Assembly (NCBI GenBank): GCA_016213945.1
Contig: JACQZF010000004.1
Span: 1 to 64,000, forward strand
DNA from: Nitrospirota bacterium
Lineage (GTDB): Bacteria; Nitrospirota; Thermodesulfovibrionia; UBA6902
DNA length: 64,000 nucleotides
Reading direction: 5' to 3'
The position numbers and the translations under genes were made by a program. Shown piece after piece: positions 1-64,000 of this stretch. The notes beneath the pieces are model-generated. The model saw only the letters and a program-made list of their open reading frames with translations, was not told where the DNA came from and ran no database searches. The number at the start of each line of letters is the position of its first letter. Position 1 is the stretch's first letter.

Positions 1-978
1 GACTATCATTCTCGTGTTAGGATTGACCTTCTTACCCTTGATTATCTCAGCCGCTTCTCTTAAGTCTTCGATCCTGCCGTTCGTGCATGAACCTACAACC
101 ACCTGATCAATGGTGATATGCGAAAGCTCTGCCGCAGGTTTTGTATTTGAAGGAAGATGCGGGCACGATACCGTCAGCGGTATCTTTGAGCAGTCATACT
201 CTCTCACATCAACATACTTTGCATCGGCATCTGATGTATAGAATTTATAATTTCTCCTGGCCCTGCCATTAACATACTCTTCAGTTATCTTATCCGGGAC
301 TATAATGCCGTTCTTTCCGCCTGCCTCGATAGCCATGTTGCACATAGTAAGCCTTCCTGACATTGAGAGCCCGCTTATCGTCTCGCCCTCAAACTCCATC
401 GCCCTGTAGAGAGCGCCGTCAACTCCTATATCACCTATGGTGTGAAGGATGAGGTCTTTGCCGCTCACCCATTTGTTCAGCTTTCCGTAATAGACAAACT
501 TCATAGACTCCGGAACCTTGAACCAGCACTCGCCTGTCGCCATGGCTGACGCGACATCTGTTGAACCGACACCTGTGGAAAATGCGCCGAGTGCGCCGTA
601 TGTGCATGTGTGGCTGTCAGCGCCTATCACAAGGTCGCCTGACGCGACTATGCCCTGCTCCGGCAGGAGTGCGTGCTCCACTCCCATCCTGCCGACTTCA
701 AAGTAAAGGTCAAGTCCGTAATCCTTTGAGAACTCCCTCAGCATCTTGCACTGCTCCGCAGCCTTGATATCTTTCTGCGGCGCAAAATGGTCAGGTATAA
801 AGGTCACCTTCCCCTTATCAAATACATTCTTCGCACCTGTCTTTTTAAACTCTGTAATTGATATGGGAGCTGTTATATCATTGGCAAGTATAAAGTCCAC
901 CTTCGCAAGGATAAGCTCTCCCGGAACAACTTTATCCTTCCCGGCATGCGCGGCAAGTATCTTTTCTGTTATAGTCAC
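1..978 (-). CDS. leuC: 3-isopropylmalate dehydratase large subunit, C-terminus cut by window edge
   Basis: Isomerises 2-isopropylmalate to 3-isopropylmalate in leucine synthesis, as the [4Fe-4S] large subunit working with LeuD. About 326 codons are visible. The reading shows the aconitase-family signatures GADSHTCTYGALGAFSTG and GSCTNGRIEDLREAA, the latter carrying the first cluster cysteine; the later cluster cysteines lie beyond base 1. The GTG at 978 is chosen because GGAGG sits 4 bases upstream and the ATG at 980 runs straight into a stop. It lies 22 bases after leuA on the same strand, so it is the distal visible gene of the ilv-leu operon; leuD and leuB probably follow outside the window. 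Truncation is due only to the window edge. Confidence 0.96.
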   Translation of the reverse strand, partial: MTITEKILAAHAGKDKVVPGELILAKVDFILANDITAPISITEFKKTGAKNVFDKGKVTFIPDHFAPQKDIKAAEQCKMLREFSKDYGLDLYFEVGRMGVEHALLPEQGIVASGDLVIGADSHTCTYGALGAFSTGVGSTDVASAMATGECWFKVPESMKFVYYGKLNKWVSGKDLILHTIGDIGVDGALYRAMEFEGETISGLSMSGRLTMCNMAIEAGGKNGIIVPDKITEEYVNGRARRNYKFYTSDADAKYVDVREYDCSKIPLTVSCPHLPSNTKPAAELSHITIDQVVVGSCTNGRIEDLREAAEIIKGKKVNPNTRMIV

Positions 979-1000
979 ATTTCCTCCGTATCTTAATGAA

Positions 1001-2518
1001 CTACTTTAACTTTTTCTTCTTTGCTTCAAGCTTGTTAAGGACATTAATATAAGCCTTTGCAGAGGCGATTATTATGTCAGTGTCAGCGCCGTGGCCGCTC
1101 ATGGATTTGCCGTCTTCTTCAAGAGAGACCATGACCTCTCCAAGTGCGTCAGTGCCTCCGGTTATGCTCTTTACCTCATACTTGAGAAGCTTGCTCTTTG
1201 TCCCCGTGATGGCGGTAATCGCCTTATACACTGCGTCAACCGGCCCGTCGCCATTCGTAGTTCTCTGTTTATCTTTGCCCCTGACCTTAAGCTTGATCAT
1301 TGCCTTTGGCTTTTCATGAAGCCCTGCGGATATCTTCATGTCAACAAGGCTGAAAACCTCCGGCACTTTTGTTACTTCATCAGATACAAGCGCCTCAATA
1401 TCCTGGTCATATATATCCTTCTTCTGGTCAGCAAGGTTCTTGAATCGTTCAAAGGTGCTGTTAAGTTCCTCATCGCTGAGAGTGAAACCAAGCTCCGCAA
1501 GCTTTGTCTTGAAGGCATGCCTTCCTGAGTGTTTGCCGAGCACAAACTTTGTCTTGTGAAAACCGACAGTCTCAGGCCTGATGATCTCATAGGTGGTCTT
1601 CTCCTTCAGAAGCCCGTCCTGATGAATGCCTGACTCATGCGCGAAGGCGTTAGCCCCCACTATCGCCTTGTTCGGCTGAACAGACATGCCTGTTATCTTT
1701 GTAACAAGCCTGCTGCTTCTCATTATCTCTTCAGTATTGATCTTCGTGTCCGCGTTATATATGTCACGCCTTGTCCTCAATGCCATGACCACCTCTTCCA
1801 TAGAGCAGTTGCCCGCTCGCTCGCCTATGCCGTTGATCGTGCATTCAATCTGCCCCGCGCCGTTGATAACAGCGGCAAGCGAATTCGCAGCAGCAAGGCC
1901 GAGGTCATTGTGGCAATGCACAGCTATGACAGCTTTATGAATATTCTTCACCTTCTGAGTTATCGTCTTTATCATCTTTCCGAACTCTTCAGGAATGGTG
2001 TAGCCTACCGTGTCGGGAATATTCACGGTCAATGCGCCGGCAGCAATGACCGCCTCTACGACATCGCATAAATATCCGATATCCGTCCTCGTTGCATCCA
2101 TAGGCGAGAACTCGACATCATCAGTAAAGCTCTTCGCATATTTGACCATCTCCACCGACCTCTTAAGCGCCTCGTCACGGTCAATGCGGAACTGGTGCTT
2201 TAGATGGATATCGGATGTTGAGTGAAAGGTATGTATCCTCTTCCTCTTTGCGTCCCTGACAGCCTCCCACGCGCGCTTGATGTCGCCCTCTTTCGCCCTT
2301 GCAAGGCTGCAAAGGATCGGCCCTTCAACCTCATCGCCTATCCTCTTTATCGCGTCAAAATCTCCTTGTGACGCTATGGCAAACCCCGCCTCAATAATAT
2401 CTACCCCGAGACGCGCAAGCTGCTTTGCGACCTGCACCTTCTCATCAACATTCATTGATGCGCCGGGAGACTGCTCGCCGTCTCTTAATGTAGTATCAAA
2501 TATCTTTATCGTTCTCAT
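1001..2518 (-). CDS. leuA: 2-isopropylmalate synthase
   Basis: Condenses acetyl-CoA with 2-ketoisovalerate, the committed step of leucine synthesis. The 505-residue length is that of bacterial LeuA. The N-terminal TIM barrel begins with FDTTLRDGEQSPG, has the metal-binding HCHNDLGLA around residue 205 and the GIGERAGN loop. The linker contains ESGIHQDGLL near residue 295, and residues from about 390 form the LeuA allosteric domain that binds leucine for feedback inhibition. The ATG at 2518 overlaps the pssA stop by four bases, implying translational coupling. Citramalate synthase is related, but the full C-terminal domain and leuC neighbour favour LeuA. Confidence 0.96.
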   Translation of the reverse strand: MRTIKIFDTTLRDGEQSPGASMNVDEKVQVAKQLARLGVDIIEAGFAIASQGDFDAIKRIGDEVEGPILCSLARAKEGDIKRAWEAVRDAKRKRIHTFHSTSDIHLKHQFRIDRDEALKRSVEMVKYAKSFTDDVEFSPMDATRTDIGYLCDVVEAVIAAGALTVNIPDTVGYTIPEEFGKMIKTITQKVKNIHKAVIAVHCHNDLGLAAANSLAAVINGAGQIECTINGIGERAGNCSMEEVVMALRTRRDIYNADTKINTEEIMRSSRLVTKITGMSVQPNKAIVGANAFAHESGIHQDGLLKEKTTYEIIRPETVGFHKTKFVLGKHSGRHAFKTKLAELGFTLSDEELNSTFERFKNLADQKKDIYDQDIEALVSDEVTKVPEVFSLVDMKISAGLHEKPKAMIKLKVRGKDKQRTTNGDGPVDAVYKAITAITGTKSKLLKYEVKSITGGTDALGEVMVSLEEDGKSMSGHGADTDIIIASAKAYINVLNKLEAKKKKLK

Positions 2519-3264
2519 TCTTCCCTGTCAACCGCCTTATTGCTTTTTGATATATTCGATCTCTTCCCCTTGCTGAGCCGGTAAAACCCTTCCAGCAAGC
2601 CCCATGCGACATAAATTGCAGAGAGGATGAACATAACGATCTCAGGGTACATAAATATAAATGCAAGCGCTGTTACAACACCGACAAGGAACCAGAAAGG
2701 GGTGCCCTGTTTTGTTGAGACCTCTTTTATTCCATGATAAGTAAATGTGCTTACCATCAGTGCGGCAAGCAAAAAAGGCAGCACCATAAGGGTGTAGCTC
2801 TTCAGCGGCGGAACACCTCCCCACATCTCTGAATGGAAAAGGATAAGCGTGGCTATCATGGTAGCGGCTCCCGGAATCGGCAGCCCTGTAAATGCCTTGC
2901 TCTCGGCAGTATCCTTCTGCACGTTATACCTCGCAAGCCTCAATGCCCCGCAGACGACATAAAAGAAACACGCGCCCCATCCAACCCGTCCAAACTCGTT
3001 CAACCCCCATCCATATATATGAACGGAAGGGGCAACACCGAATGCGATGAGGTCAGACAGAGAGTCAAGCTGAATACCGAACTTTGATGCGGTATTCGTC
3101 ATCCTTGCCACCCAGCCGTCAAGCCCGTCAAATATGACCGCCGCAAGTATCGCCCATGCGCCGTGGACATACTGGCCCTTAAAGGATGACATGATGGCAT
3201 AGAAGCCGAAGAACATCCCGAAGAGCGTGACCGTGTTTGGCAGTAAGTAGATACCTTTTCTCAT
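2515..3264 (-). CDS. pssA: CDP-diacylglycerol-serine O-phosphatidyltransferase
   Basis: Makes phosphatidylserine from CDP-diacylglycerol and L-serine at the inner membrane. The CDP-alcohol phosphatidyltransferase signature DGxxGxxAR...G...D...D is present at about residues 46-71 (DGLDGWVARMTNTASKFG, then LDSLSD), with all the acidic residues intact. The 249 residues contain several hydrophobic helices, as in the membrane-embedded type II (Bacillus-like) family rather than the E. coli peripheral enzyme. Its product is the substrate of psd, the next gene upstream. The two are separated by a 127-base gap that holds a palindromic repeat. Confidence 0.95.
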   Translation of the reverse strand: MRKGIYLLPNTVTLFGMFFGFYAIMSSFKGQYVHGAWAILAAVIFDGLDGWVARMTNTASKFGIQLDSLSDLIAFGVAPSVHIYGWGLNEFGRVGWGACFFYVVCGALRLARYNVQKDTAESKAFTGLPIPGAATMIATLILFHSEMWGGVPPLKSYTLMVLPFLLAALMVSTFTYHGIKEVSTKQGTPFWFLVGVVTALAFIFMYPEIVMFILSAIYVAWGLLEGFYRLSKGKRSNISKSNKAVDREE

Positions 3265-3286
3265 TTCAATTATATTTCCTAAAGTC

Positions 3287-3346
3287 TGTCATTCTGGCTT
3301 GTCCAGAATCTTTCTCCAAGATGATTCTGGACAAGCCAGAATGACA
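3287..3346. repeat. Paired palindromic repeat, copy A (24-bp perfect inverted arms, 12-bp spacer)
   Basis: Arms 3287-3310 and 3323-3346 are exact reverse complements over 24 bases, beginning TGTCATTCTGG. Each arm is itself a small hairpin: TTCTGG, loop CTTGT, CCAGAA. It sits between pssA and psd and would be transcribed in the operon. The same arms bracket the GIY-YIG gene at 20526-20879, so this copy looks like a gene-less derivative of that element. It is not a convincing terminator because no T tract follows. Confidence 0.93.
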
Positions 3347-3391
3347 TCACTTATTAATAATCCTTAACTCTTAACTTTCAACTTTTAATTC

Positions 3392-4027
3392 TTAACTTAT
3401 TTTTATTATTCCTAAAACCGTTTCCCCTGCCTTTACTTTATCTTTTAATTTTACTTTAATTTTCGTATTAAGTGGCAAAAAGATATCAACCCTTGAGCTG
3501 AACTTGATTATGCCGAACCTCTCGGCCTGTTTCAGGACATCCCCGGGCTTCACCCTGCATACCGCGCGCCTTGCTATAAGCCCTGCCACCTGCCTTACAA
3601 CTATATTGCCATGCACAGTATGAAAGAGCATGGTTATGTGCTCATTTGCCTTTGACGCCTCCTCGCTCCACGCTGCCATGAACCTGCCGGAATAGCGCTT
3701 TACCTCCTTCACCGTGCCGTCACAGGGAACCCTGTTTACATGTACATTGAAGGCGTTCATGAAGATGCTCACCTCGATCATCTTCTCATTCGTTATCTCA
3801 TCCTCAACTATCTCCCGTATCTGCACAACGCAGCCGTCGGCAGGGGCGATCAAGGTATTGTTATCAGCGGTAAATACCCGCTCAGGGTCTCTGAAGAAAT
3901 AGAGCATGAAGATCGTAAGGAGAAACGGGAGCGCAGCAACCCACAGCTTGCCGAAAAGCAGGGTCAGCAGAGTAATAACTGTAAAAAAAAGAATGAAGGG
4001 ATAACCTTCTTTGGCAAATTGGAACAT
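3392..4027 (-). CDS. psd: Phosphatidylserine decarboxylase proenzyme, short (PSD-A) type
   Basis: Decarboxylates phosphatidylserine to phosphatidylethanolamine; the family self-cleaves to give a pyruvoyl-capped alpha chain. Two N-terminal hydrophobic stretches (about residues 8-45) are followed by APADGCVV, FMNAFNVHVNRVPCDG and KRYSGRFMAAW, all typical of PSD-A. At the cleavage site the protein reads IIKFSSRVD, so the usual Gly-Ser is Ser177-Ser178. The ATG at 4027 is preferred over a GTG at 4048 because the upstream start lies inside a hairpin repeat and adds residues the family lacks. The gene lies between ilvC and pssA on the same strand. Confidence 0.93.
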   Translation of the reverse strand: MFQFAKEGYPFILFFTVITLLTLLFGKLWVAALPFLLTIFMLYFFRDPERVFTADNNTLIAPADGCVVQIREIVEDEITNEKMIEVSIFMNAFNVHVNRVPCDGTVKEVKRYSGRFMAAWSEEASKANEHITMLFHTVHGNIVVRQVAGLIARRAVCRVKPGDVLKQAERFGIIKFSSRVDIFLPLNTKIKVKLKDKVKAGETVLGIIKIS

Positions 4028-4040
4028 GATTGTAAAATCT

Positions 4041-4110
4041 CCCCTCACCCCTCTTTATTAAAGAGGGGAAGAAATTCCCCCTTTGTAAAAGGGGGAGTAA
4101 GGGGGATTTT
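4041..4110. repeat. Double-hairpin C-rich repeat between ilvC and psd
   Basis: Two adjacent hairpins are present: 4048-4068 (CCCCTCTTT, 3-base loop, AAAGAGGGG) and 4077-4095 (CCCCCTTT, loop GTA, AAAGGGGG). The ends, TCCCC around 4039-4044 and GGGGGATTTT at 4101-4110, can also pair with each other. It is unrelated in sequence to the TGTCATTC family. Its placement between two operon genes suggests it could affect transcript stability or partial termination; this is inferred. Confidence 0.75.
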
Positions 4111-4134
4111 TTGACTGTTGACCATTATTTCGAC

Positions 4135-5181
<1,047 letters not shown>

Positions 5182-5190
5182 CTACATAGA

Positions 5191-5676
5191 TTATTTTTTT
5201 AAGCCTTCTCTTGCTATCGCGACCTTTCCGGTACTGACGAACTCCTTTATATTGTACGGCTTCATCATCTCTACAAACGCCGAGATCTTCTTCTCATCTC
5301 CGGTTATCTCAATGGTAAATGTCTTCGGGCCTGAATCCACTATCCTTCCCCTGAATATGTCGGTTATCCTGAGCGCGTCAGGCCTGTCTCCCTTTGCCGG
5401 AGCGATCTTGATGAGCACCATCTCCCTCTCAACATGCTCGACCTCCATCAGGTCCGTGACCTTGATAACATCAATAAGCTTGTTCAGCTGCTTGGTTATC
5501 TGCTCTATTATAAGGTCATCCCCGCGTGTGATGATCGTCATGCTGGAGATATCAGGATCTATAGTCTCTCCGACAGAGAGGCTTTCAATATTGAATCCGC
5601 GGCCGCTGAAGAGTCCGGAGACCCTTGAAAGTACCCCGAACTTATTTTCTACAAGTACAGAAATAGTGTGCTTCAT
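5191..5676 (-). CDS. ilvN: Acetolactate synthase regulatory (small) subunit
   Basis: Regulatory partner of IlvB that confers valine feedback and stimulates catalysis. An N-terminal ACT domain (about residues 3-75) opens with SVLVENKFGVLSRVSGLFSG and contains RGFNIESLSVG. A second ACT-like domain extends from about 80 to 160. The 161-residue length matches the long IlvN/IlvH form. It begins 12 bases after the ilvB stop, consistent with stoichiometric co-expression. Confidence 0.96.
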   Translation of the reverse strand: MKHTISVLVENKFGVLSRVSGLFSGRGFNIESLSVGETIDPDISSMTIITRGDDLIIEQITKQLNKLIDVIKVTDLMEVEHVEREMVLIKIAPAKGDRPDALRITDIFRGRIVDSGPKTFTIEITGDEKKISAFVEMMKPYNIKEFVSTGKVAIAREGLKK

Positions 5677-5688
5677 AGTGAGCCCATC

Positions 5689-7431
5689 CTAAGCTATTTT
5701 TATTTGACTGCTGTCAAACTTCTGCTTCTTTTCCTTCTTCTCACCGAATATCATCTCATCTATGGCAGCGCCGGCCGGAACCATCGGATAGACCTTCTCA
5801 TGCCAGTCAACCACAAAGTCCATAAATACCGGCCTGTCCTTTATCTTCAATGCTTCCTTAATAACAGGCTCAACCTCATCAGGTGTTGTCGCCCTCAGCC
5901 CGACAGCGCCGTATGCCTCGGCAACCTTTACAAAGTCAGGCACAACATCAAGATTGGTATGAGAATACCTCTCGTTGAAAAAAAGTTCCTGCCACTGCCT
6001 GACCATTCCGAGATAGCGGTTGTTAAGTATCGCGACCTTGATCGGCAGTTTATTTATGACAGCGGTGGCAAGCTCCTGAATATTCATCTGGATGCTCCCG
6101 TCGCCTGCGATATCAAATACAGTCGCCTTAGGCATCGCGAACTGCGCGCCTATCGCGGCAGGAAAGCCGTATCCCATTGTGCCGAGGCCTCCTGATGAAA
6201 GCCATGTCCTGGGCTTGTCATATTTATAGAACTGCGCGGCCCACATCTGGTTCTGGCCGACCTCAGTGCATATCACCGCATCGCCTTTTGTAAGCTCATA
6301 TATTTTCTCAACGACAAACTGGGGCTTGATGATCTTATTGTCATGTTCATAGTCAAGCGGCCTCTCCATTTTCCAGATATCCACCTGCTTCAGCCATGAC
6401 TTTCTGACAGCGCCCCACTGCTCTTTTGTCTCCTTAAGGTTCTTTATTATCTCTTTGAGAACCTGCTTTATATCTCCCACTACAGGAACATCCACCCTTG
6501 TGGTCTTTCTTATTGATGTAGGGTCAATGTCTATATGCACTATCTTTGCCTTTGGAGCAAAGTCAGCTGTCCTTCCTGTCACACGGTCATCAAACCTGAC
6601 GCCTATTCCGACGATCAGGTCTGCATTCTGAACAGCCATGTTTGCGCAGTATGTGCCGTGCATGCCTAACATTCCCATTGAGAGGTTGTTAGTCCCTGGA
6701 AATCCTCCAAGCCCCATAAGCGTCACGGTTACCGGCATCTTTGTGAGCTCTGCCAGTTCCTTCAGCTCCTTTGACGCGCCGGAAAGTATAACTCCGCCGC
6801 CTGCCATTATCACAGGCCTCTTCGCCTTTGTGATCTCCTCGGCGGCCTGCTTCATCTGCCACTTGTTGCCCTCATACTTCGGGTTGTAGCTTCTGATATT
6901 CACTTCTTTAGGCCATACAAAATCGCACATGCCTGAAGTAACATCCTTCGGCAGGTCTATAAGCACAGGGCCGGGCCTTCCGGTTGAGGCGATATGAAAG
7001 GCCTCCCTTACTGTCTGGGCAAGGTCTTTCACATCTTTAACAAGATAATTATGTTTCGTACACGGCCTTGTTATTCCGACTATATCCGCTTCCTGAAACG
7101 CGTCATTGCCGATAAGCATAGTCGGCACCTGGCCTGTAAAGACCACGATAGGTATCGAGTCCATAGAGGCTGTCGCAAGGCCTGTTACCGTATTTGTCGC
7201 GCCCGGGCCTGAAGTGACGATAGCCACTCCGACCTTGCCGCTGACCCTTGCGTAACCGTCGGCAGCATGCACCGCCGCCTGCTCATGCCTCGTGAGTATG
7301 AGGTCAAGATCCTTCTCATCATAAAGAACATCAAAGATATTGAGCACCACGCCTCCGGGATAACCGAAGACATGCCTTACGCCCTCTTTCTTCAGACATT
7401 CAACCAATATTTCCGCGCCGCTCATTTTCAT
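5689..7431 (-). CDS. ilvB: Acetolactate synthase large (catalytic) subunit
   Basis: ThDP- and FAD-dependent enzyme that forms acetolactate or acetohydroxybutyrate from pyruvate (plus 2-ketobutyrate). Three domains are visible: an N-terminal pyrimidine-binding domain with the catalytic Glu in TRHEQAAVHAADGYAR (about residue 48), a central FAD-binding domain, and a C-terminal domain with the ThDP/Mg motif GDGSIQMNIQELATAVINK near residue 440. The 580-residue length is standard. There is an alternative ATG two codons in. The C-terminal tail (KKEKKQKFDSSQ) is lysine-rich and looks unstructured. It is co-transcribed with ilvN and ilvC. Confidence 0.97.
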   Translation of the reverse strand: MKMSGAEILVECLKKEGVRHVFGYPGGVVLNIFDVLYDEKDLDLILTRHEQAAVHAADGYARVSGKVGVAIVTSGPGATNTVTGLATASMDSIPIVVFTGQVPTMLIGNDAFQEADIVGITRPCTKHNYLVKDVKDLAQTVREAFHIASTGRPGPVLIDLPKDVTSGMCDFVWPKEVNIRSYNPKYEGNKWQMKQAAEEITKAKRPVIMAGGGVILSGASKELKELAELTKMPVTVTLMGLGGFPGTNNLSMGMLGMHGTYCANMAVQNADLIVGIGVRFDDRVTGRTADFAPKAKIVHIDIDPTSIRKTTRVDVPVVGDIKQVLKEIIKNLKETKEQWGAVRKSWLKQVDIWKMERPLDYEHDNKIIKPQFVVEKIYELTKGDAVICTEVGQNQMWAAQFYKYDKPRTWLSSGGLGTMGYGFPAAIGAQFAMPKATVFDIAGDGSIQMNIQELATAVINKLPIKVAILNNRYLGMVRQWQELFFNERYSHTNLDVVPDFVKVAEAYGAVGLRATTPDEVEPVIKEALKIKDRPVFMDFVVDWHEKVYPMVPAGAAIDEMIFGEKKEKKQKFDSSQIKIA

Positions 7432-7460
7432 TTGTTTTATTACCTTGATTTTGATTTTTG

Positions 7461-7537
7461 TGTCATTCCGGCTTGTCCGGAATCGTTTGTGTTAATCATA
7501 AATATTCGGAAGAGGATTCCGGACAAGCCGGAATGAC
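7461..7537. repeat. Paired palindromic repeat, copy B (ilvD-ilvB gap)
   Basis: Left arm 7461-7484 and right arm 7515-7537 are inverted complements over 23 bases around a 30-base spacer. Relative to copy A, the T in TTCTGG is C here and its partner A is G (TTCCGG...CCGGAA), so pairing is kept by a compensating change in both arms. It lies between ilvD and ilvB inside the operon. Confidence 0.9.
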
Positions 7538-7549
7538 CAAACTTACGAA

Positions 7550-9205
7550 TTAAATTTTCATTACCGCGCCGGTGCTTGCAGATGTAACATGTGAAGCATA
7601 TCTGGCAAGCCAGCCTTTGCGTATCTTGGGCTTAAAAGGCTTCAGGTTCTTGAGCCTGTTTTTTATCTCTTCATCACTAAGTTCAATGTTGATCTTTCTC
7701 TTAAAAATATCTATGGATATTACATCACCGTCTCTCACAATAGCAATAGGGCCGCCCTCCATCGCCTCAGGAGAAATATGGCCTATGCACGGCCCTCTTG
7801 TGCCTCCTGAAAAACGGCCGTCAGTTATGAGCGCTACTGAATCGCTAAGTCCCATTCCGGCGATAGCTGCGGTTGGGCTGAGCATCTCCCTCATGCCGGG
7901 GCCGCCCTTCGGCCCTTCATACCTGATAACAACCACATCTCCGGACTTTATCCTGTTTGAGAGTATAGCCTTCATGCCGTCCTCTTCCGAATTGAAGACC
8001 CTGGCCCTGCCCTCAAACTTCATCATCTTCTCACTGACAGCGGACTGTTTTACTACAGCTCCGTCAGGTGCGATATTGCCTTTCAGAACAGCTATGCCGC
8101 CCTCTTTATGATATGCCTGTGAAAAAGGCCTGATGACCTTTGCATCCATTATCTCGGCATTGTCAGCGATCTCATATGTTTTAGCGCCTGTGACCGTCAA
8201 AGTATTTTTCAGTTTGCTCTTGAGCCTCTTCATTACCGCGGGTATGCCGCCTGCAAATTCCAGGTCCTCAAGATAATCCGTTCCGCCCGGGAGCATATTG
8301 GTAAGGTGCGGCGTCTTTTTGCTTATAATGTCAAAAAGCTCAAGAGGCAGCTCAACACCTGCTTCGTGCGCTATCGCCGTGATGTGCAGAACTGTATTTG
8401 TAGAACCGCCTAATGCCATATCAACCGCTATGGCGTTCTTTATGGCATCCAGCGTCATTATCTTTTTAGGCGTTATATTCTTCTTCACCAGCTCAACTAT
8501 CCTCTCACCGCTGTGAAAAGCTATCATACGTTTTTTGGATGAGACAGCAAGGCTTGTCGCGCATCCCGCAAGGCTCATACCCATAGACTCTGTAACACAC
8601 GCCATGGTGTTGGCTGTATACATACCCTGACATGATCCGGGCCCCGGGCATGCGCACATCTCAAGGTCTCGAAGCTCTGCATCATCTATAAGGCCTTTTT
8701 TGTATTTTCCTACAGCCTCGAAAGTATCATTGACCATTGAGAGCCTTTTGCCTCTCAGGTTCCCTGAATACATCGGCCCCGCGGTCACAACAATAGAAGG
8801 AATATTCAGACGGGCAGCTGCCATTAGCATTCCTGGAGTTATTTTGTCGCAATTTGTCAGTAACACCAGCCCGTCCAGCTGATGCGCCTCTGCCACGGTC
8901 TCAACCATATCCGCGATAAGCTCTCTGGAAGGAAGGCTGTAGTGCATGCCGCTGTGCCCCATCGCGATGCCGTCGCATATGCCGGGTATACCGAAGAAGA
9001 AAGGATAACCTCCGCCTGTGTGTACGCCCTTTTCAATGAACCTCTCAAGGTCGCGCATGCCTGCGTGCCCGGGGATAATGTCGGTGAAGCTTGTCGCGAC
9101 ACCGATAAAAGGCTTCTTCATCTCTGAACGCGGAAGCCCTGTAGCATGCAGTAATGCCCTGTGCGGGGCCCTTTCCAATCCTTTTTTTATCTTATCGCTC
9201 TTCAT
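7550..9205 (-). CDS. ilvD: Dihydroxy-acid dehydratase
   Basis: Dehydrates the 2,3-dihydroxy acids to 2-ketoisovalerate and 2-keto-3-methylvalerate using an iron-sulfur cluster. The family cysteines are seen in [11 protein letters not shown] (about residue 120) and [18 protein letters not shown] (about residues 187-204). The C-terminal signature is [12 protein letters not shown]. The 551-residue length is typical. It is the first gene of the ilv-psd-pssA-leu operon here. The 123 bases upstream show no recognisable T-box, leucine-rich leader peptide or attenuator. Confidence 0.96.
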
Positions 9206-9328
9206 TTATATTATCTTCACTCAGCCATTTCAGGAGAGAGACGAATCCCGTTATGAGATTGCAGAGCCCGTTCCGTAATTGTGATGGGTATTATCGCTGC
9301 AAAAATATGATATAAAACTTTTGTTATA

Positions 9329-9544
9329 TTACTTCTTGTACTGGCTTATCATCTGCGCCATCTGGTCTTTGTACTGGAGTTTCTGCTTCTGCATCCTCTT
9401 CTTGTCGATCTCTTCTTCAACAGTAAGGTGTTTCTTCTTCTGCAGTTCATCAAGTGACAGATCCAACACCCTGTGCTCATTTTCATACTTAATAAATTCT
9501 TCACTCTCACTTCTTAAGATTTGAATTATCTCATTCTCTTTCAA
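9329..9544 (-). CDS. DUF465 (YdcH-like) small helical protein
   Basis: A 71-residue, almost entirely charged helical protein with the DUF465 layout: a short N-terminal helix, the conserved EFIKYENEHRVLD-like segment, then LQKKKHLTVEEEIDKKRMQKQKL. DUF465 proteins form small coiled-coil hairpins and their role is not established. The TTG at 9544 is the start because AAGGAGG lies 8 bases upstream and no ATG is available. It lies between ilvD and the envelope operon, with 155 bases separating it from the latter. Confidence 0.85.
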   Translation of the reverse strand: MKENEIIQILRSESEEFIKYENEHRVLDLSLDELQKKKHLTVEEEIDKKRMQKQKLQYKDQMAQMISQYKK

Positions 9545-9699
9545 TCGTAAACCCTCCTTTCGGAAATAAAGGTAAGTTGAAAAGTATCATATTTAACAAA
9601 ATAATTCAAGCTGAGCTTTGACAAAATCCCTTAGATTTCAATAGGATAAATCTCTCATTCCAATGTTTTTTAAGCGACAGACGCTTAGATGCCCGCAGC

Positions 9700-10209
9700 C
9701 TACTGGCCGCTGACGCCAAAGATCAAGAGTGGTTTCATACTGTAGAGCTTGAGGCTGTTCCCGGACTTTCTGAATATGAGCTCTGTCGTGCCGCTTGCAA
9801 TATTTCTGCCTGCTGTCTGAACGACTGTATGGCTGCGGGTAAAGGTGATGGTAACAGATACCTTGTCCCCTGAATCGGAAATCACATTATCCAGGGTATA
9901 GCGAATATCAATGTCTGTAAAAAGACTGAGATCTTTTCTCACCGTCCTGTCAAGCAATGCCTTCTCACCTGTAAAATCATCTGCCACAGACTCCATGAAC
10001 TCCCAGGCATTTCTCTTCGAATATGATGCTATCATTCTGTCAATCGCTGCTTTTGCCAGCTCCTGTGTCTCCTGAGGATCGGTAACCACAGCTTTTTCAG
10101 TAGAAGTTTCTGATTTATCAGGCCTGTCGCTCATCGCATATGAACTGACTGAAAACAATACCGATGCAGCAGATAAAAACAAAATCACGATCCACATTCT
10201 TCTCTTCAT
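9700..10209 (-). CDS. Exported NTF2/SnoaL-like domain protein of the four-gene envelope operon
   Basis: Function unknown. The 169-residue protein has an N-terminal signal peptide (MKRRMWIVILFLSAASVLFS) and one globular domain of about residues 48-169. That domain is clearly homologous to the middle of the 14342-15694 product: IDRMIASYSKRNAWEFM, LDRTVRKDLSLFTDIDIRYT and LKLYSMKPLLIFG all have counterparts there. The pattern of a helical start followed by beta strands resembles NTF2/SnoaL-like folds. AAGGAGG precedes the ATG. It is the last gene of the operon, 42 bases after the 1348-residue protein. No catalytic residues can be assigned. Confidence 0.78.
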   Translation of the reverse strand: MKRRMWIVILFLSAASVLFSVSSYAMSDRPDKSETSTEKAVVTDPQETQELAKAAIDRMIASYSKRNAWEFMESVADDFTGEKALLDRTVRKDLSLFTDIDIRYTLDNVISDSGDKVSVTITFTRSHTVVQTAGRNIASGTTELIFRKSGNSLKLYSMKPLLIFGVSGQ

Positions 10210-10251
10210 GAATATCCCCTCCTTGTTTTAGTCCTGTTTATATTATATAAC

Positions 10252-13200
10252 TTATTCCACATACCAGAACCTGCCGCTAAGCGTTTTCATTATTTTTGCC
10301 TTGCCGTTTTCAATGCTCACTAATTCAGATACGGAGGATTTCTCTTCATGTTTTATATTTCTGCTGTATATTCTGCTCGTGATGATGACATCATAAGTTA
10401 CCATGAAGCTGCTATCCGGCTGTTTCACTATCTTCATATTCTGCAGCGAATATTGTATCTCGTCAAATGTCCTGAAGGTCCTTGCAAAATTGACCTGAAG
10501 GTCGCTTAGGGTTGTGCCGTCACCCGCCTCCCAATCGTCGCCGAGGAAACTTATGAGGAGCGAGTCGTTCCTCTCTTCGTAGGCTTCCCTGAATTTCTCG
10601 TAAAGGCTCTTTATTGATGTTATCGTCTCTTCATCTGACAACCCGCCGCTCTCCATCCATTTTTTCAGCATGACAGCCAGCCGCCCTGCAACCCTGTCCA
10701 TAAGCGCAGTATGTTTTATCAATGCATCGCCGAACCCGAGGTTCTCAACAGCAAAACTGCCGTCGAGCCCGATAGGAATGAGCGGGAACTCAGGATAAGA
10801 AGCCTTTAACTCCTCAAACATAATATTGGCCTTTTCAACTTCATCCTTATCAAGAAGTTTATCTATCTCCGGCAATTTCTCAGCTGCAAGAAAAATGATC
10901 CTCATGTAATAATCCTTCAACTGCTGCCTGTATTCTTCATTAGCTGCTTCGAGCTCTGCGATTGCCGAATCCACCGCTGAGACACCTTTTTCAAGATTGC
11001 TAAGACGTGTTAGCAATCCCTTGTAATAACTCATTGTCGCATAACTTACTGAGATAACCTTTCCGCTTGAAGGCAGGCCGAGTTCCTCTGTCCAGCCATT
11101 CCCGAATCCCGGAAAATCATCCATGGTAAGCGCCCGGTATCCGGCCCTGATCGCTGGATCTATACTCTCCTGAATATCTTCAAAGCCCCCTATGTCAGCA
11201 AGATAATTATTCACAGCAACGCGTAACGAATCAGGTTTTAAGCTCATTTCCATTATCTTCTTAAGCGAGGAAGAGTTCATCTTCAGGCGTTTCATCCACT
11301 GCGCTATTCTCCTGTCGGGAGCGGAATACTCGTTCATGCCGCCTTTTGAGAACTCGGCTGACAGGGAGCCGAGCAGCTCTTTATCACTGCTGTCAAGATA
11401 ACGCCTGTCATTTATAAGTATCCAATATGCCTTGTCAACTGCGGCGTTGACAGAAGTTACAGATTGCCTGGACTCATCTTCAAGAGAAAGCATCTTTTTT
11501 ACCGCATCAGGGTATCCGGATATATCTCCGGCCCATCCGTCAAGCAGGTCAAAATTGAAATCAGTTACGAGTGTCTTTGCATCATCGATCCATGACTGTC
11601 CGCTTTCGGAAAATGCGATGGCCTCCTGCGATAACAGGCTCAGGACATCAAGAGGAGAAACCACATCTTTTATCTGTTCATATGAAATGCCTGGGGAATA
11701 ATTATTTTTTGCCATGAGAATATACAACTCTCCCCAGCCCCCTTCAGTGTCAACGATGACAGAAGCCTCATCAATGAGGCGGCGGTATCCAGCAGTTATC
11801 GCGTCGCCTTCTGAGACCGCGTCCTTAACTGCTGACTTGACAAGCTCGTCAATATTCTTTTGAGCCGACCTCATATCAAAAAGCGCTTTTGTGAGGCCAT
11901 GAAAATCAAGGCCTGAGCCTCTCTTGTTTTTATTCGCGCTGATAAATTCAAAGCTCTGGTATCTGCTCCTTGCCTGCATGCTGCTGTCAACCTTCTCCAG
12001 TTCAAGGGCTATCGTGCCGTATGACCTCGGGCCATTAGAAAATATCCCCTCGCCTGCTTTCTTACGAAGAGTGCCCATGTCCTGAATGATTACCGGGAGC
12101 TTATCAAGCACAGCCATACCCCGCTCACTCCATGTCTGTATCCATTTTGCCCTCTCAGTAGAGAACTTAGCTGATTCATCCTCAACTGCTTTTACATATT
12201 TCTGATATTCCTCGCCTGCCTTTACCTTTTCCTCGTTCTGTTGGACATAAAGATTATCCAGCTGCACATTTAAGACTCTGGCCTTTTCGCTCCATATTGC
12301 ACACTGTGCGTCAAGGCTCTTCCGTTCCTCAATAGATGCAGCATCCCATGCCGCTTTATCGAAACTGTTATAACTACGGCACATAAGGGAATTTGGAGAC
12401 GGATATAATGCCGCCTGTGCGGCCCTGACTCCGGCAACTTGCGGACGATAGGTTTCAGCGATCTGTTCAAGTTTACGATCGTATACTTTTTTATTGATAT
12501 CGCTTATCAGTACGAGGGCATCACTCACTGCTTCGAACGCCTGCAGCTCAACGCTCATAAACTCAGCGGCTGTGACATCATTGCTGTTCATCTGCCTGTC
12601 AAGATTCTGGGCTGTCTGAATATACGCATCCGCATAGCCAGTCGGCAGCTGGTATGAATCAGGCAGAGCATTCTTATCAAGTTGTTCCTGGGCTTTTTCG
12701 CTGTTGTCAGAAAGAGTGATGACACCTTTGCGTGCATTGATATTGTTTTGATCGTCTTTGATTGCTTCAGTTAAGGCTTTCTTGCCATTCGTGCCGAGTC
12801 TTCCCCATTCCGATTCCCATACTGCATTCAGATACTCATCCTCGGTCTGCTCGTACCTATCTATCTTCTTCTCCTTAAGCATCGTCCTGTATCTCTCGCG
12901 TATCCTTCCTGCAAGGCCGTTTGCAGAATCAAGGACAGTATCAACATAGGGAGAGCTGGAATAAATAGTCCCAAGCTCGCTCACGACATCCACCATGCTT
13001 CCGACGGCATCGAGCTTTTGTGAAAGAGCGCTTGACTTGCCTTTGACATTTATATTAGCGACCTTGTCGAACTCAGCCTTCATCGCGTCCTGTGTCTTCT
13101 GTATGTACTTATCCCGCACGCCCTTGCTCTCAAAGAAGTTCTTCATAACATCGTCGATATTTCCGATAGCGCCTCCCGGCAGATTCTCATAGGGCAGGCT

Positions 13201-14298
13201 TGATATATGCGCCATTATCTCATCCTGCATCTCTGCCTCAAGTTTTCCCTTGACCGCATTCATAAGCGGATGTTTAAGGTTCGTTATCTCAGAGGCAAGC
13301 TTTTTTTCATACTCCTCCATCATCTTTGCCTTTGCCGTATCAATTATCTTTCCTTCCTTTAGGCCTTTGGCAAAATTCTGAAACTGTTCAGACGCGTCGG
13401 GCGCTGAGGCCATTCCCATCACATCAAGGACAAGCGCGTCGTGAATCCGGGGGGTGAGGTTGCCGCCCTGGTTAGGTGAAATATATTTCTTCCCCATCTC
13501 AAGAAGCATTGCCGGCTTGAAGATATCGTAGATGAGCTTGATATTGAGGGACATGGCATTGCTTACCAGATTCATGAAATCAAAATTATCAACGCAGGCT
13601 GCGATATATCTGCCCATGTATTCCTCTCCCCAGAAGGCCGCTTTCCATCCGAGATTGCGCTGCTCTATTCTTACTGTCTTTCTGAGGCTGTCATATCTGA
13701 CTCTCATCTGTTCGATTTCTGCCTTGATTGCCTGAATCTCTGCCTCGTTGTCAGGCTTTTCCATCGCGGCCTTCTTGCGTGCGAGGATATTGAGATATCG
13801 TTCATGCAACGAGGCATACTGGCTGTTTATCTGCTGCCAGTTCGGGCCGAAGAGCTCATCGTCAGAAGCGCCGAAGAGCCATGTGGATGTGTCAGAGATA
13901 GCCCCGCCAATCGTGTTCATCACCTCGCTTGCGGCGTCAACAGAGGTTTTAAATGAACCTATCAGCGTGTTGATGATGATCATCGAATAAGAGCCGGCTC
14001 TTTCAGCCTCATTTATCGCATTCTCCATCTTCCTCAAAGCAGCAAAATTATCATAGGCTTCATCCCTGAGGCGGTTGTAATTGTCCTGTGTCTTTGAATT
14101 CGGGGATACTTTCCAGGCCTGCAATGCGTCACGGGCTTCCCTCGCGTTTTGAAGCGTCCGATCACGGTACATCTCAACAGACGCGCGCAGGCTGTCCAGT
14201 TCATCGCTGGCCGCAGTAGAGGCGGACAGGAAAGATATGATTAAGGCGCAGATACAGATATAGATAGCAATCTTATATCTATATCGCGCCTTAATCAT
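10252..14298 (-). CDS. Very large exported, mostly helical protein with a C-terminal NTF2-like domain
   Basis: Function unknown; no family recognised. The 1348 residues start with a signal peptide (about residues 1-30, ending near STAASDE). A long alpha-helical body follows, rich in Ala, Glu, Lys and Asp, with coiled-coil-like stretches at about 170-215, 620-720 and 1080-1120. The last 125 residues (KSLYEKFREAYEERNDSLL, TFRTFDEIQYSLQNMKI) follow the same plan as the NTF2-like domains of the two neighbouring genes. It lies 43 bases after the 14342-15694 gene and 42 before the next. Periplasmic or envelope location is inferred from the signal peptide and the beta-barrel partner. Confidence 0.75.
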   Translation of the reverse strand: MIKARYRYKIAIYICICALIISFLSASTAASDELDSLRASVEMYRDRTLQNAREARDALQAWKVSPNSKTQDNYNRLRDEAYDNFAALRKMENAINEAERAGSYSMIIINTLIGSFKTSVDAASEVMNTIGGAISDTSTWLFGASDDELFGPNWQQINSQYASLHERYLNILARKKAAMEKPDNEAEIQAIKAEIEQMRVRYDSLRKTVRIEQRNLGWKAAFWGEEYMGRYIAACVDNFDFMNLVSNAMSLNIKLIYDIFKPAMLLEMGKKYISPNQGGNLTPRIHDALVLDVMGMASAPDASEQFQNFAKGLKEGKIIDTAKAKMMEEYEKKLASEITNLKHPLMNAVKGKLEAEMQDEIMAHISSLPYENLPGGAIGNIDDVMKNFFESKGVRDKYIQKTQDAMKAEFDKVANINVKGKSSALSQKLDAVGSMVDVVSELGTIYSSSPYVDTVLDSANGLAGRIRERYRTMLKEKKIDRYEQTEDEYLNAVWESEWGRLGTNGKKALTEAIKDDQNNINARKGVITLSDNSEKAQEQLDKNALPDSYQLPTGYADAYIQTAQNLDRQMNSNDVTAAEFMSVELQAFEAVSDALVLISDINKKVYDRKLEQIAETYRPQVAGVRAAQAALYPSPNSLMCRSYNSFDKAAWDAASIEERKSLDAQCAIWSEKARVLNVQLDNLYVQQNEEKVKAGEEYQKYVKAVEDESAKFSTERAKWIQTWSERGMAVLDKLPVIIQDMGTLRKKAGEGIFSNGPRSYGTIALELEKVDSSMQARSRYQSFEFISANKNKRGSGLDFHGLTKALFDMRSAQKNIDELVKSAVKDAVSEGDAITAGYRRLIDEASVIVDTEGGWGELYILMAKNNYSPGISYEQIKDVVSPLDVLSLLSQEAIAFSESGQSWIDDAKTLVTDFNFDLLDGWAGDISGYPDAVKKMLSLEDESRQSVTSVNAAVDKAYWILINDRRYLDSSDKELLGSLSAEFSKGGMNEYSAPDRRIAQWMKRLKMNSSSLKKIMEMSLKPDSLRVAVNNYLADIGGFEDIQESIDPAIRAGYRALTMDDFPGFGNGWTEELGLPSSGKVISVSYATMSYYKGLLTRLSNLEKGVSAVDSAIAELEAANEEYRQQLKDYYMRIIFLAAEKLPEIDKLLDKDEVEKANIMFEELKASYPEFPLIPIGLDGSFAVENLGFGDALIKHTALMDRVAGRLAVMLKKWMESGGLSDEETITSIKSLYEKFREAYEERNDSLLISFLGDDWEAGDGTTLSDLQVNFARTFRTFDEIQYSLQNMKIVKQPDSSFMVTYDVIITSRIYSRNIKHEEKSSVSELVSIENGKAKIMKTLSGRFWYVE

Positions 14299-14341
14299 AG
14301 TGAATGACTAAACCCTCCGGATATCTATAAAAGCCGGACTG

Positions 14342-15694
14342 CTAAAAATGCCTTGAACCGTCCGGCTGGTATTTATACTCAAGCACGATTGAAGAAGGGG
14401 TTGTACATAAAATACCATCAAGAAAAGTGCTCGATGATATCCTTATCAATGCGTATTTGCCGTCACTTAAATATAAGGCATATATCTCGTCTTCCACTAT
14501 AGTAGTATGGCCTGCAGAGCTGTAGCCCGACTGGTCAGGGACTTCGGTGATGCTGTCAATGGAGCCTGAACCGAGATCGCTCCATTTCACTCCGGACCTG
14601 AAAAGTATCAGAGGATTGGGAAAGGCGCATTTAGGGCCGATATCTCCAACCACCGGATTAAGGCCGGCTTCCGCCTGTATATCCCCTGTCGAGACTGTAA
14701 GAGTATCAAAATCCACGGGAGCGATGCCTCTCTGGGTAAGTGTCGCCGACCCTGACTCCACCTCGCCGCCTGTCTCCTCTCCGTTTATAAAGGCTATAGC
14801 TTCGTCAAATGGCATCGTCGATGCGTTCCCTGACTCGTCAACAACAAGTATCGACTCATTTGCAGCATTCATGACAGTTCCCGTGGCTACTTCAGCCGCG
14901 TCGCTCAGGCCGAATATAAGAGGGTTCTTCATGCTGTATACCTTCGGCCCTTCTTCGCCATTCCTGAATACGAATTCCGTTATCCCCTTGTCTGTGAATG
15001 TCTGCCCGCTCCTTGATGAGATGACAGTCCTGTTAAAATTCAATGAAACGAATACGCCCTTATCATTTGATGCTATGTTGTTTATCGTGTACCTGATATC
15101 AATGTTGTCAAATGCGCTGAAGTCCTTTCTTATTGCACGGTCAAGGTTAACTGCGTCACCTGCGAATTCTTCGCTGACATATGACATGAAGAGCCCCGCG
15201 TTCTCGTTCCTGTAAGCCTCTATCATCCTGTCCAATGCTTCCTTTATCAGCGACTGTACGCTCTCATCTGAAACAGTCACCTCTTTGCGCGTTGACTCGA
15301 TGTCGTTCGTCTTGCCGGCTGTATCCATTATCTCCACATAGATAACATAGCTTTTGCCCGTCTCCGGCCTGAACAGATATTCAAACGCCCCGTTATCAGA
15401 AAACTTGGCGTCTTCCCATTTTTCTTTATTATCAGTAGTGACCCTGACACCGCCTATCTTCCCTTTTCTGACAGAGGCCTTGCCATTAACCGTTATCATC
15501 CCGTCAGATAGTGACTCTTTATAGATGACAAGCTTTGGCCCGCCTTCTTCAGACGCTACCTTATTGATGTAAAGATAATTTATCGAAACCTCTTCATTCG
15601 ACTGGCCGAAGATCCACCACTTTGCCTCCGCACTTGCCGAAAGCATGAACGTCATTATTAGTGCCGCGATTATATATATCTTTATATTTTTCAT
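14342..15694 (-). CDS. Exported protein: Ig-like N-terminus plus NTF2-like domain
   Basis: Function unknown. The 450 residues begin with a signal peptide (to about ASAEAKWW). Residues 35-140 look like an Ig/Y_Y_Y-type beta-sandwich (VRVTTDNKEKWEDAKFSDN, then SYVIYVEIMDTAGKT). Residues 150-265 are the NTF2-like domain shared with the 9700-10209 product: LDRMIEAYRNENAGLFM, LDRAIRKDFSAFDNIDIRYT and KVYSMKNPLIFG. The last 160 residues are beta-rich and unrecognised. GGGAGGAG precedes the ATG, and the gene lies 11 bases after the predicted beta-barrel gene, indicating tight coupling. Confidence 0.78.
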   Translation of the reverse strand: MKNIKIYIIAALIMTFMLSASAEAKWWIFGQSNEEVSINYLYINKVASEEGGPKLVIYKESLSDGMITVNGKASVRKGKIGGVRVTTDNKEKWEDAKFSDNGAFEYLFRPETGKSYVIYVEIMDTAGKTNDIESTRKEVTVSDESVQSLIKEALDRMIEAYRNENAGLFMSYVSEEFAGDAVNLDRAIRKDFSAFDNIDIRYTINNIASNDKGVFVSLNFNRTVISSRSGQTFTDKGITEFVFRNGEEGPKVYSMKNPLIFGLSDAAEVATGTVMNAANESILVVDESGNASTMPFDEAIAFINGEETGGEVESGSATLTQRGIAPVDFDTLTVSTGDIQAEAGLNPVVGDIGPKCAFPNPLILFRSGVKWSDLGSGSIDSITEVPDQSGYSSAGHTTIVEDEIYALYLSDGKYALIRISSSTFLDGILCTTPSSIVLEYKYQPDGSRHF

Positions 15695-15705
15695 ATTCTC
15701 CTCCC

Positions 15706-17325
15706 TTATATCTGGATATTAATGCCGGTTGTTATGCTGCTCTCCCTGAAGTCCTTCGTCCCGGTCGTATAATTGAAATCATTTACATATGCCCTCAGAT
15801 AGAGCATCCCCTGATTAAGCCTTGAAAGGAGCCCCGGCCTGTAGTAAATGCTCATATTTGCAAAGATCTTTGACGAGTCGTCGGCTCCTGCGGAATCCTT
15901 ATCCAGTTTGTTCTGCCCAACCTTAATGTTCGATGTTATCTTCATGTCAGGGATATCCACACCAAGCCCTGCTGAATATTCGTATATAACATCAGATGTG
16001 TCATCAAGCTCATCATTGGATGTCCACCCTCCAAGATAGACCGCAGGCTTGAATATGAACCTTCCCGATGTATGCCTTGAGTTTAAAGATGTGTTGTATG
16101 TGAACTCCTCGCTCTCTGATGTACCTTTTCCATCATATGATGTATAGCCGAGGTTCGTGTCTGAATCGAATATCCCGAACCTGTCTCTGTAGTTCAGGTC
16201 TAATATGTTGTCCACTTTGGTTGTATTGTTGTTATTCTCGCTTATGTCAAGTTTGTATCCTATGTCTGCCGCCGCATACTGACGGTCAAATACCTTCTTC
16301 ACTGTCACACCGATCTCAGGTTTGTAGTGGTCTGTCCTTCCGGATGTCTTCTGCCCTTTAAGGTTATCCCTGTACCACAAAAACCCGGTCTTGATGCTGA
16401 TGTTCTTGTCATACTTGTATCTCCAGTTCGCCTTGAACTTCTCCCTGTCAGCGGTCGCCGATCCGAGCAGCGTTATGAATTCAGGTGATACTCTCTCATA
16501 TTCCAATGTTACCCTGCTCGGCCCGCCGTCTCCGACTGCCCCTATCTTAAACGCGCTTCCGTGTGAACTTATGTCAGCAGCTCCTGCAGAAGGTATTTCG
16601 CTTGTTTCGTTAATGGCTGCTTCTGCATTCACTGTCAGCCCGGCTATCGGCCTATATTCAGCGTCTATCTCGTATATGAGATTGTCATAAAGCGGGCTTC
16701 CCATGAAGATCTTGTCATCTTCTGACTTCAGTAAGCTTATCCCCGCATCAAGTTCATCGTTGAAGCCATATTTGATACGCGCTGCCCCTGCCTGCCTCTC
16801 AAGCGACATTGTATCAATATCCCTCCACATACTGTCCCATCTCGGATGTGCCGCACCGTACACGATTATGACCTCAGGAGAGTTTGCCTCTTTATTGTAA
16901 AATCTGTATGAAACTCCCTTCAGCGCTGAACTTAATGAATACTGCGAGAATGATTCAAAGGTGTCGCCTATGTTTACTGTATTGACCTTGTCTGTCAGCT
17001 TAAGGTTAAGGTTGGTAAGTGATATATTCTTTACGTCATTCCTCGGGTCGTCTGTTGCCTTGCTCCCGATATTAAATGTGTAGTCAAATCGGCTCACTGT
17101 CCCGTTTCCGTTTATTCCAAGCACGTTAAGATAATGCGTCCCTTCCGTCAGCGACGAACTTAAGCTGCCGGGCCCTGTAATGTCATTGTGTGTCAACGAC
17201 AGCTCATCGGATAGATGCAGCTCGCTCTCGGCTGAAGAAATAGATACACCTGAAAATGAAATTAAAACGAGCAACAACAGGCTGCACAACAATGACGTTG
17301 ACCTTGGCAGTTTTATGTCTTCCAT
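15706..17325 (-). CDS. Predicted outer-membrane beta-barrel protein
   Basis: A 539-residue protein with a signal peptide (about residues 1-32, ending SISSAES). It then shows the alternating hydrophobic/polar strands and frequent Tyr, Asn, Asp and Gly of an outer-membrane barrel (for example INIGDTFESFSQYSLSSALK and MSIYYRPGLLSRLNQGMLYL). The end, SSITTGINIQI, is a plausible last strand, although it lacks a terminal Phe. The exact family is not recognised; it could be a porin-like or export-type barrel. AAGGAGGAA precedes the ATG. It is the first gene of the four-gene operon and is divergent from the TatD/radical-SAM gene. Confidence 0.75.
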   Translation of the reverse strand: MEDIKLPRSTSLLCSLLLLVLISFSGVSISSAESELHLSDELSLTHNDITGPGSLSSSLTEGTHYLNVLGINGNGTVSRFDYTFNIGSKATDDPRNDVKNISLTNLNLKLTDKVNTVNIGDTFESFSQYSLSSALKGVSYRFYNKEANSPEVIIVYGAAHPRWDSMWRDIDTMSLERQAGAARIKYGFNDELDAGISLLKSEDDKIFMGSPLYDNLIYEIDAEYRPIAGLTVNAEAAINETSEIPSAGAADISSHGSAFKIGAVGDGGPSRVTLEYERVSPEFITLLGSATADREKFKANWRYKYDKNISIKTGFLWYRDNLKGQKTSGRTDHYKPEIGVTVKKVFDRQYAAADIGYKLDISENNNNTTKVDNILDLNYRDRFGIFDSDTNLGYTSYDGKGTSESEEFTYNTSLNSRHTSGRFIFKPAVYLGGWTSNDELDDTSDVIYEYSAGLGVDIPDMKITSNIKVGQNKLDKDSAGADDSSKIFANMSIYYRPGLLSRLNQGMLYLRAYVNDFNYTTGTKDFRESSITTGINIQI

Positions 17326-17444
17326 TGAAATATTTCCTCCTTATGTTATTACTGCTGATTTATAAAAAAAGATATCTGAGTATTTCATGCTTATAATAAA
17401 CTAATAATTGATATTTTTGTAAAGAAAAAATGGCGCTTATTTCT

Positions 17445-17473
17445 TTGACAATATTCATGGATACAGATAATAT
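17445..17473 (+). promoter_or_regulatory. Sigma-70-type promoter for the TatD/radical SAM gene
   Basis: TTGACA (17445-17450), a 17-base spacer, then TAATAT (17468-17473). It lies downstream of the upstream in-frame ATGs at 17430 and 17457, so it supports the ATG at 17529 as the start, giving a leader of about 50 bases. Confidence 0.6.
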
Positions 17474-17528
17474 AACAGTTGCCGATTTGGGCAATTATCC
17501 TGCAACAGAAAACTTTTCTACATACAAA

Positions 17529-18902
17529 ATGAATATTGAACTCATAGACTCCCACTGCCATCTTGATATGGAGCCTTTTGATAATGACAGGGATGAGGTC
17601 ATCAAAAGAGCAAAAGAGAACGGCGTTGGATATATAATCAATATCGGATCTGACAGGGAAGGCAATATCAAGTCTCTCGCGATAGCAGAAAAGTGCGCTC
17701 ACATCTATTCGACAATAGGCATCCATCCGCATGACGCAAAGACGCTTGATGACAAGCTTTATAATGAACTGAAAGCGTGGGCTAAGAATCCAAAGGTCGT
17801 AGCGATCGGCGAGATAGGCCTTGATTACCACTATATGCATTCTGCTAAAGATATTCAGATCGCTGCTTTCAAAAGGCAGATAGCGCTTGCAAAGGAACTC
17901 GCTCTTCCGATCACAGTTCACAGCCGTGAAGCAGAAGATGACACATTGGATATTTTAGAGAGATACGCCAAGGGGATTCGCGGCATTCTGCACTGTTTTT
18001 CCGGCAGCGTGGATATGGCGAAGAAGGTCATTGATATGGGATTTTATATTTCAATAGCAGGGCCTGTTAGCTTCAAAAAGGCTGAAGCGCTCAGAGAGGC
18101 CGCGAAGATGATCCCTGATGAAAACCTCCTTATCGAGACCGATGCCCCGTATCTCAGCCCTGTTCCAAACAGAGGAAAGAGAAATGAGCCATCATATGTC
18201 AGATACACTGCTCAGGCGATAGCAGATTTAAGAGGTGTGACCTTAGAAGACATCGCGAGGATAACCACGCTGAACGCAAAGAGCCTCTTTAAGATAGGAG
18301 AGATACCAAAGAACGGAGCGATAGCTTACAGGATAAGAGATTCGCTTTATCTGAATATCACAAACAGATGCACGAACAGATGCGGCTTCTGCGTCAGGTT
18401 CCATACAAGCTTTGTTAAAGGCCATAACCTCCACCTCGAAAATGAGCCGTCTGCACAAGAGGTCATAAATGCTATCGGAGATCCATCTCCCTACAAAGAG
18501 ATCGTCTTCTGCGGTTTGGGTGAGCCGTTGATGAAATTGGATGTTGTTAAGGAAGTTTCAAAATGGCTTAAGAGCAAAGGAAGCAAAGTCCGCATTAATA
18601 CCAACGGCCACGGGAACATGATATATAAGAGAAACATACTGCCTGAACTTGAAGGTTTAGTTGACAGCATGTCCATCAGCCTTGATGCAGATGATAAGGA
18701 GAAATACAATAAGGTATGCAAACCTGATTTCAAAGACTCATTTGAAGGCGTGATCTCATTTATCAGAGAAGCAAGACAGTATATCCCCGCAGTAACCGTC
18801 ACCGTTGTAAAACTCCCGGACATTGATATAGAGAAGTGTAAAAAGATAGCAGAGGATTTAGGAGTAGGGATCAGGATAAGAAGTTATAATGTCGTGGGGT
18901 AA
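17529..18902 (+). CDS. TatD-family metal hydrolase fused to a radical SAM domain
   Basis: Residues 1-255 are a TatD-type amidohydrolase: metal ligands in LIDSHCHLD, EIGLDYHYM, PITVHSREAEDD, GILHCFSG and LIETDAPYL. Residues 270-457 are a radical SAM domain with the cluster motif CTNRCGFC (Cys-x3-Cys-x2-Cys), FCGLGEP for SAM binding and SISLDADD. TatD proteins are Mg-dependent nucleases or deoxyribonucleases. A stand-alone TatD-associated radical SAM family (TIGR04038) is known, and here the two are a single chain. The 17529 start matches the TatD N-terminus and lies downstream of the promoter. The radical SAM substrate is unknown. Confidence 0.9.
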   Translation: MNIELIDSHCHLDMEPFDNDRDEVIKRAKENGVGYIINIGSDREGNIKSLAIAEKCAHIYSTIGIHPHDAKTLDDKLYNELKAWAKNPKVVAIGEIGLDYHYMHSAKDIQIAAFKRQIALAKELALPITVHSREAEDDTLDILERYAKGIRGILHCFSGSVDMAKKVIDMGFYISIAGPVSFKKAEALREAAKMIPDENLLIETDAPYLSPVPNRGKRNEPSYVRYTAQAIADLRGVTLEDIARITTLNAKSLFKIGEIPKNGAIAYRIRDSLYLNITNRCTNRCGFCVRFHTSFVKGHNLHLENEPSAQEVINAIGDPSPYKEIVFCGLGEPLMKLDVVKEVSKWLKSKGSKVRINTNGHGNMIYKRNILPELEGLVDSMSISLDADDKEKYNKVCKPDFKDSFEGVISFIREARQYIPAVTVTVVKLPDIDIEKCKKIAEDLGVGIRIRSYNVVG

Positions 18903-18903
18903 C

Positions 18904-18931
18904 TTGACTATAAATTATCATATGATAAAAT
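18904..18931 (+). promoter_or_regulatory. Rubrerythrin promoter with overlapping operator-like palindrome
   Basis: TTGACT (18904-18909), a 16-base spacer, then TAAAAT (18926-18931). A perfect 14-base palindrome, TTATCATATGATAA, occupies 18915-18928, filling the spacer and overlapping the -10 element. That position suits a repressor. The AT-rich TTAT...ATAA form recalls PerR/Fur operators, and PerR control of rubrerythrin is known in other anaerobes; the regulator here is inferred. Confidence 0.6.
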
Positions 18932-18962
18932 CATTTCAAAACAAGTTCACGGAGGATCTCTC

Positions 18963-19541
18963 ATGTCTAAATCAATAAAAGGAACAAAGACGGAACAGAA
19001 TCTGTTAAAGGCTTTTGCAGGAGAGTCGCAGGCGAGGAACAGGTACACATATTTTGCCAGCGTTGCAAGAAAAGAAGGTTATGAGCAGATAGCGGCATTC
19101 TTTATTGAAACTGCTGAGAATGAGAAAGAGCACGCGAAGGTATTTTTTCAATACCTTGAAGGCGGAGACCTTGAGATCACCGCGGCTTACCCTGCGGGAA
19201 AGATCGGAAGCACGGCCGAGAACCTTGACCACGCCGCAGCAGGAGAGCATCTGGAGTGGACAACACTGTACGCGGATTTTGAGAAGACCGCGAGGGATGA
19301 AGGCTTTCCAGAGATCGCGGAATCATTCAAACAGATATCAATTGTTGAAAGGTTTCATGAGGGAAGATACAGAAGGCTGGCGGCAAATCTTAGAAGCAAT
19401 TCCGTCTTCAAAAAGCCTTCCGAGTCAAAGTGGCACTGCAGAAACTGCGGCTATGTTTTCGAAGGCACTGACGCGCCCAAAGAGTGCCCAGCATGCAAAC
19501 ACCCGCAGGCTCATTACGAATTGTTAGCTGAGAATTATTAA
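18963..19541 (+). CDS. rbr: Rubrerythrin
   Basis: Non-haem di-iron peroxidase that reduces hydrogen peroxide in anaerobes. Residues 1-145 form the ferritin-like four-helix bundle with iron ligands in AFAGESQARNRY, ETAENEKEHAKVF, AGEHLEW and VERFHEGRY. Residues 155-192 form the C-terminal rubredoxin domain with CRNCGYVF and CPACKHPQAHYE (two Cys-x2-Cys pairs). GGAGG lies 7 bases before the ATG. It is expressed from its own promoter and is convergent with truA 15 bases away. Confidence 0.97.
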   Translation: MSKSIKGTKTEQNLLKAFAGESQARNRYTYFASVARKEGYEQIAAFFIETAENEKEHAKVFFQYLEGGDLEITAAYPAGKIGSTAENLDHAAAGEHLEWTTLYADFEKTARDEGFPEIAESFKQISIVERFHEGRYRRLAANLRSNSVFKKPSESKWHCRNCGYVFEGTDAPKECPACKHPQAHYELLAENY

Positions 19542-19556
19542 AAATATTTCTGATAA

Positions 19557-20330
19557 CTAATACATCACCCTTTCTAAAAACAGCCCGCAGGAAGGAGCGG
19601 TCTTTCCTGTGGCGCTTCTGTCTTTGGCATTCAGTATCTCTTTTATCTGGGCTGGAGATGTCCTGCCCTGCCCGACATCAACAAGCGTGCCGACGATATT
19701 GCGGACCATATGCCTGAGAAAGGCATTAGCCTCAATTGATATCTTTATGACAGGTGCATCAAGCTTGAATGTCATGAAATCTATTGAAGGCATTTCGAAT
19801 ATCTCTATACTCATCACATTTCTAACCGGATGTTTTGCACCGCAGCCTGAAGCGCGGAAGGATGAGAAGTCATGTTCGCCGATCAAGAACCTCGAAGCCT
19901 CTTTCATCGCATTGACATCTAATGGTTTCCTTAAAGGCAGCTGCCACGCGTACCTGTTGAGAAAGACATTTTGCGGCACTGCGTTTGAGATGATATATGA
20001 ATAGAGCTTGCTCTTCGCGTCATAACGCGGATGAAAGTTTTCATCACACTCTTCAGCATCAACAACCCTGATGTCCTGCGGTATGTTTGAATTAACAGCC
20101 CGGAGAAATTCATCAGGCCTCATTGTCGAATTAGTCTTGAACGATGTAACAAACTCCAATGCGTGAACACCTGCGTCTGTCCTTGAGCATCCTGTGATAG
20201 ATATCTCCTCTTTAGTTATCGAAGAAAGCGCATCCTCAAGCACTCCTTGTATCGTCCTGTCCTTCTCCTGAACCTGCCAGCCTGAGTAGCCGGAACCGTC
20301 AAACTGCAGTGTGAGTTTTATATGCGTCAT
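19557..20330 (-). CDS. truA: tRNA pseudouridine(38-40) synthase
   Basis: Makes pseudouridine at positions 38-40 of the tRNA anticodon stem-loop. The 257-residue length is typical. The catalytic Asp lies in GCSRTDAGVHAL (about residue 53), preceded by YDGS-like LTLQFDGSGYSGWQ. The C-terminal motif FLRHMVRNIVGTLVDVGQG is present. It is a single gene on the minus strand; the 230 bases upstream hold palindromic repeats rather than genes. Confidence 0.96.
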   Translation of the reverse strand: MTHIKLTLQFDGSGYSGWQVQEKDRTIQGVLEDALSSITKEEISITGCSRTDAGVHALEFVTSFKTNSTMRPDEFLRAVNSNIPQDIRVVDAEECDENFHPRYDAKSKLYSYIISNAVPQNVFLNRYAWQLPLRKPLDVNAMKEASRFLIGEHDFSSFRASGCGAKHPVRNVMSIEIFEMPSIDFMTFKLDAPVIKISIEANAFLRHMVRNIVGTLVDVGQGRTSPAQIKEILNAKDRSATGKTAPSCGLFLERVMY

Positions 20331-20440
20331 AAAGCCGTTTTATCTTTGAAGTTAATAAGTTAGCTTGAATTATTTAAACAAGTATACTATGTTTTCTTAT
20401 CATTATAATAGGTCATATATTAATTACCTTAAACCTGTTC

Positions 20441-20502
20441 TGTCATTCTGGCTTGTCCAGAATCATATACACAACAAGACTCCCGACAAGCGGGAGTGAC
20501 AG
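20441..20502. repeat. Paired palindromic repeat, copy C
   Basis: Left arm 20441-20464 is identical to the left arm of copy A. The right arm 20479-20502 has diverged (CTCCCG, loop ACAAG, CGGGAG) but keeps its own hairpin. The spacer is 14 bases. Independent but internally compensated change in one arm suggests the arm hairpin, rather than arm-to-arm pairing, is what is conserved. Confidence 0.88.
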
Positions 20503-20525
20503 AAGTTTTTATTCCATCTTTACTT

Positions 20526-20879
20526 TGTCATTCTGGCTTGTCCAGAATCGCTTTTAAATATGAATGATAAATTCTTTTCAGTATACATAATGGCAAACTC
20601 AAGACCGACTCTTTATGTAGGCGTAACAAACAATCTCATAAGAAGAGTATATGAGCATAAAAATAATTTAGATACAAAGTGTTTTACTGCTAAATACAAT
20701 CTTCACAAACTTGTTTATTATGAGCTGTATGAGAATAGCTTCAGTGCAATAATAAGGGAAAAACAAATAAAAGACATGGATAGACAGGAAAAAATAGAAC
20801 TTATTAAATGGAATAATTCGACATTCAGGGATTTATATGAAGATATTATTGAAACGATTCTGGACAAGCCAGAATGACA
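20526..20879 (+). mobile_element. Candidate mobile element: GIY-YIG nuclease gene between perfect 24-bp inverted arms
   Basis: Left arm 20526-20549 and right arm 20856-20879 are identical to the two arms of copy A at 3287-3346, so they are exact inverted repeats of 24 bases. Between them lie 306 bases holding only the GIY-YIG gene, which starts 11 bases after the left arm and ends inside the right arm. No target-site duplication is evident by eye. The natural reading is a full-length version of the repeat family seen without a gene at 3287, 7461, 20441 and 27099. Mobility itself is inferred. Confidence 0.65.
20560..20877 (+). CDS. GIY-YIG superfamily nuclease (YhbQ/COG2827-like), repeat-associated
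   Basis: A 105-residue single-domain protein. The N-terminus [20 protein letters not shown] contains the paired GIY (VYI) and YIG (YVG) strands. It is followed by LIRRVYEHK with the catalytic-type Arg, and by [16 protein letters not shown] with the conserved Glu of the family. GIY-YIG enzymes cut DNA through a single metal-dependent site; known members act in homing, repair and restriction. The final codons (ATT CTG GAC AAG CCA GAA TGA) are made by the right repeat arm. No clear Shine-Dalgarno is seen before the ATG. An active nuclease is likely from the motifs but not shown. Confidence 0.85.
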
Positions 20880-20906
20880 GAATAACCTAAAAGCCTAATC
20901 CCTGCC

Positions 20907-21011
20907 GTCATTCTCGCTCGTCGGGAATCTAACGGCAGGTTAATGAACAGAACGATTCTGGACAAGCCAGAATGACAGATTTGAACTGATTCTGGACAAA
21001 ACGGAATGACA
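20907..21011. repeat. Palindromic repeat cluster, copies E and F
   Basis: Three arm units follow the GIY-YIG element: a variant left arm at 20907-20929 (TTCTCG...CGGGAA), a canonical right arm at 20954-20977, and a decayed right-type arm at 20988-21011 (ATTCTGGACAAAACGGAATG). They end 20 bases before comM. With 20441-20502 and the element itself, eight arm units fall within about 570 bases, a local hot spot. Confidence 0.82.
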
Positions 21012-21031
21012 AAAAATTAAGGAGATGAAAG

Positions 21032-22564
21032 ATGCTTTCTAAAATACTGAGCGCCGCACTGATAGGAATCGATGCGCATGTCGTGGATGTTGAAGTGGAT
21101 ATTACATCAAGAGGGCTGCCGCACTTCTCAACCGTCGGGCTGCCTGACGCTGCGGTAAAGGAGAGCAAAGAGCGCGTTAAGTCAGCGCTGAAGAACACAG
21201 GTTTCAACTTCCCGCTTAAGCAGATAACCGTAAATCTCGCGCCCGCTGACATAAAGAAAGAAGGCTCTGCGTTTGACCTCCCTATCGCTATAGGCATAGC
21301 TGTTGCCGAGGGTGTGATCGAAAAGGGCGCTATTAACGGTTACATGATATCCGGCGAGCTGTCTTTAGACGGCAAGATAAAACCTGTCAAAGGCGCGCTC
21401 TCCATGGCGATAAAGGCGAGGGATGACAAGCTGAAGGGTTTGGTCATTCCAAAAGAGAATGAGAGAGAGGCAGGGGTAGTTAAAGGTATCGACGTCTTCG
21501 GCTTTGAAAGCCTGCCTGAGCTGATAGATTTTTTTAATGACAAAAATACAAAAAAGCCGATAGATATAGATATATCCGAGATCATGAAGGAGAACTCCGT
21601 CTATCTCAACGACTTCTCAGACGTAAAGGGCCAAGAGCAGGTGAAGCGTGCGCTTGAGGTATCAGCGGCAGGAGGGCACAACATCCTTCTTATCGGCCCG
21701 CCCGGATCGGGAAAGACGATGCTTGCGAAGAGGATACCGACGATACTCTCTGACATGACATTTGAAGAGGCCCTTCAGACGACAAGGATACACAGCGTGG
21801 TCGGGATACTGAAGAGAAAACAGCCGCTCTTTGCCACCCGCCCCTTCCGATCCCCGCATCATACATTGTCCGACGTGGCGATGGTAGGCGGAGGCCAGAT
21901 ACCAAGGCCCGGAGAGGTCAGCCTCGCGCATAACGGCGTGCTCTTTCTTGACGAGCTCCCTGAGTTCAAGAGAAATGTGCTTGAGGTTCTGAGGCAGCCG
22001 CTTGAGGACGCATCTGTCACGATATCAAGGGCTGTCAGCTCAATAACCTATCCTGCATCTATAATGCTCGTCTGCGCGATGAACCCCTGCCCGTGCGGGT
22101 ATCTCGGCGACCCGAAGCACCAGTGCACATGCTCACCGTCGCAGATACACCGTTACAGACAGCGCGTGTCAGGCCCGCTGCTGGACAGAATAGATATACA
22201 CGTTGAAGTTCCGGCAGTTCCGTATAAAGAACTTTCAAACGAATACTGCGGAGAGCCTTCAGAGATCATCCGCTCAAGAGTTCAAAATGCAAAAGAGACA
22301 CAGACCGAAAGATTCCTGAAAGAGCATATCTACTCAAACTCCATGATGGCATCAAGGCAGATAAAGAAGTATTGCAGGCTGGAGGCAGACGCTCAAAGCA
22401 TACTTGAAGCAGCGATGCACAAGCTCGGCCTCTCCGCAAGGGCATACACAAGGATTCTCAAGGTCAGCAGAACGATAGCAGATCTTGAAGGTTCAGAAGG
22501 AATAAATGCAGAACACGTCTCAGAGGCGATACAGTACAGGACTCTTGACAGGGAGGTTGTTTGA
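21032..22564 (+). CDS. comM: ComM/YifB family Mg-chelatase-like AAA+ ATPase
   Basis: ComM is a hexameric DNA helicase that promotes branch migration during natural transformation. Residues 1-165 are the Lon-protease-like ChlI domain ([20 protein letters not shown]). Residues 190-400 are the AAA+ domain with Walker [14 protein letters not shown], Walker [11 protein letters not shown] and the cysteine-rich [21 protein letters not shown]-terminal helical domain ([20 protein letters not shown]) completes the 510 residues. AAGGAGATGAAAG precedes the ATG. Presence suggests transformation or recombination capacity, though ComM-like proteins also occur in non-competent bacteria. Confidence 0.94.
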
Positions 22565-22585
22565 CAGACGGTTGAGACAGCCGCA

Positions 22586-22632
22586 AATTGTGACCACAAT
22601 TGTTGACACATTTTTAATTGTCCTGATATACT
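22586..22632 (+). promoter_or_regulatory. Promoter and operator-like palindrome of the Phd/PIN module
   Basis: AATTGTG and CACAATT with a 2-base gap form a palindrome at 22586-22601, directly before TTGACA (22603-22608). An 18-base spacer leads to TATACT (22627-22632), which is preceded by the extended -10 dinucleotide TG at 22624-22625. The ATG begins at 22639, only six bases after the -10, so the message is probably leaderless. The palindrome is a candidate autoregulatory site for the antitoxin. Confidence 0.6.
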
Positions 22633-22638
22633 TAGTTC

Positions 22639-22905
22639 ATGAAGGTGGCAACGGTAAGAGAATTCAGAGATAAGGCTACAAGTTATTTTAAAGATGATGA
22701 GCCGGTTCTTGTGACAAGGCACGGCAAGGTAGCCGGGCTTTATCTTCCGATCGACCATCCGGAAAGCTTCCCTCTGGAGCTGAGAAAAGAACTGCTTGTC
22801 CGCCTTGGAGAATCAATAAGCCGTTCACTTGATAAAGAGGGAATAACAGAGAGGAAACTGCTTGCAGATTTCAGCGCCTTTAAAAAAACTCGCCGCAGAC
22901 GCTAA
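22639..22905 (+). CDS. Phd/YefM-type antitoxin
   Basis: An 88-residue protein whose N-terminus MKVATVREFRDKATSYF and VLVTRHGKVAGLYLP is the Phd/YefM DNA-binding fold. The rest (about residues 50-88) is a charged tail ending KKTRRRR, which would bind and block the toxin. Such antitoxins bind their own promoter and a palindrome lies just upstream. The coding region overlaps the PIN toxin by 44 bases. No Shine-Dalgarno is present before the ATG, matching the predicted leaderless transcript. Confidence 0.85.
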   Translation: MKVATVREFRDKATSYFKDDEPVLVTRHGKVAGLYLPIDHPESFPLELRKELLVRLGESISRSLDKEGITERKLLADFSAFKKTRRRR

Positions 22906-23284
22906 CGTCATCCTCTCCGCCATTGCCGGCAAGGCAGCGCTCCGTGTTTTCCTGAAAGAAGATATTGAGATTGCAACAACAGAGTTTAATATTGAGGAGG
23001 TCAGAGAGTACATCAGTGTTATATCAAAGCGGTATGAACTCAGCGAAGAGATCCTTGAGTCACAGTTAAAACTTCTCCCATTGAAGATCCATCCCCGGCA
23101 TTTTTACGAAGACCAGATCCAGAAGGCCTCTAAGAAGATGTCAGACAGAGATGAAGACGATATAGAACTGCTTGCGCTTGCAATGAAGCTGAAAATACCT
23201 GTATGGAGCAATGACAAAGATTTTCAACATTCCGGGATTGAGGTTTATACAACAGCAAAGTTATTAAATATTTTAAAAGCATAA
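22862..23284 (+). CDS. PIN-domain toxin (VapC-like ribonuclease)
   Basis: A 140-residue PIN domain. Acidic residues typical of the active site occur at LAADANVILSAI (Asp near residue 13), FNIEEVREY, DEDDIELLALAMK (about residues 97-109) and VWSNDKDF (about residue 115). PIN toxins cleave RNA, often tRNA or rRNA; this one's target is unknown. The start is TTG at 22862, inside the antitoxin gene, because no ATG or GTG occurs before the PIN core; AGAGAGGAAA lies about 5 bases upstream. The stop falls within the decayed winged-helix remnant on the opposite strand. Confidence 0.85.
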   Translation: MQISAPLKKLAADANVILSAIAGKAALRVFLKEDIEIATTEFNIEEVREYISVISKRYELSEEILESQLKLLPLKIHPRHFYEDQIQKASKKMSDRDEDDIELLALAMKLKIPVWSNDKDFQHSGIEVYTTAKLLNILKA

Positions 23285-23398
23285 GCCCGCCTCTTGTTTT
23301 GCAACTCCATACCTTCCCTTAAATTCCAGCATTCCTTTGCCCCTGAGAATTTGCAACTGACGGCGGTCTATGGGGCGGATGTGGTGGTTGTCGGAATG
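23273..23398 (-). pseudogene. Remnant of a restriction-enzyme-like C-terminal winged helix (copy 1)
   Basis: Reading the minus strand gives HHIRPIDRRQLQILRGKGM followed by LEFKGRYGVAKQ, ending at a TAA at 23275-23273. The pattern RQQLQxLRDKGxxEFxGRGxYR is the winged-helix end found on DpnI-like and other type II restriction enzymes. Only this C-terminal piece remains and there is no start. It overlaps the end of the PIN gene by 12 bases. The family call rests on this short motif and is moderate. Confidence 0.5.
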
Positions 23399-23432
23399 AA
23401 GTTTTTGAAGCTGCGTGTTTGAGTCCTGATTT

Positions 23433-23441
23433 TGGTATAAT
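23433..23441 (+). promoter_or_regulatory. Extended -10 promoter of the HEPN/MNT pair
   Basis: TGG followed by a perfect TATAAT (23436-23441), with no good -35 element. The HEPN ATG begins at 23451, nine bases after the -10, leaving a leader of only about 2-4 bases and no Shine-Dalgarno. Confidence 0.5.
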
Positions 23442-23450
23442 TAAGTCACT

Positions 23451-23843
23451 ATGAATAAGCAGATTGCAAACTGGATTAAGTCTTCTCAATATGATTTAAC
23501 AACTGCTGAACATATGCTTAAAACAGGCAGACATATTTATGTTCTTTTTATGTGTCATCTTTCTGTTGAAAAACTGCTCAAAGGATTATATGAGGCTGCG
23601 TCAAAAAAGATTCCGCCCAAGACTCATAACCTGATCCACCTTTTAAATGCAGTGAGCGTAGAACTTCCTGAAGAACATCTTGAAACACTGGAATCCTTAA
23701 ACGACCTGAGCATTGTTACAAGATATCCTGAAGATATTGAGGCTATGGTCAAAGCTTTTACAAGAAAAAAAGTCGAGGCTTATTTGCAAAAAACCAAGGA
23801 GCTGATTAAATGCCTAAAAAAAGACAAGAGATTAAAAATATAA
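23451..23843 (+). CDS. HEPN-domain protein of a HEPN/MNT pair
   Basis: A 130-residue all-helical HEPN domain: SSQYDLTTAEHMLKTGRHIY, FMCHLSVEKLLKGLYEA, PPKTHNLIHLL and RYPEDIEAM follow the PF05168 family closely. HEPN proteins paired with MNT nucleotidyltransferases form toxin-antitoxin systems in which HEPN is often an RNase. No Arg-x(4-6)-His catalytic motif is visible here, so RNase activity is uncertain. The gene overlaps the MNT gene by 34 bases and starts almost at its promoter. Confidence 0.87.
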   Translation: MNKQIANWIKSSQYDLTTAEHMLKTGRHIYVLFMCHLSVEKLLKGLYEAASKKIPPKTHNLIHLLNAVSVELPEEHLETLESLNDLSIVTRYPEDIEAMVKAFTRKKVEAYLQKTKELIKCLKKDKRLKI

Positions 23844-24136
23844 TAGACAGGTATGTAAACAAGCTCGGACAGCTTGGCATCGAGGTTTCACAGGCTATAT
23901 TATACGGCTCATATGCCAAAGGAAAGCCAAAAGAATATAGTGATATAGATATCGCAATCATATCTCCGTCATTTCAAAAGTTAGATATTTTCGAGCGCCA
24001 GCTTATATTGAGCAAAGCCCATCATAAATTTGGCGAGCCTATTGAGCCTATCGGCCTGACACCAAAACAGTACAGAGAGAAAAAGGGTTTTGCAAAAGAG
24101 ATCCTCGAAACTGGCATAGTTGTTTTCACCGGCTAA
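23810..24136 (+). CDS. MNT-type minimal nucleotidyltransferase
   Basis: A 108-residue nucleotidyltransferase with the Pol-beta-like motif LYGSYAKGKPKEYSDIDIAI (Gly-Ser and Asp-x-Asp, about residues 36-55). In characterised HEPN/MNT pairs the MNT protein is the antitoxin and AMPylates the HEPN toxin. The start is the ATG at 23810 inside the HEPN gene; the first residues MPKKRQEIKNII are a charged helix. A third catalytic acidic residue cannot be assigned with confidence. Confidence 0.87.
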   Translation: MPKKRQEIKNIIDRYVNKLGQLGIEVSQAILYGSYAKGKPKEYSDIDIAIISPSFQKLDIFERQLILSKAHHKFGEPIEPIGLTPKQYREKKGFAKEILETGIVVFTG

Positions 24137-24149
24137 GAATATTTTTTAC

Positions 24150-24240
24150 ACTCCATGATTTCCGCTTCCCTAAACCTTTGTCCCTGAGGATTTGTAACTG
24201 CTGTCTTGCCTTGGGGCGGATGAAGAATGGTTTATGAAAA
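24150..24240 (-). pseudogene. Remnant of a restriction-enzyme-like C-terminal winged helix (copy 2)
   Basis: The minus strand reads HKPFFIRPKARQQLQILRDK, then GLGKRKSW. It aligns with copy 1 at 23273-23398 (IRP, RQ-LQILR-KG). After the DKG the wing strand (EFKGRY in copy 1) is lost. The remainder of 24137-24341 contains no other gene. Together the two remnants flank the HEPN/MNT pair on both sides. Confidence 0.45.
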
Positions 24241-24341
24241 AGAAGATCGGTTTCGGCAGGGAGAAGGGAGTTGGTTGATTAGTGCGTTAATATCTTATGC
24301 AGTTAAAATGGAGATTGCTGAGGCATGAACATAAGGGATGT

Positions 24342-25037
24342 TTAGAAACTAAGACCAATCTCTCTTAGGAGCATATGGCCCAATAAGTTGAGAGCATATT
24401 CTTTATCAACACCACCGAATGTTTTCTTTCCCTTGGCATCATAAGCTATGGCCAGCAACCCTAGTTTTGCCAGATGCACTCTATAACTAGATTGGAGAGT
24501 CTCTTTGTCTGCGACAGACTGCGGTCGCCTCTTGGCAGTAGAAACAGGTCCTATGACATTTTTGTGCTTTTCACGGTACTCTTTGTCTCCATCATCAGTG
24601 GGATCCCAATAATAACGAAGCCAAACGATTTCTATGTCACTTAGCTCATCCAAGATTCTAAGAAGATACTTTGATTCCTGATACTCGATATTATTAGAAG
24701 AGAGACTGTTAGCGATTATTGATGCTATATACTCCCGCCTCTCATCACTCAAAGAGCGCGAAGCCTGACGTAACCCTTCCTCTATTAAATCAGTAAAGTT
24801 CTCATCCTTCAACTGTGCCTTCACAAAATCTTGCTCCAACTTAGCCAGCCTCTCTCCAAGGGCTTCTGCGAACTTCACTATGCGCTCAGTCCTCTGATTG
24901 GGGATTACAATTCCTGCTATTTCGCTAAGTAGAGAACCTGCATATGGAACAGCTCCAAGAGCAGACTTAAGAGCAGAGGTAGCATAGTCTGCCTTTTGTA
25001 GCTTAAGGGACAATTCGTTATCGTTTGGTTCGCTCAT
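24342..25037 (-). CDS. Abi-alpha (DUF4393)-like hypothetical protein
   Basis: Not firmly identified. The 231-residue protein has a short hydrophobic segment (KSALGAVPYAGSLLSEIAGI, about residues 24-43). It then has a helical region with LIEEGLRQASRSLSDERREY and IASIIANSLSS, and a C-terminal part ending LLGHMLLREIGLSF. The middle recalls the EEGLxxAS...LxExxAxLLAN pattern of Abi-alpha-like proteins, which are linked to abortive infection in phage defence. The defence-rich neighbourhood agrees, but the similarity is judged by eye. It is a single gene with no obvious partner. Confidence 0.6.
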   Translation of the reverse strand: MSEPNDNELSLKLQKADYATSALKSALGAVPYAGSLLSEIAGIVIPNQRTERIVKFAEALGERLAKLEQDFVKAQLKDENFTDLIEEGLRQASRSLSDERREYIASIIANSLSSNNIEYQESKYLLRILDELSDIEIVWLRYYWDPTDDGDKEYREKHKNVIGPVSTAKRRPQSVADKETLQSSYRVHLAKLGLLAIAYDAKGKKTFGGVDKEYALNLLGHMLLREIGLSF

Positions 25038-25082
25038 ATGTTGGAAATACAGTGAACTCTAAAGAAAGAAGTGGCTATACTC

Positions 25083-25406
25083 CTAATGCGTTGTCTTAAT
25101 GCTTTCAATATACTCTTCAAAACAACTGGTGACGTTCATGACCTCACAGCCGAGGCCGTTGAGTTCATTGTATTCCCTGAAGTCCGGTGATGACATGTTT
25201 CTTTTAACTTGGAAAGGCGCGAACAGCACTTTATCCCTTAACGGCATGTCGATCTGAACTACAGAGCCTTCAGGGACTCTTAACCTTGTGCTGATGAATA
25301 CGCCTTTGTTGGAAAGGTTCACAACTACACCGGGATACGAGACCTCGTTATAAACCAGCCGTGCAGACAGCTTGACCGGAACTCTTTCAAATGTTCTTTT
25401 TTCCAT
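25083..25406 (-). CDS. PilZ-domain protein (putative c-di-GMP receptor)
   Basis: A 107-residue single PilZ domain. The cyclic-di-GMP motif RxxxR...(D/N)xSxxG is recognisable: KRTFERVPVKLSARL at the N-terminus (its second basic residue is Lys) and VNLSNKGVFIST about 25 residues later. The second Arg position being Lys could weaken binding. The ATG at 25406 starts the domain; a GTG at 25424 would add six residues. A GGDEF protein is encoded 4.5 kb away on the same strand. Confidence 0.8.
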   Translation of the reverse strand: MEKRTFERVPVKLSARLVYNEVSYPGVVVNLSNKGVFISTRLRVPEGSVVQIDMPLRDKVLFAPFQVKRNMSSPDFREYNELNGLGCEVMNVTSCFEEYIESIKTTH

Positions 25407-25451
25407 AGAATAAAGATAGTACACATAAAAAACGCAGTGTGCAAATATTTT

Positions 25452-26366
25452 TTAAATATAGGTAAGCCAAGATTTGTAAGCCTTCTCCTCGCCCTTCACG
25501 ATCTTAAAGAAAAGTTTCTGAAGCTTCTTTGTTATAGGCCCGGGTTTGCCGCTGCCTATCATCCTGTTATCCACCTCTCTTATAGGCGTAACCTCGGCTG
25601 CTGTGCCTGTGAAGAACGCCTCTTCAGCTATGTATATCTCATCCCTTGTGATGCCTCTTTCGGTTACCGGTATCTTGAGCTTGCGAGCCATATCCATTAT
25701 GCTCTGTCTTGTAATGCCCTCCAGCACAGACGGCAGAGAAGGCGTAATAAGCTCGCCGTTCCTTACGATAAAGATGTTCTGCCCCGTCCCTTCAGAGACC
25801 ATGCCGTCGGTATCGAGGAAGAGCGCCTCGTCATAGCCGCACGCTATAGCCTCGCGCTTTGCCATTGTGGAGTTCACATAATCACCGCAGGTCTTGCTCT
25901 TGGTCATGGAGATATTTACATGCAGCCTGGCAAATGAAGTTATCTTCACCCTGATGCCGTTCTTTAATCCGTCATCTCCGAGATAAGCTCCCCAGGGCCA
26001 TGTGGCAATAGCAACCTTTATCGGGTTGCCCTTCGGGTAAAGCCCCATGGCTCCGTAACCTATATATACGATCGGACGGATATAGCATTCCTTGAGATCG
26101 TTCGCCTTTATCGTCGCAATTATCCCGCTGCTGATCTGATCACGCGTAAAAGGAGGAGCTATCTGTAAGATATGGCAGGAATCAAAGAGCCTGTCCACAT
26201 GCTCCTGCAGCTTGAATACGGCTGACCCGTTCTTTGTCTTGTAGCACCTGATCCCCTCAAAAGCTCCCATGCCGTAATGAAGCGTGTGGGTTAAAACGTG
26301 AACATTCGCATCAGCCCAGTCAACGAGCTTTCCATCCATCCATATTTTTTTTAGGCCCTCAAACAT
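25452..26366 (-). CDS. ilvE: Branched-chain amino acid aminotransferase
   Basis: PLP enzyme of fold type IV that makes valine, leucine and isoleucine from their 2-keto acids, the final step for the operon at 1-9.2 kb. The 304 residues carry [16 protein letters not shown] near the N-terminus, the PLP lysine in [10 protein letters not shown]-like context ([20 protein letters not shown]), [10 protein letters not shown] and [14 protein letters not shown]. The start has GGAGG 5 bases upstream. It is separated from the main operon by about 16 kb. Confidence 0.95.
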
Positions 26367-26445
26367 TTCTCCTCCTGAAAATGCGGCTGAAATAATTAAA
26401 ATCTATAGTGCATAAAATCAAATTCATTGTCAATAATTTATTCAA

Positions 26446-27084
26446 TTATCCCCAGCCCTCTTTGCCTAACAGAGGCACAAAGACACAGCCTGTCGATTCT
26501 GTGACAATAATGCCTGATGAGGTCTTTTGTACCAATTGAAGCACCTGTGAATAGCGGCTGCCTACAGGGATCACAAGTCTGCCGCCTGTCTTAAGCTGGC
26601 CGATATAAGCCTGCGGGATCTCCGGGGCACCGGCAGTGACTATGATCCCGTCATACGGCGCCTCCCCGGGCAGCCCCAATGTCCCGTCACTGACAGATAT
26701 CTTTACATTGCCGCAATGAAGTTCATCCAGCGCCTTCTCTGCCTTTAGTGCAAGAGCCGCGATCCTCTCAACTGAAAATACCCTGGATGCAAGCCTTGAC
26801 AAGAGCGCGGTCTGATAACCTGAGCCGGTTCCTATCTCAAGCACCTTTTCATCGCCTTTCAGTCTGAGCAGTTCCGTCATCAGCGCAACCATATACGGCT
26901 GTGATATCGTCTGATCCTCACCGATAGGAAGCGGGCGGTCGTCATATGCCATCTCCTTCAGGTCTTCACTGACAAAGAGATGCCGGGGTATCTCCTCCAT
27001 TGCTGAAAGCACCCGCTCATCTTTTATGCCTCTGGCCCTGAGCTGTGCCTCAACCATCAAGAGGCGTTCTTTTTCATATGCCAT
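26446..27084 (-). CDS. pcm: Protein-L-isoaspartate O-methyltransferase
   Basis: Methylates isoaspartyl residues in damaged proteins to start their repair. The 212-residue protein has the family motifs [20 protein letters not shown] and [15 protein letters not shown], and the SAM-binding [23 protein letters not shown] lies 10 bases before the ATG at 27084; the ATG at 27090 would be only 4 bases from it. pcm lies downstream of surE on the same strand, a pairing common in bacteria, here separated by an oxidoreductase gene and a repeat. Confidence 0.94.
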
Positions 27085-27098
27085 AAACATCTTCCTGC

Positions 27099-27165
27099 TG
27101 TCATTCCGACTTGTTCGGAATCGTTACTTTTTATAAATATTGATTCCCGACAAGCGGGAATGACA
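27099..27165. repeat. Paired palindromic repeat, copy G
   Basis: Left arm 27099-27122 (TTCCGA, CTTGT, TCGGAA) and right arm 27142-27165 (TTCCCG, ACAAG, CGGGAA) with a 19-base spacer. Each arm keeps a perfect hairpin with its own compensated base changes. It lies between the oxidoreductase gene and pcm and is the last family member seen in the window. Confidence 0.88.
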
Positions 27166-27194
27166 CAACTGAAATTGCCATTAATATTGTTGTC

Positions 27195-28586
27195 TTATGC
27201 CTTTGTGCCTATTCTTCCAAGTATCTCTCTTGCAGCAATTACGCCGGATGCTGAAGACTGGATAAGCCCCCTGCTGACGCCTGCGCCGTCGCCGACAGCA
27301 AAGAGGTTCCTGATCTCTGTCTCAAGGTTGGAGTCAAGTTTGATCTGCCTGGAATAGAACTTCACCTCCACACCATATAGAAGAGTGTCGTCACTGTTAA
27401 CGCCGGGCGCAATCTTATCCATGGCCTCAAGCATCTCAAGGATGTCGGATACATACCGGTACGGCAGCGCAAAACTGAGGTCTCCCGGCGTAGCTTCTGA
27501 AAGGGTCGGCTTCACACGGCCATCTGATATCCTCTTTACATTCGACCTCCGTCCGGCATGAAGATCGCCAAGCCTCTGAAGTATTATCCCCCTGCCGAGA
27601 AGGTTGGTAAGATACGCTATGCTCCTTCCGTAAAGATGCGGCTCGTCAAAAGGTTCTGTGAAGCTGGTGCTTACAAGTATTGCAAAGTTAGTGTTCTCCG
27701 TCTTCTTCTTTGAATAGCTGTGGCCGTTCACTGTCCAGATGCCCTTGACATATTCCTTTACCACCTCGCCGTAAGGATTAACGCAGAAGGTCCTTGCCCT
27801 GTCATTGAACGTCTTTGATTGAAAGATGAGTTTAGGCTCATATACGACCTCTGTTAAAGGACTCATAACGTCTGCCGGAAGTTCGACCCTGACGCCTATA
27901 TCAACCGGATTTTTTAATAAGGAGAGCCCCATCGCCCTCGCCTGCTCTTCAAGCCATAGCGCGCCTTCCCTGCCCGGTGCGATAACCACAAAATCAGAAT
28001 GAAAGATATCTCCGCCCTTTGTCTTGACCCCGACGGCCTTATCTTTTTCAAACAGGATAGAAGTGACATCTTCTGAAAAGATGATATCAATATTTGAATT
28101 CAGCGCGAGCTTCATGTTTTTCAGGACAGACGGACACATGTCTGTGCCTATGTGCCTTATCTTTGAAGGGATGAGGGTGAGGCCGTTTGCCGAGGCGAGC
28201 CTCTTCAGATCTTCAACCTTGCCGGCATCATCTCCATAAACCTTTGATGGAGCGCCATACTTCACATATATGTCATCCACATATTTCAAGAGTTCATCTA
28301 ATGCGCGGCTGTCAATATACCGCAAAAGGTTTCCGCCTGTATCTTTTGACAAGGTCAGCTTGCCGTCACTGAATGCGCCCGCTCCTCCCCATCCGCATAA
28401 GAGACTGCATTGAGGGCATTCATTGCAGAAGATGCCTTTGGTTCCTGAAGGGCATATCCTCTTTTCCAGTTCCCTGCCCTTTTCAATGAGCAGGATTTTG
28501 ATCCCCCTGCCTGAAGAGACAAGTTCCAGCGCGGCAAAAATACCGGCAGGGCCTGCGCCGACAATTATCACATCATAATTCTTCAT
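27195..28586 (-). CDS. FAD-dependent dehydrogenase (COG2509-like)
   Basis: A 463-residue flavoprotein. The N-terminal dinucleotide-binding motif is IIVGAGPAGIFAALELV. It is followed by a conserved cysteine-rich segment (KRICPSGTKGIFCNECPQCS, then LLCGWGGAGAFSDGKL) and a C-terminal FAD motif NLFAVGDGAGVSRGLIQSSA. This is the layout of the widespread COG2509 'uncharacterised FAD-dependent dehydrogenase' family, whose substrate is unknown. The Cys-x2-Cys pairs might hold a metal or iron-sulfur centre. It starts 6 bases after surE. Confidence 0.88.
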   Translation of the reverse strand: MKNYDVIIVGAGPAGIFAALELVSSGRGIKILLIEKGRELEKRICPSGTKGIFCNECPQCSLLCGWGGAGAFSDGKLTLSKDTGGNLLRYIDSRALDELLKYVDDIYVKYGAPSKVYGDDAGKVEDLKRLASANGLTLIPSKIRHIGTDMCPSVLKNMKLALNSNIDIIFSEDVTSILFEKDKAVGVKTKGGDIFHSDFVVIAPGREGALWLEEQARAMGLSLLKNPVDIGVRVELPADVMSPLTEVVYEPKLIFQSKTFNDRARTFCVNPYGEVVKEYVKGIWTVNGHSYSKKKTENTNFAILVSTSFTEPFDEPHLYGRSIAYLTNLLGRGIILQRLGDLHAGRRSNVKRISDGRVKPTLSEATPGDLSFALPYRYVSDILEMLEAMDKIAPGVNSDDTLLYGVEVKFYSRQIKLDSNLETEIRNLFAVGDGAGVSRGLIQSSASGVIAAREILGRIGTKA

Positions 28587-28592
28587 AACTTT

Positions 28593-29360
28593 TCAAACTT
28601 TCCAATTATTTTTAATAAACTTAAGCGCCTTGTAGTTCGTCATATCAAGATGCACCGGAGTGACAGAGACAGATCCGTTATTAACAGCTTCAAAGTCAGT
28701 CTCCTCACCCGGCTCCCATATCGGCATGCCGCCGCCTATCCAATAATGCTTTTTACCCCTTGGATCAGACAATTCCTGGATGGAACTGTCATATACCCTC
28801 TTGCCCTGCTTCGTGAACTTCACACCCTTTATTTTTAATATATCCGGAACATTTATATTCAGCAGGGTATCTTTGGGCAGCCCTTTTTTAAAAACTATGC
28901 CTGCGTATTCAACAGCAATGTCAGCCGCCTGCCTGAATCTTGCGGGCTTGATATTAAGGCCTCCGTTGCTCTGAGGGTCGATAGCTAAAGATATTGCAAT
29001 AGATGGGATGCCGAGAAGCGTCCCCTCCATCGCGGCAGCCACAGTGCCTGAGTAGGTGACATCATCACCGAGGTTTCCGCCGTGGTTTATCCCGGAAACA
29101 AGTATATCCGGCTTCCGGGGAAGAAGCTTGTTAACACCAATGATAACGCAGTCGGTCGGAGTCCCGTTGATTGAAAATTTATTTTTACCTGTCCTGGCGG
29201 ACTTAAGAGGCCTGTGAAGTGTCAGCGCATGAGCAACCGCGCTCTGCTCAGTCTCAGGCGCAACAATATAAACATCACCCAGAGATCCCAGCGCTTTTGA
29301 AAGGGCTTTGATCCCGGCAGAAGAGATGCCGTCATCATTTGTTACAAGAATAAGAGGCAT
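28593..29360 (-). CDS. surE: 5'/3'-nucleotidase SurE
   Basis: Metal-dependent phosphatase acting on nucleoside monophosphates, associated with stationary-phase survival. The metal-binding motif ILVTNDDGISSAGI is at the N-terminus, and SGINHGGNLGDDVTYSGTVA with AAMEGTLLGIPSIAIS follows near residue 90. The 255-residue length is standard. It overlaps the upstream lipoprotein stop by one base and is followed closely by the FAD dehydrogenase. Confidence 0.95.
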   Translation of the reverse strand: MPLILVTNDDGISSAGIKALSKALGSLGDVYIVAPETEQSAVAHALTLHRPLKSARTGKNKFSINGTPTDCVIIGVNKLLPRKPDILVSGINHGGNLGDDVTYSGTVAAAMEGTLLGIPSIAISLAIDPQSNGGLNIKPARFRQAADIAVEYAGIVFKKGLPKDTLLNINVPDILKIKGVKFTKQGKRVYDSSIQELSDPRGKKHYWIGGGMPIWEPGEETDFEAVNNGSVSVTPVHLDMTNYKALKFIKNNWKV

Positions 29361-29794
29361 TATTTAATTTTATCAGAAGAGGTGCGCGACATAATATCAT
29401 CCCAGTTCTGTTCTACCTTCATCTTTACAACCTTCTTGCCGTTTCTGCCCATTACAACAGCCCTCACCTCATTGCCCCTGGGATCGGTCATCACATTTCG
29501 TTCCACTTGCAGAACTCCGTTACTGTCGGTCACATGAACGAACTGGCTGTCACTCCACCAGTATTCCAGCCTTACATCAGCATCAGGCACAGGGTTCCCG
29601 CCACAGCTGACCTTCAATCTTACGATGACCTCCAGGTCTCTCCTGATCACCCCTCCTGTATACCCGGTCATCATATTTACATTCAAATTCTTCTTCGGGC
29701 AGTCAACCGGCCTGATCATGGGCCCGGAATCACATCCTGCAGCAATGAAAAAAAAGAGAAGCAAAATTAGTGATGATCTATGAAAACGGTTCAT
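29360..29794 (-). CDS. Predicted lipoprotein with Ig-like fold
   Basis: The N-terminus MNRFHRSSLILLLFFFIAAG followed by Cys is a type II signal peptide, so the mature protein begins at about Cys21. The remaining 120 residues are beta-rich (GGNPVPDADVRLEYWWSDSQ, VTDSNGVLQVERNVMTDPRG) and suggest one carboxypeptidase-regulatory or Ig-like domain. The start at 29794 is chosen because it places the signal peptide correctly; an upstream in-frame ATG would add 15 hydrophobic residues. Function unknown. Confidence 0.78.
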   Translation of the reverse strand: MNRFHRSSLILLLFFFIAAGCDSGPMIRPVDCPKKNLNVNMMTGYTGGVIRRDLEVIVRLKVSCGGNPVPDADVRLEYWWSDSQFVHVTDSNGVLQVERNVMTDPRGNEVRAVVMGRNGKKVVKMKVEQNWDDIMSRTSSDKIK

Positions 29795-29868
29795 AATGAT
29801 CGTATTTATAAAGATGATAATTCCCTTGACAAAATGCACATGACTTCAGAATGGTATCAAGGGATCTT

Positions 29869-31086
29869 TTATGACTCAGCTATGTCATCTGAATGGCAGA
29901 CACGGTTCCTGCCTGATGACCTTGCTTTATTCAATGCCTTGTCAGCGCTGATTATTACGGATTTCCAGTTTGTGATATGTTCTTTATCAAAGGCGGAAAC
30001 TCCGAAGCTCATGGTTAAAATACCTCTGTCAGCGCCTTTGTGCTCAATATTAAGAGACTCGATATCTCTTCTGAGCCTTTCAGCAACAAAAGACGTCTCC
30101 TTCAGGTTCTGATGACTGGCGATGATCAGTATCTCCCTGCCGCTTCTTCTGAAGACATCATCTGAATACCTGAGAGAGTTGTTTATTCTGTCTGCTACAA
30201 ACTTGATAATGTTGTTTCCCTGAACATGGCCGTATGAATTAACATAGTTGTCAAAATCATCGACATCACAAATTATAATTCCATAGTTCTGTCCATATCT
30301 GCTGTATTTGTGGTGTATCTTCTTTATGGCATTATACAGATCGATAGATGTGCTCGTCGTTATCAGCGGATCGGTATAAATGATCTGGGAGCAGCGAAAA
30401 GCTATCCCGAAGAAAGCGCCCTCTGCAATAAATTTAAAGCCGTCTTCAGCTATGCGAAGCCACATGCTGACCGAACCAGCCAATGAACTATCTTTAATAA
30501 GAAAGAAGATAATATCGTTCCTGTTGGTTATCACGTCCAGCAGTACCATTATGTATAGAAAAGTGAAGGCCCATTTCAGGTAAGGCAGAGCAGACACATA
30601 TTTTTTTAATCCGTCGCGGTAGTGATAGATCACAAACATGCCTGTCAAGCCGTACAATAAAATGATAAGGTCATCGATCCTGTCAGTAAATCCGGTTTCT
30701 CTTATCTGAAAAACCTCATGAATAAGATAATCCGTCTTCTCATGGATCTCAAAGACCTCGTCAAATGCAAGAAAGAGAAATCCAAGTGAGATGAATAACC
30801 ATACTACATGCTTTGCCTTGAGGGCGCGAAGATTGAATGATACCTCATGTATCCTGAATATTCCCCAGGAGTATCCCGAAACAGCAAGAAGCTGGATAAA
30901 GGAAAAACCCGTAAGGAGTTCGCCTTCCTTAAAAGGCTTTTCCATATCTCCGACAGACTTCCCATAGAAAAGAGCTACGATTACCGCAATGACCTCAAAC
31001 AAGAGAAAATAAACAAAACGGCGGTGCATCGATACTGCGTGGATCGAATCGTTTTTGCCTGGTGAAAATTCTGTCAGGGTTTTCAT
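29869..31086 (-). CDS. Membrane-anchored GGDEF-like protein with degenerate active site
   Basis: Residues 1-235 contain about six hydrophobic helices (for example FVYFLLFEVIAVIVALFYG and VVWLFISLGFLFLAFDEVF, which is followed by a His-rich EIHEKTDYLIHEV). Residues 240-395 are a GGDEF domain: IIICDVDDFDNYVNSYGH, then FRRSGREILIIA at the active site and TMSFGVSAF. The signature reads Ser-Gly-Arg-Glu-Ile (residues 315-319) instead of Gly-Gly-Asp-Glu-Phe, so cyclase activity is doubtful. It may be a receptor or a variant enzyme. It is divergent from the MFS transporter gene. Confidence 0.85.
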   Translation of the reverse strand: MKTLTEFSPGKNDSIHAVSMHRRFVYFLLFEVIAVIVALFYGKSVGDMEKPFKEGELLTGFSFIQLLAVSGYSWGIFRIHEVSFNLRALKAKHVVWLFISLGFLFLAFDEVFEIHEKTDYLIHEVFQIRETGFTDRIDDLIILLYGLTGMFVIYHYRDGLKKYVSALPYLKWAFTFLYIMVLLDVITNRNDIIFFLIKDSSLAGSVSMWLRIAEDGFKFIAEGAFFGIAFRCSQIIYTDPLITTSTSIDLYNAIKKIHHKYSRYGQNYGIIICDVDDFDNYVNSYGHVQGNNIIKFVADRINNSLRYSDDVFRRSGREILIIASHQNLKETSFVAERLRRDIESLNIEHKGADRGILTMSFGVSAFDKEHITNWKSVIISADKALNKARSSGRNRVCHSDDIAES

Positions 31087-31157
31087 ATAAGAAAAGAAAG
31101 TAAACCAGCCGCTCTATTTTATTATATACTATATCAAATCGGCTAAAACCATGGGTT

Positions 31158-32315
31158 ATGTTACATAAAAAAAAGACGATCATTCCGCTTTTATCATGGG
31201 CCTCGTTCGATTTTGCCGAAACGATCTTTTCCGCAAACATCCTCTCTGTCTTCTTCCCGCTCTGGCTTACCAAGGTGCTCGGGGGGGAGCCTTATCACTA
31301 CAGTTACGCCTATTCATCATCATTGTTCGTCTCTGTCATCATGGCTATCTTTATCGGCAGATATGCGGACAAGTTTGCCTTAAGAAAACCGCTCTTTCTC
31401 GCATCAGTCGCCCTTTCAGCGGCAGGCCTCCTGATACTTGCAAGATGCGATACATTATATTCAGCGGTCATTGCATTCTTCTTTGTGAATCTCTTTTACC
31501 AGCAGAGCCTTGTTCTTTACAACTCTCTGCTCACCTCTGTCTCAGATGAAGAGAACAACTCATTCTCATCCGGCATCGGCGTTGGCATCGGTTATGTAGG
31601 CGGCGCGGCAGGACTTTTCCTCATATCAAAGTTCAGCTCAACCGAGACATCTGCTTTCATATTCGTTGCGGCCGCATTTTTTCTCTTTTCGCTTCCCACC
31701 GGATTTTATGTAAAAGAAAAACCGGTTAAGGCAGTTAACGGCGTATCTGTAAGACGCATACTGAAAGACAGGAAATTTCTGTTATTTATACTCTCATGCC
31801 TCTTCCTTACTGAAGCGGCCCATACGATAATAATCTTCATGTCAATATATCTGGACAAGGTCTACAACATGGGCCGCCAGGGCATTGTAGTTGTAATTGC
31901 AACAGCAGCGGTCGTCAGCGCCGCCGGGTCGCCGCTGATAGGCAAGCTCTCTGACAGGGCCGGCGCAAAGAAAGTATTCAATATGCTCTTCCCTGCCTGG
32001 GCGCTCGCTTTCTGCATATTTCCGTTTGTTCCTAAAATATTTGTTTATGTAATGGGAATAACATTCGGGCTTCTGCTGGGAGCTGTCTGGACAACTATCA
32101 GGCCGGTGCTTATTGAGATGTCGCCAAAAGAAGAGGTAGCCACACGCTTCGCGTTTCTTTCCATATCAGAAAGAATGGCAGCCATCATTGGGCCTGTATG
32201 GTGGACCTTTATTGGCCAGATTGTTGATTACAAAACCGCTACATTAAGCCTCGCAATATTTCCGCTGATCGGGTGGCTGATATTCAGTTTTCACAAAAAA
32301 AGCGCCTCAGTATGA
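31158..32315 (+). CDS. MFS transporter (UMF1/Atg22-like)
   Basis: A 385-residue polytopic protein with about 12 hydrophobic helices. The opening LLSWASFDFAETIFSANILS matches the UMF1 family, which begins with a conserved Trp-x-x-Tyr/Phe-Asp-Phe/Trp-Ala segment. MFS loop signatures appear at GRYADKFALRKP and GKLSDRAGAKK. Substrate unknown; related proteins export amino acids or other small molecules. No clear Shine-Dalgarno is seen before the ATG. Confidence 0.85.
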   Translation: MLHKKKTIIPLLSWASFDFAETIFSANILSVFFPLWLTKVLGGEPYHYSYAYSSSLFVSVIMAIFIGRYADKFALRKPLFLASVALSAAGLLILARCDTLYSAVIAFFFVNLFYQQSLVLYNSLLTSVSDEENNSFSSGIGVGIGYVGGAAGLFLISKFSSTETSAFIFVAAAFFLFSLPTGFYVKEKPVKAVNGVSVRRILKDRKFLLFILSCLFLTEAAHTIIIFMSIYLDKVYNMGRQGIVVVIATAAVVSAAGSPLIGKLSDRAGAKKVFNMLFPAWALAFCIFPFVPKIFVYVMGITFGLLLGAVWTTIRPVLIEMSPKEEVATRFAFLSISERMAAIIGPVWWTFIGQIVDYKTATLSLAIFPLIGWLIFSFHKKSASV

Positions 32316-32433
32316 GCCGTTTATTGATTTTTTTAACTCTCTGATTTAAAATACTTTCAACTGTTGCGATATGAAACATTATGAAACATCGTTAACTCAA
32401 TAAATTCAAAATAAAATTCACAGGAAGGATGAA

Positions 32434-33402
32434 ATGCTAAAGAAAATTTTTAAGTGCTCAAAGATCTTTTTGCCGTTGTTACTTCTTTTAGTATTTGCAG
32501 TTGGTGTTGCGGATGTATTTGCGTCAGACCCTCAGGCAGCGGTTGCTGAGACTTCGCAGCATGCATGGTGGTTCTGGCCTTTGATCCTGCTGGTTCTCTC
32601 ATTTTTCCTTGGAGTCTTCGCTGTTCTCGCAGGTGTCGGAGGCGGCGTGCTGTATGTGCCGATCGTCAGCGGATTCCTGCCATTCCATCTTGACTTCGTA
32701 AGAGGCGCCGGTTTGATAGTCGCCCTTGCGGGAGCCCTTGCCGCAGGCCCTGGCCTGCTCAGAAAAGGCATGGCTGACCTGAGGCTGGCAATGCCGATGG
32801 CGCTCATCGCGTCTTCCAGCGCTATCGTGGGCGCCATGATAGGCCTCGCTCTTCCAACAAACATCGTACAGACAATGCTTGGAGTAACCATTCTTCTTAT
32901 TGTTGTCATTATAATAATGGCTAAAAAATCAGAATATCCGAATGTTCAAAAGCCTGACAAACTGTCCCAGACATTAAGGATCATGGGCGTCTATTATGAA
33001 CCGACCTTAAAAGAAGAGGTCAACTGGAAGATACACAGGACTGCGACAGGTTTGATGCTTTTTGTAATTATAGGCGTAATGGCCGGCATGTTCGGCCTCG
33101 GAGCGGGATGGGCGAATGTCCCGGTACTGAACCTTGTCCTTGGCGCCCCGATCAAAATATCAGTTGCAACCAGCAAATTCCTTTTATCAATAACCGATAC
33201 ATCAGCCGCCTGGATATATCTGAATAACGGGGCAGTGCTTCCTCTAATGGTCGTACCATCTGTAATAGGCATAATGTTAGGATCGCTCGTCGGTGTCAGG
33301 GTGCTGGCTGTTACAAAGCCAAAGGTGATCAGGATAATGGTTATATTAGTTCTCGGAATTGCCGGCCTTAAAGCGCTTTCCAAAGGCCTGGGAATAGGGT
33401 AA
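32434..33402 (+). CDS. TauE/SafE-family sulfite/organosulfur exporter
   Basis: A 322-residue membrane protein of the TauE/SafE (DUF81) family. The N-terminal hydrophobic segment (about residues 10-30) may be a signal or first helix. Two inverted repeats of the family then follow: FLGVFAVLAGVGGGVLYVPI, and after a cytoplasmic loop (about residues 160-200) GMFGLGAGWANVPVLNLVLG. Known members export sulfite, sulfoacetate or related anions; the substrate here is not defined. AGGAAGGA precedes the ATG. It forms a unit with the next two genes. Confidence 0.9.
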   Translation: MLKKIFKCSKIFLPLLLLLVFAVGVADVFASDPQAAVAETSQHAWWFWPLILLVLSFFLGVFAVLAGVGGGVLYVPIVSGFLPFHLDFVRGAGLIVALAGALAAGPGLLRKGMADLRLAMPMALIASSSAIVGAMIGLALPTNIVQTMLGVTILLIVVIIIMAKKSEYPNVQKPDKLSQTLRIMGVYYEPTLKEEVNWKIHRTATGLMLFVIIGVMAGMFGLGAGWANVPVLNLVLGAPIKISVATSKFLLSITDTSAAWIYLNNGAVLPLMVVPSVIGIMLGSLVGVRVLAVTKPKVIRIMVILVLGIAGLKALSKGLGIG

Positions 33403-33450
33403 AAAAAGTCAGGAATCAACATAATAGATTATTAAAAAAAGGGGGATTAT

Positions 33451-33867
33451 ATGGCTTCGGAAGCTACAGAAGAACAAGTATTATATGCAAACATTCTTAA
33501 CAAGGGTATGATCCTTGGCCTCATCGGGCTTGTTGTCTCATTTACCGTATACGCTTTAGGCATATTAGAACCGATAATCCCTATTGATCAGGTACAGAAC
33601 TATTGGAATCTCCCGGGCGGGGTTGCGGAATATCTGGAAAAAACAGGCATACATACCGGATGGGCATGGGCAGGGAATCTCAATCACGGCGATATGCTCA
33701 ACTTTCTGCCTATAGCTTTTCTCTCATTCCTGACCATTATCTGCTACCTCGCTATCCTTCCGGGGCTTATCCGCAAGAAGGACACAGCTTACATAATATT
33801 TGCGCTAATTGAGGTAATCGTACTTGCCGGAGCTTCATCAGGATTGCTTAACGCAGGAGGCCACTAA
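33451..33867 (+). CDS. Small membrane protein of the TauE operon (DUF1634-like)
   Basis: A 138-residue protein with three hydrophobic helices (about residues 17-41, 86-107, 112-132). Between the first two is a polar loop of about 40 residues rich in Trp, Gly and His (NLPGGVAEYLEKTGIHTGWA). DUF1634-like proteins are commonly encoded beside TauE/SafE exporters and may be accessory subunits; the assignment is tentative. GGGGGA precedes the ATG. The gene ends one base before the universal stress protein ATG. Confidence 0.7.
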   Translation: MASEATEEQVLYANILNKGMILGLIGLVVSFTVYALGILEPIIPIDQVQNYWNLPGGVAEYLEKTGIHTGWAWAGNLNHGDMLNFLPIAFLSFLTIICYLAILPGLIRKKDTAYIIFALIEVIVLAGASSGLLNAGGH

Positions 33868-33868
33868 T

Positions 33869-34315
33869 ATGTCAGATACATGCCCAATAACCGGATTAAA
33901 AAATATCCTTATAGCGATTGACGGTTCGCCATGCAGCGAAAAGGCCTTGCTTGAGTCTATCAACCTTGCTAAATCGTGCGGCACAAAGCTCCACATCATG
34001 ACTGTTGTCGAGGTCAATGATGAATACGAAGCGCTTGCCCCGCAAATCGTTGAGAAGGCGGACAAAGAGGCAAAAATGTTCCTTGATGCCGCAAAGACCT
34101 GCGCTGAGCGCGAAAAAGTATCATGCAATATCATTGTGCACCGCGGAGAAGATCCCGCCCACTTCATTGTTGAAGAAGCGGAAAGGCTGAAGGCTGACAT
34201 GATCGTCATGGGCAAGCATGGCAGGAAAAAGGTGCTCAGGAAGCTCTTCATCGGCAGCGTCACAGCAAAGGTTGTCTCCCATGCCGGCTGCAAGGTCATG
34301 ATCGTCCCGAACTAA
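33869..34315 (+). CDS. Universal stress protein (UspA family)
   Basis: A 148-residue single USP domain: KNILIAIDGSPCSEKALLES at the N-terminus and the ATP-binding motif GKHGRKKVLRKLFIGSVTAK near the C-terminus. The Gly-x2-Gly-x9-Gly-Ser pattern predicts nucleotide binding. The ATG at 33869 has AGGAGG 8 bases upstream inside the end of the preceding gene; an upstream in-frame ATG lies within that gene and is less likely. A terminator follows directly, so this is the last gene of the TauE unit. Confidence 0.93.
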   Translation: MSDTCPITGLKNILIAIDGSPCSEKALLESINLAKSCGTKLHIMTVVEVNDEYEALAPQIVEKADKEAKMFLDAAKTCAEREKVSCNIIVHRGEDPAHFIVEEAERLKADMIVMGKHGRKKVLRKLFIGSVTAKVVSHAGCKVMIVPN

Positions 34316-34347
34316 GCATCAATATCCATAAAAATATCAGATCAGAA

Positions 34348-34376
34348 AATGCCCCGTTCATCGGGGCATTTTTTTT
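34348..34376 (+). terminator. Rho-independent terminator after the TauE-DUF1634-Usp operon
   Basis: AATGCCCCG, a five-base loop TTCAT, and CGGGGCATT, followed by an uninterrupted T tract. It is the clearest intrinsic terminator in the window. Confidence 0.93.
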
Positions 34377-34384
34377 GCTATAAT
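34376..34384 (+). promoter_or_regulatory. Extended -10 promoter of nhaD
   Basis: TGC followed by a perfect TATAAT (34379-34384) begins at the end of the terminator T tract. The -35 region falls inside the terminator stem and is poor. This gives nhaD transcription independent of the upstream operon, with a leader of about 20 bases containing AAGGAGG. Confidence 0.5.
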
Positions 34385-34412
34385 CACTCTAACGCAAAGG
34401 AGGGCTCAAACC

Positions 34413-35693
34413 ATGATGATCATGACAGCAGTAATTTTCGTGCTCTGCTATGCGATTATCGCGCTTGAGTACCCCCTCAAGATCAACAAGTCAGCCACAG
34501 CGCTGATAGCAGCAGGCCTGATGTGGACCCTGTACTCCTTCGCAAGCCCGCTGGGCGTGCACGCAGTAACCGGACAGCTCACTGAAAAGCTTGCCGAAAC
34601 AGCCGCAATCGTATTCTTCCTTATCGGCGCTATGACCATCGTCGAGGTGACCGACGCCCACGGCGGTTTTGAGGTCATCACCTCACGCATAAAGGCCACA
34701 AAGATGACAAGCCTGCTCTGGATCATAGGCTTCATTACTTTCTTCCTCTCTGCCATTCTTGACAACATGACGACAACTATCGTAATGGCAGCCCTTATGA
34801 AGCGACTTCTCAAAGATAATAAAGAACGCATCTTCTTCGCCGGCATTATCGTAATTGCCGCCAATGCCGGCGGCGCCTGGTCTCCGATGGGCGACGTGAC
34901 CACGACCATGCTGTGGATCGGCGGACAGATCACAACAGGCAAAATCATGCAGGGCGTATTCATTGCTTCGGTAATCAATATGATGGTTCCGCTTATTATC
35001 GCCTCCTTCATGCTCAAAGGCAGCGTCGTGTCTCCCGAAAAAGATGGCCATGCCTCAGTTGCCACATCTCAGTTCGAAAAGAACCTGATGTTCTTTATGG
35101 GGATGGGCTGCCTGATCTTTGTTCCTGTCTTCAAGGCTGTTACGCATCTGCCCCCATATCTCGGCATACTGCTGGCGCTTGGGGTGCTTTGGCTGGTCGG
35201 CGAGCTGCTGCACCGGAACAAGCCCGAAGAGGATTTCGAGAGCCTCACATTGGCCAAAGCCCTCAGGAGGATTGATATGGCATCGGTGGTCTTCTTCATC
35301 GGCATCCTTCTCGCAGTGGCTTCTCTTTCAGCCAACGGCATGCTCCCGGCTCTGGCGCAGTGGCTTGATGTCAAACTCGGGAACCAGTCCTTGATCGTAA
35401 TTGTCATCGGCCTTGTCTCCGCCATCGTTGATAACATTCCTCTGGTTGCCGCTTCCATGGGAATGTACCCGCTTGCGCAATTCCCGACAGATTCTTTTAT
35501 CTGGGAATTTTTGGCATACTGCGCCGGCACCGGCGGTTCTATCCTCATTATTGGTTCAGCTGCCGGAGTTGCCGCAATGGGGCTCGAAAAGATCGAGTTC
35601 TTCTGGTATGCCAGACGCATCGGCCCGCTCGCACTGATAGGATATTTATCCGGTGCAACGGCTTATCTTATCCAATACAGACTGTTGCACTGA
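34413..35693 (+). CDS. nhaD: NhaD-type Na+/H+ antiporter
   Basis: A 426-residue polytopic protein of the NhaD/ion-transporter superfamily. Features include FVLCYAIIALEYPLKINKSA at the N-terminus, FLSAILDNMTTTIVMAALM, NAGGAWSPMGDVTTTMLWIG and SAIVDNIPLVAASMGMYPL, where the paired Asp-Asn motifs are those of NhaD ion sites. It exchanges Na+ (or Li+) for protons across the inner membrane. A second ATG one codon in is possible. AAAGGAGGG lies about 9 bases upstream. Confidence 0.93.
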   Translation: MMIMTAVIFVLCYAIIALEYPLKINKSATALIAAGLMWTLYSFASPLGVHAVTGQLTEKLAETAAIVFFLIGAMTIVEVTDAHGGFEVITSRIKATKMTSLLWIIGFITFFLSAILDNMTTTIVMAALMKRLLKDNKERIFFAGIIVIAANAGGAWSPMGDVTTTMLWIGGQITTGKIMQGVFIASVINMMVPLIIASFMLKGSVVSPEKDGHASVATSQFEKNLMFFMGMGCLIFVPVFKAVTHLPPYLGILLALGVLWLVGELLHRNKPEEDFESLTLAKALRRIDMASVVFFIGILLAVASLSANGMLPALAQWLDVKLGNQSLIVIVIGLVSAIVDNIPLVAASMGMYPLAQFPTDSFIWEFLAYCAGTGGSILIIGSAAGVAAMGLEKIEFFWYARRIGPLALIGYLSGATAYLIQYRLLH

Positions 35694-35702
35694 GCCATTG
35701 AA

Positions 35703-36581
35703 TTGAAGAACAATATCGAAAATTTTAAAAACTATTTAAAGGCAGAGATCAATGTATCCCCGCACACTATCAGGGCATACACAAAAGATTTGGAAGAGTT
35801 TCTCTCTTTTGTTGATAAAGAACCAAAAGAAATAGACAACCTTGACATCAGAAGTTTTCTTGCGGCCCTTCATCAGAGAAAGCTGAAAAAAACATCCATA
35901 GCGAGAAAGCTTGCTACAATAAGAAGCTACTTTAAATTCCTCAGCAGGGAAGGATACGTAAGGCAAAACCCGGCAAAACTCGTTGCAACACCAAAGATAC
36001 CAAAGAAACTGCCGAGGTTCCTGTCAGTTGATGAGGTCTTTTCTCTTGTTGACGCCCCCGTCGGTGAAACATTTAAGGCAACACGAGACAAGGCCGTATT
36101 TGAACTGCTTTACTCATGCGGGCTCAGGATATCCGAACTGACATCGCTGGATATGGGCGATCTCGACATAAAGGAATCGCTTATAAGGGTCAAGGGGAAA
36201 GGAAGAAAGGAAAGGATCGTCCCGGTCGGAGCAAAAGCCCTGGACTCTATAAATAACTATCTTCCTGAAAGAGTATCAGTGAAGAAAAGATCAGAAGCTC
36301 TCTTTCTCAACAGCCGCGGCGGAAGGTTGACACAGAGAAGCGTCAGCCGCCTGCTGATAGAGTACAGCAGGATGATAAACCTCATCGGACAGATAAGCCC
36401 CCATGTTTTGAGGCACACATTCGCAACTCACATGCTCCATGGAGGGGCAGACCTCAGGACGATACAGGAGCTTCTGGGCCACTCGTCCTTATCATCCACG
36501 CAAGTATATACTCATGTAGACAATGTTCATCTTGCTGAAGTCTATGACAAAGCCCATCCCCTTGCAAAGAAGAAGAGATGA
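35703..36581 (+). CDS. xerC: Tyrosine recombinase XerC/XerD
   Basis: Resolves chromosome dimers at dif. The 292 residues comprise the N-terminal SAM-like core-binding domain (about 1-90) and the catalytic domain. Catalytic residues are seen in [12 protein letters not shown] (Arg), VKGKGRKER (Lys), [12 protein letters not shown] (His-x2-Arg), [15 protein letters not shown] (His, then the Tyr nucleophile). The start is TTG at 35703 because the N-terminal domain needs it and no ATG is available. It precedes hslV and hslU in the same order as Bacillus codV-codW-codX. XerC is favoured over XerD by this context. Confidence 0.92.
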
Positions 36582-36615
36582 TAATATAATACGTTTTCAT
36601 TTAATGGAGATAGAA

Positions 36616-37149
36616 ATGTTTAAGGGAACAACCATACTGTGTGTAAGAAAGAAAGATAAGGTCGCAATGGGCGGCGACGGACAGGTGACCTTTGGCCAGA
36701 CCGTATTGAAACACAATGCGAAAAAGGTCAGAAAGATGTACAACGATAAGGTGCTTGCCGGCTTTGCCGGCGCTACTGCTGACGCGTTTACGCTGTTTGA
36801 GAAATTTGAGACAAAACTTGAGACTTACAGGGGCAATATCAAAAGGGCTGCTGTTGAGCTGGCAAAAGACTGGAGAACCGACAAGATTTTGAGACGGCTT
36901 GAAGCCCTTCTCATTGTCGCTGACAAAGACCACTCATTTATTATCTCAGGAACCGGTGATGTGATAGAGCCTGATGACGGCATTGCTGCAATCGGTTCAG
37001 GAGGGCCGTATGCTTTGGCAGCAGCAAAAGCGCTTATAGATAATACAAAACTGGAGCCAGGCAAGATCGTCGCAGAGGCGATGAAGATAACAGCAGATAT
37101 CTGCATATACACAAATGACTCAATCAATATAGAGGAACTTAATGGATAA
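36616..37149 (+). CDS. hslV: ATP-dependent protease subunit HslV (ClpQ)
   Basis: Threonine protease that forms the double hexamer capped by HslU. The ATG at 36616, with GGAG 6 bases upstream, gives [20 protein letters not shown]. Removal of the first residues would expose one of the Thr-Thr pair as the N-terminal nucleophile. [27 protein letters not shown] and [20 protein letters not shown] are conserved family motifs. The product is 177 residues. A longer in-frame reading from 36523 overlaps xerC and lacks family support. Confidence 0.95.
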
Positions 37150-38500
37150 TCTCACACCTAAGAAGATAGTTGAAGAACTTGATAAGTATATAATCGGCCA
37201 GGACAAGGCGAAAAAGGCCGTGGCTATCGCCATGAGAAACCGCTGGAGAAGACAGCATCTCCCCGCAGACCTTAAGGATGAAGTGATGCCGAAAAATATC
37301 CTTATGATAGGGCCTACCGGCGTAGGAAAGACCGAGATAGCAAGAAGGCTTGCAAAGCTCGCAGACGCCCCATTTGTCAAAGTCGAGGCTTCCAAGTTCA
37401 CTGAGGTCGGATATGTAGGCAGAGATGTTGAGTCAATGGTCAGAGACCTTGCCGGATTGGGAGTCAGCATGGTAAAGGCGGAGCAGATGGAGAGCGTACA
37501 GGAAAAGGCTAAATCACTTGCTGAAGAGAGGGTGCTTGACCTCCTTCTGCCGCAGCCCAGGCCTGTTAAAAATATTCCTTCACCTGATAATATCGAATCA
37601 GAAGAAGACAAAAAAGCCCGATACAATGAAACACGCGAAAAACTGAGGGCGCAGCTGCGAGAAGGAAAGATGGATGAAAGGTATATTGATCTTGAGATCC
37701 GTGAAAAAGCAATGCCTTTCGGCGTCATCTCCAACATCGGGATGGATGACCTTGAGATAAACCTGAAAGAGATGTTAGGGAACTTCCTCCCTGAAAAACC
37801 GAAACGCAAAAAGGTGCAGGTCAAGGAAGCTCTTCAGATCATTATACAGGATGAAGCAAACAATCTCATCGATATGGACAAAGCTGTGCAGGAAGCCATA
37901 AAGAGAACCGAGCAGAACGGGATCATCTTCATAGATGAAATTGACAAGATAGCTTCTAAAGGTTCCTCTCACGGGCCTGATGTGTCGCGCGAAGGCGTGC
38001 AGAGAGACCTCCTGCCTATAGTTGAGGGCTCCACAGTAAATACAAAACACGGAGTTGTCAGGACCGACCATATACTCTTCATCGCAGCCGGAGCATTCAG
38101 CGCGGCAAAGCCCTCGGACCTTCTTCCTGAACTTCAGGGGCGGTTCCCGATAAGGGCTGAACTTGACGCGCTCGGAAAGGAAGAGTTCCTTAGAATTCTC
38201 CAGGAGCCGAAAAATGCCTTGATAAAGCAGTATATCGCTTTGATAGCGACTGAAGGCGTAAATATCAATTTCACAAAAGACGGCGTCAAAGAGATAGCAT
38301 CGATAGCCGCCATTGTCAATGAAAAAACTGAACAGATAGGCGCAAGAAGGCTTCACACCATACTTGAAAAACTTCTTGAAGAAATATCATTTAATGCCCC
38401 GGACATGGAAAAGAAAGATGTGACCATAAACGCAAAGTATGTCAAGGATAAATTAGGCGCTATCATCAAGGATGAGGACCTGAGCAGGTATATTTTGTAA
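37142..38500 (+). CDS. hslU: ATP-dependent protease ATPase subunit HslU (ClpY)
   Basis: AAA+ unfoldase that feeds substrates to HslV. Walker A is [16 protein letters not shown] near residue 58 and Walker B is [12 protein letters not shown]. The intermediate (I) domain lies between them (about residues 110-240), and the C-terminus ends DLSRYIL, the segment that docks into HslV. The 452-residue length is standard. Its ATG overlaps the end of hslV by 8 bases. Confidence 0.97.
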
Positions 38501-38660
38501 GGTTTCCTGATACCGCTTACAATGTGAAGTGCAACAAAAACAGAATACAAGAAGAAAAATCCACTATGGTCTAACCTTATTATAGTGAGAGAACAGGACT
38601 CAGCTTTTATCTAACCAGACTTGCTAATATTGGATATCCTATATTAAGCCAACAGCATCT

Positions 38661-40526
38661 TTAAATTAATGATTTTCCTTCCATACCGTCGGAAGCCAAA
38701 CCGAAACATGCAAGCACTGTTGGAGCAATATCCATCTGGCTTGGTGTTCCATGATTTACAGTAAAGTTAGTGAGCAGGATACCTGGAACTATGGACGGAT
38801 CCACAATGTGGTCACCGCTCCACTTCTTGAGGTTGTCATCAAAGATATTATGAGGCGCACCGCCTATTGCGGTCTGCCATGAGGCCCTGTATCCATCCTC
38901 AAATCCAACAACTATGTCAGGCGCATTATTAAGCTGTCCACCTGAATAAATATCCCTGCTTCTATAAATATTTTTTATTGCCCGCCTGCCCTTCTCTTCA
39001 TCAGCAAGATTAAAAAGCTTATCTGATATCATGCCGATTATTGAGTCAGCCTCGCCGGGATCCACAATGCCCTGTTTTTCACGTCCCTTCATGTTGAGAT
39101 ATATGCTCCCGAAACCGACAGAGAACGCCTTCGTGTTCTTCCAGTCAACATGCTGAAATAAAGGGCCTCCTTCTTTGTCATCAACAGAAACCTTCTGTTT
39201 TAATTTCATAAAGCCGTTCTCCACAAGCCACGAGTTAAGGTGCACAACCCTCCTGAAGGTTGAAAATCCGTGATCTGAGAATGCGATAAACGCAGTATCT
39301 TCATCAAGTTTTTCCATTATCTTCCCGAGAATACGGTCCATTCTCCTGTAATAGTCATCAATTACATGGCTATATTTTTTTGCATAGGCTTCATCATAAA
39401 GCGGATGTTCAGGATCGATCGTTGACCAAAAAATATGCTGTATCCTGTCTGTAGTGAAAAACGCGAATGCAAAAACACCTTCCCTGAATTTCGCAAGTTC
39501 ACTCCAGAGCATCTCTTCCTGTTCATCAATTATCTCATCGCACATTGTTATAAAGGCCTCTTCATCTATCCTGCCGTCTTCAAGCGCCTTGGTATCTTCA
39601 GACATTCCAAGGGTATAGAAGAAGCCGAGATCAGCCGCAAGGCTGCGGATGTACTCATCAGGGCTGGTTATTACAAAAGCCGGATCCTTAGGATTGATTT
39701 GCACCGCTGACATGTAAAGCTCAAAATGCGGGGCTGTCCGGTTAAGATAGAATTTTACGATGCCGGAGGCTGTCTTCATGAGCCCGACCTTGAATTTAAC
39801 CTCAGCCCACTCACTCCAGACCCGGCTTTTGACCGATATCTTATTTCCGTCAATCTCGATCTCAATGCCTGACCGGTCAGGCAGGATGCTGATGGTCATT
39901 TCAGTTTTGGCGTCTTCCCTGCTGCTTAATTTTGCAACCTGCGGGCCATTAATATTGGTCTTTATCTTATTGTCAGTTACGGTTACTTTGATGACCTTTT
40001 CTATCCCCTCTTCATCTTTGGATACCTGCCTGGACGTATAAAAAGAATATTTTCCAAGCCCGCCTTTGATATCAGGAACTCCGAGCCCTGCATATAATCT
40101 GGCCTTGTTCTGTTTCGGCTGAAAAGTCACCGGCCATTTCAATACTGTAGAAGGAATTCCATTGGCGGAAGTAATATCCCAGAATGCATCGCCATGCATA
40201 ACAGGCAGGAACATCAGTTCTCTCTTCCCGAACATGTTCTTGTGGTTTGCCTTCATTATGGTCAGCTCAGGCATATAGTCCGCAACTCTGCGGCCTATGA
40301 AATCAAATATCCCGTGATACCCCGGATTACTGCCGGTTGCTATCGAAGCCCAGGCCACAGGGCTCTGTGCGGGATTGCTTGTAGCCAATGAAGAAAAAGA
40401 GCCTGAACGGCTGAGCTTTGAAAAATTCGGCAGTTCACCGCGCTCCATCAATCCGGACAAAATCCCCGGATCGAGCCCATCCATCCCGAGAAGGATGACT
40501 TTATTATATTTTGATTTTTTTATCAT
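38661..40526 (-). CDS. Alkaline phosphatase superfamily (type I phosphodiesterase) hydrolase/transferase
   Basis: A 621-residue protein of the predicted AlkP-superfamily phosphohydrolases. The N-terminal metal motif is VILLGMDGLDPGILSGLME; the nucleophile region is SNPAQSPVAWASIATGSNPG (Ser at the nucleophile position). Later metal ligands are seen in FFTTDRIQHIFW, AFSDHGFSTFRRVVHLN and a His near NFTVNHGTPSQMDIAPT. There is no signal peptide, so a cytosolic or peripheral location is possible. It follows the SGNH gene by 25 bases. A role in modifying lipid or glycan phosphoesters is inferred only from context. Confidence 0.82.
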   Translation of the reverse strand: MIKKSKYNKVILLGMDGLDPGILSGLMERGELPNFSKLSRSGSFSSLATSNPAQSPVAWASIATGSNPGYHGIFDFIGRRVADYMPELTIMKANHKNMFGKRELMFLPVMHGDAFWDITSANGIPSTVLKWPVTFQPKQNKARLYAGLGVPDIKGGLGKYSFYTSRQVSKDEEGIEKVIKVTVTDNKIKTNINGPQVAKLSSREDAKTEMTISILPDRSGIEIEIDGNKISVKSRVWSEWAEVKFKVGLMKTASGIVKFYLNRTAPHFELYMSAVQINPKDPAFVITSPDEYIRSLAADLGFFYTLGMSEDTKALEDGRIDEEAFITMCDEIIDEQEEMLWSELAKFREGVFAFAFFTTDRIQHIFWSTIDPEHPLYDEAYAKKYSHVIDDYYRRMDRILGKIMEKLDEDTAFIAFSDHGFSTFRRVVHLNSWLVENGFMKLKQKVSVDDKEGGPLFQHVDWKNTKAFSVGFGSIYLNMKGREKQGIVDPGEADSIIGMISDKLFNLADEEKGRRAIKNIYRSRDIYSGGQLNNAPDIVVGFEDGYRASWQTAIGGAPHNIFDDNLKKWSGDHIVDPSIVPGILLTNFTVNHGTPSQMDIAPTVLACFGLASDGMEGKSLI

Positions 40527-40551
40527 GCGATCAAAACTCCGGTCTATTAAT

Positions 40552-41682
40552 TTATTTCATTTGTAAGTTCAATTTATTCTGTGAAATATCCATATCCTTT
40601 ATATGCTTGTAAATAACCCCCGCCGCAATTTCGTGCCCGTAGGCATTCCAATGCCCGTCATATTTAAAATCAAATTTAACCTTGTGCTCCTTATAATCAG
40701 CCTCAAAAAACGGGTGAAGGTCTATGAAATCAATGCCATTCCGGCCGGCAGCCTCGCCGGAAATACTGTTAAGGCTCAATGCGCCATTGTTGTAAAGCTC
40801 CTTTGAATTAATTCTACTATAAATTGCTTTTCTATCTCCATCCATTATGACAAGAAGTTCTGCCCCGATATTATCACAGGCTTTCTTCATTTCAGCAAAT
40901 AAATAATTAGTAGTTATTATACTGAGGTCTTTTTCTGTGGCGATAGAGGCAACTGAAATATTAGCCTGATATTCAGCATCATTGCCCAGAAAAATATCCT
41001 TTATCCTGTTATATGGGACCTGCTGCCTGTAGGCCAGATATCTCCATGTAGCGCTTTCCCTTATCGGCATATACCAGGGCCGTATAAAGTGCTCGGGCTC
41101 TATTTCAGACACATTATTGTCCTTGATCACGATCTTCATGAAATTACTTCCGTAACTGCCTTTTAAAAACCTGTATGATTCATCAAAATCATTGTGAACA
41201 AGCACGATAATTACCATTTCAGGATGATACTTGATCACTTCCCTGCGCAGCATATGAAGATATTGGGACATGGGCGCCCCGCTTATTCCAAACCTGTAAA
41301 CCTCAAAACTATCACTCCCCAATTTATTTTCAAGTTTTTCAGCAACGCTTTCATTAGAGTTGACTGAGAACGCCTCAATATAAGAATCCCCAATAATCGC
41401 TATCCTGGATTTTCCAGGGGTCTTATTCTTATTATATGAAGCATACGTTGAGTTCCAACCGTCAGAATTAATTGTATAACCAGCAGCTATCTCATCCTTT
41501 ACCCGATATGTGCCACGCTGATTTGGTTTATACTTAACCACTCTGTTTTGGAAATCTAGTTCCGGCAGGTCAGGAGCTATCATAATGAAACGGAAGAAAA
41601 TAAATTCCAGAAAGACAAGTAGCAATAACAAGCTTGAGAGTACAAGAGCGATATTTATGATAAGATTTTTCACCCTAAACAT
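40552..41682 (-). CDS. SGNH/GDSL-family hydrolase anchored in the membrane
   Basis: A 376-residue protein. One N-terminal helix (about residues 8-30, IALVLSSLLLLLVFLEFIFF) anchors or exports it. The SGNH blocks follow: RIAIIGDSYIEAF (Ser nucleophile), RFGISGAPM, VLVHNDF, and the C-terminal DGHWNAYGHEIAA with the Asp-x2-His pair. Such proteins often add or remove O-acetyl groups on surface polysaccharides. It lies directly upstream of the AlkP gene on the same strand. Confidence 0.85.
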   Translation of the reverse strand: MFRVKNLIINIALVLSSLLLLLVFLEFIFFRFIMIAPDLPELDFQNRVVKYKPNQRGTYRVKDEIAAGYTINSDGWNSTYASYNKNKTPGKSRIAIIGDSYIEAFSVNSNESVAEKLENKLGSDSFEVYRFGISGAPMSQYLHMLRREVIKYHPEMVIIVLVHNDFDESYRFLKGSYGSNFMKIVIKDNNVSEIEPEHFIRPWYMPIRESATWRYLAYRQQVPYNRIKDIFLGNDAEYQANISVASIATEKDLSIITTNYLFAEMKKACDNIGAELLVIMDGDRKAIYSRINSKELYNNGALSLNSISGEAAGRNGIDFIDLHPFFEADYKEHKVKFDFKYDGHWNAYGHEIAAGVIYKHIKDMDISQNKLNLQMK

Positions 41683-42078
41683 TATAGAAAATAATCACAG
41701 TCTTCTTTCTAAAATATTTCTATAAGCCTTGATCGCAGTAATATATCATCAATTACAGGTGGAAACCCTCAGATTTTCACTTATAGCAACTGAAGCAGCA
41801 CCGAATCATTCAATGAGCACATTTGCATAAGGGTTGCCGAAAGTCAGATAAAGACCTATGAAAATAACAACTCCGGCTTTATGTTGATACATTAAGATAG
41901 CTTCTGTTAAAAACCTGATTACTAACTGTATGTTATATGATTTAAACATATTAAACAAGACGTTTAATATAGGACGTTTAATATAGGAAAATCGCCAGCT
42001 TCCATGGAGCAAACCAGTTAATAAGTAGAGCTTTCTGGTAAAATAAACTTCTCTATCTATAACTTTTGTTATAGGGTC
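41683..42078. other. Intergenic stretch without a supported gene; 14-bp direct tandem repeat
   Basis: About 400 AT-rich bases between two divergent genes. The only structure seen is a perfect two-unit tandem repeat, GACGTTTAATATAG, at 41959-41972 and 41973-41986. A 98-codon minus-strand reading frame crosses most of it but has no recognisable domain or ribosome site. Confidence 0.6.
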
Positions 42079-43725
42079 ATGTATATTAAGAAAATAACAC
42101 AAATCGAGTTAGATATGACAAAGAAAGGCATTTGCTTCTCCCCGCAATTCATTACAACCCTGTTAATCTTATCTATTATCACAATTTCTGTTATAGCATT
42201 TTACGACATACTTGGATATTTTTTCATTGGCAGCGGAACCCTCCCGTTAATAAACAACCATCAAATCCACTCGTTCAATGATATAAGCAGGATAATTAAC
42301 AACCCTTTCAGGAGCGGCTTTATAGAATCAGGCTGGCTCTATTACCGCCCTATGTCAACTCTCTCATTCGGTATTGATTATTTCGTATGGAAATTAAATC
42401 CGTTTGGATATCATCTCACAGATCTTGCATTACACACACTGACTGCAGTATTGGTTTTTTTCTTAGCTCGAATACTCACAAATGGAAATGTGCTGACTGC
42501 CTGGATGAGCGCGATTGTTTTCTCTATTCATCCTGTAGCAATGGAAACCTTACCTGTAATTGCCAGAAGACATAATATAATGGAAGCATTATTCCTTTTG
42601 ATTTCAATAATTATATTTTTGAAATATACCTTCTCTGTTTTGTATAAAAAACTCCTCCTTACTTTATCTCTAACCTTTTATCTACTCGCTCTTGGATCCA
42701 AGGAATCCGGTATTCTATTATTGCCGATCATATTCTTTTCCTTATTGCTTCTTGTGCAAAATACAAGTTCATTTAAAATCAAACTCAACTACATAGTTAA
42801 GAGAATGACTCCTTATCTTATTACTACATCTGTTTTTATTGCCTGGCGTTCTCATATTTTAAAAGAAATTGGAGGGAATACCAGAAAGCAACTCAATCCA
42901 GATAATGTAATGTCAATAGGCAACTCATTATTATTTATTACTAAAGATTATTTTATTAAATTATTTTACCCTTTTGATTTTTTATCATTAAGTACCAATG
43001 CAGAGTCATTGCCATTTATATCTATTGTTTTGATCTGCATCTTATTTGTATTCATTATTTACAACTATCGTAAAATCCGGCATTGTTTTATAGGCACAGC
43101 AGAAAACAAGGTAATTTTATTCTTATTGGTTTGGATGTTATTACCCCTTAGCGGATGTATTTATTTGGGGAATTCAACCAGTCATAGATGTATGTATTCA
43201 TCAATCATTCCTTTCAGTATCATTCTATCTATTCTCTTGTTCAAAAGCATTTTTTCATTAATATCAGCAAGTAAAGAATTCCGTCTCTCCGGGTCTTTCA
43301 AAGCCATTTCTTTATTCAATAACATCTTTCTATCCATTATAACCACAGGGATAGCTGTTTCTCTAATTGTTTTTTCTCCTCTTATGAAGAAATATGGCGA
43401 GTGGCAGGCTATTAGTAACATTTCCCAAACATTTCTTTACAGTCTCACTAATACTCTTCCTGGATTACCCGATGATGCAATAATCCATGTTTACAATTTC
43501 CCTTATGAGGTTTCCACTTACAGATCTAAAATCCCTCATTCTGAGGAAGTTTCAGGACTTGCAGGCTTCAGTATAAAGGCATGGATAGATTTGTTAGACC
43601 CGAATAATAAAATAGAAGTTATAAAGGAAGGAGATATAAGGCTGGAAAATGAGCCGAAAAAAATAACACTTGATATATTAAAGCGAGAAGGGAATAATTA
43701 TGATATTAATATCAAATACGACTGA
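42079..43725 (+). CDS. Polytopic GT-C-like membrane glycosyltransferase
   Basis: A 548-residue protein with about 11 hydrophobic helices. The first long periplasmic loop (SFNDISRIINNPFRSGFI, then YYRPMSTLSFGIDYFVWKLN) and VFSIHPVAMETLPVIARRHN are the pattern of PMT/GT39-like proteins (often annotated as O-mannosyl or TMTC-like transferases). These use polyprenyl-phosphate sugars. The donor and acceptor are unknown. Base composition is more AT-rich than the ilv or comM genes. The start could be the ATG at 42079 or 42115. Confidence 0.75.
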   Translation: MYIKKITQIELDMTKKGICFSPQFITTLLILSIITISVIAFYDILGYFFIGSGTLPLINNHQIHSFNDISRIINNPFRSGFIESGWLYYRPMSTLSFGIDYFVWKLNPFGYHLTDLALHTLTAVLVFFLARILTNGNVLTAWMSAIVFSIHPVAMETLPVIARRHNIMEALFLLISIIIFLKYTFSVLYKKLLLTLSLTFYLLALGSKESGILLLPIIFFSLLLLVQNTSSFKIKLNYIVKRMTPYLITTSVFIAWRSHILKEIGGNTRKQLNPDNVMSIGNSLLFITKDYFIKLFYPFDFLSLSTNAESLPFISIVLICILFVFIIYNYRKIRHCFIGTAENKVILFLLVWMLLPLSGCIYLGNSTSHRCMYSSIIPFSIILSILLFKSIFSLISASKEFRLSGSFKAISLFNNIFLSIITTGIAVSLIVFSPLMKKYGEWQAISNISQTFLYSLTNTLPGLPDDAIIHVYNFPYEVSTYRSKIPHSEEVSGLAGFSIKAWIDLLDPNNKIEVIKEGDIRLENEPKKITLDILKREGNNYDINIKYD

Positions 43726-43743
43726 GATAATTGAGGATTTTTT

Positions 43744-44433
43744 TCAATTACCGTCCTTTGTACAAACCCAAAACATAATTAGACCCATCCTATTAAAAAT
43801 CGGTACAGCTTCAAACACCCTGTTGAAAAAATCTGATATAAAAGGAATGTGTACCGGAAGAATTAACCGATGGCCTTTCTGAATTATGACCAGCTTATTA
43901 TCAAGCAAAAAGCTCTCAAGTTTTTTTGAGCTTATCCTATAATGCGGACCCTCCGGCATCTTCAACTTTAATTTTTCCGCAAGAAGCAATACAGGTTCCC
44001 AAAGCGGATTCGCCATTGAAATGATTAAGATAGCCCCTGGATGAAGGACCTGACTCAGGGCATTGATCGTTTTCTGCGGGTATTCCAGATGTTCAATCAC
44101 ATCGGATAAAAAAATATGGTCAAATCTTCTGGAGAGCAGGAAGGAACCATGTTCTTCCACTGTCCCGCTTATAAATTCAAGGCTATTTTTGTCCTTATAT
44201 TTGGATTTGGCTAAATTAATCATCTCCGGACTGACATCAATTCCAAGTCCATATGCAGCATCCAGTTCTATTAAAATATCCCCCGTGCCGCATCCGATAT
44301 CAAGTACCCTGCTGCCAGAAGGAATCAGGGTTTTATACAATTTTTTCAAATTGGAGTAATAATACCAGTTTCTTTTTTTATAATAGTCATAGTCCCTGGC
44401 TATCTGGTCAAAATGCTCGGAAATCATACTCAT
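43744..44433 (-). CDS. Class I SAM-dependent methyltransferase
   Basis: A 229-residue methyltransferase: SAM motif I VLDIGCGTGDILIELDAAYG near residue 40, then GIDVSPEMI and FDHIFLSDVIEHLEYPQ. It is paralogous to the N-terminal half of the next gene (FDQIARDYDYYKKRNWYYYS versus FDSIAKDRGKWRKRGAYYHE, and similar C-termini with VHIPFISDFFNR versus VWIPLISAFFNR). It overlaps the fusion gene by four bases. Its place in the glycan cluster suggests a sugar or lipid-carrier substrate, which is inferred. Confidence 0.87.
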   Translation of the reverse strand: MSMISEHFDQIARDYDYYKKRNWYYYSNLKKLYKTLIPSGSRVLDIGCGTGDILIELDAAYGLGIDVSPEMINLAKSKYKDKNSLEFISGTVEEHGSFLLSRRFDHIFLSDVIEHLEYPQKTINALSQVLHPGAILIISMANPLWEPVLLLAEKLKLKMPEGPHYRISSKKLESFLLDNKLVIIQKGHRLILPVHIPFISDFFNRVFEAVPIFNRMGLIMFWVCTKDGN

Positions 44434-45839
44434 ATGAATTTTATCTTCCTCATAGCAAATAAAGTCATCCTTAACAGAAGCAGGCCATGCCTGAAACGGC
44501 TTATCTGTGTGCTTCCATAAACCCTTTCGCGGTACCTGATGGGTATCTCGGCAATTTTAAGATTTAATTTTGCAGCGCCGAACAAGAGATCAAAATCACC
44601 AAAAGGGTCAAAGTCTCCAAAATACTTTCTTCCGGCGATGACTCTGTCATAATCTTCTCTCCATAGGACTTTAGTACCGCATAATGTATCCCTAATTCTC
44701 TGTTCGAGAAGATAAGTAAATGCCCTGCTGAAAAACTTGTTGCCAAGAAGGTTTAAAAATCTCATTGCTTCTTTTTCCATCTGATAAACAAGCCTTGAGC
44801 CATTGATAAACTCGCCTTTACCGGAAGCTATAGCTTCAAAAAATTTAGGGAGATCCTCAGGGGGAACAGTGAGGTCGGCATCCAGTATCATCAGGACATC
44901 ATTTTTTGCATTAGAGAAACCTTTTCTCACCGCATCACCCTTCCCTTTGCCAGCCTGAACAAATACTTTTATGTCCCTGTCTGAATACTTTTCCTTTACC
45001 CTTTGGCATTCTTCAAGAGTCCCATCACTGGAATTTCCTTCCACAAAAATGATCTCAGTATGCTTACCCATATCAGGCGTTCTTAAAACAGCCTGTTCAA
45101 TATTTCCCTTCTCATTCCTGCACGGAATTATTACTGAACATGTAACATCTTCTGAGGATTTTCTCTTCATCAAAGGCCTGGCAACAATAACTTCAGCCAA
45201 GGCAAGTTTCCAGAAAAACGGAAAGTTCCCAATGATTCTATTGAAAAATGCGGAAATAAGCGGGATCCAGACAGGAATTAAACAGCGATAGCCCTTTTTC
45301 ACCACTTCAAAGTCATTAAGAAAAAGTAAATTAGATATATCCTCTATGGGAAGCCAGTGCTGCATAAGGTGTTTCATCCTGAGTCCTGCAAACTCAGAGA
45401 ACTTCAGTAACGGCTCCCATAAATAATTGTAGTAAACTATTATCAAGCGTGTTTCAGATTTACATACTTTATGTAGCTCGTTGAGAGCTAACTGAATATC
45501 ATCAACAACGCCAATTGTTCCGTCTATCACCACGTAATCAAATTTTTCTTCAATATTAAGGGATTCAAAGTCGCCGGCCTCAAACTGCAAACCCGGGAAC
45601 TTGATTCTAGCAGTCTCAACCATACGCTGGCTTAAATCAATGCCGAGCCCCCTAACCGGCTTTAAAGCAGCGAGTGTCTCTCCCGTGCCGCAGCCTATCT
45701 CTATAACTGAAGAACCTTCAGGGATTAAAAAACGAAGATACCTTTCAAGCTCTTCATGATAGTAGGCGCCTCTCTTTCTCCATTTCCCCCTGTCTTTGGC
45801 AATGGAGTCAAAAAAATTAATTTTTTCAGCTTTATTCAA
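44430..45839 (-). CDS. Methyltransferase-glycosyltransferase family 2 fusion
   Basis: A 469-residue two-domain protein. Residues 1-215 are a class I methyltransferase (VIEIGCGTGETLAALKPVRG, FDYVVIDGTIGVVDD). Residues 230-469 are a GT2 domain of the dolichol-phosphate glucose/mannose synthase type: CSVIIPCRNEKGNIEQAVLR, MILDADLTVPPEDLPKFFEA (Asp-x-Asp) and CGTKVLWREDYDRVI. The fused product may couple sugar transfer to a polyprenyl phosphate with a methylation. It overlaps both neighbours (4 and 8 bases), so it is firmly in the operon with fcl and the single-domain methyltransferase. Confidence 0.87.
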   Translation of the reverse strand: MNKAEKINFFDSIAKDRGKWRKRGAYYHEELERYLRFLIPEGSSVIEIGCGTGETLAALKPVRGLGIDLSQRMVETARIKFPGLQFEAGDFESLNIEEKFDYVVIDGTIGVVDDIQLALNELHKVCKSETRLIIVYYNYLWEPLLKFSEFAGLRMKHLMQHWLPIEDISNLLFLNDFEVVKKGYRCLIPVWIPLISAFFNRIIGNFPFFWKLALAEVIVARPLMKRKSSEDVTCSVIIPCRNEKGNIEQAVLRTPDMGKHTEIIFVEGNSSDGTLEECQRVKEKYSDRDIKVFVQAGKGKGDAVRKGFSNAKNDVLMILDADLTVPPEDLPKFFEAIASGKGEFINGSRLVYQMEKEAMRFLNLLGNKFFSRAFTYLLEQRIRDTLCGTKVLWREDYDRVIAGRKYFGDFDPFGDFDLLFGAAKLNLKIAEIPIRYRERVYGSTQISRFRHGLLLLRMTLFAMRKIKFI

Positions 45840-46920
45840 CTTTCATTGCTCCAGGATATTGACTATTTCTGCGGTACCAGTCATAGGTCAGCCTGATCCC
45901 CTTGTCAAGTTTTATATTTGCCTTCCAGCCGAGATCAGCCATACGCCTTACGTCAAGCAGTTTCTTCGGCGTTCCATCAGGCTTTGAAACATCGTGTTCT
46001 ATTTCACCATCAAATCCTGTTAAATCTTTTATCAATAATGCAAGATCCTTTACCCGTATGTCTTCCCCTGTACCTATATTGACGCACTCTCCAATATCAT
46101 TGCAAGTATAGTTGAGCATCAAAAACAGACACGCATCCGCAAGATCATCAACATGCAGAAACTCCCTATAAACTTCCCCTGCTCCCCATATCAATACACG
46201 ACTTTCGCTGATTCCTACACTTTTAAGAAATTCAAAAATGGAGTTATCGCTCCTTTGATTTAATTCGGCATCAAGGCCAAACCCTAAATGATAGCTGCCG
46301 ATGTCCCTTCTTATCTCTTGATATTTATTTCCACTCAGGAGTTTTGCAAGATGAAATTTTCTTAATAATGCCGGTAAAACATGCGCTGTTTCAAGATTGT
46401 AATTGTCAAAAGGGCCGTATAAATTCGTTGGCATAGCAGATATGAAATTTGTGCCGTATTGTTCATTATAATACCGGCATAATTTCAAGGCTGAGATCTT
46501 TGCTATCGCGTATGGCTCATTTGTAGGCTCCAGACTTCCAGTAAGAAGGCTCTCCTCTCTGATAGGCTGTTCTGCAAATTTGGGATAAATACAGGAAGAC
46601 CCGAGATTAAGAAGTTTCTTTACGCCATATTTACTGGATGAATGAATTACATTTGCGGCTATGATTATATTTTCATATATAAACTCAGCCTTATACGTGT
46701 TATTCGCTAAAATACCTCCCACCTTTGCAGCAGCTAAAAATACATGGTCAGGCCGCTCTCTTTCAAAGAAATCTTCAACTTCTTTCTGTCTGGTGAGATC
46801 AAGTTCCGAGTGGGGTCTGGTAATGATATTATTGTACCCGCTGGATCGAAGGGCTTTCATCAGAGATGAACCCACCATGCCTCTATGACCGGCAATATAG
46901 ATTTTCGAGGCTTTTTCCAT
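45832..46920 (-). CDS. fcl: GDP-L-fucose synthase
   Basis: Epimerises and reduces GDP-4-keto-6-deoxy-mannose to GDP-L-fucose. NADP motif IYIAGHRGMVGSSLMKAL at the N-terminus, catalytic SSCIYP (Ser) and YAIAKISALKLCRYY (Tyr-x3-Lys). At 362 residues it is about 40 longer than usual. The extra segment is at about residues 190-245 (YQEIRRDIGSYHLGFGLDAE), before the conserved GAGEVYREFLHVDDLADAC. Similar insertions are known in some bacterial homologues. It works with gmd, 45 bases upstream. Confidence 0.93.
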   Translation of the reverse strand: MEKASKIYIAGHRGMVGSSLMKALRSSGYNNIITRPHSELDLTRQKEVEDFFERERPDHVFLAAAKVGGILANNTYKAEFIYENIIIAANVIHSSSKYGVKKLLNLGSSCIYPKFAEQPIREESLLTGSLEPTNEPYAIAKISALKLCRYYNEQYGTNFISAMPTNLYGPFDNYNLETAHVLPALLRKFHLAKLLSGNKYQEIRRDIGSYHLGFGLDAELNQRSDNSIFEFLKSVGISESRVLIWGAGEVYREFLHVDDLADACLFLMLNYTCNDIGECVNIGTGEDIRVKDLALLIKDLTGFDGEIEHDVSKPDGTPKKLLDVRRMADLGWKANIKLDKGIRLTYDWYRRNSQYPGAMKVE

Positions 46921-46965
46921 GCTTAAATTATCAGAGAGAACTTATAAGAAAAAACTTGCGTGTGC

Positions 46966-48099
46966 TTATTTAATTGTTACTCTATTACTTGTCCATCCTA
47001 TGTTCTTCTGACTTAATATTCTTTTGCCTTCACCTGGGGATACAACACCAAGAAGTTCCATATCCGCATCAACCATTATCTGAACAAGCTCTTTAAAGGT
47101 AACTTTCGGCACCCAGTCGAGCTTCTCCTTAGCTCTGGAAGCATCGGCAAGGAGGTGATCTACCTCAGCGGGCCTGAAATACTGAGGATCGATCTCAACT
47201 AAAACGTCTCCGTTTTTCAATTCTATATTTAAGGAGGGAGCAATAGAACTTACAAAACCCTTTTCCTGCATACCATCACCTCTCCATTCCAGTTCAATAC
47301 CGGCGTACCGGAAAGAAAGTTCTACAAATTCCTTTACAGAATGACTCTCACCTGTTCCTATAACATAATCAGCCGGTTCAGACTGCTGAAGTATAAGCCA
47401 TTGGCATTCAACATATTCAGGTGCAAACCCCCAGTCTCTGCGGGCTTCCAAATTCCCAAGAAAAAGTTTCTTCTGATTACCTGCGATAATATTTGCAACC
47501 GCTCTTGTTATCTTTCTCGTGACAAATGTCTCGCCCCTCCTCGGGGATTCATGATTAAAAAGGATTCCATTACAGGCAAATAAATTGTACCCCTCTCTAT
47601 AATTCACAGTCATCCAGTAAGCATAAACCTTTGCGGCTGCATAAGGGCTTCGCGGATGAAAAAGCGTCTTCTCATTCTGAGGCGGAGAGGTCGCCCCGAA
47701 CATCTCTGATGACGATGCCTGATAAAATCGTGTCTTTATTCCGCTCATTCTTATGGCCTCCAGCAATCGTGTTGTGCCTATGGCAGTGATATCACCGGTA
47801 TATTCAGGCATATCAAAACTTACCCTTACATGACTCTGGGCGCCGAGATGATATATCTCTTCCGGTTTAATGTTATAGACAATATTTGTAAGCTGACCTG
47901 CATCCGAGAGATCCCCATAATGAAGAAAGAGTTTTGCATCAGTGACATGCGGGTCAACATACAGATGGTCTATTCTCTTGGTGTTAAATGTGCTTGCCCT
48001 GCGGATAAGGCCATGGACTTCATATCCCTTTGACAAAAGTAACTCAGTAAGATAAGAGCCGTCTTGGCCGGTAATGCCTGTGATCAATGCTTTCTTCAT
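46966..48099 (-). CDS. gmd: GDP-mannose 4,6-dehydratase
   Basis: Converts GDP-D-mannose to GDP-4-keto-6-deoxy-D-mannose. NADP motif [16 protein letters not shown], the catalytic SSSEMFGA (Thr/Ser and Glu) and [17 protein letters not shown] (Tyr-x3-Lys), plus the substrate segment [17 protein letters not shown]. The conserved family N-terminus begins at the ATG at 48099; in-frame ATGs at 48105 and 48117 are also possible and none has an ideal ribosome site. The upstream 250 bases to the divergent FAD gene hold no gene. Confidence 0.94.
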
Positions 48100-48363
48100 A
48101 CTCATAGATTTTATCATAACCTAAATGTTTTTTCTTCTAATTTTATAGAGCCGCTCCAGGTGGTTAGCAGTTTCCCGAGGCGCAGCCTGATAAAATCTAT
48201 TGCGAGAATATCCCTGGCTGTTTTTGCATTATCAGTGGGAAGATGAAGTCAAAACACTATCTAATAATGATATAATAAACATGTAAATGTTTTGGGAATC
48301 AAATACAGCGATTCATCGTAACTACTAATTATTTTATGATAATAGGTTAAATGGCTTAGTGAA

Positions 48364-49665
48364 ATGAAAATTGCAATAATTGGCTCCGGAATAGCCGGGC
48401 TTGCTGCCGCATATGAGTTGAGCAAATCCAGCGATGCTGAGATATCCATATTTGAAAAGGATCATGTGCTTGGCGGATTAGCTTCCAGCTTTGATTTTGG
48501 CGGCGCCCAGCTTGAAAAATATTATCATTTTATTTGTGGGTGTGACGATGACTTATTAGACTTAATCAAGGAACTGGGAATTGAAAATCGTCTTAGATGG
48601 AAACACAATAAGCAAAGCATTTTTTACAATGGTAAATCTTATAATTTTAGTACACCGTTGGATCTTTTGAAATTTAAGCCCTTAAGTTTCATTAACAGGC
48701 TTAAATCTGGTCTTGCACTAAAGTCTGCTATCACTTCTAAAGATTGGGAACGATTTGAGGGTATCACTGCTGTCACATGGCTTAAAAACCTGGTTGGGGA
48801 AGAAGCTTATAATATAATCTGGCATCCTCTTTTAAAAGTAAAATTTGGGCCATATTATGATAAGATCTCTGCACCATGGATCTGGCACAGGATACACCGC
48901 GTTGCATCATCCAGAAAAAATCTACTTTCCAAGGAAATGATAGCCTATATTGAAGGAGGGACAAAGATTCTGGTCGATAACCTTGAAGAACACCTTTTGA
49001 AACAAGGCGTAAATATTCACAGGAGAAGATCAGTAGAGAAAATAATTATTAAAAACAATAAGGCTCAGGGAATTATTGTTGACAATGAGAAACTCTTTTT
49101 TGATAAAGTTATTTCTACTGTAGCATTGCCGCTTCTTGATGAACTTCTCCCTGATAACGCCGATAAATTAAAAAAGCAAATACAACGCATATCATTTATC
49201 GGAGTAGTTTGTGTGGTACTCAAGTTGAAGCATGATATTACCGACACTTTCTGGCTGAATATCAACGACTCTAACTTCACTTATAATGGAATAATAACAT
49301 ATACCAACCTTAATCCTTCGCCTCAATTTAAAGGCAATAAAATAGCTTATATCCCATATTATGTTTCTGCAGAAGACCCGCTTTTCAAATACCCGACACA
49401 GGAGCTATTCAATAGGACTATTAAGCCGTTACCATTAATAAATAGACATTTTAGTTTGGATTGGGTTGTTGACTATAAAGTATTTAGGGATAAGTATGCC
49501 CAACCGATATCTACGGTAGATTTTTCTAAGAACATAATCCCAACTCGCTCACCAGTTGAAAACCTTTATATTTCTGACTCTTCACAATTGTATCCAATGG
49601 ACAGATGTCTTAGTGGAATGATAGGGCTATCAAAACAAATAACAAAAGACATATTAAGTAAATAG
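48364..49665 (+). CDS. FAD-dependent amine-oxidase-like oxidoreductase (protoporphyrinogen oxidase/UDP-galactopyranose mutase-like)
   Basis: A 433-residue flavoprotein beginning with the FAD motif MKIAIIGSGIAGLAAAYELS and then the family segment VLGGLASSF. The C-terminal FAD contact is PVENLYISDSSQLYPMDR. These are usually annotated NAD(P)/FAD-dependent oxidoreductase in glycan clusters, and the fold is shared with UDP-galactopyranose mutase. The position among glycosyltransferases would suit a sugar-ring-modifying role, but a true mutase is not supported by any specific motif. It stands alone on the plus strand. Confidence 0.8.
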   Translation: MKIAIIGSGIAGLAAAYELSKSSDAEISIFEKDHVLGGLASSFDFGGAQLEKYYHFICGCDDDLLDLIKELGIENRLRWKHNKQSIFYNGKSYNFSTPLDLLKFKPLSFINRLKSGLALKSAITSKDWERFEGITAVTWLKNLVGEEAYNIIWHPLLKVKFGPYYDKISAPWIWHRIHRVASSRKNLLSKEMIAYIEGGTKILVDNLEEHLLKQGVNIHRRRSVEKIIIKNNKAQGIIVDNEKLFFDKVISTVALPLLDELLPDNADKLKKQIQRISFIGVVCVVLKLKHDITDTFWLNINDSNFTYNGIITYTNLNPSPQFKGNKIAYIPYYVSAEDPLFKYPTQELFNRTIKPLPLINRHFSLDWVVDYKVFRDKYAQPISTVDFSKNIIPTRSPVENLYISDSSQLYPMDRCLSGMIGLSKQITKDILSK

Positions 49666-49767
49666 ATCTTTTATTCAAACATCATGACTTCCATTAACTG
49701 AAACGAGTTTTCTTCCGGAAGAAATTGAATTTGCATCAAGAAAGGTATGTTATGCCTTTTCCCGACC

Positions 49768-51474
49768 TTATTGGATTTTTAAGCTGTCTATTAATACCTT
49801 TTCATCCGCATGAATAATACTGCGTAGACTTTCATTAATAGGAAATGAATCTGTATTATATCTTTCTTTCATCATAGTTGAAACAGGGTGGTCAATATTT
49901 GCGATTATATAAAAGAATGAGTCAGGCCATTGGGCACTCTTAAAAAACCTGTATCTATCACAAACACCAGGGCTTTCATTGCAGAAATCAATGAACCTAT
50001 TATGCATATTTGTCGAGTTATAAAAAAAGATATCAAATGGAGTATTAAAAGAATAATTAAAATCTGTCCTTCCACAGCCGCCTTTGCCTTCAAATGCAAA
50101 TGCATATTCTCCATATTTAGCATTGTGGTAATTCGTTATGCCTAAAATATCCCTCACATATACTTTCGGCCCGGCATAATAAGACATCCTCCCCTGCATC
50201 TGACTAAGTATTGTGGTAGGAGCAGGGGCATCTCTAAGCATCAATCCTATTTCACGTAAATATTTATATTGCTCTGTATCAGTGGTATATACACCTCGGG
50301 TTCTAAATGGGGAGGATGGAGGATTGATAGACATAAAATGTACACTCCATGAAATAAACAGAATAACAGAAATCACTAATACAGAATACTTCCTATACCC
50401 ACCTTTCTCCCAGTATTTTCTTATCAATGTATCCATAGCCCATGCGGCATAAATAATCATTATTGGCAATACAGGTACAAATCGCCTGGCAAAAGGCATA
50501 TAATCACCCCCTGCCCAGACAGAGATAAACACATTAATGGCCAGACTGGCTGAAAATAAGCAAAGCAAGATATTCTCTTTATTTTTTTTCTGGAAGAACA
50601 GAACAATAAAAGGTATCCAGGCACCAAGATAAAAGAAGAAAGCATAGTAATTCAAACCACTTAGAATTACCCTTATAAGTTCCTTAATAGATGAGAAATC
50701 ACCGGCAAAAATGATCCTCTTACAAAGATGAGATGCATAACCTTTGGCTGTAATTGGTGAAGACGTCCATAAGTTATAAATACTATGCCTGACAAGAAAG
50801 TAGGTTGCTATCGAAATTATAGATATAATTATGACAGCAGAAAGACTATTGGGCAGTTTTTTGTTTTCAGAGTATTCGAAATAAGCCAAAATCGAAAGCC
50901 AGGCTATTACGTAAAGAAAGCCTTCTGTTCTGGCAAATAACATCACAAGCAATGACAGTAATGCAACTGCTGTGTATTTTCCGTTACCTTTACATTTATA
51001 CATGATAATTATACAAAGCAATAGGGCGAATGAAGATGCTAATGTATCCATTCCTGTTGCTCCATAGTAATAAAAATCGTTTGAAAGCGCACAGAAAACC
51101 GGGAGCACAATTGCCATCAGGCGAGGATAGGAAAACTTCAGAAAGCCGCTTAAATAGCTTATGAAAAAGAGACAGATTATCCCTATGAAAAGGTTTAGGT
51201 ATGGGGCGAAAGTTGCAATATCATAAAACCTTCCCCCGAATGCAATAATTGCAACCCAAAACAGGTTTGAGTAAGCCTCTACATGCTCCCCAATATTAAA
51301 TACCGGGCCATATCCGGCTGCCCAATTAGAAGCATACCTGTAATATATGAAAGCATCATCCTGAAAGGCTATTCCACGGATAAGATAAATTATTGTAAAT
51401 ATAATTACTGCAGGTAATGCATATAGGATAATATTTATCTTGATTTTGTTATTGTTTTCAGCTGAAGTTTTCAT
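49768..51474 (-). CDS. GT-C membrane glycosyltransferase resembling mycobacterial AftB
   Basis: A 568-residue protein with about 10-12 hydrophobic helices. The first extracytoplasmic loop reads FQDDAFIYYRYASNWAAGYG and then FNIGEHVEAYSNLFWV. The Asp-Asp start and the YxNxGExVExYxN pattern match the motif I associate with AftB (terminal beta-1,2-arabinofuranosyltransferase, GT89) and its relatives. The C-terminal region is soluble and carries cysteines (GKGGCGRTDF, CNESPGVCDRYR). Given the DprE1/DprE2/UbiA genes nearby, polyprenyl-phospho-arabinose is a reasonable donor. That substrate is inferred. Confidence 0.75.
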   Translation of the reverse strand: MKTSAENNNKIKINIILYALPAVIIFTIIYLIRGIAFQDDAFIYYRYASNWAAGYGPVFNIGEHVEAYSNLFWVAIIAFGGRFYDIATFAPYLNLFIGIICLFFISYLSGFLKFSYPRLMAIVLPVFCALSNDFYYYGATGMDTLASSFALLLCIIIMYKCKGNGKYTAVALLSLLVMLFARTEGFLYVIAWLSILAYFEYSENKKLPNSLSAVIIISIISIATYFLVRHSIYNLWTSSPITAKGYASHLCKRIIFAGDFSSIKELIRVILSGLNYYAFFFYLGAWIPFIVLFFQKKNKENILLCLFSASLAINVFISVWAGGDYMPFARRFVPVLPIMIIYAAWAMDTLIRKYWEKGGYRKYSVLVISVILFISWSVHFMSINPPSSPFRTRGVYTTDTEQYKYLREIGLMLRDAPAPTTILSQMQGRMSYYAGPKVYVRDILGITNYHNAKYGEYAFAFEGKGGCGRTDFNYSFNTPFDIFFYNSTNMHNRFIDFCNESPGVCDRYRFFKSAQWPDSFFYIIANIDHPVSTMMKERYNTDSFPINESLRSIIHADEKVLIDSLKIQ

Positions 51475-51636
51475 AAAGGAAAATATTATAAAGCTATAAG
51501 GATTGTTTAAGATATAACATTTAACGGCGAAATGTCAAAAATGCAGCATTAATACTTTTTCCGATGTCCGTTTTGAAGATTATAACAGATAATTTTCTGC
51601 TTTAGAGGAATCTTACGGTTGTAAATCAACGAATCA

Positions 51637-52878
51637 TTATTTGAGAAGATGTAAGGTAACAGCGATCTTGTAAAGGTTTATTACCATAACAGATAAATAG
51701 AGAGCTATAAATGGCAGGCGCACAGTAGTGGAAGATGTTTTGAGCTTTACAAATGAAAATCCCGCAAACATTAATAAAATAAAATAACTATAAGAAGGAT
51801 ATAAAAATCTGGAATAAATAGCATCATTGTTTGTGAATGTCCATACGATAATTGTAATCAATATGTATCCAAAGAAAAATTCAGCAAGAACAATAAGTGC
51901 CGATAAATTCTGAAGATCAGTTATAAATGCCTTTAATAAACTGCCTGAGTTAATATTTTTACGATGTTTGATCAGGGTTAAGAAAATAATAAATAATGTC
52001 AAAATAAATAAAATGAAGAGACCTATTTCAATTATGGAAAAATCATAAGGAAGATGATTGACCTCATGGTCAGGATATTTAAAAGGAGACAAAAAATCCA
52101 ATAAAAAAGTCTTTAAAGTTAACATGACATTATTACAGAAAGAAGTTTCAGCTAAATAACTGTATTTTCCACTTAAGTTTCTGTACTCATAACCAACCCT
52201 CGGCATCCCCGTGAAATAACCGGAATTTTTGTAGTTTTTCAGCAAAAGAAGCCCAATCGGCCCAAGAGATATTATGTTAAAGAGTAACAATTGATATTTT
52301 TGCCGCCATTGAGTCCTGCTGTTTAATAAAACGATATTAATAATCATAAGGGGGAATAGCCACAACATCGCATGGTATCGTGAAATAAATATTATTGAAC
52401 TCAATACGGATAAGATAACTAATGAAATATAGGTCTGTTTATTTACGTAAGCAAGAAGCGTGAAATATACCAAAAAGCTCATAGGAATGACCAAAGCTTC
52501 AGCGGTAAACTGAGAGAGGTTCCAATAGTTAAAGGCACAAATTGAGTAAAAAAGAAATAACCAAATCGGATTAATATTTGAAATATATTTTTTTGAATAT
52601 ATATGTAATAGAAAAAGAGTGCAAAAGAAAAGCAACAGGTTTGTCCAGTCAGGAGAAATATTTATTGATCGTGCAAGAAATAGTAATATAGCATATCCTG
52701 GTGGAAAGTAGCCCAAACCGCCTCTTCCAATTGCACTATTGAAGCTCATACTCTGATCAAGCATCTCCTCAGATTGGGGGGAAATGGGCATCAATTCTCT
52801 AAAAGAAAAATAGACACCGGTAATAAAAACCGAACCTGAAAGAATAACAATGAAAAAGATTATAGTTTTTTTACTCAT
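51637..52878 (-). CDS. Polytopic membrane protein, GT-C-like
   Basis: A 413-residue protein with about 10 hydrophobic helices. A first loop after the N-terminal helix contains SEEMLDQSMSFNSAIGRGG and then YFPPGYAILLFLARSI, typical of GT39/PMT-like enzymes in which the first loop holds the catalytic acidic residue. No family is securely recognised. It lies between two other GT-C-like genes on the same strand and its sequence is AT-rich. It could equally be a polysaccharide polymerase-like protein. Confidence 0.6.
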   Translation of the reverse strand: MSKKTIIFFIVILSGSVFITGVYFSFRELMPISPQSEEMLDQSMSFNSAIGRGGLGYFPPGYAILLFLARSINISPDWTNLLLFFCTLFLLHIYSKKYISNINPIWLFLFYSICAFNYWNLSQFTAEALVIPMSFLVYFTLLAYVNKQTYISLVILSVLSSIIFISRYHAMLWLFPLMIINIVLLNSRTQWRQKYQLLLFNIISLGPIGLLLLKNYKNSGYFTGMPRVGYEYRNLSGKYSYLAETSFCNNVMLTLKTFLLDFLSPFKYPDHEVNHLPYDFSIIEIGLFILFILTLFIIFLTLIKHRKNINSGSLLKAFITDLQNLSALIVLAEFFFGYILITIIVWTFTNNDAIYSRFLYPSYSYFILLMFAGFSFVKLKTSSTTVRLPFIALYLSVMVINLYKIAVTLHLLK

Positions 52879-52921
52879 TTTTTATGAACACAACCATATC
52901 AACCTACGGATTTATATTTGT

Positions 52922-54472
52922 TCACTTTTTATAATTTAAAATATCACGTGTTGCAGGGACATAAATCCGCTCTGGTCTTGTATAAAGACCTAATATGGGT
53001 TTAAAACTATCTTCATCAGAATAAGAAATCATACCCTTCAGAATATAATTCTGTTCAAAAACGTCATATAAATCTTCAGGAAGAAATTTTTCATTATCGC
53101 TCCCTAAGATAATAGTATTGTTGTTTTTCCCTCGAAACATATTTTTCAACTCATTTGAAAGCTTTTTCCTGACGACTTCATTGCCCCAAATAAGATTATC
53201 ACTTATCTGCATCCGATGCGCAAAGCCTTTTTTCCCGGCAAGTTCTACTAAATAAGGGTGGGAAGGGAGAAAAACATCACCATCAATCTGTCTTAATATA
53301 TTGATAACCTCTATGCCAGCCTCCATATCTTCTTGGCTTGGCACTTCATTAAATGGATTGTAAGTCAAATACCCTGAACCAAACTGCAATAAACAGAGCA
53401 CATAGATAAAAGCGACCAATATATGTTTATTATCTGAGTACATATCTCTGAAAACTTGTAATAACCGATGAAATGAGAGGCCAAAGAGAACGGAGATCAT
53501 GGCATGTGCAGGTATTAAAACATTCTCAATGCCGCCTGCCTGCAGCCTTGGCGCCAGAGATGCGCCGAACATACCAACAGATATCAGAAAATAAAAAATA
53601 AAGGTATTTTTGTTCGGATTAACAAAAAACATCATGAAGTAAACTAACAACATGCCAAATGCAATCTTAAACGGAGGGATTATATCTTCGCTCCAAAAGG
53701 TCAACCACCTTGAAGATACTACTCTTGAAGAGAAATTTGACGGCAATTCAAAAACATAATAGATGTACCATCCATTATGAATATAGTCAAAGAACAATGT
53801 GCTCCCTAATATTATTACTGCAGAGGTAATTATGAAATATATTGAACGGCGCCAGTCAGTCAATAATAAATACAAAATGACCGGCAGCAATATCGGAAGC
53901 GCTGTCTGTTTTGTCAGAAAAGCCAGAGAGATAAGTATGCCAGCAATAATGGAAGAACTATTTGAAGATTTAAATCGTATCACATAAAGCGACGACAAAA
54001 GAAGAAAAAGAAAGAATGAGTCAGGCCTTCCAACATCAAACCATGATCCTGATAAATGAAAAGTAGCCGCAAACAAACCGCTGGCAAGAAAACCGCTGAA
54101 GCGGCTTTCAGTTTCCTGTTTTACAAAAGAAAATATTAGATAAAAACATCCGAGGGAGGATATGATTGATACCAGTCTAAGAGGCAGAAAACCGACTTTA
54201 AAAAAAAAGGCTGCTGCTGCCGAAACATAAAAAAAGAGCGGGGTATAGTTATATGGAATAAATTCCAGAGACGGGCTTACATATATTAATTGCCCTGATA
54301 ATATTCTGGCGGCATGAATGACTGATCCTCCCTCAAGCCACTCAAGGTCAAAAGGGTAGAAAAGCCTGAAAAACGCAATAGCAGCATATACAACGATATA
54401 GGATGCAGCGACTGATAATAATAAATATTTTAAAAAACCAGATAAATAGCCTGTAAGTTTATTTTCAGTCAT
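52922..54472 (-). CDS. Polytopic GT-C membrane glycosyltransferase (GT39-like)
   Basis: A 516-residue protein with about 11 hydrophobic helices. Loop 1 reads FYPFDLEWLEGGSVIHAARI, with LIYVSPSLEFIPYNYTPLFF after it. The Asp-x-Glu in DLEWLEG is at the usual position for the catalytic or metal-binding residues of GT39-like enzymes, and the same DLxWxEG motif is found in many uncharacterised GT-C proteins. The soluble C-terminus spans about residues 390-516. It is the first gene of the minus-strand run 54472-49768. Confidence 0.72.
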   Translation of the reverse strand: MTENKLTGYLSGFLKYLLLSVAASYIVVYAAIAFFRLFYPFDLEWLEGGSVIHAARILSGQLIYVSPSLEFIPYNYTPLFFYVSAAAAFFFKVGFLPLRLVSIISSLGCFYLIFSFVKQETESRFSGFLASGLFAATFHLSGSWFDVGRPDSFFLFLLLSSLYVIRFKSSNSSSIIAGILISLAFLTKQTALPILLPVILYLLLTDWRRSIYFIITSAVIILGSTLFFDYIHNGWYIYYVFELPSNFSSRVVSSRWLTFWSEDIIPPFKIAFGMLLVYFMMFFVNPNKNTFIFYFLISVGMFGASLAPRLQAGGIENVLIPAHAMISVLFGLSFHRLLQVFRDMYSDNKHILVAFIYVLCLLQFGSGYLTYNPFNEVPSQEDMEAGIEVINILRQIDGDVFLPSHPYLVELAGKKGFAHRMQISDNLIWGNEVVRKKLSNELKNMFRGKNNNTIILGSDNEKFLPEDLYDVFEQNYILKGMISYSDEDSFKPILGLYTRPERIYVPATRDILNYKK

Positions 54473-54730
54473 TCAAGCTGTAACTGCCAGAAAAACAAAC
54501 AAGAAAAGTTAATACCAGTTAATGAGTAAAGGCTAATTATAATATCATATGGTAAGTTCACATATCAAAATAGACGCAATTTTTAACGGATATTATTTAT
54601 AGGTATAGAAGATAACTGTTATATTGTGTTAAGATGTGAGCAACCAAATGATTACGGCTGATGACTTCAATATCTCTTATACTGCCTTTTCCCAGGGTTG
54701 CTTAGCCATGCAGATGCCGGCTTAAGATTC

Positions 54731-55432
54731 ATGAACCGCACATTAGTCATAATACCAACATATAACGAAGCCAAGAACATCGGCATGCTCATCTCTGCCA
54801 TCAATGAGGCGGCCGACATTGATATACTCATAGTCGATGACAACTCCCCTGACAAGACTTATGAGATCATCGAAAGTTTAATGTCAACACATAGCAACCT
54901 TAACCTGATAAAGAGGGAGAAGAAGCTCGGCCTCGGAACGGCATATATCGCAGGCTTTAAATTCGCGCTTGAAAAAGGTTACAGTTATATTATGGAGATG
55001 GATGCCGATTTCTCCCACGACCCCAAGGAAATCCCAAATTTTCTGAAAGAGATTCCAAACAGCGACCTTGTCATTGGTTCAAGATATATCACTGGCGTCA
55101 ATGTTATAAACTGGCCGATGAGCAGGCTCCTCCTGAGCTATTCGGCAGGCAAATATGTTCATTATGTCACCGGCCTGCCTGTCAAAGACCCCACAGGGGG
55201 CTATAAATGCTTCAGAAGAGATGTTCTCAAGTCCATAGACCTCGACAAAGTGAGGTCAACGGGATACTCATTCCAAATAGAGATGAATCACAAGGCGTGG
55301 AAAAAGGGATTCAGGCTGAAAGAGATACCGATAGTCTTTACAGACCGCTATATGGGAAAGACCAAGATGACAAAGAGCATCATGTGGGAGGCAATATGGA
55401 TAGTTTGGAAACTTCGCCTCGGCATCATCTAA
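54731..55432 (+). CDS. Polyprenol-phosphate mannosyltransferase (Dpm1-like, GT2)
   Basis: Transfers mannose from GDP-mannose to polyprenyl phosphate on the cytoplasmic face. The 233-residue GT2 domain has LVIIPTYNEAKNIGMLISAI, ILIVDDNSPDKT, RKKLGLGTAY-like EKKLGLGTAYIAGF, and the Asp-x-Asp motif MEMDADFSHDPKE. The end, TKSIMWEAIWIVWKLRLG, matches bacterial Ppm1/Dpm1-type proteins that lack membrane helices. The ATG at 54731 starts the domain; an in-frame ATG at 54698 adds 11 unrelated residues. The donor GDP-mannose is also the gmd substrate. Confidence 0.87.
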   Translation: MNRTLVIIPTYNEAKNIGMLISAINEAADIDILIVDDNSPDKTYEIIESLMSTHSNLNLIKREKKLGLGTAYIAGFKFALEKGYSYIMEMDADFSHDPKEIPNFLKEIPNSDLVIGSRYITGVNVINWPMSRLLLSYSAGKYVHYVTGLPVKDPTGGYKCFRRDVLKSIDLDKVRSTGYSFQIEMNHKAWKKGFRLKEIPIVFTDRYMGKTKMTKSIMWEAIWIVWKLRLGII

Positions 55433-55439
55433 GGAGGGC

Positions 55440-56255
55440 TCATCTCTTTGTACAGGTAACGTGAAGCCCCTGAGCGAAAAGCCCCCCCCTAAAAAACATC
55501 GATTCATAATAACTTACGAGGAAGGCTAAGTTTATTAGCTTCTTAAGGAGCTTTCCGGTGAGCGATCCGCTATCTTCAGTAACATCCTTTGATGAATGCG
55601 CCCTGACTACCTTCTCCTTGAAAGGCCTCACCTCCTGAAGTATGTAATACGCCATATCGATAACCTGGCCTATTATATAAGTGCTGTACTCTATCTTTTT
55701 TATCTCAAAATTCTTTTTCTCAAGCTTATCGATAAACTCCTTCTTCGTAAATCGCTGGATATGCCCGGCGTGCTTCTTTTTTAGGTCATGTCCGAGCCTC
55801 AGTCTCCAGAGAAGCCAGTGAATGGTGAGCGGCTCTTTCTCGCACGGGATAAAGATGTGTATGGTTGAGCCTCTTTTGCTAATCCTCATCACCTCATCGA
55901 AAAGCTTCTCAGTGTTCTCCACATGCTCAACTATGTCAAACATGAGAACCACATCAAAAAAGTCATCCTCATAAGGAAGGGACTCAGCGTTAAAGACCGA
56001 GTATGAGACCCCGTCACCATACGACTTTGCGAGATCAATCGCATCGGCGTCAATATCACCGGCGTAACACTCAAGCGAAGGAAGATACGAACTGAGCGAA
56101 CGTATGAACTTGCCTGCCCCGCATCCTATCTCAACCACTTTGCCTTTTTGTGTGTGAAGGCTCTCAATGCACCTACAAAGCTTCAGCGAAGCAAGATCCT
56201 TATTATTGAGGTCTATCCTCTCCTGACCCCATATCTGCCTAAACCCTTCCTTCAT
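55440..56255 (-). CDS. Class I SAM-dependent methyltransferase (UbiE/UbiG-like)
   Basis: A 271-residue methyltransferase: KVVEIGCGAGKFIRSLSSYL near residue 40, YAGDIDADAIDLAKSYGD, and FDVVLMFDIVEHVENTEKLF. The start at 56255 is chosen because AGGAG lies 7 bases before it; a longer frame from 56297 overlaps ubiA and has no such site. The C-terminal 80 residues have hydrophobic patches (MAYYILQEVRPFKEKV). It is the last gene of the DprE1-DprE2-UbiA run, so it may modify the arabinose lipid or its glycan; this is inferred. Confidence 0.83.
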   Translation of the reverse strand: MKEGFRQIWGQERIDLNNKDLASLKLCRCIESLHTQKGKVVEIGCGAGKFIRSLSSYLPSLECYAGDIDADAIDLAKSYGDGVSYSVFNAESLPYEDDFFDVVLMFDIVEHVENTEKLFDEVMRISKRGSTIHIFIPCEKEPLTIHWLLWRLRLGHDLKKKHAGHIQRFTKKEFIDKLEKKNFEIKKIEYSTYIIGQVIDMAYYILQEVRPFKEKVVRAHSSKDVTEDSGSLTGKLLKKLINLAFLVSYYESMFFRGGLFAQGLHVTCTKR

Positions 56256-56277
56256 CCTGTGTCTCCTGTCAGGCACT

Positions 56278-57147
56278 TCATGTGATGATGAAGCCATAGG
56301 TCAGCGCCCAGAAAAATATCGTGAGTACAAGCTGACGGTCGCTGAATATCTGTGATGAGGGGTCATCCCCTGATTTATGGTATATCACAAGGTAAAGAAA
56401 CCTGAATATCCCGAATATGACAAATGGTATCGTGTAGATAAGGTTTGCCGAGCCGTGCAGTTCAATAGACCTCGGACTCAGCGTGTAGAGCGAATAGGTT
56501 ATTATCGTGGCAGAAGCCATTATCATCATGAATGATGTCAATATCTCTATCGAGTATTCACGCAGGACCTTCCTGTGATTATGCGTCGATTCAGTGCAGG
56601 TCAATTCGGCATACCTCTTTGCAAAGCCAATGAGAAGGCTGATCATGAAACCTGTAAGTATCATCCATTCAGATATGTGAATGCCGATACCGACGGTTCC
56701 GGCGAATATTCTAAGCATGAAGCCGAGTCCTATCTGGAAGACATCAATAATGGGTATTTTTTTAAAATAGACCGAATAGGTCAGGTTATTCAGAAGGTAG
56801 AGAAATATAATGAGCGATGCGGATGGGCTGACAGAAAACGCCGACAAAATACTCGCCCCACACAAAAGGGCGGAAAGCACTATCGCAGAGGAGACACTAA
56901 TAGCCCCGTTTGCAAGAGGACGGTTCCTCTTTGTGGGATGCCCTCTGTCCGCCTCCATATCATGATAGTCATTAAAGATATAGACAGATGACGATGCAAG
57001 ACAAAAAGCGGCAAACATCATGACTGCCTTTAAAAGCAATCCATAATTGCCATAGTCGCCCAACGCAAAAAAACCCAGCAGGACAAAGGCGTTCTTATGC
57101 CATTGATGAACCCTTAAAAGTTTAAGGTACTGTATTATGTTATCCAC
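56278..57147 (-). CDS. UbiA-family polyprenyl-phosphate phosphoribosyltransferase (DPPR-synthase-like)
   Basis: A 289-residue integral membrane prenyltransferase with about 8-9 helices. The first Asp-rich motif is VYIFNDYHDMEADRGHPTKR followed by NRPLANG, with the His-Pro-x-Lys-x-x-Arg-Pro form typical of decaprenyl-phosphate phosphoribosyltransferase rather than of quinone-type UbiA. The second motif region is YSVYFKKIPIIDVFQIGLGF. In mycobacteria this enzyme attaches phosphoribose from PRPP to decaprenyl phosphate. The dprE1- and dprE2-like genes directly upstream support the same role. A dedicated phosphatase gene is not seen nearby. Confidence 0.88.
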   Translation of the reverse strand: MDNIIQYLKLLRVHQWHKNAFVLLGFFALGDYGNYGLLLKAVMMFAAFCLASSSVYIFNDYHDMEADRGHPTKRNRPLANGAISVSSAIVLSALLCGASILSAFSVSPSASLIIFLYLLNNLTYSVYFKKIPIIDVFQIGLGFMLRIFAGTVGIGIHISEWMILTGFMISLLIGFAKRYAELTCTESTHNHRKVLREYSIEILTSFMMIMASATIITYSLYTLSPRSIELHGSANLIYTIPFVIFGIFRFLYLVIYHKSGDDPSSQIFSDRQLVLTIFFWALTYGFIIT

Positions 57148-57187
57148 TTAATAATCCTTTTATAAAACAATATGCTCATTGAGAATC

Positions 57188-57934
57188 CTATAATGTGATT
57201 TTTTTAAATATCCTTTCCGGTATATTCCTGATGATAAACATGATCCATCGCCAGAACCATGGCAGATAAACTATATTCTTCTTTTTTAAGATAGCGTTAT
57301 AAATACCTTTGCCAATCACATCCGGCTGAGAGAACAAAATACCTTTTTTGAAATCCGCAGTCATTGGGGTATCCACCATGCCCGGCTTGATCGTCAGGAC
57401 ATGCACCCCTGCTTTGCACAAACGCTGCCTTAAGCCTGAAGTAAAAGCTGTCAATGCGCTTTTGACAGAACCATATACGTAATTACTCTCCCGCCCCCGG
57501 TCTCCCGCGACAGAGGAGATAACGGCGATAGTGCCGTGTTTCTGCTTAACAAAATGATCAGCCATCTGTGTCAGGATAGACGCTGTGCTTGTAAAATTAA
57601 TTGTAAAGGCCTTGTTCATTTCCCTGATATCAGTCTCGCATCTCTTCTGGTCAGGCAGGGTGCCGTAAGCAATGAAAAGACCGTCAAGATCAGGATGCTT
57701 CGATAAGATATTTTCAACAGCTTCACTGATCGATCTCTCATCAAGTGCATTAAATACAGAGTATCCGACATCCCCTGCCCCTCTTACGGACAGGTCGCCT
57801 GAAAGCCGCTTCAGTTCATCCTCATCCCTGTCGCACAGATAAAACGCAGCCCCGTCTTTGGCAAATAGTTTAAGCGTCTCATAAGCAATCGTTGAGCATG
57901 CTCCAAAAACCGCTATCTTGTTAATTCCGGCCAT
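57188..57934 (-). CDS. DprE2-like short-chain reductase (decaprenylphosphoryl-2-keto-ribose reductase)
   Basis: A 248-residue SDR. The cofactor motif IAVFGACSTIAYETLKLFAK replaces the classical Gly-x3-Gly-x-Gly, as in DprE2. The catalytic Ser, Tyr-x3-Lys are at VISSVAGDRGRESNYVYGSV (Ser, then Tyr) and SVKSALTAF (Lys). The C-terminus MFIIRNIPERIFKKITL is basic and hydrophobic, suiting membrane association. In mycobacteria it reduces the 2-keto intermediate made by DprE1 to give decaprenyl-phospho-arabinose. The ATG at 57934 shares one base with the dprE1 stop and has AGGAGG upstream. Confidence 0.86.
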   Translation of the reverse strand: MAGINKIAVFGACSTIAYETLKLFAKDGAAFYLCDRDEDELKRLSGDLSVRGAGDVGYSVFNALDERSISEAVENILSKHPDLDGLFIAYGTLPDQKRCETDIREMNKAFTINFTSTASILTQMADHFVKQKHGTIAVISSVAGDRGRESNYVYGSVKSALTAFTSGLRQRLCKAGVHVLTIKPGMVDTPMTADFKKGILFSQPDVIGKGIYNAILKKKNIVYLPWFWRWIMFIIRNIPERIFKKITL

Positions 57935-59286
57935 CAATCTCCTCCTGATAATAAGTCGTGCCGCCCTACCCTTCTATAAAAACTTGATGAAAATTTCGGG
58001 TCAATATACTTCCTGAAATTATCAAGTAAAGGAAAAGCTTTCTGAAAGGTGCTGCCCGCCATGCGCGCGTCTTTGGCAGGATATATCCTCCCGCCGAACT
58101 CAATGACAAGCTTATCCAATTCATCAAGTATATCAAAAAGCCTTTGCCCCGTATTTGGGAAATCAAGGGCCAGCGTCGTCCCGGCAATAGGAAATGAAAG
58201 CATTCCCTGAGCCTCTGTATCTCCGAATTCTTTTAATACCACAAGAAAAGAACCCAGCTTATTTTCCGTGATCTTCTCTAATATCATCTTTATCGCTTTA
58301 TTATCATCTGCAGGAGGCACAACACACTGCCACTGGAGAAATCCGCGAGTGCCGTACATGCGGTTCCAGTGAGCTACCTTATCCAGAGGATAAAAAAAGG
58401 GGTCATAATGCACGCGGCTCTTTAAAGATTTACCCCGCTGCTTATTGTAATACAGAAAATTAAATAATTTTATCGTAGGATTTGAAAGAAGCACAGATGG
58501 GGCATCAAAAGGAAATGACGCAAACCCCGGCTGGCTGTGCAGCATATCTGAATCTTTTTCAGATGTCTTTTCCGAATGGTTCCCCCTCATAAAAATACCG
58601 CGTATCTTATCCGCGTCACGAAGGCAGTCAAGCCACGAGACAGTATATTCAAAGCCCTCTGCGGACTCAGCTGATATGCGGGAAAATTCATTGAGGTTTT
58701 CAAACTTTATGGATTCCATATCGATATACGGCCCGTGAACGGGCTTCAGAACGATATCAGCCCAAAGTAAGACCCCTGTAAGGCCAAGTCCCCCGGCCGT
58801 TGCCCTGAACCAGTCATGATTATTGTCTCTGCTGCATAATATCCTGCTCCCGTCAGACCTCTCCAGTTCAAAGCAGACTACATGATTACAGAAGGTCCCT
58901 GCCTTGTGATGGTTCTTGCCGTGTATGTCATTGGCTATCGCGCCTCCGATGGTCACGTATTTTGTCCCGGGCGTAACAGGAAGAAACCAGCCTTTAGGAA
59001 CAAAGACCTGAAGCAGCTCATCAAGAGAAACACCCGACTCACACCTTACTATCCCTGAGTCCGGATTAAAACCGAGAAACTTGTTGAGATGCCTGGTGGA
59101 GAGCAGATACCCCCCCTCATTGAGGCATGAATCTCCGTAGCTGCGACCCAGCCCTCTCGGCAGTACCGGCGGTTCCGTTGAGTCGAGGTACTCCCCTACC
59201 TTCCTGATAGTATGGGGAACCAGTTCGCCGATATGCGCAACTTTCGGAAATCTGCCCCATGATTCGAAATTCATATTGCACTTCAT
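57934..59286 (-). CDS. DprE1-like FAD oxidase (decaprenylphosphoryl-beta-D-ribose oxidase)
   Basis: A 450-residue FAD-binding-type-4 protein. FAD-domain motifs: LPRGLGRSYGDSCLNEGGYL, FLPVTPGTKYVTIGGAIAND and IHGKNHHKAG. The C-terminal domain contains LSFPIAGTTLALDFPNTG and GGRIYPAKDAR, whose Lys (about 405) corresponds to catalytic Lys418 of the M. tuberculosis enzyme. The position equivalent to Cys387 there is Ala373 here. It oxidises the 2'-hydroxyl of the lipid-linked ribose in the first step of epimerisation to arabinose. It is the first gene of the run with DprE2 and UbiA. Confidence 0.9.
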   Translation of the reverse strand: MKCNMNFESWGRFPKVAHIGELVPHTIRKVGEYLDSTEPPVLPRGLGRSYGDSCLNEGGYLLSTRHLNKFLGFNPDSGIVRCESGVSLDELLQVFVPKGWFLPVTPGTKYVTIGGAIANDIHGKNHHKAGTFCNHVVCFELERSDGSRILCSRDNNHDWFRATAGGLGLTGVLLWADIVLKPVHGPYIDMESIKFENLNEFSRISAESAEGFEYTVSWLDCLRDADKIRGIFMRGNHSEKTSEKDSDMLHSQPGFASFPFDAPSVLLSNPTIKLFNFLYYNKQRGKSLKSRVHYDPFFYPLDKVAHWNRMYGTRGFLQWQCVVPPADDNKAIKMILEKITENKLGSFLVVLKEFGDTEAQGMLSFPIAGTTLALDFPNTGQRLFDILDELDKLVIEFGGRIYPAKDARMAGSTFQKAFPLLDNFRKYIDPKFSSSFYRRVGRHDLLSGGD

Positions 59287-59343
59287 AACGTATTATCTTT
59301 CATGATGTTACATTGATTAATTTATATTATATAGAAAAGATAG

Positions 59344-59373
59344 TTGATTAATCAGCATAGTTCAGATTATAAT
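59344..59373 (+). promoter_or_regulatory. Promoter of the small membrane protein/methyltransferase pair
   Basis: TTGATT (59344-59349), an 18-base spacer, then a perfect TATAAT (59368-59373), in the divergent gap between the DprE1-like gene and the gene at 59437. The predicted leader is about 57 bases. Confidence 0.55.
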
Positions 59374-59436
59374 AATTTCAAAGTCTTATACTTCAAAAAA
59401 TGGTAATATAAAGTAAATTTTATTGAAGGGAATTAT

Positions 59437-59658
59437 ATGAAATACAAAAATCTTATTTTAACGATATTAATGCTGGTGATAATATTCCCTTCCATAGCCT
59501 ATGCCTATCTTGATGCAGGAACTGGCAGCTATATTCTGCAGTTGATTTTAGCAGCTTTCTTTGGAGGCCTTTTCGCAATAAAATTATTCTGGAATAAAAT
59601 AAAAAATATTTTCAGAAATATATTCTCGGGCAAAAAAGATAACAATATTGAAAACTGA
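59437..59658 (+). CDS. Small membrane protein with YLDAGTGS motif
   Basis: A 73-residue protein: a first hydrophobic helix (about residues 5-23, LILTILMLVIIFPSIAYA) that resembles a signal peptide, then YLDAGTGSYILQLILAAFFG and a second helix, and a basic C-terminus (KNIFRNIFSGKKDN). I recall small proteins with a DAGTGS sequence next to NoeA-like methyltransferases and sulfatases in other genomes, with no established function. It overlaps the next gene by 11 bases. GAAGGGA precedes the ATG. Confidence 0.75.
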   Translation: MKYKNLILTILMLVIIFPSIAYAYLDAGTGSYILQLILAAFFGGLFAIKLFWNKIKNIFRNIFSGKKDNNIEN

Positions 59659-61024
59659 CTGCACTATACAAAGTTCTTTTCGTGACCCAAGCGGCTTCCT
59701 TTTTTACAAGAATAAACAGATTTATCGTCAGGTAAATACATGTTATAAAGACGATTACGATCTGCTGATAACCTCCGGCCTGTATAAATCTCTTTCTGAT
59801 TCTAAATTATTAATACCTCATCTGGAAGCTGACATAAAACTGGCAATGACTGACGCTGCATATAAAGTTCTCAAGCCTGAATTAATACCATTTATCTCCT
59901 ATCCATATGAATGGTGCTTCAGTCAGTTAAAAGATGCTGCCCTTACAACACTTGAGATTCAGAAACGTGCCGTAGACCACGGGATGATCTTAAAAGACAG
60001 CACCGCCTATAACATACAATTTGTGAATGGCAAACCAACCTTCATAGATACCCTCTCTTTTGAGAAATACAATGAAGGAGAGCCATGGGTAGCATACAGG
60101 CAGTTCTGCCAGCACTTTCTTGCTCCGCTATCATTGATGAGCTACAAAAATATTTCACTGAATCAGTTGTTTAAAATATACATTGACGGAATCCCGTTGG
60201 ATCTTGCAAGTGCCCTTTTACCTTTAAGGACACGATTGAGAATTTCTTTATTGTCACACATTCACCTACATGCAAAAAGCCAGCAATATTTTTCAAATAA
60301 AGTGGTTGATCATGGTGATCGCAAGATCAATCGGTTATCGCTGCTCGGGCTTATTGATAATCTGGAAACAGGAATAAGAAAATTAAAATGGAAGGGAAGA
60401 AATACTGAATGGGCTGATTATTACGATGATACTAATTACTCCACAGGTTCTTTTGATCATAAAAAAGAAATCGTTTCAGAATTTGTTTCCAAAAACAAGC
60501 CGCAAGTTGTCTGGGATCTTGGAGCTAACATAGGAACCTTCAGCCGTATATCAAGTTCTAAGGGAATCAGGACGATGTCATTTGATATTGATCCTGCATG
60601 TGTTGAAAATAATTACCTTGAGTGTAGTCGCAATAATGAAACAAATATACTCCCTCTATTGCTGGATCTTACCAATCCCAGCCCCGGAATCGGCTGGGAC
60701 CATTCCGAAAGAATGTCTTTTGTGGAACGAGGCCCTGCCGATATGGTAATCGCCCTTGCCTTGATCCATCATTTAGCCATTTCCAACAATGTCCCTCTTG
60801 ACAAGATCGCTGATTTCTTCAGTAAGATAAGTGAATGGCTGATCATTGAATTCGTCCCGAAATCAGACTCTCAGGTAAGAAGGCTCCTCTCAAGCAGAAA
60901 AGATATCTTTCCGGATTACACACAAAGCCATTTTGAACACCACTTCAGAAGTTGCTTTAATATTATTACAGCTACAAATATCAAGGATTCTGAAAGAACC
61001 CTCTATTTAATGAAGAAAAAATAG
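59648..61024 (+). CDS. NoeA-like SAM-dependent methyltransferase
   Basis: A 458-residue protein. Residues 1-250 are a domain typical of NoeA/host-specificity-like proteins: SFRDPSGFLFYKNKQIYRQV, SYPYEWCFSQLKDAALTTLE and DSTAYNIQFVNGKPTFIDTL, recalling an atypical kinase-like fold. Residues 275-458 are the methyltransferase (VWDLGANIGTFSRISSSKGI, MVIALALIHHLAISNNVPL). The start is TTG at 59648, forced by the conserved N-terminus and overlapping the small membrane protein gene. The substrate is unknown; rhizobial NoeA modifies surface or Nod-factor chemistry. Confidence 0.8.
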   Translation: MKTDCTIQSSFRDPSGFLFYKNKQIYRQVNTCYKDDYDLLITSGLYKSLSDSKLLIPHLEADIKLAMTDAAYKVLKPELIPFISYPYEWCFSQLKDAALTTLEIQKRAVDHGMILKDSTAYNIQFVNGKPTFIDTLSFEKYNEGEPWVAYRQFCQHFLAPLSLMSYKNISLNQLFKIYIDGIPLDLASALLPLRTRLRISLLSHIHLHAKSQQYFSNKVVDHGDRKINRLSLLGLIDNLETGIRKLKWKGRNTEWADYYDDTNYSTGSFDHKKEIVSEFVSKNKPQVVWDLGANIGTFSRISSSKGIRTMSFDIDPACVENNYLECSRNNETNILPLLLDLTNPSPGIGWDHSERMSFVERGPADMVIALALIHHLAISNNVPLDKIADFFSKISEWLIIEFVPKSDSQVRRLLSSRKDIFPDYTQSHFEHHFRSCFNIITATNIKDSERTLYLMKKK

Positions 61025-61047
61025 CGGCCTCGTTGTGTACGAATAAC

Positions 61048-63069
61048 CTATTTATTAAAAGATGATGCTGTTATTTTTTTATTCGCTTTAGAGAGATTAT
61101 CACGGATCAGTTCCATGAGATGCGCCGTTATCAACGGTTCATCATCTGATATATCCTTTGTTTCATGAGGATCTTTACCAAGATCAAAAAGTAATTTTTT
61201 GCCACTTTCCATATAATAAATCAGTTTATAGTTCCTTTCTCTCACTGCTACCGCACCTTTGGTAAGCAGGTGTCCTAAAGAACGGTTCTCATTAAACTGC
61301 ATCGTAAAAATCGGTTTAATTTCAAGTTCTTCCCCCTCTAACGATGGAAGAAGCACCCTTCCTTCCATCCAGCCAGGAGCGGGGATCCCCGCCAGTTTAA
61401 GTATTGTAGGTGCTATATCAATGCTTTCAACCGGGACATCAATTTCCTTGCCCTTACCCTCTTCTGACAACTTCACAATTAAAGGAACTCGGACAAGCTG
61501 TTCATAAAGATGCTCATAAACATGCCCCCTGAAGCCATTGGAAAAACTCTCCCCATGATCAGCGGACAAAATGATAATTGTATTAGACATATCAATGCGT
61601 TCTGAAAGACGTGACATAAATAATTCAAACTGTCTGTCTGAATATAATATCAACTCATCATATCTCTTTCTAAGAATATCCACATCCGGCTGCATCTCAT
61701 CTGAATATTCCTTATTTATATTTATTAATTCCTGTTCATTATTAGAGACAAATTTTCCTTCATCTCCAAAAAAACCTAAGTAAGGTGCGGGCGGCAGATA
61801 TGGATAATGAGGGGGGAGGACATGCAACCATGCAAAAAACGGCCTGTTCCTGTTTCCCGGCTCATATTGTGAAATACAATCCAAAAAGCCGCTGTACACC
61901 GCTTCTGAAGGAGTTTCTATAACATGTATATCAGGACGAAACCTAATAATTAACTGGGCAATGGTATTAGATTCAAAAACCATCTCCCTGGCAATAGGCC
62001 TCTCCATGAATAACATGGAAAGCTTATCAAACCACCATGTTTTAGGTATCCACATAGATTGGGGCCTGACCTTCACAGAAAATGATTCTCCAATACCTAA
62101 CGAGACCGGATGAAGATATGTGGTCTGTACAAACCCAAACACATCATACCCATTATCTTTCAGCAGGTTTGGAAAATTTTGTTCATACTTCTTCACAGGA
62201 AAGATCTCAGTTCGATGCCAGACGCCATGAGTCCAGACTCTTTGGCCTGTCATAATACTCATAACAGAAGGCGGTGACCAATTTGACGATGAATAAGCCT
62301 CTTTAAATACAATGGCATCTTTAGACCATTTTGATATAAAAGGAGTGGTAGGCCGGTTATAACCGTAAGACTGCATATCCATTGAGGTTAATGAATCCAT
62401 AGTTACCAAAATAATGTTCGGATATGAGGCGAATCTATTGTTCATAGAAGGGGGTATCAATGGATTAGATATGTCGGTACAATTAACAACAGGAACGCTC
62501 TGAGAGTCATAATCTATCTTACTGATAAAAGATAAAGGCAATGCTGCGATAATCAGTAAAGCAAAAAACCAGACAAGCAGTGAAATTCCATTCTCCAGTC
62601 CATACAATAACCTGTTAATCACATTTTTAATTATAAGAACAATACATACAACCAACAATATGAATATTATCAGCAACGTCAAATTATTTAATCCGGTCAG
62701 CTCGCTTAAATAAACATCCTTGAAGAAAATCCTTTTAGCCATTCTCAACAAAACCGCAATTAACAGGCCGCCAAACAAATGTTCAAATCTGACAACTTGA
62801 AGGGAGACAGGGAGCAGTTTAGCAACACAGTACGTCATTAACCAGACAACAAGTGTAATAGCAAAAACCATAACTATCCACAAGATATAAGCTAACGAAA
62901 GATCAGGCAGGAAATCGAAAAAGCTCATATAATAAGAATACCCGCCCCATTTATTTACAAAAATATTGAGAAAGAAATGAACGGATAATAAAACGAAAAG
63001 TATTCTAAATACTGTAAGTAAAGATTTACCGGCAGAAACTCCTGTGTTCTTACTTTGAAAAAATGCCAT
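61048..63069 (-). CDS. Membrane-anchored sulfatase/phosphoglycerol-transferase-like protein
   Basis: A 673-residue protein. Residues 1-185 have five hydrophobic helices; residues 215-670 are the AlkP/sulfatase domain in the periplasm. Metal motif NIILVTMDSLTSMDMQSYGY, nucleophile region SSNWSPPSVMSIMTGQRVW, and TIIILSADHGESFSNGFRGH with the metal Asp-His pair. The formylglycine motif Cys/Ser-x-Pro-Ser-Arg reads Ser-Pro-Pro-Ser-Val, so a true sulfatase is doubtful. Phosphotransferase or phosphodiesterase activity on a lipid or glycan is an alternative. Its paralogue is encoded directly upstream on the same strand. Confidence 0.83.
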   Translation of the reverse strand: MAFFQSKNTGVSAGKSLLTVFRILFVLLSVHFFLNIFVNKWGGYSYYMSFFDFLPDLSLAYILWIVMVFAITLVVWLMTYCVAKLLPVSLQVVRFEHLFGGLLIAVLLRMAKRIFFKDVYLSELTGLNNLTLLIIFILLVVCIVLIIKNVINRLLYGLENGISLLVWFFALLIIAALPLSFISKIDYDSQSVPVVNCTDISNPLIPPSMNNRFASYPNIILVTMDSLTSMDMQSYGYNRPTTPFISKWSKDAIVFKEAYSSSNWSPPSVMSIMTGQRVWTHGVWHRTEIFPVKKYEQNFPNLLKDNGYDVFGFVQTTYLHPVSLGIGESFSVKVRPQSMWIPKTWWFDKLSMLFMERPIAREMVFESNTIAQLIIRFRPDIHVIETPSEAVYSGFLDCISQYEPGNRNRPFFAWLHVLPPHYPYLPPAPYLGFFGDEGKFVSNNEQELININKEYSDEMQPDVDILRKRYDELILYSDRQFELFMSRLSERIDMSNTIIILSADHGESFSNGFRGHVYEHLYEQLVRVPLIVKLSEEGKGKEIDVPVESIDIAPTILKLAGIPAPGWMEGRVLLPSLEGEELEIKPIFTMQFNENRSLGHLLTKGAVAVRERNYKLIYYMESGKKLLFDLGKDPHETKDISDDEPLITAHLMELIRDNLSKANKKITASSFNK

Positions 63070-63242
63070 ATATAAAAAATCCCTTAAAAAAATTGATCTT
63101 TATTATTTCAATAAATACAAACGATAAAACCTCCTATTAGATAAGGAGGATATTCGGATGATAATTATAAGCTGTCTTATTAAAATGATCCTGCTATTTT
63201 TACCTTTTCTTTAAAAAGGTCATCAGTTTAGTATAAAAACAA

Positions 63243-64000
63243 TTATTGCGCTTCAGTGATCCGTTTATTTGCACCTGACAACGCGACCTCAATCAATAAT
63301 TTAAGGCGCCCTGCAATTTCCGGTTCTTTTTCAGCCAGATCATTTACTTCTTCAGGGTCATCATGAAGATTGAAAAGAAGTTTTTTCCCATTTTCCAGGT
63401 AAAAAATAAGTTTATAATCTCCGTCCAATACAGACACAGCTCCCTTAGATATGGGATTGCCAAATAATTTATTCTTTATCAATGCCATGGAAAATATAGG
63501 CCTTTTTTCTAAATAACCATCTGAAAACAAGGGAACCAATGATCTTCCTTCCATCCATTGAGGAACCGGAATATCCGCAAGTTCAAGAATAGTAGGAGCA
63601 ATATCTATTTGTTCAACCGGTGTATTGATTACCTTGTTCTCTAAGTGTCCAGGGATGTTTATTATCAATGGGACACGCAGAAGCTGCTCATAGAGATATG
63701 CGCCATGCGGGCCATGACCGTAAAATCCGTGTGCAAAACTTTCCCCATGGTCTGATGTCAACACAACGATTGTGTTAGACATATCCATTATCTCAGAAAG
63801 ACGCGATAAAAATATTTTAAACTGTTGATCTGAATATAAGATGTTTTCATCATATTGTTTCTTCAGGATGTCAACGAACGGTTGGTCTTCAGGTTCATAA
63901 TTCCCGACAGATATACTTTTCTGTTTTATAACCTTCGTATCAACAAAAATACCTTTATAAGGTTCTGGCGGCAAATAAGGGTCGTGAGGAGGCAATACAT
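63243..64000 (-). CDS. Sulfatase-like protein, N-terminus cut by window edge (paralogue of the previous gene)
   Basis: Only the C-terminal part (about 252 codons) is inside the window; the true start lies beyond base 64000. The visible protein aligns throughout with the C-terminal third of the 61048-63069 product: PPHDPYLPPEPYKGIF, MSNTIVVLTSDHGESFAHGF, QIDIAPTILELADIPVPQWM and KLLFNLHDDPEEVNDL. It contains the Asp-His metal ligands but not the nucleophile region. The two genes are 173 bases apart, consistent with a tandem duplication. Confidence 0.85.
   Translation of the reverse strand, partial: VLPPHDPYLPPEPYKGIFVDTKVIKQKSISVGNYEPEDQPFVDILKKQYDENILYSDQQFKIFLSRLSEIMDMSNTIVVLTSDHGESFAHGFYGHGPHGAYLYEQLLRVPLIINIPGHLENKVINTPVEQIDIAPTILELADIPVPQWMEGRSLVPLFSDGYLEKRPIFSMALIKNKLFGNPISKGAVSVLDGDYKLIFYLENGKKLLFNLHDDPEEVNDLAEKEPEIAGRLKLLIEVALSGANKRITEAQ

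What the first reader, a model, noticed from the sequence alone, without database searches (positions are those of the whole stretch)
9700..17325. Four-gene envelope operon with three copies of an NTF2-like domain
A predicted outer-membrane barrel, an Ig plus NTF2-like protein, a 1348-residue helical exported protein and a short NTF2-like protein are co-directional with gaps of 11-43 bases. The NTF2-like domain of the second and fourth genes is obviously homologous, and the end of the giant protein follows the same plan. The set looks like a dedicated secretion, adhesion or appendage system of unknown type.
Basis: partly seen in the sequence, partly recalled or inferred. Interest (0 to 1): 0.65.

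Follow-up and report, generated by a model that had tools for sequence, protein, structure and literature searches.

The report
Outer-membrane barrel operon with swappable cargo
A four-gene cluster that no protein-family database names, found in at least three bacterial phyla, pairs a wide outer-membrane pore and an adaptor with large exported proteins that share one C-terminal domain but have unrelated front ends; this layout suggests an undescribed way of putting big proteins on the cell surface.

Summary
The operon lies on the minus strand: barrel (17325-15706), Ig+NTF2 protein (15694-14342), 1348-aa exported protein (14298-10252), short NTF2 protein (10209-9700), with gaps of 11, 43 and 42 bases. 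No gene passes a Pfam or NCBIfam cut-off. It is not a local oddity: 34 of 34 related barrels found in Nitrospirota, Desulfobacterota and Elusimicrobiota sit beside the Ig+NTF2 gene, and 30 of 34 beside a large exported protein; the other four contigs end first. Within the large proteins only the last ~125 residues (an NTF2-like domain at the extreme C-terminus) are common to all. The N-terminal ~750-1340 residues fall into seven groups with no detectable homology, some with their own partner gene, sometimes two or three in tandem beside one barrel. AlphaFold gives a confident 26-stranded barrel, nearest in shape to MtrB and pilus ushers but unrelated in sequence. In a near-identical genome the whole operon is cleanly absent. 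Best reading (about 0.5): an uncharacterised outer-membrane export or display system in which a C-terminal NTF2 domain docks exchangeable large helical cargo on an Ig-NTF2 adaptor and wide barrel. Function is inferred, not shown.

The parts
15706..17325 (-). gene 1: 539-aa outer-membrane beta-barrel with signal segment; 26 strands in the model (residues 35-538 = 17223-15712)
   Evidence: ORF; AF2 pLDDT 87; homologs 38-68% identical full length in three phyla
14342..15694 (-). gene 2: 450-aa exported adaptor: Ig-like domain + NTF2-like domain + variable C-terminal domain
   Evidence: ORF; Big_13 in 28/33 relatives; distances track those of the barrel (Mantel r 0.92-0.94)
15605..15622 (-). KWWIFG motif (residues 25-30) at the expected mature N-terminus of gene 2
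   Evidence: [KR]WW[ILVK]FG in 34 of 35 full-length relatives, the 35th has GWWIFG
15269..15622 (-). Ig-like domain of gene 2 (residues 25-142)
   Evidence: HMM boundaries; Pfam Big_13 / Mo-co_dimer
14843..15268 (-). NTF2-like domain of gene 2 (residues 143-284)
   Evidence: HMM; homologous to gene 4 (99.9%) and to the giant's C-terminus (92.7%)
14345..14842 (-). fast-evolving C-terminal region of gene 2 (residues 285-450)
   Evidence: mean pairwise identity 0.285 against 0.58 for the domains before it
10252..14298 (-). gene 3: 1348-aa exported protein ('cargo', type T1)
   Evidence: ORF; type T1 also in G044 (78%) and G064 (33%)
10633..14298 (-). type-specific N-terminal region of gene 3 (residues 1-1222), presumed helical
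   Evidence: no homology to types T2-T7: BLAST, hhalign probability at most 2.3% for T1 against any other type
10255..10632 (-). conserved C-terminal NTF2-like docking domain of gene 3 (residues 1223-1348)
   Evidence: 595 of 595 BLAST pairs match among 35 relatives, always 0-2 residues from the C-terminus; fold
9700..10209 (-). gene 4: 169-aa exported single-domain NTF2-like protein
   Evidence: ORF; same place in G044 and G092
9651..17520 (.). presence/absence unit: whole operon missing from the syntenic locus of near relative G019, replaced there by about 110 bp

Best explanation
The operon encodes a dedicated outer-membrane export or surface-display system. A 26-stranded barrel forms a wide pore or platform. 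The Ig-NTF2 protein is its obligate periplasmic or lumenal adaptor. The large Sec-exported helical protein is the cargo, recruited through its C-terminal NTF2-like domain, probably by NTF2-NTF2 pairing with the adaptor and/or the small NTF2 protein. The system is constant and the cargo's functional N-terminal region is exchangeable. Shown: gene content, co-occurrence, constant C-terminus and replaced N-termini, 26-strand barrel model, NTF2 fold of the C-terminal domain (modelled in a relative), gain or loss as one unit. Inferred: outer-membrane location, NTF2-NTF2 docking, passage through the barrel, surface location and an adhesive or interactive role of the cargo.
For: 34/34 barrels beside Ig-NTF2, 30/34 beside a large C-NTF2 protein with the other contigs cut short. 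In an Elusimicrobiota sample of 199 genomes, the 10 with a strong C-NTF2 hit are all among the 12 with a strong barrel hit. C-terminal domain common to all 35, N-terminal regions matching in only 115 of 528 pairs; seven groups with profile-profile probability at most 27.5% between groups against 100% for split-half controls. Cargos in tandem beside one barrel, of different types in L043, L047 and L046. T3 cargos have a cognate TPR gene and unlinked T6 cargos a cognate 266-319-aa gene; L157 and L158 hold cargos with no barrel on the stretch read, as expected if the domain is a recruitment tag. Barrel and adaptor distances correlate tightly (r 0.92-0.94), the cargo tag less so (0.68). Wide barrel nearest to MtrB and FimD in shape. 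All four proteins start with signal-like segments.
Against: No energy source or inner-membrane component is encoded. No experiment or complex model shows passage through the barrel; a 26-strand barrel may be filled by a partner, as MtrB is by MtrA (PMC5971433). Most genomes carry only one cargo gene, in the operon, so the tag is rarely used by unlinked proteins. The cargo model is low confidence outside the C-terminal domain (mean pLDDT 64.7) and is of a relative with a different N-terminal type from the window's. Profile tools can miss real homology between diverged helical proteins.
Confidence: 0.5

Rival explanations
1. The barrel is an anchor, not a translocon: the large protein reaches the surface by another route and is then held there by the barrel-adaptor complex through its C-terminal domain, as type B CTD proteins are held by PorP-like barrels.
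For: Linked barrel plus large protein with a conserved C-terminal domain matches the sprB/sprF layout (PMC9143113). The most conserved barrel segments (FESFSQYSL, PRWDSMW, LLGSATAD regions) fall in the loops predicted to be extracellular if both ends are periplasmic.
Against: PorP-like barrels have 14 strands and serve a T9SS (PMC9143113); this barrel has 26 strands and the SprA_N translocon model gave nothing above cut-off in 24 genomes, 23 of them carriers. No other exporter was identified.
Confidence: 0.2
2. A structural envelope complex: the large helical protein stays in the periplasm as a tether or scaffold and the NTF2 and Ig domains join it to the barrel; the N-terminal types reflect fast replacement of a scaffold.
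For: All proteins have Sec-type signals and helical content; usually one large protein per genome, in the operon; NTF2 domains also act as oligomer hubs (CaMKII matches).
Against: Tandem unrelated cargos at one barrel, cognate partner genes and unlinked cargos fit exchangeable cargo better; a scaffold would be expected to keep its N-terminal region.
Confidence: 0.18
3. The large proteins are membrane-active proteins aimed at other cells, for example helical pore formers, exported by the barrel.
For: Members of all N-terminal types T1-T5 carry an internal hydrophobic stretch 80-190 residues from the start, Gly/Ala-rich in T2, T3 and T5; replaced N-termini suggest diversifying selection or exchange.
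Against: The stretch is weak or below threshold in many members and in the window's own protein; no family or fold match to a toxin; no immunity-like gene.
Confidence: 0.08

Closest known systems
Type IX secretion, type B CTD cargo with PorP-like barrels (sprB/sprF, PG1035/PorP)
   Same: large exported proteins with a conserved C-terminal domain, with a cognate outer-membrane barrel (linked for sprB/sprF) and an adaptor-like protein
   Different: barrel has 26, not 14, strands; C-terminal domain is NTF2-like, whereas the solved T9SS (RgpB) CTD is an Ig-like beta-sandwich; no SprA translocon found; found in other phyla
Porin-cytochrome conduit MtrCAB (MtrB)
   Same: best structural match of the barrel (TM 0.58; 26-28 strand wide barrel)
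   Different: 9% identity, no MtrB model hit, no CxxCH motif in any operon protein
Chaperone-usher pathway (FimD/PapC)
   Same: second-best structural match: wide single-chain barrel; an Ig-domain periplasmic partner
   Different: no usher or PapD-type chaperone model hit; cargo is large and helical, not small pilins; no separate N-terminal domain on the barrel
Cds6_C / NTF2-like C-terminal domains
   Same: closest named family for the C-terminal domain (15 of 34 members, best E 1.3e-5)
   Different: below the gathering cut-off for the window copy; no transpeptidase domain; attached to unrelated helical regions
Polymorphic toxin systems
   Same: constant targeting part joined to swappable modules
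   Different: polarity is reversed: constant C-terminus, variable N-terminus; no immunity gene or toxin domain

Membership tests
Type IX secretion system | SprA/Sov translocon in the genome | tested here: not met
   SprA_N PF14349 over cut-off in 0 of 24 genomes searched (23 carriers plus G019), one sub-threshold hit; the control set held no positive genome, so sensitivity is uncalibrated
Type IX secretion system | conserved C-terminal domain on otherwise diverse exported cargo | tested here: met
Type IX secretion system | C-terminal signal is an Ig-like beta-sandwich (RgpB CTD) | tested here: not met
   NTF2-like fold instead; literature PMC4804311
MtrCAB porin-cytochrome conduit | wide 26-28 strand barrel | tested here: met
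MtrCAB porin-cytochrome conduit | multihaem cytochrome partner (CxxCH motifs) | tested here: not met
   0 CxxCH in the four proteins; no MtrB family hit among 33 barrels at E 0.1
Chaperone-usher pathway | usher sequence family | tested here: not met
   no usher model among hits of 33 barrels; structural resemblance only
Chaperone-usher pathway | PapD-like two-Ig chaperone and small donor-strand pilins | tested here: not met
   adaptor is one Big_13-type Ig plus NTF2; cargo 877-1470 aa, modelled helical
Two-partner secretion (type Vb) | FhaC-type barrel with POTRA domains and TPS-domain cargo | tested here: not met
   no POTRA or TPS hits; the barrel's first strand begins at residue 35, leaving no room for a POTRA domain
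Polymorphic toxin systems | variable C-terminal toxin domain with an immunity gene | tested here: not met
   the variable part is N-terminal and the C-terminus constant; no toxin-family hits
Anti-phage defence systems | match to PADLOC models | tested here: not met
   none for the four window proteins
VirB8-like NTF2 proteins of type IV secretion | single-pass inner-membrane protein with NTF2 domain in a T4SS locus | tested here: inconclusive
   no VirB8 family hit; N-terminal segment looks like a cleavable signal but cleavage is not tested

The most novel reading that the evidence does not exclude
A previously undescribed outer-membrane protein export and display pathway present in at least three phyla: a C-terminal NTF2-like domain acts as the sorting and docking tag, an Ig-NTF2 protein as receptor and a 26-strand barrel as conduit, carrying interchangeable large helical effectors or adhesins with cargo-specific partner proteins.
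Probability: 0.35. Interest if true: 0.9.

Novelty: categorically new. Interest (0 to 1): 0.7.

Why it matters
Known routes that carry large proteins across the outer membrane are few. If the C-terminal NTF2 domain is a sorting tag, this adds a route with its own signal, found in phyla (Elusimicrobiota, Nitrospirota, Desulfobacterota) whose surface biology is little known. The tag makes the claim directly testable: fuse it to a reporter and ask whether the reporter reaches the surface. It also names seven groups of large helical proteins for which no family model was found, and a barrel-adaptor pair suitable for complex modelling and cryo-EM.

Tried and rejected
Pfam, NCBIfam, PHROGs and PADLOC scans gave nothing above cut-off for the four genes. 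PDB sequence searches with barrel and adaptor profiles gave no useful match beyond the Ig-like sulfite-oxidase domain; the C-terminal profile touches only de novo NTF2 proteins and a chance hit at E 0.2-0.5. Considered and rejected: MtrCAB member (no haem motifs), usher, two-partner secretion, T9SS member, polymorphic toxin, defence gene. The first genome-contig scan with the giant alone found nothing because its N-terminal type is rare; the barrel profile was the right bait. An early idea that the C-terminal domain occurs only inside the locus was dropped after unlinked cargos were seen in Desulfobacteria (L157, L158). Viral-structure search of the barrel: generic porins only. Plasmids: no match. 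Promoter and terminator scans were at chance level and Rfam found nothing, so the single-transcript claim rests on gene spacing alone. Paper searches found no description; only open-access papers were searchable.

Full report
WHAT IS THERE. Four minus-strand ORFs match the finding: a 539-aa barrel (17325-15706), a 450-aa Ig+NTF2 protein (15694-14342), a 1348-aa protein (14298-10252) and a 169-aa NTF2 protein (10209-9700), with gaps of 11, 43 and 42 bases. All begin with hydrophobic signal-like segments. No Pfam, NCBIfam, PHROG or PADLOC model is passed. The three NTF2 copies are related: gene 2 with gene 4 at 99.9% profile probability, the giant's end with them at 92.7-95.9%, while an Ig-domain control gives 0.1%.

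SPREAD. The same four genes in the same order occur in G044 (same flanking genes) and, with other flanks, in G092, where the barrel gene is split by a frameshift. G178 and G064 carry the system with further genes. A barrel-profile scan of GTDB contigs found 34 loci in Nitrospirota, Desulfobacterota and Elusimicrobiota, by the organism names in the record titles. Their annotation with HMMs built here shows Ig-NTF2 beside the barrel in 34 of 34, and a large protein ending in the conserved domain in 30 of 34; the four others stop within 0-2.5 kb downstream of the Ig-NTF2 gene. Order varies: barrel-IgN-cargo in most; cargo-IgN-barrel-IgN(short) in the Syntrophorhabdaceae-like set; IgN-cargo-barrel in G249. 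Frequencies of strong C-terminal-domain hits: 6 of 396 Nitrospirota genomes, 10 of 199 Elusimicrobiota, 4 of 192 in the Desulfobacula class, 8 of 46 in the class of L040. In the Elusimicrobiota sample the 10 genomes are all among the 12 with a strong barrel hit.

CONSTANT TAIL, REPLACED FRONT. Among 35 large proteins the last ~125 residues match in all 595 pairs and end 0-2 residues before the C-terminus; the N-terminal regions match in 115 of 528 pairs, forming five groups. With two further groups found later (T6 Desulfobacteria; T7 a fused helical-NTF2-IgCterm protein beside a divergent barrel), profile-profile probabilities between groups are at most 27.5% (T3-T5) and for the window's T1 at most 2.3%, against 100% in split-half controls. 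L043 has three cargos, L047 two and L046 two beside one barrel. T3 cargos in four genomes follow a TPR gene, and unlinked T6 cargos follow a family of 266-319 aa. In Desulfobacteria L157 and L158 carry a cargo with no barrel on the stretch read. So the domain behaves as a recruitment module, although most genomes use it once.

STRUCTURE. The barrel model (33 sequences, pLDDT 87) has 26 strands and no separate N-terminal domain. Foldseek's best PDB matches are MtrB (E 2e-9, TM 0.58), then FimD and PapC; about 9% identity means likeness of shape, not membership. Conserved barrel segments lie at residues 121-140, 161-170 and 271-290, mostly in loops that would face outward or fold into the lumen if the ends are periplasmic (inference). 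A T2 cargo model is nearly all helical but low confidence (mean 64.7) except the C-terminal domain, which has NTF2 topology at pLDDT 90-96 and matches LinA, scytalone dehydratase and the CaMKII hub. Members of types T1-T5 have one internal hydrophobic stretch near the N-terminus, weak in T1 and T4. The adaptor's presumed mature N-terminus KWWIFG is kept in 34 of 35.

COEVOLUTION. Barrel, Ig and adaptor NTF2 have mean pairwise identities 0.57-0.59, the cargo tag 0.47, the adaptor's own tail 0.285. Distance correlations with the barrel are 0.92 (Ig), 0.94 (adaptor NTF2), 0.68 (cargo tag) and 0.67 (adaptor tail). Barrel and adaptor therefore look like one inseparable pair; shared ancestry of the genomes also contributes to such correlations.

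PRESENCE AND ABSENCE. The window's contig is 88-98% identical in protein, syntenic, to G019, which has the same flanks but about 110 bp in place of window 9651-17520. G044 has the operon at the same place. So it is gained or lost as one unit. No boundary repeat longer than 9 bases was found.

HOW IT MOST LIKELY WORKS. Sec exports all products (inferred). The barrel and Ig-NTF2 form the fixed platform (co-occurrence shown, contact inferred). The cargo's C-terminal NTF2 domain docks on the platform, plausibly by NTF2-NTF2 pairing, with the short NTF2 protein as a competitor, cap or chaperone in the Nitrospirota form (inferred). The N-terminal region then acts at or beyond the surface (inferred). 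The nearest working analogy is T9SS type B cargo with PorP-like barrels (PMC9143113), but strand number, tag fold and the absence of SprA hits argue against membership. Energy source and direction of transport are open.

LIMITS. The window's own T1 protein was not folded; its helical nature is inferred from composition and relatives. Contigs are mostly MAGs. The genome surveys are samples. Literature search covered open-access papers only.

Noticed in passing
window 1-26000 (contig G000:C97): The contig looks mis-binned: its genes are 88-98% identical in protein and syntenic with G019 of another genus, while IlvD is only about 82% identical to its own bin's genus, and the bin holds second copies of ilvB/ilvD (C100) and the TatD-radical-SAM gene (C99). 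The true host is probably a relative of G019 and G044.
   Followed up: yes
G064:C1, C6, C9, C13, C17; G505:C16; G517:C6: Contigs repeatedly end inside or near the NTF2 or cargo genes of this system, suggesting repeated copies or strain variation that breaks assembly.
   Followed up: partly
L038 8383-9693, L037 8453-9796, L042 8356-9666: A membrane protein with a C-terminal LuxR-type DNA-binding domain is divergently transcribed next to the barrel in two Nitrospirota and one Desulfuromonadales genome: a candidate regulator.
   Followed up: partly
L149 2513-7743, L152 3104-6273: Fused variant in Elusimicrobiota: one 1196-aa protein = helical region + NTF2 + adaptor-type C-terminal domain, followed by a very divergent barrel (E 1e-16 to 1e-18).
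   Followed up: partly
L150 1767-7001, L151 2299-8764: Distant barrel homologs (about 640 aa) next to genes that look like MotA/ExbB- and MotB-type membrane proteins and a TPR protein (motor assignment by eye only).
   Followed up: no
large proteins of types T1-T5, 80-190 residues from the N-terminus: An internal hydrophobic, often Gly/Ala-rich stretch recurs in otherwise unrelated N-terminal types.
   Followed up: partly
L030 7743-12675, L010 4683-6383: In G178 and G064 extra exported genes (735, ~470 and ~92-117 aa; one weakly like DUF2330) accompany the system, ending with the short NTF2 gene in G178.
   Followed up: partly
L011 12097-13694; L063 4599-5869: Barrel genes split by apparent frameshifts in G092 and in Desulfobacula L063, as sequencing errors or decay.
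   Followed up: no
window 42000-54000: GC content drops to 0.34-0.36 in parts of this stretch against about 0.45-0.48 around the operon; possibly acquired DNA.
   Followed up: no
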